Shown in pieces: positions 1 to 25,397 of a DNA stretch of 25,397 nt (positions are counted from its first letter, which is position 1; each line of letters opens with the position of its first letter). The notes beneath the pieces were generated by a model. That model saw only the letters and a list, made by a program, of their open reading frames with translations. It did not search any database and had not been told where the DNA came from. This stretch comes from an uncultured Gammaproteobacteria bacterium (GTDB lineage Bacteria > Pseudomonadota > Gammaproteobacteria > Rariloculales > Rariloculaceae). The translations under genes and the position numbers were made by a program. Location of the stretch: NCBI GenBank assembly GCA_946887385.1, contig CAMPKU010000028.1, positions 1 to 25,397 on the forward strand, written 5' to 3'.

Positions 1-62
1 GCGGTGGCGGTCGCGGCGGTTTCGGCGGTGGTGGCGGCGGCGGCTACGGCCGGCGCTACTAG
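1..62 (+). CDS. C-terminal Gly-rich tail of a probable RNA-binding protein (partial)
   Basis: Only the last 19 codons and a TAG stop (60-62) are in the window. The tail is nearly all glycine with interspersed Arg, Phe and Tyr (GGGRGGF, then a run of Gly, then YGRRY). RGG/GYG tails of this kind end bacterial RRM-type RNA-binding proteins and some cold-shock or DEAD-box proteins. An RRM protein is the most likely, given the strong terminator just downstream and the small basic protein that follows. The folded domain lies outside the window, so the family cannot be confirmed. Confidence 0.55.
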   Translation, partial: GGGRGGFGGGGGGGYGRRY

Positions 63-90
63 CACCTTCTCGAACGATCGAGATCTCAAT

Positions 91-133
91 GCCCAGCGTG
101 CCGGCTTAGGCCGCACGCTGGGCTTCTTTTTTT
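91..133 (+). terminator. Rho-independent terminator
   Basis: A perfect 11-bp stem (GCCCAGCGTGC at 91-101 with GCACGCTGGGC at 113-123) closes an 11-nt loop. It is followed at once by a T-rich tract with only one interruption, about 124-133. This is a textbook intrinsic terminator for the gene ending at 62. It separates that gene from the small gene starting at 150. Confidence 0.92.
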
Positions 134-149
134 AGCAGGGACTAGCGCT

Positions 150-434
150 ATGTCAGGCTTCAAGACGCAGTCGAAGCGTCATCGCGAGCTCGCGAAGCTC
201 AACAAACGCCGCGCCAAGGACGAGAAGCGCGCGTTGCGTAAGGCTGAGCGATCCGCGTCGGCGAGCGACGCGCCCGTCGTGGCGCCGGCACCGGTCGCGG
301 TGGTCACCAAGCCGCCGGTCACGCCCCGCTATGGCATGCCGGCACCCGTTCCGGAGCGCAAGCCGCTCACCTTCGCGGAAGCCGTCGAGCGCTGGAAGGC
401 CACCAAGGTCGTGAAAACGAAGACGCGCGGCTGA
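150..434 (+). CDS. Small highly basic protein of unknown function
   Basis: This 94-residue protein has an N-terminal third dominated by Lys and Arg (residues 5-34, including KRHRELAKLNKRR and KRALRKAERS) that should form a charged amphipathic helix. An Ala/Pro/Val-rich, probably disordered linker follows (35-70), and then a short helical C-terminus with FAEAVERWKATK. There is no signal peptide or membrane segment. The helix composition resembles ribosome- or RNA-associated small proteins. The gene lies directly downstream of a Gly-rich protein's terminator, so it is separately transcribed or served by read-through. The Shine-Dalgarno is weak (AGCAGGG about 11 nt upstream). I do not recognise a named family; an RNA-related role is inference from charge and position. 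Confidence 0.7.
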   Translation: MSGFKTQSKRHRELAKLNKRRAKDEKRALRKAERSASASDAPVVAPAPVAVVTKPPVTPRYGMPAPVPERKPLTFAEAVERWKATKVVKTKTRG

Positions 435-685
435 CGCGCCTTTAGTCGCGACGCCGTCGGACCGTCGCGCAACTCTCCTCTCCAACTCGGCCTTTTGCGC
501 CGCTCACCCCCAGGATTTGGCCGCCGTCCGCTCGCCGTCGAGCGCCGCGCTCAGGGCCGCGGGTGAGACGATCGGCCATGCCGCGACACTTCATCCAGGC
601 GATTGCGTGCGCTCGCGGGTTTGGCGCAGGCCGTGCCCTATGAGAAGCTCGCTCCGCGCCGCCGGAGCCGTATTGGGAGAAGGGG

Positions 686-3600
686 ATGACCGCCGGAGTA
701 ACCGACCGCGCACGCGCCGTTCGGGCGCTGCTCGCGGCCTGGATGATGGCCGCAGCGGGCGCGCACGCGCAGCCGCCTGCGATGCCGCTCCGTGCGAATG
801 AGACTCTGCAAGCCGTACACGGCGCAACCGATCGCTTCCGCTACGCCCTCGACGTGGAGGATGCGGGGCCGTTCTTGCTGCGCGTCGAGCAACGCGGCCT
901 CGATCTCGTCGTGACCGTCGAGTCGCCGAACGGCGCAACCGAATCCTATAACTCGCCGCTCGTTCGCGACGGCAGCGAGTGGGTGCTGATCGACCGGCCG
1001 GGCCGCTATGGCGTGGAGGTGCGTTCCGAGGAGCACACGGGCGCGGGCGGCGGCCACGCGATCTCGTTGCGGCGCTTGCCCACGGGCGTCGACGCGCGCG
1101 AGCTCGACGCCTGGAACGCAATGGCGGCCGGCGAGGCCGCGAACTTCGCCGGCGGCGAAGCCGCCTGGGCGCGTTCGGCCGAAGCCTACGACACCGCGGC
1201 GCAACTCTGGGACGCGCTCGGGCGCTCGCGCGAGCGCGCGGACGCGCTGTTCGGTGCCGCATCGGTGCGCTATTGGCAGCTCTACGAGTGGGCTTTAGCG
1301 GCGGAGCGCGCCGCCGAAGCGGCGGCCGTCTACGTAACGCTGGGCGAGGCGGCGCTCGCCGCGAACGCGCGCCATTTGCAAGGGGCATCGCTCGTGGAGC
1401 AGGCGCTCGAGGCCGGCCAGAGCGCCACCGAAGCCGGCATCTCGCCGGAGTCCGCAGCGCTGTTCGCCACGGCGCTGCAATTGTTCGAGCAGGCGCGCGC
1501 CGTGCACGAGCAGCTCGGCAACGTCTACGACCTCGGGCTCGTCGTGAACAATATCGGCTACACATACTTCAGCATGGGCGAGCTTGTGCGCGCCCGCGGC
1601 TACTACGACGAAGCGGCCGTGCTGCTTGGCGGCGTCGACGAATGGACATTCGAGGCGTACGCGTTGCAGAACATCGCCGTGCTCGACGCGGAGGCCGGCG
1701 AGCTCGTGAGCGCCGCCGCGGCGTTCGCTCGGATCCTGGAGCTGCTGCCGGCCAGCAAGCCGGCCAATCGCGCCAACGTTCTCGATAACCTGGGTGCCAC
1801 GCAACGCTTGCTCGGCGACACCGAGCAAGCGCTGCAAGCGTTCACGACCGCGCTCGCGCTGCAGCGGGACGTGCACGATGCGCCGGGCGTGGGCCGGTCG
1901 CTGCGGCGAATCGGCGAGACGTACTACACGCTCGGCGAGCTCGAGCTCGCGAAGCAGTATCTCGAGCAAGCGCTGCCGATCGCACTCGAGACGAACGACG
2001 GGCGCGGCCAGGAAGCGGCGCTGCGTAATCTCGGCAACGTGGCCTATCTCGAACGCGATTACGCCGCGGCGCTCGACTATCACCGGCGCGCGCTCGAGGT
2101 GGCGGCGTCGGTGCTCGATCGCGGACACTTGCAGCTCCTCGTGGCGAAAGACCTGCTTGCGCTTGGCCGCGGAGCGGAATCCGCCGCCGCCGCGGCGGCT
2201 GCCGGTGGCGTGGCGGACGACACCGGCTCGGCCGTGCTCCGCGCCGGAGCATTCAATGCCGCCGGGCGGGCCGCGCTGCTCGCGGGCAACGCGACGGCGG
2301 CGGCCACGAGCCTCGAGCGGGCGGCCGAGATTTTCGGCGGTCTTCACATGCAAGCCGAGCGGGCCGAGGCGCTGCACGGCTTGTCGCTGGCGGCGCGGGC
2401 GAACGATCGCTTCGACGCGGCGGTGGAGTACGGCGACGAAGCGCTGGGGGAGATCGAGCGCTTGCGCGAGCGCGTGGCCGACCCCGAGCTGCGCGCGTTT
2501 TTCGCAGCAGCGCGGCGCGACTACTACGACGCGCAAATCGATCTTTGGATGCGAGGCGGCGCTACCGGCGACCGCGGCGCTCGGGCGGCGCTCGAGGTTA
2601 GCGAGCGAAGCCGCGCGCGCATGACCGCGGACCTCTTGCAGGAAGCGTCCATCGAGCTGCGGCACGGCGCCGATCCCAGCCTGCTCGCGCGCGAACGCGC
2701 GCTCTACGCGCAGCTGGCCGAGCGGCGCAATCAGCGGGACCTGCTGCTCGAGAGCGCTGCGGCCGGCGACAGCGAGCTCGCCCGCATCGTTGCAGACCTC
2801 GCGGCGCTCGAGAATTCGCTGAACTTGCTCGAGATCGAGCTGCGCCGCAGCGACCCGCGGCTCGCCGACATCACGGCGCCGCAAGCGCTCACGCCCGGAG
2901 AGATGCAGGCGCAGCTCGACGACGACACGGTGCTGCTTCAGTACGCGCTCGGGCCGAACGCAAGCTACGTGTGGACGATCACGCGCGACTCCATCGCGGC
3001 CGTGCGGCTCGCCGATCGAGCGACGATCGAGGGGGCGGCGCGCGCGGCGCTCACCGGCCTGCAGCGGTATGCGCCCGGCACGGCAACGGCCGCGTCGCGC
3101 GACCTTGCGGAGCTCGGTGCGCTGGTGCTCGACCCCATCGCGAGCCGGCTCACGAAGCGGCGCATCGTGCTCGCGCTCGACGGTGCACTGCAATACGTGC
3201 CGTTCGCGGCGTTGCCGGTTCGCACCGAAGGCGGCGCTGCGGCTCGGCCGCTGCTCGACGCGCACGAGATCGTGGAGATTCCGTCGCTGTCCACCGTTGT
3301 CGTGGCGCGCCGCAACGAGGCGCCGCGTGCGAGCAAGACGCTGGCGTTGTTCGCGGACCCCGTGTTCCAGGCGTCCGATCCGCGCCTCGACGGCGCAAGC
3401 TCACAACCGCTGCTGGCGGCGGCCGGCGATCGCATGGCGCGTGCCGGCGCGCGCAGCGACCTTGGCCGCTTGCTGTCCACGGGTTACGAGGCGGAGTCGA
3501 TTGCCGCGCTCGTGCCCGAGGAGCGGCGCGTCCTCGCGCGCGGCTTTGCGGCCAATCGCGACGCCGTCTTGAGCGCGGCGCTCGCCGACTACCGCTATAT

Positions 3601-4039
3601 TCACTTCGCCACCCACGGGCTCGTCGACGCCCGTTACCCCGGGCTATCGGCGCTCGTGCTGTCGCAGTTCGATGCGCGCGGCAACCCGCGCGACGGGTTC
3701 TTGCGACTTAGCGACATCTACAATCTGAAGCTCGGCGCGGATCTCGTCGTCTTGAGTGCCTGCGATACCGCGCTCGGGCGCGACATTCGCGGCGAGGGTT
3801 TGATCGGATTGACGCAAGGCTTCATGGCGGCCGGCGCCCGCAGCCTCGTCGCAAGCTTGTGGCAGGTGCCGGACCGGGCTACCGCAGAGCTCATGAAGAC
3901 GTTTTACGGTTTCATGCTGAACGACGGCATGCGGCCCGCGGAAGCGCTGCGCGAAGCGCAGCGCAGGAGCGCGGCCCAGCCGCAGTTCCGCCATCCATAT
4001 TTTTGGGGAGGGTTCGTCCTCGTGGGAGACTGGCAATGA
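686..4039 (+). CDS. Secreted TPR-CHAT domain protein (putative caspase-like cysteine protease)
   Basis: This 1117-residue protein starts at an ATG with GGGAGA about 6 nt upstream. A Sec signal peptide covers residues 1-28, with a likely cut after AHA. A beta-rich segment (about 45-130) resembles the pre-peptidase-like domain found in exported CHAT proteins. Tetratricopeptide repeats fill about 160-590 (for example NNIGYTYFSMGELVRARGYY and LRRIGETYYTLGELELAKQY). A helical linker leads to a CHAT domain at about 735-1115. The caspase-type dyad is intact: His977 in FATHG and Cys1026 in LSACDT, with the usual C-terminal GxxFVLVG. CHAT is a clan CD peptidase fold, and TPRs usually bind partners or gate activity. 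The signal peptide places it in the periplasm or outside, unlike the cytosolic TPR-CHAT of type III-E CRISPR. It is the first of five co-directional genes and overlaps the next by 4 nt. Substrate unknown. Confidence 0.93.
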   Translation: MTAGVTDRARAVRALLAAWMMAAAGAHAQPPAMPLRANETLQAVHGATDRFRYALDVEDAGPFLLRVEQRGLDLVVTVESPNGATESYNSPLVRDGSEWVLIDRPGRYGVEVRSEEHTGAGGGHAISLRRLPTGVDARELDAWNAMAAGEAANFAGGEAAWARSAEAYDTAAQLWDALGRSRERADALFGAASVRYWQLYEWALAAERAAEAAAVYVTLGEAALAANARHLQGASLVEQALEAGQSATEAGISPESAALFATALQLFEQARAVHEQLGNVYDLGLVVNNIGYTYFSMGELVRARGYYDEAAVLLGGVDEWTFEAYALQNIAVLDAEAGELVSAAAAFARILELLPASKPANRANVLDNLGATQRLLGDTEQALQAFTTALALQRDVHDAPGVGRSLRRIGETYYTLGELELAKQYLEQALPIALETNDGRGQEAALRNLGNVAYLERDYAAALDYHRRALEVAASVLDRGHLQLLVAKDLLALGRGAESAAAAAAAGGVADDTGSAVLRAGAFNAAGRAALLAGNATAAATSLERAAEIFGGLHMQAERAEALHGLSLAARANDRFDAAVEYGDEALGEIERLRERVADPELRAFFAAARRDYYDAQIDLWMRGGATGDRGARAALEVSERSRARMTADLLQEASIELRHGADPSLLARERALYAQLAERRNQRDLLLESAAAGDSELARIVADLAALENSLNLLEIELRRSDPRLADITAPQALTPGEMQAQLDDDTVLLQYALGPNASYVWTITRDSIAAVRLADRATIEGAARAALTGLQRYAPGTATAASRDLAELGALVLDPIASRLTKRRIVLALDGALQYVPFAALPVRTEGGAAARPLLDAHEIVEIPSLSTVVVARRNEAPRASKTLALFADPVFQASDPRLDGASSQPLLAAAGDRMARAGARSDLGRLLSTGYEAESIAALVPEERRVLARGFAANRDAVLSAALADYRYIHFATHGLVDARYPGLSALVLSQFDARGNPRDGFLRLSDIYNLKLGADLVVLSACDTALGRDIRGEGLIGLTQGFMAAGARSLVASLWQVPDRATAELMKTFYGFMLNDGMRPAEALREAQRRSAAQPQFRHPYFWGGFVLVGDWQ

Positions 4040-4575
4040 AGCAACGTTCTATCCGTGTTCTCGGCTTGGCAAGCGCGGGCGCGCTCATCGTCGGCTGTGC
4101 CGTGCTGCCGACGCCCGATCCGCGCGAGCCGGGTCCCGTGAAGGACTCGCCGGTCGTGCTGCGCGTGTGCTCGGTGGACGGTGACGGTGCGCACCTCGCG
4201 GTCGGCGATCAGGTCGAGCTCGCCACCAACCAACTCGGTCGTTTGCGAATTCGCCATCTCCCGAGCACGCAGAACCAAGCGCGCGCCTGGAACGGCGGCG
4301 AGGCCGTGCGCGTTCGCGATGCCGTGCTCGTCGAGATGCTCGACGCACGCGGACAGCGGCCGAACACACGCCGCTTCGTGCCGGTCGGCCGCTTCGACGT
4401 TCGCGTCGGCGACGCGCGCGAGCATGCGGCGTTCGACTTCCTGGCCAGCAAGGTCACCGCGCGCGTTGCCGAGCACATGTTCCGCGAGTGCATCGCAGAC
4501 GTCGGCGACGACGAAGTGATCGTGCGCGGCGTCGACGACTCGGATCTTCATGGCGGCGTGGCGCACCTGCGCTGA
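4036..4575 (+). CDS. Small predicted lipoprotein of unknown function
   Basis: This 179-residue protein has a start codon that overlaps the stop of the TPR-CHAT gene (ATGA), so translation is probably coupled. GGGAG lies 7 nt upstream. The N-terminus has Lys/Arg, a hydrophobic stretch and a lipobox (LIVG followed by Cys21), indicating lipid anchoring. The residue after the Cys is Ala, not Asp, which favours outer-membrane sorting. The mature part carries a short beta-rich segment (LRVCSVDGDGAHLAVGDQVEL), then mixed alpha/beta sequence with many Arg and Asp, and ends VAHLR. I recognise no named domain. Its position between two proteases suggests an anchor, cofactor, inhibitor or substrate for one of them; this is inference. 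It has two Cys in the mature part (about 44 and 157), which could form a disulfide. Confidence 0.85.
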   Translation: MKQRSIRVLGLASAGALIVGCAVLPTPDPREPGPVKDSPVVLRVCSVDGDGAHLAVGDQVELATNQLGRLRIRHLPSTQNQARAWNGGEAVRVRDAVLVEMLDARGQRPNTRRFVPVGRFDVRVGDAREHAAFDFLASKVTARVAEHMFRECIADVGDDEVIVRGVDDSDLHGGVAHLR

Positions 4576-4613
4576 CGTGCTCCCTTGACCGAGACGTCCG
4601 CCGCAGTGCCGTC

Positions 4614-5726
4614 ATGAGCTTGCGACGGCTCGTTGCTGCCGCGCTGGGCGCAGCGCTTTTCGCCGCGCCCGGCATCGGCGAGGACACGCTCGCCTCGAGC
4701 GCGGCACCGAACGATCCGCTGTTCGCGGCGCAATGGCCGCTCGCCAACAGCGAGCACCCGGGCGTGGGCGATGTCGGCGCCGTCGAGGCGTGGCGCTACA
4801 CGCGCGGCTCGCCCGACGTGCTCATCGCCGTGCTCGACGACGGCGTGCAGCTCGACCACCCGGATCTCGCCGCGAACATTGCAAGCCCGGGCCGCGACTT
4901 CGGCGCTCACCCGCGGGGCGCCGACGCGAGCCCGCGAACGCCCGCGGACCGGCATGGAACCGCCGTCGCGGGGGTGGTGGCGGCGCGCGGCGACAACGGC
5001 ATCGGCGTCACGGGCATCTGTCCGTTGTGCCGGATCTTGCCCATTCGCGTCGAAGGCGCCTCGAACGCGGGGCTCGCGGCCGCGTTCCGTTACGCCGTGG
5101 AGCAGGGCGCCGACGTCATCACGAATAGCTGGGGCCGCAACGAGCGGCCCGGCCTGGCCGACGACCCGGCGCTGCGCGAGGCGATCGCCTTTGCGGTGCA
5201 CTCGGGGCGCGACGGCCGCGGCACGCTCGTGATCTTCGCCGTGACGAACGACCCCATCGACGACTGCACAGACGAGCGTGCCGACGTCGTGTCGTTACCG
5301 GGCGTGCTCGCCGTCGGCGTCTCGAATCACCGCGACGAGGTCGGCGGCTCGGGCTTCGGCTCGTGTGTGGACCTCGTCGCGCCGTCGAAGCCCGCCGATC
5401 GCAGCACGGCCGGCGTGCCGACCACCGACCGTACCGGCCTCGACGGCCATACGGCGGACGACTACTACCTGAGCTTCGGCGGCACCTCGGCCGCCGCGCC
5501 GCTCGTCGCCGGCATCGCGGGGCTGCTGCTCGCGCGCCATCCCGAGCTTACGCGCGACGAGCTCGAGACCCTTCTCGAGGGCACTGCCGACAAGATCGAT
5601 CCCGCCAACGCCGGGTACGACGCGAGCGGCTTCAGCCGGCGCGCCGGCCATGGCCGCGTCAATGCCGCCCGCGCGCTGCGCAAAGGCGCGGAGCTCAACG
5701 AGCGTTCCCATGCCGTCTCGCGGTAG
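4614..5726 (+). CDS. Secreted subtilisin-family (S8) serine protease
   Basis: This 370-residue protein begins at ATG 4614, chosen because it gives a clean Sec signal peptide (residues 1-22). The in-frame sequence upstream is Arg-rich and runs back into the lipoprotein gene. The Shine-Dalgarno is poor. The S8 catalytic triad is complete: Asp75 in VLDDG, His114 in HGTAVAG, and Ser292 in GGTSAAAP. Asn212 (VTND) fits the oxyanion position. The catalytic domain covers about 35-345. There is little sequence between the signal peptide and the catalytic domain, so a classical I9 propeptide seems absent, which is unusual for a secreted subtilase. It lies 38 nt after the lipoprotein gene and 34 nt before the sigma factor gene, consistent with one operon. 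It may process an envelope target of the same pathway. Confidence 0.93.
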   Translation: MSLRRLVAAALGAALFAAPGIGEDTLASSAAPNDPLFAAQWPLANSEHPGVGDVGAVEAWRYTRGSPDVLIAVLDDGVQLDHPDLAANIASPGRDFGAHPRGADASPRTPADRHGTAVAGVVAARGDNGIGVTGICPLCRILPIRVEGASNAGLAAAFRYAVEQGADVITNSWGRNERPGLADDPALREAIAFAVHSGRDGRGTLVIFAVTNDPIDDCTDERADVVSLPGVLAVGVSNHRDEVGGSGFGSCVDLVAPSKPADRSTAGVPTTDRTGLDGHTADDYYLSFGGTSAAAPLVAGIAGLLLARHPELTRDELETLLEGTADKIDPANAGYDASGFSRRAGHGRVNAARALRKGAELNERSHAVSR

Positions 5727-5760
5727 CATCGCCTGGGGCGAGTGGAGAGGGTGTGAGGGC

Positions 5761-6372
5761 GTGGCCGAACGGTCGGACACCGAGCGGGAGCCGGAAATAG
5801 CGGCGGACCTGGTGGCGCGCATCGGCCGTGGCCTGCGTGAGGCCGAGGAGGCGATGGCGCGCCGCTATGGGCCGGGCTTGCTTTACTTGCTGAAGCGGCG
5901 CACGCGCGACGCGGAGCTTGCGCTCGATTTGCGGCAGGACACCTTGCGCGTGGCCATCGAGAAGCTGCGCAGCTCGTCGCTCGACGAGCCCGCGCACCTC
6001 GCGGCGTACTTGCGCGGCGTGGCGCTGAATCTTTGGATCGCTCACCAGCGCAAGTCCGTCCGCCGCGCCACGACGGCCGACTCCGACGCCGTGGAAGCCG
6101 CGGCCGACGTAGCGGAAAGCGGCCCATTCGAAAACGTGTCGCGCGTGCAGGTGCGCGCCGCCGTCGGCGCGCTGTTGGACGAGCTCGGCACGCCGCGCGA
6201 CCGCGAAATTCTCACCCGCGTCTACCTCCGCGACGAGGACAAAGACGACGTGTGCGCGGCGCTCGGCGTCGACGCCACGCACTTCAACCGCGTGCTATTT
6301 CGGGCCAAGCAGCGCTTCCGCGAGCTGTTGGTCCGGGCCGACCGCAGGAACAAGCTGCGGCTCGTCGGGTGA
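5761..6372 (+). CDS. ECF-type RNA polymerase sigma factor
   Basis: This 203-residue protein is assigned GTG 5761 as start because GGAGAGG (5744-5750) lies 10 nt upstream. An in-frame ATG at 5710 would overlap the subtilase gene and is the alternative. Region sigma2 is at about 30-100 (RRYGPGLLYLLKRRTRDAEL, then AAYLRGVALNLWIAHQRK). A variable linker follows, and sigma4 with a helix-turn-helix is at about 133-190 (TPRDREILTRVYLRDEDK, then VCAALGVDATHFNRVLFRAK). There is no sigma1.1 or sigma3, as expected for ECF factors. Its gene sits between a secreted protease and a membrane anti-sigma factor, so it probably turns an envelope signal into transcription. Target promoters are unknown. The group within the ECF classification cannot be assigned by eye. 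Confidence 0.88.
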   Translation: MAERSDTEREPEIAADLVARIGRGLREAEEAMARRYGPGLLYLLKRRTRDAELALDLRQDTLRVAIEKLRSSSLDEPAHLAAYLRGVALNLWIAHQRKSVRRATTADSDAVEAAADVAESGPFENVSRVQVRAAVGALLDELGTPRDREILTRVYLRDEDKDDVCAALGVDATHFNRVLFRAKQRFRELLVRADRRNKLRLVG

Positions 6373-6404
6373 GATAAACGGACGCGCCGCGGCAGTATCT
6401 CGAC

Positions 6405-7094
6405 ATGGACCCGCACCAGATGCACAGCTCTGACCTCATCGAGCGCTATCTTCAAGGCCGGCTATCGCCGGCCGAGGAGCAATCGTTCGAGGAGGCCTAT
6501 CTCGCCGATCCGGCGCTTCTTCAAGAGGTGCAGCTCGCGGAGCGGCTGCGCGAGGGCCTCAAGGATTGGGCGGATGTACAGGAAGCGCCGCGTCCCGCCG
6601 CGCGTTCGGGCTGGCTTGCGCGCGCAGGCTCGCCGCACTACGGCATCGCGGCGTCGGTGGTGGCGGCGGTTGCGCTCGTGACGGCCGGCGCTCTCTACGT
6701 GCAGAACCAAGGGCTCGAAGCGGGTGGCGGCGGCACTGCGGCGCGGCACGCACGCGTGCTGCCGCTCATGTCGGTGCGCGGCGGCGGCGAGGCGAACACG
6801 AATGCGATCGCGGCGCCTTCGGCCGACGAGTGGACCGTGCTGCTCCTCGATACGGGCTTCGCCGACTACGACGTCTTCGGAGCCGCGCTGCTGCGCGACG
6901 GCAGCGACGAAGAGCTCCTGCGGCTCGACGGCATCGACGCCAGCGACGGCACGGTGGCCTTCGGCGTGCCCGGCAGCGCCCTGCCGCCCGGCCGCTACGA
7001 GGTTCGGCTCGAAGGCGCTCGTCGCGATTGGCCGGCGGGCCGCGCGCCCGACGAGCTGAGCCGCACTCGGCTCACCGTCAATCCCCGCCCGTAA
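6405..7094 (+). CDS. Probable single-pass anti-sigma factor
   Basis: This 229-residue protein starts 32 nt after the sigma gene. Residues 8-55 form a helical cytosolic region of the type seen in anti-sigma N-termini (LIERYLQGRLSPAEEQSFEE, then DPALLQEVQLAERLREGL). One transmembrane helix spans about 79-99, and the C-terminal 130 residues should be periplasmic. This part has a Gly-rich linker and a beta-rich segment (for example WTVLLLDTGF and GRYEVRLEG). The protein has no cysteine, so it cannot be a zinc-binding ZAS anti-sigma factor. Assignment rests on position, topology and N-terminal composition. A periplasmic domain exposed to the two upstream secreted proteases fits a proteolysis-controlled release mechanism, which is inference. 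Confidence 0.78.
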   Translation: MDPHQMHSSDLIERYLQGRLSPAEEQSFEEAYLADPALLQEVQLAERLREGLKDWADVQEAPRPAARSGWLARAGSPHYGIAASVVAAVALVTAGALYVQNQGLEAGGGGTAARHARVLPLMSVRGGGEANTNAIAAPSADEWTVLLLDTGFADYDVFGAALLRDGSDEELLRLDGIDASDGTVAFGVPGSALPPGRYEVRLEGARRDWPAGRAPDELSRTRLTVNPRP

Positions 7095-7198
7095 GCGCTC
7101 CTTCCGTTCGTTCGTCTCGCCGCTCGCTCGCCGCTCGCGGCAAGCGGTGACGTGCGCGCGACAGCCGCTAACCAATTCTTTTTCGCAAAGTGAGATGC

Positions 7199-7240
7199 GT
7201 GCCGCATTCGCGGCACTACTGCTATTACAGGGAATGCGGC
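7199..7240 (+). promoter_or_regulatory. Two mutually exclusive hairpins upstream of the diguanylate cyclase gene
   Basis: A 7-bp hairpin with a 4-nt loop (GTGCCGC at 7199-7205 with GCGGCAC at 7210-7216) shares its left arm with a longer 9-bp hairpin (GCCGCATTC at 7201-7209 with GAATGCGGC at 7232-7240). Only one can form at a time, and the second ends 17 nt before the ribosome binding site (7258-7263). This geometry fits a leader switch or translational control. The segment just upstream (about 7168-7195) is unusually AT-rich for the window and may hold a promoter. If translation began at ATG 7195, the hairpins would be coding. Confidence 0.4.
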
Positions 7241-7269
7241 GGATGTTTCGACCGCGCGAGGTAAGAACA

Positions 7270-8430
7270 ATGAACGACGATCGGCTCCTTGAGATCTCTT
7301 CCACTCCCGCCGACTGGCAACACGCGCAGCGCGCGGGTGACATTCTGCGGTTCGCGCCGGTCGCGCCGCTTAGCACGGCGGGAGGCTGTTGCATCGTGGC
7401 GGCCTGCCTTTGGCCCGTGTTGCCGCAGATGTGGCTATCGGCGTGGCTCGGTGCCGGGTTGTTCGTCGCGCTGGCGCAGTGGCAGTCGCAGCGCTTCATC
7501 GGCGGTGCGCCGGCGGGCGTCGACCGCCGCGGCTGGATCATCGCCAGCGCGCTGGCATCGGGCCTGTTCTGGGGTGCCACGAGTCTGGCGCTCAACCCCA
7601 CCGGCTCGATCGCTCATCAGCTGTTGTTCGCGTTCATTCTCGTAGTCATCACGACACTTTGGTTGCCGTTATTTGCGCTGACGCGTCTCGCTTTCGTGGC
7701 GTTTGCGGTGCCCGGCTTGCTGCCCATGGCGTTTGGTCTACTCGCATCCCCCGAACCCCCACAAACGACCATGGGCAGCCTCTTAATATTGTTGATCGGA
7801 GTATTCGCGGCCGTCGCGCATACGACGCGCCGCATTTTCTTCGCCGACGTGGCTACGCGCCGCGAGCTGTATCGCCAGGCGACGCAGGACAGCCTCGTCG
7901 GGCTCGCGAACCGCGCGGAGTTCCACCGCCGCGCGCAGACGCTCGAGATCATGGGCGATCGCCCTTACGCCATGCTGTTCCTCGACGTCGACCACTTCAA
8001 GGAAGTCAACGACACCGCCGGCCACGCAGCGGGCGACGAGCTGTTGTGCCGCATCGGCGCGGTGTTGAAGGACGCGGTGCGCAAGGAGGATCTAGCGGCG
8101 CGCCTCGGCGGCGACGAGTTCGCGATCCTGATGAAGGATTGCTCGGCGGCCGCCGCGGCCGAAGTGGCCGCGAACGTTTTGGAGCGGATCCGCGGCTTGG
8201 CGTTGACGTGCGGACCGCGCCGCCGGCGTATGTCTGCGAGTATCGGAATTGCGTGCAGCGCGGATCTGTGCGCGAGCCCTGCGAAGCTGCTCGAAGCCGC
8301 GGACCAGGCGTGCTACGCCGCGAAGCGCGGCGGACGCAACCGTGTCGAGATCGCCACCGGCTTGCATGAGCCGCCTTCGCGGTCCGCGGGCCGTGCGCAC
8401 TTCGCAATCGTCAGCGACGTGCCGGCCTAG
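7270..8430 (+). CDS. Membrane-bound diguanylate cyclase (GGDEF)
   Basis: This 386-residue protein makes cyclic di-GMP from two GTP. ATG 7270 was chosen for the strong GAGGT at 7258-7263 region; in-frame ATGs at 7195 and 7147 would add a short hydrophobic N-terminus. Residues about 36-185 contain five or six hydrophobic segments (36-56, 58-72, 88-106, 116-135, 138-158, 168-185), a membrane sensor region of no recognised named type. The GGDEF domain covers about 203-370 with an intact GGDEF at 280-284 and metal/GTP-binding features (FLDVDHFKEVND). RKED at 271-274, five residues before GGDEF, is the product-inhibition I-site. The enzyme should therefore be active and feedback-inhibited. No EAL domain follows. 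A small gene begins 10 nt after its stop. Confidence 0.94.
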   Translation: MNDDRLLEISSTPADWQHAQRAGDILRFAPVAPLSTAGGCCIVAACLWPVLPQMWLSAWLGAGLFVALAQWQSQRFIGGAPAGVDRRGWIIASALASGLFWGATSLALNPTGSIAHQLLFAFILVVITTLWLPLFALTRLAFVAFAVPGLLPMAFGLLASPEPPQTTMGSLLILLIGVFAAVAHTTRRIFFADVATRRELYRQATQDSLVGLANRAEFHRRAQTLEIMGDRPYAMLFLDVDHFKEVNDTAGHAAGDELLCRIGAVLKDAVRKEDLAARLGGDEFAILMKDCSAAAAAEVAANVLERIRGLALTCGPRRRRMSASIGIACSADLCASPAKLLEAADQACYAAKRGGRNRVEIATGLHEPPSRSAGRAHFAIVSDVPA

Positions 8431-8440
8431 CGGAGGAACG

Positions 8441-8728
8441 ATGCGGGACGAACGCGACATCGCGGCCGAGCTGCGCGACAGCGGCGGGCGCCTCTGGTCC
8501 TCGGTGGAGTGCGACATGACACGCGATCGCGTCGTGGTCTACGCGCGGCTCTGCACACACCCTCGGATCGACATTCAGGTTGCGCTGGCTGAATCCGAGC
8601 GCGTTCTGAAGACGGTGCTCGAGCGGCGCCTCGAAGGCGGCGGCTGGATGGCCGCGGTGCAGTGGAGCGAGCGGCTCTGCAAGACCTTCATTCCCCACGA
8701 CGGCCCAGAAACGGCCGCGGAATCCTAG
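8441..8728 (+). CDS. Small protein of unknown function downstream of diguanylate cyclase
   Basis: This 95-residue protein starts at ATG 8441, directly preceded by GGAGGA (8432-8437). It begins only 10 nt after the diguanylate cyclase stop, so the two are almost certainly co-transcribed. It is soluble, with no signal peptide. It shows a mixed alpha/beta pattern: MRDERDIAAELRDS, beta-like VVVYARL, a helix SERVLKTVLERRLEGG, and WMAAVQWSERLCKTF. Two Cys (24 and 38) lie in the middle and one near the end. I do not recognise the family. It could modulate the cyclase or be an effector, but that is only positional inference. Its stop overlaps that of the convergent flavoprotein gene by the shared bases CTAG. 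Confidence 0.75.
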   Translation: MRDERDIAAELRDSGGRLWSSVECDMTRDRVVVYARLCTHPRIDIQVALAESERVLKTVLERRLEGGGWMAAVQWSERLCKTFIPHDGPETAAES

Positions 8729-10017
8729 CCGCGCGCCACTCTTAGCGGCGGGGCAGTGCTGCGAAGGTGCGCCACGAGGTGCGCGCACAGATCGCGCACG
8801 TCGTCCTCGGCGCCGTGCATGTAGCTCGACTTTCGCCGCCGCATGAAATTGAGGCCGAGCGTGTAGAGCCCCGGTGCCGCCACGACGCCGCCGTCGTGCC
8901 GCAGCCGGCCCTTGCGGTCGAGCACCGGCACGTGCAGCCAGGAGTAATCGGGCCGAAAGCCCGTCGCCCAGATCACCGTGGCGATCGGCTCTTTGTCGAG
9001 ATCGATTCGGAGCCGCGGCGCCGAGTCGACGCGCGTTGGAGCCAGTCGCTCGGGCGCGGCCACCACGTCGTCGACGCGCCGCTCGGTGGCCCATCGATCG
9101 AAGCGCTCGAGCAGCCGCCCGAGCTTCAGGTCCGCCATCGCGCAGTGATTGTGCAGTGCCCCCGAGAACTGAAGGCGGCTGCCGTCGATGCCGACGAGGC
9201 GTCCAACCATCTCGACTCCCTGCTCGACGAGCGCATTGAGATCGAGTGTGCGCCGCTCGGGCGAGCCGACGAGCTGCGGCGACGGCACGCGGCGCGCGCG
9301 CATCACGTCGTCCACCTCGTCGTAACGCTCATCGAGAACGCCCACGGCCTCGAGCCACCACTGGATGTCGCGGCCGCGGTAACAGCGCGGCATGCGGATG
9401 TGCTCGCCGACGGCGAGCGTCACGGGCCGGCCCGAGCGGCGGAGCTCATCGGCAAGCTGAAGCCCCGTGGCCGAGGCGCCGACGACGAGCACGCGCCCGG
9501 CGTCGAGTCCCGCGGGGTTGCGGTACTCCTTCGCCATGAGCGAGCGCACGCCGTGCGGCAGCCGTGCGGCGAGCTCGGGCACGATGGGCACGCCATGGGC
9601 ACCGTGGGCGAGCACGACGGCACGGCAGCGCCAGGCCGCGCGGTCGGTTTCGACGACGTAGCCGTTGCCGTGCTCGCGCACGGCGGTCACCGTAGTGCCG
9701 GTGCGCACAGGCGCTCCCACGCGCTTCGCATAGCCGTCGATGAAGTCGACGACCTCGGCGGCGCTCATGTAACCGTCGGGATCGGGTCCCGCGTACCGGT
9801 GGCCCGGCAACCGGCTTTGCCAGTTCGGCGTGAGCAGCCGCAGCGAGTCCCAGCGCTCGTGCCGCCACGCGCTCGCAACCTCGTCGCGCTCGAGCACGAC
9901 GTGTTCCACGCCGTGCTCCGCGAGCACGTGGCTCATGGCGAGACCGGAATGGCCCGCGCCGACGACGACGGCGTCGACGGTTCCGGCTGCGCTGCGAATG
10001 CGCTGCGGCGCGGGCAT
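8725..10017 (-). CDS. CzcO-like FAD/NAD(P)-binding monooxygenase-type flavoprotein
   Basis: This 430-residue protein is a flavoprotein oxidoreductase. An N-terminal FAD Rossmann motif (VVVGAGHSG at 17-25) and a second dinucleotide motif (VLVVGASATG at 176-185, for NADPH) surround a substrate region beginning LRLLTPNW. The ATGF motif (about 370) before the C-terminal part is typical of flavin-containing monooxygenases and CzcO-type proteins. It is not a Baeyer-Villiger enzyme by any fingerprint I can see. The start ATG overlaps the stop of the upstream OsmC gene by one base (TGATG), implying translational coupling. Substrate unknown. Given its neighbours, oxidation of a small organic or sulfur compound is possible but unproven. 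Confidence 0.88.
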   Translation of the reverse strand: MPAPQRIRSAAGTVDAVVVGAGHSGLAMSHVLAEHGVEHVVLERDEVASAWRHERWDSLRLLTPNWQSRLPGHRYAGPDPDGYMSAAEVVDFIDGYAKRVGAPVRTGTTVTAVREHGNGYVVETDRAAWRCRAVVLAHGAHGVPIVPELAARLPHGVRSLMAKEYRNPAGLDAGRVLVVGASATGLQLADELRRSGRPVTLAVGEHIRMPRCYRGRDIQWWLEAVGVLDERYDEVDDVMRARRVPSPQLVGSPERRTLDLNALVEQGVEMVGRLVGIDGSRLQFSGALHNHCAMADLKLGRLLERFDRWATERRVDDVVAAPERLAPTRVDSAPRLRIDLDKEPIATVIWATGFRPDYSWLHVPVLDRKGRLRHDGGVVAAPGLYTLGLNFMRRRKSSYMHGAEDDVRDLCAHLVAHLRSTAPPLRVARG

Positions 10018-10577
10018 CACGCCACCTCGACTGCCACGGCGGTGGGATTCGTGACGATGTCGAACACCGCGGAGCGGCGCTGCGACTGTGCGACGAGCGC
10101 TGCGATCTCCTCGCGCGTAGCGTCGGCATCGATGCGGAACGTCACCTTGATGCCGTCGAAGCCGTTGCGTACCTCGCTGTCGATTCCAAGGATGCCCTGC
10201 ATGTCCATCCCGGCTTCCAGCGTGGCTTTGACTGAACGCAGCTGAATGTTGCGGTTCTGCGCGACACTGGCGATGCCGGCCGTGAGACATGACGCGAGCG
10301 CCACCAGCACGTACTCGACCGGGGTGGCGCCGTTGTCTTCGGCGGCGAATAGCTCCGGATGATCGGCGTCGTAGTGAAAGGTCTTGTTGCGCGATTGCTC
10401 CGTGCCCAGGCCGAAAAACCCTTGCACGGTACTGCGGCTGTGGGTGCCTCTCACCCAGTCGCAGGTGGCCCGCCACTTGAAGTGCGCCGCTTCGGGCGCC
10501 TCGGTCAGCGCGGCGCGAGCGCCGAGCAGGGCTTCCACGTTCACGCCGTTGTCCACTCTGATAGCTGTTGCGGTCAT
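10017..10577 (-). CDS. OsmC-family protein (single-Cys variant)
   Basis: This 186-residue protein starts at ATG 10577, chosen because GAGGAG lies 9 nt upstream. An in-frame ATG at 10613 is the alternative. OsmC/Ohr proteins are thiol peroxidases that reduce organic hydroperoxides with a Cys pair. Here the first active Cys is present (Cys97, in ALASCLTAGI), preceded by the conserved NGATPVEYVLVAL. The second Cys expected near residues 167-172 is replaced by RSAVFD, as in many OsmC-like proteins. Cys39 may or may not compensate. The protein may therefore act through another thiol or have a different role. It is the middle of a probable leftward operon with a tandem DUF4242 gene 93 nt upstream, and is coupled to the flavoprotein gene. 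Confidence 0.9.
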   Translation of the reverse strand: MTATAIRVDNGVNVEALLGARAALTEAPEAAHFKWRATCDWVRGTHSRSTVQGFFGLGTEQSRNKTFHYDADHPELFAAEDNGATPVEYVLVALASCLTAGIASVAQNRNIQLRSVKATLEAGMDMQGILGIDSEVRNGFDGIKVTFRIDADATREEIAALVAQSQRRSAVFDIVTNPTAVAVEVA

Positions 10578-10592
10578 TTGCGTAGCTCCTCG

Positions 10593-10603
10593 TTCGTAAC
10601 GAA
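10593..10603 (-). promoter_or_regulatory. Short palindrome upstream of the OsmC-like gene
   Basis: TTCGT and ACGAA flank a single A, giving an 11-bp palindrome. It sits 16-26 nt upstream of the OsmC start, just ahead of GAGGAG. It could be an operator or a small mRNA structure. The 93-nt gap to the DUF4242 stop leaves room for a separate promoter, but I see no convincing -35/-10 pair. Confidence 0.25.
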
Positions 10604-10670
10604 ACGCCGCCACGATGAGCTTCGTCCGTGTGACCGAGCGTGGAACTCTCCGTGGAATTTCGAGCGGGGG

Positions 10671-11189
10671 CTAAAAGGGGGTGATGGGGGAGCCGGGCCA
10701 GAGGGTGTCGACTGGCATGGCGGCTTCGCGCTGGGCTTGGCGCACGGCTTCGGCGTCGGGGGCTTGGTAGAAGCAGAGCATGCGCTTGCGGTCGAGCGAC
10801 AAGAACGAGTGCGTGTGGGTGATGCGGTGCATCTGAAGGCACCAGGCGCTGGCGTGCGCTTGCGCCGCAACGTCCTCGAACTGCACGGGGGCGGGAAACG
10901 ACCGCTCGACGACCACGCTCGGCGCCGCGGGGGTGGGCGCCGGGTGCACGGTGCCGGCCCAGAAACGCGACAGGTCGATGTCGGGGTGGCGCAGCGCGAG
11001 CCGCGCCGACTCCATGTCGGGGGCGGAGAACCAGCAAATCATGGCGCGGCCATCGCGACCGAGGAAACTGCTGTGCCACCGAACGCGGTGCAGGTCGAAG
11101 CACCAGGCGCTCTCCCGCGCGCCGCTCAGCACCGCTTCGCGGGTGAGCGGCTCGTCGAACGTGCGTTCGAGAAATACGTTCGTCGTCAC
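10671..11189 (-). CDS. Tandem DUF4242-family protein
   Basis: This 172-residue protein starts at GTG 11189, which overlaps the stop of the upstream regulator gene by 4 nt (GTGA). GAGGTG is 8-9 nt upstream, so the start is well supported. It consists of two copies of the same about 65-residue domain at residues 5-68 and 92-153. Each has FLERTF or VVERSF, then SAWC, a Leu/Met-His-Arg motif, a beta pair and an ICWF or LCFY strand. Paired residues are Cys30/Cys117, His34/His121 and Cys52/Cys139. The family is a ferredoxin-like fold annotated DUF4242 and sometimes called nickel-binding. Metal binding here is inference from conserved Cys/His. It is coupled to a BTAD regulator and may be a signal receptor or an enzyme of the locus. 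Confidence 0.82.
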   Translation of the reverse strand: MTTNVFLERTFDEPLTREAVLSGARESAWCFDLHRVRWHSSFLGRDGRAMICWFSAPDMESARLALRHPDIDLSRFWAGTVHPAPTPAAPSVVVERSFPAPVQFEDVAAQAHASAWCLQMHRITHTHSFLSLDRKRMLCFYQAPDAEAVRQAQREAAMPVDTLWPGSPITPF

Positions 11190-14100
11190 CCCGGCACCTC
11201 GGCCCATTCGGCGGTTGCTGCGAAGATCCGATCCCGCGCCCATTGCGCGACGGGCGCGTGCTCGAGCGACTTGAGCGCGGCCACGTGCTTCGCATAACCC
11301 GCCGTATCGGCGATGGCCTTGCGGGCGCGCGCCAGCGCCGCGTGCGCCAGCAAAATCTCCGTGGCTCGGTCGAGCAACTCCGCGTAGCCGAGCGCTTCGG
11401 TGGCGCGCGCGATTGCTGCGTCGGGCCGGCCGCGGTCCACGTCGAGCAGCGCGGCGCGCGTGAGCGTATAGGCCAGCCGATGCTTGGCATCTGCCGCCCG
11501 GAGTGCGCCGAGCGCAAGGTCGAGCGGCGCGGGGTCGTCGGAGCTGGCGTAGTGGCACAGTGCGTCGAGCGCGTGAGCGAACGGCCGCTCGCTGCCCTCG
11601 CGCAGCTTGTCGCCGAGCTCCACGAGCGTCTTGCAGTGACTGCGCGCCGCGTCCAGGCGGCCGCGTTCGAAATCGATCATCGCCAAGTACTCGTTCGCTT
11701 GGAACTCATCGAGCCGATCGCCGCGAGCTCGTGCGAGCGTGCGCGCCTCCTTGAACAGCTCCACGGACTCGTCGAGCTTGTTCTCGTGAAAGCGCAGCAT
11801 GCCGAGCGCCGCCGGGATGGCGTTGTGTCTCATGCCTTTTCGCGCCGCAAGCGCCTGCGCCTCCATGAGCATCGCGTCGGCGTGCGGCAGGTCGCGCTCG
11901 AGCATGACGAGGCAGCGTGCGGCCTCGGCGATACCGACGATGTGCTCCTCGTCGCCGCCGCTGCGCGCCACGCGCTCCGATTGCAGGATTTCCTCACGCG
12001 CGTTGGCGAAGCGGCCGTGCATCCAATGCACGTAGCTCGCCATGAAATAGCCCCGGCGAGCGTGCGACAAAGCGCCGTGGTCCAGCGCCTGCTCGGCGAG
12101 CGCGGCGTACTCGCGCGCGGCAGCCTCCCAGTCTGCGACGGGCGCGGCCGTGTGCATCACCTCGCGCAGCTCCAGCGTGAGACAGACGCGCTCGGCTGCG
12201 CCGGGCAATTGCTCCACCCATTGCAGCCCTTTGCCGGCGAGGGCGAGCGCCTCGTCGTTGGCAAAGAACCGCAGACACAGGCGCCCGGCCGACACCATCG
12301 CGCGGGCCGCGAGCGCCGGATCGCCGCTCTGCGCGGCGTGGTGCGCTAAATCGGCTGCGCGCTCGGGCTCGACCACGCTGTCTTGCTCGAGCAGCTCCGC
12401 GACGCGGCGGTGCATCGTGCGCCGGCGCGCGGGCGACAGCCCCTCGTAGATGCAGCGCGCGATCAAGTCGTGCGAGAAGCGCAAGCCGCGTTCGGCGGGT
12501 TGCAGCATCGAGTGCCGTGCTGCGGTCTCGAGCGCTTCGCCTACGGCGTTCCAATCGAGCCCCGTGAGCCGCGCCAGCGACGCGGCGTCGATGCGCGGTG
12601 CGAGCACGGCGGCCCAGCGCAGCACCTCGCCGCCGTCGGCATCGAAGCCTGCAAGACGCTCCTGAAGAACCTCGCGCAGCGATTGACCGCTTTCGCCGGC
12701 CTCTTCGGCGCGCGCCAGCTCGATGGCAAGCAGCGGGTTGCCGCCGCACTCCTTGCACAAGCGCGCGGCGTCGACGGCCGGCGCGCGCGCGCCGATGATC
12801 TCGCGCACGGCGTCCTCGCCGAGCGCCTCGAGATCGAGCTCCTCGAGCAACCCTGCTTGGCGCAAGTCGCGCAGCGCGCGCATCACGGGCGTGTTGTCGC
12901 GCAACTCGTCGCGCCGCGATGCGAGCAATGCCAGCACCGGCAGGTCGGCGCTCGTGCGCACCACGTAATGCAACGCCGCCGCGCTCGACTCGTCGCTCCA
13001 TTGCAGGTCGTCGAACGCGAGCACGGCAGGTTGCGCCCCGGCGCGCTCGGCGATCGCTTCGCCGATGCGCTCGAAGAGCCGGGTGCGGCTCGAGCCCGAG
13101 CCGTCGCCGGGTGCGAACACGGCCGTGGCGGCACTCGGCGACAGCTTGCGCAATGCATCGACGAATAGCGCGAACGGCCGAATCGATTCGGCCTCGTAAG
13201 CGGCGGCCTCGAGCACCACGGCGCCCGAAGCGCGCGCGAGCGCCCCGGCGGCCTCGAGCAAGCGGCTCTTGCCGATGCCGGGCTCGCCGCGCAGCAGCAC
13301 GGCCCGGCAGCGGCGCTGCGCGAAGCACTCCGTGATGAGCTGGCGCAGCCGCTCGAGCTCCGCATCGCGCCCCACGAGCTTAGACTCGGCCGCACCGGCC
13401 GTTCGCGTGCGCTCGAGCGCCAACACTTGAGCGGGCGGCGGCGTGGAATGAAGCGGCTGCGGCGGTGCGCCGCGGGTTGCGGCGCCCGGTTCGCCGCGCC
13501 AGGCGCGAAACAGCAAACCCGTCGGCGTAGCGCCGGCCTCCTTCAACAGCCGCGACCCGAGCTCGTACTGCTGCTCGGCCTGGTCCGGCCGGCCGAGCGT
13601 CATCAGCAGCCGAATGAGCGCCGCGCGCGCCGGCTCGTCGTAGGGCGCAATGCGCACGCGTGTGCGCGCGTGCTCGAGCGCGCGTTGCGGATCGCCGGCC
13701 AGCCGCTCGAGCAGCGCGTTCAAGAGGCGAAGCTGATTCGCCGTGGCTCGCTCGCGCTCGCCGATGTGCCACGCGGAATAATCGTGGAACGTAGGCAGCT
13801 CGAGGCCCTCGAGCGGCGTTTCGCAGTAGCGCGCGGCGGCGGCTTCGAGCGCCTCGAGCGGGATGCCGGCGAGATCTGCTTGCACGAGCGACGCCAAGCC
13901 TGCCACGTCGACGTCCGCCCCGGCGGCGTCGAAACGCACGGTGAGCCGGTCCGCGACGATGCGCTCGCAGGTCTCGTCGTCGACGAGCCGGCGCAGCTTC
14001 GACAAGCTCCAGCGCAGCGAGCCGCGCGGATCGTCGGGAATCTCCCAGAGCAGCTCGCATAGATGCTCGCGGCGGAACGAGCGGCCCGTAAGCGCGAGAT

Positions 14101-14203
14101 ACGCCAGCAACGCGCGTGTCTTGCGCGACGGCGGCAGCGGCAGCGGTTCGCCGTGGCGGGCGATCGTGAGATCGCCGAGAAACTTGAGCTTCAAGGCCGC
14201 CAT
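11186..14203 (-). CDS. Large transcriptional regulator: winged helix-BTAD-ATPase-TPR
   Basis: This 1005-residue protein starts at ATG 14203. Residues 1-95 form an OmpR-type winged helix (LKLKFLGDLTIARHGEPLPL, then RKTRALLAYLAL). A bacterial transcriptional activation domain follows at about 97-240. An AAA/STAND-type ATPase module begins at about 275 (LVGRDAELERL) with Walker A GEPGIGKS at 306-313 and Walker B VLAFDD at 394-399. The C-terminal half is helical and TPR-like. This is the AfsR/SARP-like regulator plan, also resembling MalT-type STAND regulators, but DNA binding is N-terminal here. Such proteins usually activate genes after ligand- and ATP-dependent oligomerisation. It is divergent from the cysteine synthase gene, with phased repeats between, and its stop is coupled to the DUF4242 gene. 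An open frame in the same phase continues upstream, but it is antisense to the neighbour. Confidence 0.92.
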   Translation of the reverse strand: MAALKLKFLGDLTIARHGEPLPLPPSRKTRALLAYLALTGRSFRREHLCELLWEIPDDPRGSLRWSLSKLRRLVDDETCERIVADRLTVRFDAAGADVDVAGLASLVQADLAGIPLEALEAAAARYCETPLEGLELPTFHDYSAWHIGERERATANQLRLLNALLERLAGDPQRALEHARTRVRIAPYDEPARAALIRLLMTLGRPDQAEQQYELGSRLLKEAGATPTGLLFRAWRGEPGAATRGAPPQPLHSTPPPAQVLALERTRTAGAAESKLVGRDAELERLRQLITECFAQRRCRAVLLRGEPGIGKSRLLEAAGALARASGAVVLEAAAYEAESIRPFALFVDALRKLSPSAATAVFAPGDGSGSSRTRLFERIGEAIAERAGAQPAVLAFDDLQWSDESSAAALHYVVRTSADLPVLALLASRRDELRDNTPVMRALRDLRQAGLLEELDLEALGEDAVREIIGARAPAVDAARLCKECGGNPLLAIELARAEEAGESGQSLREVLQERLAGFDADGGEVLRWAAVLAPRIDAASLARLTGLDWNAVGEALETAARHSMLQPAERGLRFSHDLIARCIYEGLSPARRRTMHRRVAELLEQDSVVEPERAADLAHHAAQSGDPALAARAMVSAGRLCLRFFANDEALALAGKGLQWVEQLPGAAERVCLTLELREVMHTAAPVADWEAAAREYAALAEQALDHGALSHARRGYFMASYVHWMHGRFANAREEILQSERVARSGGDEEHIVGIAEAARCLVMLERDLPHADAMLMEAQALAARKGMRHNAIPAALGMLRFHENKLDESVELFKEARTLARARGDRLDEFQANEYLAMIDFERGRLDAARSHCKTLVELGDKLREGSERPFAHALDALCHYASSDDPAPLDLALGALRAADAKHRLAYTLTRAALLDVDRGRPDAAIARATEALGYAELLDRATEILLAHAALARARKAIADTAGYAKHVAALKSLEHAPVAQWARDRIFAATAEWAEVPG

Positions 14204-14254
14204 CGCGCGGATTGTAGTTCCGGCCCGCGGCCCGGGCCATGGCGCGCGTGGCTT

Positions 14255-14305
14255 CCACGAAGGCAGTCCGCAAAAACCACGCTCGCTCCCACGGGCACTG
14301 CCACG
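14255..14305. promoter_or_regulatory. Phased CCACG direct repeats in divergent promoter region (candidate regulator sites)
   Basis: The 150-nt region between the regulator and the cysteine synthase gene holds four direct copies of CCACG starting at 14255, 14277, 14289 and 14301. Spacings are 22, 12 and 12 nt, close to whole helical turns. The last two read CCACGG. SARP-type regulators are known to bind direct repeats on one helical face. The region also holds CGTGG-CTT-CCACG (14247-14259) and GGCCCG/CGGGCC (14222-14238). No clear -35/-10 was seen. Binding by the adjacent regulator is inference. Confidence 0.4.
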
Positions 14306-14353
14306 GTGAGCGCGGAGGCTGTGCCCCCAGACGATGGCCGCAAGGAGAAGCCC

Positions 14354-15856
14354 ATGGCCCGCTACATGAACATCCTCGAGACGATCGGCAACACGCCGCT
14401 CGTGAAGCTCGGCAAGCTCGCGCCGCCGGGCGTGAATCTGTACGTCAAAGTCGAAGCGTTCAACCCGATGGGCTCCGTGAAGGACCGCATGGCGCGCGCC
14501 ATCATCGAGCGCGCCGAGCGCAGCGGGCAGCTCGAGCCCGGCCAAACCGTGATCGAGGCCACGAGCGGCAACACCGGCATCGGGCTCGCGATGGTGTGTG
14601 CGCAGAAGGGCTATCCGCTCGTCGTGACGATGGCGGAAAGCTTCAGCATCGAGCGGCGCAAGCTGCTGCGCTTCCTCGGCGCCAAAGTGGTGCTCACACC
14701 GGCGGCCGACAAAGGCACGGGCATGCTCGCGAAAGCCGTAGAGCTCGCAGAGGCGCACGGCTGGTTCCTGTGCCGGCAGTTCGACAACGAAGCCAACGCC
14801 GACGTGCACACGCGCACGACGGCGCAGGAGATCCTCGCCGACTTCGCCGGCGAGCGGCTCGACTACTGGGTGTCGGGCTTCGGTACCGGCGGCACGCTGA
14901 AAGGCGTGGCGCGCGCGCTGAAACAGGCGAGCCCCGTGACGCGCGTGGTGGCCGCCGAGCCCGACAACTCGCCGGTGCTCGGCAGCGGCATCCCGCAGGC
15001 GCGCGCTGCCGACGGCAACCCCAGCGAGAGCCATCCGCAATTTCGCCCGCACCTCATGCAGGGCTGGGCGCCGGACTTCATCTCGAAGCTCACCGAGGAT
15101 GCGGTCCGCGCGGGGCACATCGACGAGATCGTGCCGGTGGCCGGCACCGATGCGCTGAAGCTCGCGCGCGAGCTCGCGCGGCGCGAAGGCATCTTCGTCG
15201 GCACGTCGAGCGGCGCGACGCTTGCAGCAGCGCTCACCATCGCGCGGCGCTCGAAGCCCGGCACGAACATCGTGTGCATGCTGCCGGACACCGGCGAGCG
15301 GTATCTGTCGACGCCGCTGTTCGAGGATATCGGCGAGGAGATGACGGCCGAGGAGCTCGCGCTGTCGCGCTCGACGCCGTCGTGCCGCTTCGATGCAGCC
15401 GCGCCTTCGCCCGCACCGAGCGCGCCTTCGCGGGCGGCGCCCAATCCCGTGGCGCTCGATACGGAAGCCGAGCGGTTCGTCGACGACGTCGTGCGCACCG
15501 AGCCCGTGGTGCTGTTCGCGCTCGAGTGGTGCGAGTTTTGCTGGTCCGTGCGCAAGCTCTTCGCGCGGCTCGGCATCGCCTACCGCAGCGTGGACCTCGA
15601 CTCCGTGGAGTATCAACCCGGCGATCGCGGCGGAAAGATCCGCGCCGTGCTTGCTGCGCGCACCGGCTTGAAGACGATTCCGCAAATCTTCATCGGCGGC
15701 ACGCACGTCGGCGGTGCCACCGACCTGTTCGACGCGTGGCGCAGCGGGGCGGCCCGTGAGCTGCTCGCGAAACGCGGCGCGGCGTTCGATGGCAGCGCCG
15801 ATCTCGATCCCTATGCGCTGCTGCCGAAATGGCTGCAGCCCCGCAAGAGCGCTTGA
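14354..15856 (+). CDS. Cysteine synthase-like PLP enzyme fused to glutaredoxin
   Basis: This 500-residue protein starts at ATG 14354 after AAGGAG (14342-14347). Residues about 5-330 are a fold-type II PLP enzyme of the cysteine synthase/CBS family. Lys43 in GSVKDR should hold PLP, SGNTG at 71-75 is the substrate loop, GTGGT at 177-181 binds phosphate, and TSSGA is at 284-288. These enzymes replace an O-acetyl- or O-phosphoserine leaving group with a sulfur nucleophile. An Ala/Pro/Ser-rich linker (about 345-368) leads to a glutaredoxin domain at about 370-470, with active site WCEFC (Cys393, Cys396), cis-Pro443 in TIPQ and the GGTHVGG element. CEFC differs from the usual CPYC. The fusion could couple disulfide or glutathionyl reduction to sulfur transfer. 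It heads a three-gene operon divergent from the BTAD regulator. The sulfur donor is unknown. Confidence 0.92.
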   Translation: MARYMNILETIGNTPLVKLGKLAPPGVNLYVKVEAFNPMGSVKDRMARAIIERAERSGQLEPGQTVIEATSGNTGIGLAMVCAQKGYPLVVTMAESFSIERRKLLRFLGAKVVLTPAADKGTGMLAKAVELAEAHGWFLCRQFDNEANADVHTRTTAQEILADFAGERLDYWVSGFGTGGTLKGVARALKQASPVTRVVAAEPDNSPVLGSGIPQARAADGNPSESHPQFRPHLMQGWAPDFISKLTEDAVRAGHIDEIVPVAGTDALKLARELARREGIFVGTSSGATLAAALTIARRSKPGTNIVCMLPDTGERYLSTPLFEDIGEEMTAEELALSRSTPSCRFDAAAPSPAPSAPSRAAPNPVALDTEAERFVDDVVRTEPVVLFALEWCEFCWSVRKLFARLGIAYRSVDLDSVEYQPGDRGGKIRAVLAARTGLKTIPQIFIGGTHVGGATDLFDAWRSGAARELLAKRGAAFDGSADLDPYALLPKWLQPRKSA

Positions 15857-15870
15857 GGAGGAGCGTTGCA

Positions 15871-16818
15871 ATGAGCGCCGGAGCTTTACCCGTCATCGAC
15901 ATCCGCGACTTGCGCAGAGCGGCCACCCACCGCGCGATCGACGCCGCGTGTGCCGAATGGGGCTTCTTTCAGGTCGTGGGGCACGGTATCGACGAGCGAA
16001 CGTTGGGCGCGCTGCGTCGCGAGATGCGCGCGTTCTTCGCGCTGCCGCTCGCTGCCAAGCACGCGATCATGCGCACGGCCGAGAACCCGTGGGGCTTCTA
16101 CGACCGCGAGCTCACGAAGCAGACGCGCGACTGGAAACAGATCTACGACTACGGCCCGGCCGACGGCAAGACAATCGTGCCGCAACTGCCGCGAGAGCTG
16201 CCCGGATTCGCGCCTGCGATCGGGCGGTTCTATGCCGAGTGCGACGCGCTGGCGTTCGAGCTCATGGAAGTGATCGCGGCCAATCTCGGCATGCCGCCGG
16301 GTGCGCTCGACGCGTGCTTTCGGCCGCACCACACGAGCTTTCTACGGCTCAACTACTATCCGCCGTGTCCCACGCCGGCGCGGCCCACGGATGTGTCGGC
16401 CGCGCGCGCCGGGCACCTCGGCGTGAACGCTCACACCGACGCCGGCGCGCTGACGCTGCTGCTGCAAGACGAGCAGCCGGGGCTCGAGGTTTTCCATGCC
16501 GGCGAATGGCACCTCGTGGAGCCGCGCCGCGACGCGCTCGTCGTGAACATCGGCGACATCGTGCAAGTGTGGTCCAACGATCGCTATACCGCGGCCCTGC
16601 ACCGCGGCCTCGCTTCGGCCCACGCCGAGCGGTTCAGCGCTCCGTTTTTCTTCAATCCGGCGTACCACACGGAGTACGCGCCGCTGCCGTCGACCGTCGA
16701 CGCGCAGCATCCGCCGCGTTACAGGCCCATTCACTGGGGCGCGTTTCGCGCCCGCCGTGCCGCCGGCGACTACGCCGACCACGGCGAATACCACTCGATC
16801 AGTCACTACTCGCGTTGA
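15871..16818 (+). CDS. Isopenicillin-N-synthase-like Fe(II)/2-oxoglutarate-type dioxygenase
   Basis: This 315-residue protein starts at ATG 15871, with GAGGAGGAG at 15855-15863, 14 nt after the upstream stop. The N-terminal DIOX_N-type region includes GFFQVVGHGI (31-40). The double-stranded beta-helix carries the iron triad His188 and Asp190 (HTD) plus His244 (ALHRG). Arg254 and Ser256 (RFS) match the 2-oxoglutarate carboxylate site. Isopenicillin N synthase also has RxS but uses no 2-oxoglutarate, so cosubstrate use is not settled by these residues. Substrate is unknown. Next to a cysteine synthase fusion, a cysteine-derived substrate is an attractive but untested idea. The next gene begins 14 nt downstream. 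Confidence 0.92.
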   Translation: MSAGALPVIDIRDLRRAATHRAIDAACAEWGFFQVVGHGIDERTLGALRREMRAFFALPLAAKHAIMRTAENPWGFYDRELTKQTRDWKQIYDYGPADGKTIVPQLPRELPGFAPAIGRFYAECDALAFELMEVIAANLGMPPGALDACFRPHHTSFLRLNYYPPCPTPARPTDVSAARAGHLGVNAHTDAGALTLLLQDEQPGLEVFHAGEWHLVEPRRDALVVNIGDIVQVWSNDRYTAALHRGLASAHAERFSAPFFFNPAYHTEYAPLPSTVDAQHPPRYRPIHWGAFRARRAAGDYADHGEYHSISHYSR

Positions 16819-16832
16819 GCAAGGAGCGCACC

Positions 16833-17462
16833 ATGGCCTTCATCGAAACGATTTCCGCAAGCTGGGTGACGGGCGAGGCGTTCGCCATGTACGACCGCCA
16901 GCAGAAGCACTACGGCTACGTGCCGAACTACGCCACCGTCTTTTGCCATCGGCCGGAGGTGATGCGGCGCTGGGCCGAGCTGCTCGCGGCCATCAAGCGC
17001 CCCATGGACACGCGGCGCTTCGAGCTTGCGACGTTCGCCGCGGCCCACGAGCTGCGCAGCACGCTTTGCACACTGGCGCACGGCAAGGCGTTGCTTGCCT
17101 TCTTCTCCGTTGCCGATGTGATCGCGATAGCCCGCGGCGAGACGCCGAGCTCGCTCTCGGCTGCCGACGCCGCGCTCGTGCGTTTCGCACGCGCCATAGC
17201 GCGCGACGCGTCCGCCGTCACGGCCGCCGACGTGGCCGAGCTCAAGCGGCACGGCTTCTCGGACGCAGAAGTCTTCGACATCGCGGCCACGGCCGCCGGG
17301 CGAACGTTCTGGACGAAGCTCATCGAATCGCTGGGCGTGGCGGCCGATGCGCTGCTGCGCGAGATCGATGCGGAGCTGCGCGCGGCACTCACCGTGGGCC
17401 GACCGCTCGAGTTCGTGCAGCCCGAGCGCCTCGACGAGCCCGAGTTTCGCGCGATCGGTTGA
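16833..17462 (+). CDS. Carboxymuconolactone decarboxylase/AhpD-like protein
   Basis: This 209-residue helical protein starts at ATG 16833 after AAGGAG (16820-16825). The AhpD-like core (about 30-170) carries the motif region HELRSTLCTLAHGKAL. AhpD uses CxxCxxxH; here the first Cys is Ser76, leaving SxxC(79)xxxH(83) with Glu73 just before it. This pattern is common in the peroxidase-related, uncharacterised branch of the family. A two-Cys disulfide cycle is therefore not possible at this site, and a different chemistry or a partner thiol is likely. It is the third gene of the cysteine synthase operon. A candidate promoter for the next gene overlaps its stop. Confidence 0.88.
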   Translation: MAFIETISASWVTGEAFAMYDRQQKHYGYVPNYATVFCHRPEVMRRWAELLAAIKRPMDTRRFELATFAAAHELRSTLCTLAHGKALLAFFSVADVIAIARGETPSSLSAADAALVRFARAIARDASAVTAADVAELKRHGFSDAEVFDIAATAAGRTFWTKLIESLGVAADALLREIDAELRAALTVGRPLEFVQPERLDEPEFRAIG

Positions 17463-17485
17463 AAGGCCCCAACTCCGGCTAAGAT
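17459..17485 (+). promoter_or_regulatory. Candidate sigma70 promoter for PQQ dehydrogenase genes
   Basis: TTGAAA (17459-17464, one mismatch from TTGACA) overlaps the stop of the previous gene. TAAGAT (17480-17485) follows with a 15-nt spacer, slightly short. The region just downstream has an inverted repeat, CGGTCC (17488-17493) and GGACCG (17506-17511), that could be an operator. Strength is uncertain because the spacer is not ideal. Confidence 0.4.
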
Positions 17486-17529
17486 TGCGGTCCTAGGAGC
17501 GCTTTGGACCGTTCCGCGGAGGTATGTCG

Positions 17530-18783
17530 ATGCGTCACGCTCACGTTCGCCGCGCCAGCGCGGCCGCTCTGATGGGGCTTGTGACCGCCGCGGCGCATGC
17601 CCAGCCGTCGTGGCCGCTCGACCCCGAGACGGTTCGCGCCGCGATTCCCGGCATTCCGGCCGGCGTCGGCTGGCCGTCGCCGCCGCTCGGTGACGGGCCG
17701 TTTCTCGTCGAGTCGATGCGACCCGAGCACCGCATGCTGCGAGTCGTGGTCGTGGCGCGCGGCCTCGTGCAACCGTGGTCGATTGCCTTCCTGCCGGACG
17801 GCGACCTGCTGGTTACCGAACGGCCGGGGCGTTTGCGGTTGATCCACGACGGCGTGCTCGATCCCGATCCTGTTCAAGGCGTGCCGGCGGTGCGTTCGGG
17901 CGGCTTGCAGGGTTTCATGGACGTGGTGCTGCACCCGCGCTTCGAAGACAACCGTTGGGTGTATCTCTCGTATCATCGCCCGGCCGGAGAAGACGCCGGT
18001 GAAACGGTGTTGGCGCGCGGCCGCTGGGAAAACGGCGCGCTCGTCGACGTACGCGACATCTTCGAAACCGGCGCCACGGGCACCGAAGGCTCGCGGATCG
18101 GGTTCGCGCGGGACGGTATGCTGCACATGACCGTGAGCGCGGGCGGCGTTGGGCCCACCGTCGTGCGCTCGCAGGACCCGCAAGACTACGCCGGCAAGAC
18201 CATTCGCCTGCACGACGACGGCCGCATCCCGCGCGACAACCCGTTCGTCAACGACTCGCGCTACTTGCCCGCGATCTACACCCTGGGGCACCGCAACGGC
18301 CATTCGATGACGTTGAATCCGTGGACGGGCGAGCTGTGGGCCACGGAGCAGGGGCCGAACGGCGGCGACGAGATCAACGTGCTGCAGCCCGGCGGCAACT
18401 ACGGCTGGCCGCTCGTGAGCCACGGCCGCGTCTACAGCGGCCCGAAAATATCACCGAACCCGACGCTCGAAGGCACGGTGCAGCCGCTGATCTTTTGGGT
18501 GCCGTCGATCGCCGTCACCGGCATGACGTTCTACCAGGGCGACGTGTTCACGGCCTGGCGCCGCAGCGCCTTCGTCGGCGGATTGCGCGAGGGCGAAGTG
18601 CCGCGCACGGGGCAGATTCAGCGCATCGAGTTCAACGAGAATTGGGAAGAGATCCGCCGCGAGCCGCTGCTGCGCGAGCTCAAGCAGCGCATCCGCGACG
18701 TGCGCGAGGGCCCCGACGGCCTTCTGTACGTGCTCACCGCGGAAGCCGAAGGCGCCGTGCTGCGCATCGAGCCTGCGGACTGA
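17530..18783 (+). CDS. PQQ-dependent sugar dehydrogenase (soluble GDH/Yli-type), exported
   Basis: This 417-residue protein is assigned ATG 17530 because GGAGG (17518-17522) is then 7 nt upstream; ATG 17524 would leave one base. A Sec signal peptide covers 1-24, with a cut after AHA. The protein has the six-bladed propeller hallmarks of soluble glucose/sorbosone dehydrogenases: GGLQGFMDVVLHPRF (124-138, with the expected catalytic His135), SRIGFARDG (188-196), GHRNGHSMT (253-261), TGELWATEQGPNGGDEIN (266-283) and GGNYGWP (288-294). It should oxidise an aldose or similar polyol in the periplasm using PQQ, passing electrons to an acceptor not encoded nearby. Precise substrate cannot be read from sequence. 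Another PQQ-type dehydrogenase follows 10 nt after the stop, so the two are probably co-transcribed. Confidence 0.9.
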   Translation: MRHAHVRRASAAALMGLVTAAAHAQPSWPLDPETVRAAIPGIPAGVGWPSPPLGDGPFLVESMRPEHRMLRVVVVARGLVQPWSIAFLPDGDLLVTERPGRLRLIHDGVLDPDPVQGVPAVRSGGLQGFMDVVLHPRFEDNRWVYLSYHRPAGEDAGETVLARGRWENGALVDVRDIFETGATGTEGSRIGFARDGMLHMTVSAGGVGPTVVRSQDPQDYAGKTIRLHDDGRIPRDNPFVNDSRYLPAIYTLGHRNGHSMTLNPWTGELWATEQGPNGGDEINVLQPGGNYGWPLVSHGRVYSGPKISPNPTLEGTVQPLIFWVPSIAVTGMTFYQGDVFTAWRRSAFVGGLREGEVPRTGQIQRIEFNENWEEIRREPLLRELKQRIRDVREGPDGLLYVLTAEAEGAVLRIEPAD

Positions 18784-18793
18784 GCGGCCGACG

Positions 18794-20842
18794 ATGGCGC
18801 GAGCAGGTGTTTTCGGATCGCTGGCGGTGCTGCCGCTCACCGCCCTCGCGCAGCAGGGCGCACCGGACGGCGAGTGGCCCACCTACGGCGGCGATCTCGG
18901 CCATACACGCTACGCGCCGCTCGATCAGATCGACGCCGGCAACTTCAATCGCCTTGAGGTCGCATGGCGCTTCAAGACCGATAGCTTAGGGCCCAACCGC
19001 GAGTTCAATTTTCAGTCGACGCCGCTGATGGTGGACGGGGTGGTCTACTCCACGGCCGGTACGCGCCGTGCCGTCGTCGCGCTCGACGCCGGTAACGGCG
19101 AGCTTCTGTGGATCCATCGGCTCGACGAAGGGCGGCGCGGTCAGGTCGCGCCGCGTCAGCTTTCGGGTCGCGGCCTGGCGTATTGGGAGAGCGGCGACGA
19201 CAAGCGCATCGTCTACGTCACGCCGGGTTATCAGCTGATCGCGCTCGACGCGCGCACCGGCGATCGCGTGGCGAGCTTCGGCGTCGACGGCATCGTCGAT
19301 CTCAAGCAGAACATCGATCAAGAGCTCGATCCGCTGAACGGCGAGATCGGGCTGCACGCCACGCCGATCGTGGCGAAGGACGTGATCATCGTCGGCGCCG
19401 CGCATCCGACGGGCGCGAACCCGACGAGCGCGCGCATGACGAAGGGCTACGTGCGCGGCTTCGATGCGCGCACCGGCGAGCGGCTGTGGATTTTTCACAC
19501 CGTGCCGATGCGCGGCGAGTTCGGCACCGAGAGTTGGCTGCGCGCCTCGAACGAGTACACGGGCAACACCGGCGTGTGGGCGCAGATCTCGGTGGACCCC
19601 GAGCTCGAGACCGTCTACCTGCCCGTGGAGCAAGCGACGGGCGACTACTTCGGCGCCGACCGGCCCGGCGACAATCTGTACAGCGAGACGCTGCTCGCCG
19701 TCGACCTCCATACCGGCGCGCGCAAGTGGCACTTCCAGCTCGTGCACCACGGCGTGTGGGACATGGACATCCCGAGCGCGCCGATTCTGTTCGACGCCGT
19801 CGTCGACGGCCGCACCGTGAAGGCCGTCGCGCAGCCGACGAAGCAAGCCTACCTGTATGTATTCGATCGCGTCTCCGGCCGGCCGCTGTGGCCAATCGAG
19901 GAGCGGCCCGTGCCGAAAGGCGACGTGCCCGGCGAGTGGTACTCGCCGACGCAGCCGATACCGACGAAGCCGCCGGCGTACGATCGCCAGGGCGTCACCG
20001 AGAGCGACCTCATCGACTTCACGCCGGAGCTGCGCCGCGAGGCGCTCGACATCGTCGCGTGGCACAAGATGGGCCCGTTGTTCACGCCGCCCGTGGTCAG
20101 CAACATCAACGGCCCGCTCGGCACGTTGATGGCGCCGAGCCAAGACGGCGGCTCGAATTGGCAGGGCGGCTCGTTCGATCCGGACACCGGCATTCTCTAC
20201 GTCGCGTCGGCCTCGACGGTGGTCAGCAAAGCCGTCGTGCCGCCGTATCCCGGTCAATCGGAGATTGCGTACATCGAAGGCAACGCCGTCACGGGCCCGC
20301 GCACCACGGGCGGCTCGGGCTCGGCGGCCGGCGGCGGGCGCAGCGAGTTTCAGCCGGCTGAGCGCCGCGTGCTCACGCCCGACGATCCGTCGCGCGGACC
20401 GCCGAAGCTCGCTTTGAGCGTGCAGGGCTTGCCCCTTTTGAAGCCGCCGTACGGCCGCATCAGCGCCATCGACATGAAGCGCGGCGAGTTGGTCTGGCAG
20501 ATTGCGCACGGCGAGACGCCTGACGACATCAAGAACCATCCGTTGCTCAAAGATCTGGGCTTGCCGCGCACGGGGCAAGCCGGCTCGCCGGGCACGCTCG
20601 TGACGAAGACGCTGCTGATCGCCGGCGAGCGCTTGAACACGACCACGCCCGAAGGGCTCGGTGCGATGCTGCGCGCCTATGACAAGGCGACGGGACGCGA
20701 AGTGGGCGCCGTGTACCTGCCGGCGCCGCAAAGCGGCTCGCCGATGACGTACCTGCACAACGGCGAGCAGTATCTCGTCGTGGCGATCAGCGGTGCACAG
20801 TACGCAGGCGAGCTGTTGGCGTTCAAGTTGCCGCGGCGGTAA
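18794..20842 (+). CDS. PQQ-dependent dehydrogenase (eight-bladed quinoprotein), exported
   Basis: This 682-residue protein starts 10 nt after the previous stop; the Shine-Dalgarno is poor. A short signal peptide (about 1-19, cut near ALA) precedes the propeller, which begins EWPTYGGDLGHTRYAPLDQI. Repeated tryptophan-docking segments are visible: TGELLWIHRL-like at about 95-104, TGERLWIFHT, TGARKWHFQL and RGELVWQIAH. VHHGVWDMDIPSAPILFD matches the active-site Asp region of membrane-glucose/quinate-type enzymes. I see no cysteine, so the vicinal disulfide of alcohol dehydrogenases is absent. No cytochrome domain or N-terminal membrane anchor is present, so it should be soluble in the periplasm. 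A Gly/Ser-rich insert lies near residues 505-520. Substrate unknown. Confidence 0.9.
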   Translation: MARAGVFGSLAVLPLTALAQQGAPDGEWPTYGGDLGHTRYAPLDQIDAGNFNRLEVAWRFKTDSLGPNREFNFQSTPLMVDGVVYSTAGTRRAVVALDAGNGELLWIHRLDEGRRGQVAPRQLSGRGLAYWESGDDKRIVYVTPGYQLIALDARTGDRVASFGVDGIVDLKQNIDQELDPLNGEIGLHATPIVAKDVIIVGAAHPTGANPTSARMTKGYVRGFDARTGERLWIFHTVPMRGEFGTESWLRASNEYTGNTGVWAQISVDPELETVYLPVEQATGDYFGADRPGDNLYSETLLAVDLHTGARKWHFQLVHHGVWDMDIPSAPILFDAVVDGRTVKAVAQPTKQAYLYVFDRVSGRPLWPIEERPVPKGDVPGEWYSPTQPIPTKPPAYDRQGVTESDLIDFTPELRREALDIVAWHKMGPLFTPPVVSNINGPLGTLMAPSQDGGSNWQGGSFDPDTGILYVASASTVVSKAVVPPYPGQSEIAYIEGNAVTGPRTTGGSGSAAGGGRSEFQPAERRVLTPDDPSRGPPKLALSVQGLPLLKPPYGRISAIDMKRGELVWQIAHGETPDDIKNHPLLKDLGLPRTGQAGSPGTLVTKTLLIAGERLNTTTPEGLGAMLRAYDKATGREVGAVYLPAPQSGSPMTYLHNGEQYLVVAISGAQYAGELLAFKLPRR

Positions 20843-20855
20843 GCACGCACGCGGC

Positions 20856-20875
20856 GCTGGCGGCTCATCGCCAGC
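20856..20875. terminator. Possible bidirectional terminator between convergent genes
   Basis: A perfect 7-bp stem (GCTGGCG at 20856-20862, CGCCAGC at 20869-20875) has a 6-nt loop. The loop contains the stop codon of the leftward gene (20865-20867). It lies 14 nt past the rightward stop. There is no T-tract on either strand, so it may need Rho or act only as a 3' stabilising structure. Confidence 0.4.
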
Positions 20876-22349
20876 AGACGCCGGCCCGTTCGCAGAGCCG
20901 TAGCCGGCCGGCTCGATTCCGTTCCAGCGACTCGGGACTCAAGTGATAGCGAACACTCACGGGGGCCGAAGCGGCCAGCTCGCCGTCGACCACTCGCGGC
21001 CGGAACGTGATGCCCTCGATCAGCTTGATCACGTCTTTCTCCTCGGCGCGGGTCGCGTTCTGGCTCGTACTGAGGATCTCGACGTGTTCCGCCAAGCCGT
21101 CTTTCGTGATGGCGAATGCGACATCCACGTAGCGCGACGCCGAGGCCGTTGCCGCTGCCGCAGCGAACGGATTCGGTACGAAGGTCGGGAGAGTGACGGG
21201 TATCGCCGGCGAGAAAATCTGCGTTGCCGACGCTCGCAATTCCTCGTTCTGCCGAGTTTCACGGTACAGCCGTTCGTAGAGCTCGAGCGCCCGCCGGCTG
21301 CTCTCGGGGGCAAAGCGGCGGCGGCCGACGGGCGTAGTGAAGAGCAACCAGTCCGCGAGCTCGGCGGCCGCGTCGGCGCGAGCGGCAGCGGGCGCGCCGC
21401 TGCGGACCTCATACGAGAGCAAACGCACGAGGCTGACCCAACTGCCGACATTCGCAAGGACGATGCCATCTACATGGATGACGGGTTGCAAGCATGTGCC
21501 GAGAATCTCCAATGCGAGCAGCTCCTCGAGGGCGGCGACCACGCAGCGGCCTTGCCTCCTCCTGAAGGTCCCATCCGTCGTGACGGCGTTTCCCACGCTG
21601 GGTAGCAGCGGGTACGACGCGGTGTACCCGATGCGAAGGGCTTGGCGCTCGAGATCCCGGAGCTCCCGGCTCGCGTAGTCGCCGTTCCTCACGATCACCT
21701 CGATCGCGTCGGCGTAGTACATCAGGATCTCCGTGCGAATCCGCTCCATGGCGCCCGACTTGCCTCCGGAGGCGCAATTGCCCTCGAACGCGGCACGCCG
21801 TTCGCCGCGCGTATCGTCATAGCGTGGAAGGCCCGCGGCGTAATAGCAGCCGAGGTAGAGCTCCGGCGGAAGCTCGCCTGCGTGGTACCTCTGCAGCACG
21901 TCCAACCGATCGTCGCCGAGCTCGCGGAAGATCGCTGCCATGCGCGCATCGTCGAGATGCTGCCTAGCGATCGTTACCATGTCCTGCTGAAGGTTCCATA
22001 CTCGCTCGTGATTGCCGCGTGCCTCCTCGCTGCGAATGAGCGGCAGCAGCAGCAGCGCCTCCTCGGCGGAAGACAAGCCATGGTGAACGCGCGTGACGTG
22101 CCTAGCTTCTCCGAGCGCCGCGATCGCCAGTGCGTGATCGCCGGCTTCTTGGTACAGCACACCCAGGTCCAGTAGCGGCTCGACGAGCGCCGCCGGCGTG
22201 GGGCCGCCTTCGGCCTGCAATTCGGTTATCTGCTCGACGAGCTGTTTTTCGAAGTCGAGAGAGGCGAGCTGAAGTTGTGCCGAGGCGGCGCCGGATGCTG
22301 CGACGGCAGCTACGGCGGCGGCGAGGAGCTTGTTGGGATGCGTGCTCAT
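20865..22349 (-). CDS. Exported helical-repeat protein with TonB-like C-terminal domain
   Basis: This 494-residue protein has a signal peptide (1-24, cut after ASA). The rest starts with a TPR-like region (about 55-125, including DLGVLYQEAGDHALAIAALG) and a long helical middle with several Cys. The C-terminal 90 residues, about 405-475, have the TonB C-terminal pattern: RYVDVAFAITKDGLAEHVEI, then ITFRPRVVDGELAASAPVSV. TonB needs an N-terminal membrane anchor and a Pro-rich spacer; neither is seen, so this is not an energy transducer by itself. The fold is also used in proteins of unknown role. It is divergent from the metallo-beta-lactamase gene. The Shine-Dalgarno for ATG 22349 is weak. Confidence 0.8.
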   Translation of the reverse strand: MSTHPNKLLAAAVAAVAASGAASAQLQLASLDFEKQLVEQITELQAEGGPTPAALVEPLLDLGVLYQEAGDHALAIAALGEARHVTRVHHGLSSAEEALLLLPLIRSEEARGNHERVWNLQQDMVTIARQHLDDARMAAIFRELGDDRLDVLQRYHAGELPPELYLGCYYAAGLPRYDDTRGERRAAFEGNCASGGKSGAMERIRTEILMYYADAIEVIVRNGDYASRELRDLERQALRIGYTASYPLLPSVGNAVTTDGTFRRRQGRCVVAALEELLALEILGTCLQPVIHVDGIVLANVGSWVSLVRLLSYEVRSGAPAAARADAAAELADWLLFTTPVGRRRFAPESSRRALELYERLYRETRQNEELRASATQIFSPAIPVTLPTFVPNPFAAAAATASASRYVDVAFAITKDGLAEHVEILSTSQNATRAEEKDVIKLIEGITFRPRVVDGELAASAPVSVRYHLSPESLERNRAGRLRLCERAGVCWR

Positions 22350-22391
22350 CGACTAATGAAGGCTGGCACCTCGGGCGGAAAGGCGCAAGCG

Positions 22392-22445
22392 GGTTGAGGC
22401 CCAACCTCCTCAAAGGCTGGTTCTGCGCTACCTGACGCGTAATAC
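22392..22445. promoter_or_regulatory. Divergent intergenic region with alternative hairpins and a -10-like box
   Basis: The 209-nt gap between the leftward TonB-like gene and the rightward hydrolase gene holds two overlapping inverted repeats: GGTTG/CAACC (22392-22406) and TTGAGG/CCTCAA (22394-22413). TAATAC (22440-22445) could be a -10 box for the rightward gene, but the -35 at proper spacing (CTGGTT) is poor. I see no other clear signal in this gap. Confidence 0.25.
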
Positions 22446-22558
22446 TGGCCGGGCTCGGCCGTTTGCGGCCGCCGTGAACCGTGTGCGCGGGCGTGCTGCT
22501 CGCGTTCCGTTGCGGCGATCGGAGCTGGCTATTTTCAGCGATCTCAAGGGGGGTACGT

Positions 22559-24043
22559 ATGTTGCGCCGAATTTTCCTGCTCATGTTATTGCCTGCACTG
22601 GGGGTCATAGGGTGCACGGATGCTGCAGATCCGCCGGCGCAGACTCCGTCGGCTGCGGCGCCCGCGGCCGCGCCCGACGCGAACGCAGTGCTCAACAACG
22701 TCGAAGCGGCGTTGGGCGCCGGCAATCTGCGCTCGATCACGTACTCGGGCACGGCTTGGCGCATCCGCAATAGCTTCATGCAAACGCCCACGGCAAGCCC
22801 GCCGTGGCCGTCGCGCGACGAGATCACGAACTATCAGCGCACGATCGATCTCACGGCGCCGGCCTCGCTCGCCACGGGCAACACGTTCGCGCAGAACCTG
22901 TTTCTCGAGCCGGCCGTCGAAGGCACCTACACGCAGAACATCCCGGCCGATCGCACGGTCTGGTCCGATCAGCTCGAGATTTGGCTCACGCCGTGGGGCT
23001 TCGTGCAGGGCGCCAAGAACAACGGCGCCACCGTGAGCCGTCAAACCGTCGGCGGCACGGAGGTCACGGTGTTGTCGTGGCAGTCGCCGGTCTCACAGAC
23101 CTCGCCGTCGGGGATGCGCTACACGGTTAACGGCTACATCGGCGCCGACAACCTGCCGGCGCGCGTCGAGACGTGGGTGGAGCATCCGTTCATGGGTGAC
23201 TTTCACGTGGTGCAGGTCTACAGCGACTACCGCGACTTCGGCGGCGTGAAGGTGCCCGCCACGATCGAGCAGCAGCGCGGCGGCGGCGGTATCTTCGGCG
23301 TCACCGTGACGGCCGCTACCGCGAATCCCGCCGATCTCACGGCGCGGCTTACGCCGCCGCAGGCGGCGGGGCCCGGTGGTCCGCCCGGCGGCGGTGGTCC
23401 GCCCGCGCCGCCCTCCGTCACGGCCGAGGAGCTGGCCGACGGCGTGCACTTGATCACGGGCGGCTACGTGGCGCTCGTCGCCGAGTTCTCCGATCACGTG
23501 CTCGTGTTCGAGGCCGGTCAATCGGAGGCCCGCGGCCAGCGGATCCTCGACGAGGTGAAGCAGCTCGTTCCGGGCAAGCCGATCCGCTTCATCGTCAATT
23601 CTCATCCGCACTCCGATCACACGGCGGGTCTCGTGCCGTTCATCCGCGAAGGCGCGACGCTCGTCACGCACGCCAACAACGTCGACTTTTTGCGCATGGC
23701 GCTCAGCACGCCGCGCACGCTGCTCGGCGAGCCGACATTGAGCCCGCAGATCCAGGGTGTCGACGGCGTCACCGTGTTCGAGGACGCGACGATGCGCGTC
23801 GAGCTGCACTCCGTGCCGAACGGCCACACCGACGGCATGCTCGTGGCCGTCGTGCCGTCGGCGCGCACGCTGTTCCAGGCGGACTTCACGTTGCCGCAAC
23901 CGGGCGCCATGCCGAATCCGTTCGTCGTGACGCTGGCGAACTACGTGGATTCGAACAACGTGCAGTTCGAGCGGTATCTCGCCGTGCACGCGTCGCCAAT
24001 GCCGCAGACACGCGCGCAGCTCTTGGCGACGATCGGTAAATAG
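22559..24043 (+). CDS. Lipoprotein metallo-beta-lactamase-fold hydrolase
   Basis: This 494-residue protein starts at ATG 22559 after AAGGGGGG. The N-terminus is a lipoprotein signal with lipobox GVIG and Cys19. The residue after Cys is Thr, so outer-membrane sorting is likely. Residues about 40-265 form a beta-rich domain that resembles lipoprotein-sorting (LolA-like) domains, for example VYSDYRDFGGVKVPATIE. A Gly/Pro-rich linker (268-285) leads to a metallo-beta-lactamase fold at about 288-494. The zinc motif is intact: HPHSDH at 349-354, then His423 in NGHTDG. Asp442 (QADF) may be the bridging Asp. This is a glyoxalase II/MBL-superfamily hydrolase; antibiotic resistance activity is not implied. 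Substrate unknown. A long hairpin follows its stop. Confidence 0.88.
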   Translation: MLRRIFLLMLLPALGVIGCTDAADPPAQTPSAAAPAAAPDANAVLNNVEAALGAGNLRSITYSGTAWRIRNSFMQTPTASPPWPSRDEITNYQRTIDLTAPASLATGNTFAQNLFLEPAVEGTYTQNIPADRTVWSDQLEIWLTPWGFVQGAKNNGATVSRQTVGGTEVTVLSWQSPVSQTSPSGMRYTVNGYIGADNLPARVETWVEHPFMGDFHVVQVYSDYRDFGGVKVPATIEQQRGGGGIFGVTVTAATANPADLTARLTPPQAAGPGGPPGGGGPPAPPSVTAEELADGVHLITGGYVALVAEFSDHVLVFEAGQSEARGQRILDEVKQLVPGKPIRFIVNSHPHSDHTAGLVPFIREGATLVTHANNVDFLRMALSTPRTLLGEPTLSPQIQGVDGVTVFEDATMRVELHSVPNGHTDGMLVAVVPSARTLFQADFTLPQPGAMPNPFVVTLANYVDSNNVQFERYLAVHASPMPQTRAQLLATIGK

Positions 24044-24053
24044 ATAGGCATCT

Positions 24054-24108
24054 AGCAGCTTGCGCCCTGCCGTCGATTGAAGCGACGAGCAGGGCGCAAT
24101 CGGCTGCT
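24054..24108 (+). repeat. Long imperfect hairpin after the metallo-hydrolase gene
   Basis: Three paired segments stack: AGCAGC (24054-24059) with GCTGCT (24103-24108), an 11-bp perfect arm pair (24060-24070 with 24089-24099), and CGTCG (24071-24075) with CGACG (24083-24087) around a 7-nt loop. Unpaired bases (A at 24088, TCG at 24100-24102) are all on the 3' strand. There is no T-tract. It probably ends transcription or protects the 3' end of the hydrolase mRNA. It could also be a REP-like element. Confidence 0.55.
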
Positions 24109-24191
24109 GGTGCTCGCGCGCCTGTTCGCCGAGCGCCCACCATTTCGTCCGCTAAGGGAGCCACACCGGGCTTCATCGAACCGAGGATCGA

Positions 24192-25397
24192 ATGACCGAG
24201 ATCGGCGTCGTGCTGTTCATGCTGGCGGCGGTCGTGCTGAGCGGCATCGCCGTGCGTGCGTTGCCCCTGCCGGTGCCTACACCGCTCGTGCAGATTGCGC
24301 TCGGCGCGCTCATCGCCGCGGTGTCCGGATTAGAAGTGCAGCTCGACCCTGGCGTGTTCTTTCTGCTGTTCCTGCCGCCGCTGCTGTTTCTCGACGGTTG
24401 GCGCATCCCGAAGGAAGGATTGCTGCGCGACAAGGGCTTCATCCTCGAGCTCGCGCTTGGCCTGGTGTTTTTCACCGTCGTCGGCATGGGATTCGTCATC
24501 AACTGGATGATCCCGGCCATGCCGCTTGCCGTCGCCTTCGCGCTCGCGGCGATCGTCACGCCCACGGATCCCGTGGCGGTGTCCGCGATCACGGCACGCA
24601 TTCCCGTGCCGAAGCGCATCATGCATGTGCTCGAAGGCGAGTCGCTGCTGAACGACGCGTCGGGCCTCGTGTGCTTTCGGTTCGCGGTGGCTGCGGCCGT
24701 GACGGGCGCTTTCTCGCTCACGGGCGCCACGTTCACATTCGTCCAGCTCGCGGTGGTCGGCATTGCGGCCGGCATCGGTCTGACCTACGCCGTGACGTGG
24801 TTCAAGGGATGGGTAGGGCGGCGTCTTGGCGAGGAGTCCGGCTCGCAGGTGCTCGTGAGCCTGCTCGTGCCGTTCGGCGCGTACGAGCTCGCCGAGCACC
24901 TCGGCGGCTCGGGGATTCTTGCTGCGGTGGCAGCGGGCGTCACGATGAGTTACGCGGAGCTCAGCGGCCGCGCGCACGCCACCACCCGCGTGCAGCGCAC
25001 GGCCGTGTGGGACACGGTTCAATTCGCGCTGAACGGCATCATGTTCGTGCTGCTCGGCGAGCAGTTGCCCGCGATCTTCGCCGGCGCCCTGGACGCCGTG
25101 CGGGAGTCGAACCACGAAAATCCGTGGTGGCTCGCGGTGTACGTGCTCGCGATCAACTCCGGCCTCGCGGCGCTGCGCTTCGGCTGGCTGTGGGTGTCGG
25201 TGCGCATCACGGCGTACCTTGCCGCGGCCCGGGGGCAACCGCCGGAGCCGCCACCGTCGCTGCGGGTGCTCGCCGCGATGTCCGTGGCCGGCGTGCGCGG
25301 CGCCATCACCCTCGCCGGTGTGCTCACGTTGCCGCTCATGCTTCAGGATGGCACGGATTTTCCGGCGCGCGATCTGGCGATCTTCCTGGCGGCCGGC
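24192..25397 (+). CDS. Na+/H+ antiporter, CPA1 family (partial, 3' end cut)
   Basis: The gene starts at ATG 24192, with GAGG 5 nt upstream (24183-24186), and stays open for 402 codons to the window edge. It is a polytopic membrane protein with hydrophobic helices from residue 4 on. The CPA1 signatures are TPTDPVAVSAI (123-133, with the DP motif) and EGESLLNDASGLV (148-160, with the Asn-Asp ion site). Other conserved stretches include FLPPLLFLDGW (60-70) and GVRGAITLAGVL near the edge. The family exchanges cytosolic Na+ (or K+) for external H+ for pH and salt homeostasis. The best match by eye is the YjcE/NhaP-type branch. The C-terminal cytosolic part is not in the window. Confidence 0.9.
   Translation, partial: MTEIGVVLFMLAAVVLSGIAVRALPLPVPTPLVQIALGALIAAVSGLEVQLDPGVFFLLFLPPLLFLDGWRIPKEGLLRDKGFILELALGLVFFTVVGMGFVINWMIPAMPLAVAFALAAIVTPTDPVAVSAITARIPVPKRIMHVLEGESLLNDASGLVCFRFAVAAAVTGAFSLTGATFTFVQLAVVGIAAGIGLTYAVTWFKGWVGRRLGEESGSQVLVSLLVPFGAYELAEHLGGSGILAAVAAGVTMSYAELSGRAHATTRVQRTAVWDTVQFALNGIMFVLLGEQLPAIFAGALDAVRESNHENPWWLAVYVLAINSGLAALRFGWLWVSVRITAYLAAARGQPPEPPPSLRVLAAMSVAGVRGAITLAGVLTLPLMLQDGTDFPARDLAIFLAAG

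What the first reader, a model, noticed from the sequence alone, without database searches (positions are those of the whole stretch)
686..7094. Five-gene envelope cassette: secreted TPR-CHAT, lipoprotein, subtilase, ECF sigma, anti-sigma
The sequence shows five co-directional genes with gaps of -4, 38, 34 and 32 nt. Two encode exported proteins with intact protease residues (H977/C1026 in CHAT; D75/H114/S292 in S8), one a lipoprotein, and the last two a sigma/anti-sigma pair with a periplasmic sensor part. Established knowledge: CHAT is a caspase-like peptidase, and in type III-E CRISPR a TPR-CHAT protease cuts Csx30, which controls an RpoE-like sigma factor. Inference: here a periplasmic CHAT and/or subtilase may cut the anti-sigma factor or the lipoprotein to release the sigma factor, giving a CRISPR-independent protease-to-sigma circuit.
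Basis: partly seen in the sequence, partly recalled or inferred. Interest (0 to 1): 0.82.

Follow-up and report, generated by a model that had tools for sequence, protein, structure and literature searches.

The report
Exported caspase-like protease with sigma/anti-sigma pair
Five neighbouring genes of an uncultured bacterium, probably a gammaproteobacterium, hold a core that recurs in distant bacteria: an exported caspase-like (CHAT) protein beside a gene switch and its membrane-bound inhibitor. It looks like a way to turn protein cutting outside the cytoplasm into gene expression, but no cutting has been tested.

Summary
All five genes, gaps and catalytic residues are confirmed. The conserved unit is smaller and wider than claimed: ECF sigma + single-pass anti-sigma + exported TPR-CHAT. 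In a survey anchored on the sigma (CHAT not used to choose), 12 of 13 close gammaproteobacterial and 18 of 23 close acidobacterial loci have CHAT within 7 kb; at lower similarity, 1 of 8 and 6 of 9. In eight genomes, 0 of 140 other listed sigma-70 hits do. The CHAT dyad is intact. S8 sits in 2 of 52 related loci; trypsin-like or haem-peroxidase genes appear in others. The anti-sigma's periplasmic Ig-like domain also occurs in 19 of 40 CHAT loci lacking this sigma clade, but in 0 of 20 CHAT-free ECF loci. Near the membrane it bears a near-invariant Arg (63 of 64), usually followed by Ser/Gly/Ala (54 of 63): a candidate cut site. Best reading: regulated proteolysis of the anti-sigma by exported protease(s), unproved. 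Precedents: Craspase (Csx29/Csx30/CASP-sigma), and ECF54, reported with CHAT and subtilase neighbours but without an anti-sigma. New variant of a known kind.

The parts
686..4039 (+). TPR-CHAT protein, 1117 aa; predicted signal peptide, N-terminal region, TPR repeats, C-terminal CHAT domain (residues 807-1115)
   Evidence: export is read from the sequence
3614..3616 (+). CHAT catalytic His977
   Evidence: His in 36 of 37 aligned CHATs, the other has a gap there
3761..3763 (+). CHAT catalytic Cys1026
   Evidence: Cys in 37 of 37
4036..4575 (+). Lipoprotein, 179 aa, lipobox Cys21, HGG-containing C-terminal tail; weak calycin-like beta-barrel model
4614..5726 (+). S8 subtilase with predicted signal peptide, D75/H114/S292; closest solved relatives by sequence Mirolase, kexin, furin
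5761..6372 (+). ECF sigma factor, 203 aa
6405..7094 (+). Single-pass anti-sigma factor, 229 aa (role inferred)
   Evidence: its N-terminal half is matched weakly at CHAT-free ECF loci
6633..6716 (+). Predicted transmembrane helix of the anti-sigma (residues 77-104)
   Evidence: hydrophobicity read from sequence
6747..7091 (+). Predicted periplasmic Ig/FN3-like beta domain of the anti-sigma (residues 115-229)
   Evidence: shared by other CHAT-linked proteins
6777..6782 (+). Near-invariant Arg125 followed by Gly126, just outside the membrane: candidate cut site (hypothesis)

Best explanation
This is a CRISPR-free protease-to-sigma switch. The single-pass anti-sigma holds the ECF sigma at the inner membrane through its helical cytoplasmic part. 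An exported TPR-CHAT cysteine protease cuts the anti-sigma in the exposed loop between membrane and Ig-like domain, most likely after the near-invariant Arg125. Ordinary site-2 and cytoplasmic proteolysis then frees sigma, which transcribes its own operon and an unknown regulon. In this lineage the subtilase and lipoprotein are accessories: perhaps a second, basic-specific protease and a ligand-binding barrel. Shown: gene content, residues, linkage, domain sharing, Arg conservation. Inferred: export, topology, sigma-anti-sigma binding. Not shown: cutting, the site, the signal, the regulon, autoregulation.
For: Linkage without using CHAT in selection: 12 of 13 gammaproteobacterial sigma loci at >=155 bits and 18 of 23 acidobacterial ones have CHAT within 7 kb. 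In 8 genomes, 10 of 10 clade sigmas versus 0 of 140 other sigma-70 hits (150 of 152 tallied hits were listed) lie within 7 kb of CHAT, Fisher p=8.6e-16; these 8 were picked after linkage was seen, so one search is the fair count. Dyad: His 36 of 37 (one gap), Cys 37 of 37. By a crude and generous hydrophobicity rule 30 of 37 CHATs have an N-terminal signal-like segment; one of the 30 (L060) looks like a false positive, 4 of the 7 misses are cut by contig or region ends, L001 has a clear signal at an inner start, L088 is borderline and L002 unresolved. The anti-sigma periplasmic domain occurs in 19 of 40 CHAT loci without this sigma clade (18 distinct genes), where six of ten neighbouring genes tested are other ECF-type sigmas, and in 0 of 20 CHAT-free ECF loci. 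CHAT and anti-domain distances correlate beyond sigma across 37 loci (partial r 0.37). Arg at the juxtamembrane position in 63 of 64 distinct proteins, followed by S/G/A in 54 of 63; alignment-free motif in 42 of 65 versus 18.3 expected.
Against: No cleavage, binding or expression data. The Arg may be structural: it follows a strand, and it persists in 8 anti-sigmas with no CHAT in the stretch held (three of these stretches end within 1.2 kb of sigma). Within the close family other positions are about as invariant. CHAT is on the other strand from sigma in 7 of the 30 linked close loci. Unlinked gamma loci: 1 of 13 close and 7 of 8 less similar ones. Four of ten neighbours tested beside the wider anti-sigmas matched no sigma family. 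CHAT cleavage specificity is unknown. The trypsin-like enzymes at L004 and L055 have Glu and Ala at the position counted as 189, so a shared Arg specificity of the accessory proteases is not supported.
Confidence: 0.4

Rival explanations
1. CHAT, subtilase and lipoprotein are outputs: the sigma/anti-sigma pair senses an envelope signal itself, and sigma turns on exported proteases for cleanup, nutrition or attack.
For: Genes are co-directional with sigma and anti-sigma last; accessory enzymes change between loci (S8, trypsin-like, haem peroxidase), as outputs would.
Against: CHAT accompanies the anti-sigma periplasmic domain also where this sigma clade is absent, which a mere regulon member need not do; CHAT lies on the opposite strand in 7 of 30 linked close loci.
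Confidence: 0.35
2. An envelope-level conflict or self-destruction module: CHAT and partner enzymes are killing or damage effectors held by the sigma circuit.
For: CHAT, subtilase and trypsin-like domains are exchanged in known conflict systems (recalled); variable enzyme slot.
Against: PADLOC matches only a TPR model for CHAT, and subtilase and a weak IetS model for S8; the families found in nine neighbouring frames are not defence families; predicted export would be unusual for an anti-phage protease (recalled).
Confidence: 0.12
3. The subtilase, not CHAT, is the site-1 protease in this lineage; CHAT is a scaffold or activator of it.
For: Nearest solved relatives of S8 by sequence include kexin and furin, basic-residue cutters (recalled), fitting the near-invariant Arg; S8 is directly upstream of sigma.
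Against: S8 was not found in 50 of 52 related sigma loci (some are cut short), although the Arg is kept in the anti-sigmas of that set (45 of 45 rows, window included).
Confidence: 0.1

Closest known systems
Type III-E CRISPR Craspase: Csx29 (TPR-CHAT) / Csx30 / CASP-sigma (PMC10028731, passages read)
   Same: A TPR-CHAT protease linked to an ECF sigma and its inhibitor
   Different: Here CHAT has a predicted signal peptide, the inhibitor is a predicted single-pass membrane protein with an Ig-like outer domain, and no CRISPR part was found in the window
ECF54 sigma group (review PMC8999054, section 3.3 and a table passage read; the primary paper, Casas-Pastor 2021, is not held)
   Same: Reported conserved neighbours include subtilase and CHAT proteins; control by proteolysis proposed
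   Different: The review lists it among ECFs without an anti-sigma, with a model member from Geodermatophilus; here an anti-sigma gene lies within 300 bases of sigma in 12 of 13 gamma and 23 of 23 acidobacterial close loci
RseA/DegS/RseP-type regulated proteolysis of anti-sigma factors (PMC8103513, passages read)
   Same: An exported protease, a membrane anti-sigma and an ECF sigma are the proposed parts
   Different: The site-1 candidate is a caspase-like CHAT protein rather than a PDZ serine protease; not demonstrated
Metacaspase operons with sigma-70 genes in Myxococcus and others (PMC3501461, passages read)
   Same: Caspase-fold protease next to sigma genes
   Different: Metacaspase rather than CHAT; no anti-sigma link in the passages seen

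Membership tests
CHAT peptidases | Pfam CHAT domain above cut-off with His/Cys dyad | tested here: met
   220.9 bits versus cut-off 24; H977/C1026
CHAT peptidases | Proteolytic activity | not testable with these tools
   bench assay needed
ECF sigma factors | Sigma region 2 plus ECF model above cut-off | tested here: met
   TIGR02937 47.2 bits versus 42.9; Sigma70_r2 27.3 versus 24
Membrane anti-sigma factors | Helical cytoplasmic part, one TM helix, gene next to sigma | tested here: met
   by prediction and position only; weak N-terminal similarity to proteins at other ECF loci
Membrane anti-sigma factors | Binds its sigma | not testable with these tools
   no complex prediction offered
Type III-E CRISPR Craspase | CRISPR array and Cas7-11 beside CHAT | tested here: not met
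   no direct repeats within 200 bases at minimum length 20; no such family in nine neighbouring frames; beyond the window not tested
Type III-E CRISPR Craspase | CHAT domain close in sequence to solved Csx29 | tested here: inconclusive
   the CHAT domain alone matched no solved chain at E<=1
ECF54 | CHAT and subtilase in the neighbourhood | tested here: met
   met in the window; in relatives CHAT is common and S8 rare
ECF54 | Listed as not associated with an anti-sigma | tested here: not met
   anti-sigma gene adjacent
ECF54 | Sequence membership in the ECF54 group | not tested
   group model and member sequences not at hand
S8 subtilases | Asp/His/Ser triad and Pfam S8 | tested here: met
   147.3 bits; D75/H114/S292
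Lipocalin/calycin superfamily (lipoprotein) | Lipocalin-like barrel | tested here: inconclusive

The most novel reading that the evidence does not exclude
A widespread, CRISPR-independent signalling class in which exported caspase-like CHAT proteases are dedicated site-1 proteases of membrane anti-sigmas, cutting after one near-invariant juxtamembrane Arg. The same outer domain is plugged onto different ECF sigma types, and Craspase would then be a cytoplasmic, RNA-triggered branch of an older protease-to-sigma theme.
Probability: 0.3. Interest if true: 0.85.

Novelty: new variant of a known kind. Interest (0 to 1): 0.57.

Why it matters
Few bacterial CHAT proteins have a known substrate, and for many anti-sigmas the first cutting protease is unknown (both recalled). 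If right, one conserved Arg in one loop answers both at once, makes a direct substrate prediction for many genes, and gives the Craspase sigma circuit a CRISPR-free relative to compare with.

Tried and rejected
Five-gene unit as the conserved entity: rejected outside close relatives.

Gly/His-rich C-terminal tails of small operon proteins as CHAT substrates: an HGG-like tail is kept in 111 of 120 relatives of the window lipoprotein; GG in the last 14 residues in 15 of 35 small genes near the anchors versus 15 of 163 others. By eye the tails did not recur beside the 40 CHAT loci without this sigma, and of 13 other small proteins compared only L004 gave a faint match to the lipoprotein profile. 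Left open, not used.

ECF-type promoter upstream of CHAT: no shared motif seen by eye or simple pattern; sigma-70 scan 0 hits in 400-7400.

Viral contigs: no lipoprotein relative. Rfam: no match at gathering score. PADLOC: TPR for CHAT, subtilase and a weak IetS match for S8.

Literature: 10 searches of an open-access library; two searches listed only the top 20 of 909 and 54 papers. The papers seen that tie CHAT to an ECF sigma are the Craspase ones and the ECF54 sentence in PMC8999054. Two listed papers that hold the word CHAT domain, PMC8055020 and PMC10907252, were not opened. PMC7406223 and PMC8103513 hold neither ECF54 nor CHAT. The primary ECF classification paper is not held, so a description of this very context there cannot be excluded.

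Dropped rows and limits: the deep anti-sigma set has 65 rows; L108 and L131 are one gene (the only one with Asp instead of Arg), so 64 distinct. Sigma hits below 80 bits were left out, and one weak hit (G010, contig 161) was never fetched wide. In the 19 of 40 count one gene is seen from two loci. The 40 CHAT loci were picked from the higher-scoring listed rows in six acidobacterial genomes. The 20 control ECF loci were picked from higher-scoring TIGR02937 rows of five of those genomes with no CHAT listed nearby, so their lack of CHAT is by selection while their lack of the outer domain is not; they may be a more canonical kind of ECF. Candidate limits in the genome search make those tallies lower bounds. 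One neighbouring window frame (18794-20842) was not scanned by Pfam.
Full report
Observation. The five genes are real and as described: TPR-CHAT 686-4039, lipoprotein 4036-4575, S8 subtilase 4614-5726, ECF sigma 5761-6372 and a single-pass anti-sigma 6405-7094, all on the + strand, with gaps of -4, 38, 34 and 32 nt. Pfam and NCBIfam support CHAT, TPR, S8 and ECF sigma; the lipoprotein and anti-sigma match no family above its cut-off. No whole genome is held for the window. Where a source names close relatives by organism it says uncultured Gammaproteobacteria, and the closest locus in the genome collection is a Gammaproteobacteria MAG (L001, sigma 64% identical).

What is conserved. I anchored on the sigma so that CHAT could not bias the choice. 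A scan of genome contigs gave 11 loci. Further searches found hits in 7 of 97, 6 of 369, 8 of 100 and 5 of 199 genomes (samples overlap and candidate limits make these lower bounds), and wider regions were fetched. In the resulting 52 loci, sigma genes scoring at least 155 bits have CHAT within 7 kb in 12 of 13 gammaproteobacterial and 18 of 23 acidobacterial cases, and an anti-sigma within 300 bases in 12 of 13 and 23 of 23. At 80-155 bits the CHAT figures are 1 of 8 and 6 of 9. Of the 5 unlinked close acidobacterial loci, 3 end within 1.2 kb of the sigma gene.

Control. The 15 gammaproteobacterial genomes searched carry 0 to 8 CHAT matches each, so linkage is telling. In 8 of them, 10 of 10 clade sigmas and 0 of 140 other listed sigma-70 hits lie within 7 kb of a CHAT. 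Those 8 genomes were chosen after their linkage was known; the fair rate is that. In five other gamma genomes (G010, G035, G038, G050, G469) 1 of 9 loci surveyed is linked.

Accessories. S8 was found in 2 of the 52 loci besides the window (L001, L002). At L004 and L055 a trypsin-like gene sits beside CHAT, and at L062 and L069 an animal-type haem peroxidase gene does. The lipoprotein family was found in 1 of 296 genomes of the order but has 175 protein clusters in the large protein set. Eight contig lengths shared by the sigma, lipoprotein and anti-sigma listings suggest contigs that carry all three (indirect).

CHAT. The His is present in 36 of 37 aligned CHATs (the other has a gap there) and the Cys in 37 of 37. 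By a crude, generous hydrophobicity rule 30 of 37 begin with a signal-like segment, with the reservations given under evidence. Csx29 of Craspase, by contrast, works inside the cell with an RNA-guided complex.

CHAT and the outer domain. In 40 acidobacterial CHAT loci chosen away from this sigma clade, 19 carry a protein with the same outer domain (18 distinct genes). Of ten genes from beside such proteins, six are ECF-type sigma factors by Pfam and four matched no sigma family. In 20 CHAT-free ECF loci, from five of the same six genomes, none has that domain: five weak matches stop at or before model position 107. Distances of CHAT and the outer domain correlate across 37 loci, and still do after removing sigma (partial r 0.37). 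Shared descent of whole modules explains part of this.

A candidate cut site. In an alignment of 65 such anti-sigmas (64 distinct; 8 have no CHAT in the stretch held), Arg125 is kept in 63 of 64 and followed by Ser, Gly or Ala in 54 of 63, between the membrane and the folded domain. An alignment-free motif test gives 42 of 65 against 18.3 expected from shuffles. In the close family it is 85 of 85, but other positions are about as invariant. The model is unsure here (block mean pLDDT 62 for residues 121-130). This is what a protease site would look like, and also what a structural Arg in a tight turn would look like. The subtilase's nearest solved relatives by sequence are Mirolase, kexin and furin; kexin and furin cut after basic residues (recalled). 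The two trypsin-like accessories do not both keep an acidic residue at position 189 (Glu and Ala by count).

Known systems. Csx29/Csx30/CASP-sigma is the closest mechanism (PMC10028731, passages). The review PMC8999054 states that ECF54 has carboxypeptidase, subtilase and CHAT proteins in its context and that proteolytic control without an anti-sigma has been proposed (section 3.3 and a table passage). So an ECF-CHAT-subtilase neighbourhood is in print; what I did not find in 10 searches of an open-access library is an exported CHAT tied to a membrane anti-sigma. Sequence membership in ECF54 could not be tested.

Verdict. The core is conserved, has no CRISPR part in the window, and is built as regulated proteolysis would need, but no cutting has been shown. 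New variant of a known kind, interest 0.57.

Noticed in passing
L062 9362-11014, L069 9406-10959: Animal-type haem peroxidase genes lie between the anti-sigma and CHAT genes, with an unassigned small gene, in two gammaproteobacterial loci.
   Followed up: partly
L075, L077, L079, L080, L083: Small acidobacterial genes beside CHAT end in a WGA/WGG/FGA-like tail; several gamma small proteins end in GG/His tails. Meaning unknown.
   Followed up: partly
window 7147-8430: A GGDEF (diguanylate cyclase) gene follows the operon, with a short hairpin-like repeat at about 7199-7216 just before it; a likelier start is the ATG at 7271.
   Followed up: no
window 7465-7556: ARAGORN calls a tRNA-Met inside the GGDEF reading frame; probably a false call.
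   Followed up: no
window 11186-15871 (-): Large 1561-aa frame with an AAA_16 ATPase domain, opposite in strand to the operon.
   Followed up: no
G003, G005, G008, G549: Single acidobacterial genomes hold 35 to 44 CHAT matches; 19 of 40 such loci looked at carry an anti-sigma-like gene.
   Followed up: partly
L095 5234-5794 and 9977-11239: A PemK-like gene and a gene with a DUF2846-like match (below its cut-off) flank a sigma-CHAT pair in one acidobacterial locus.
   Followed up: no
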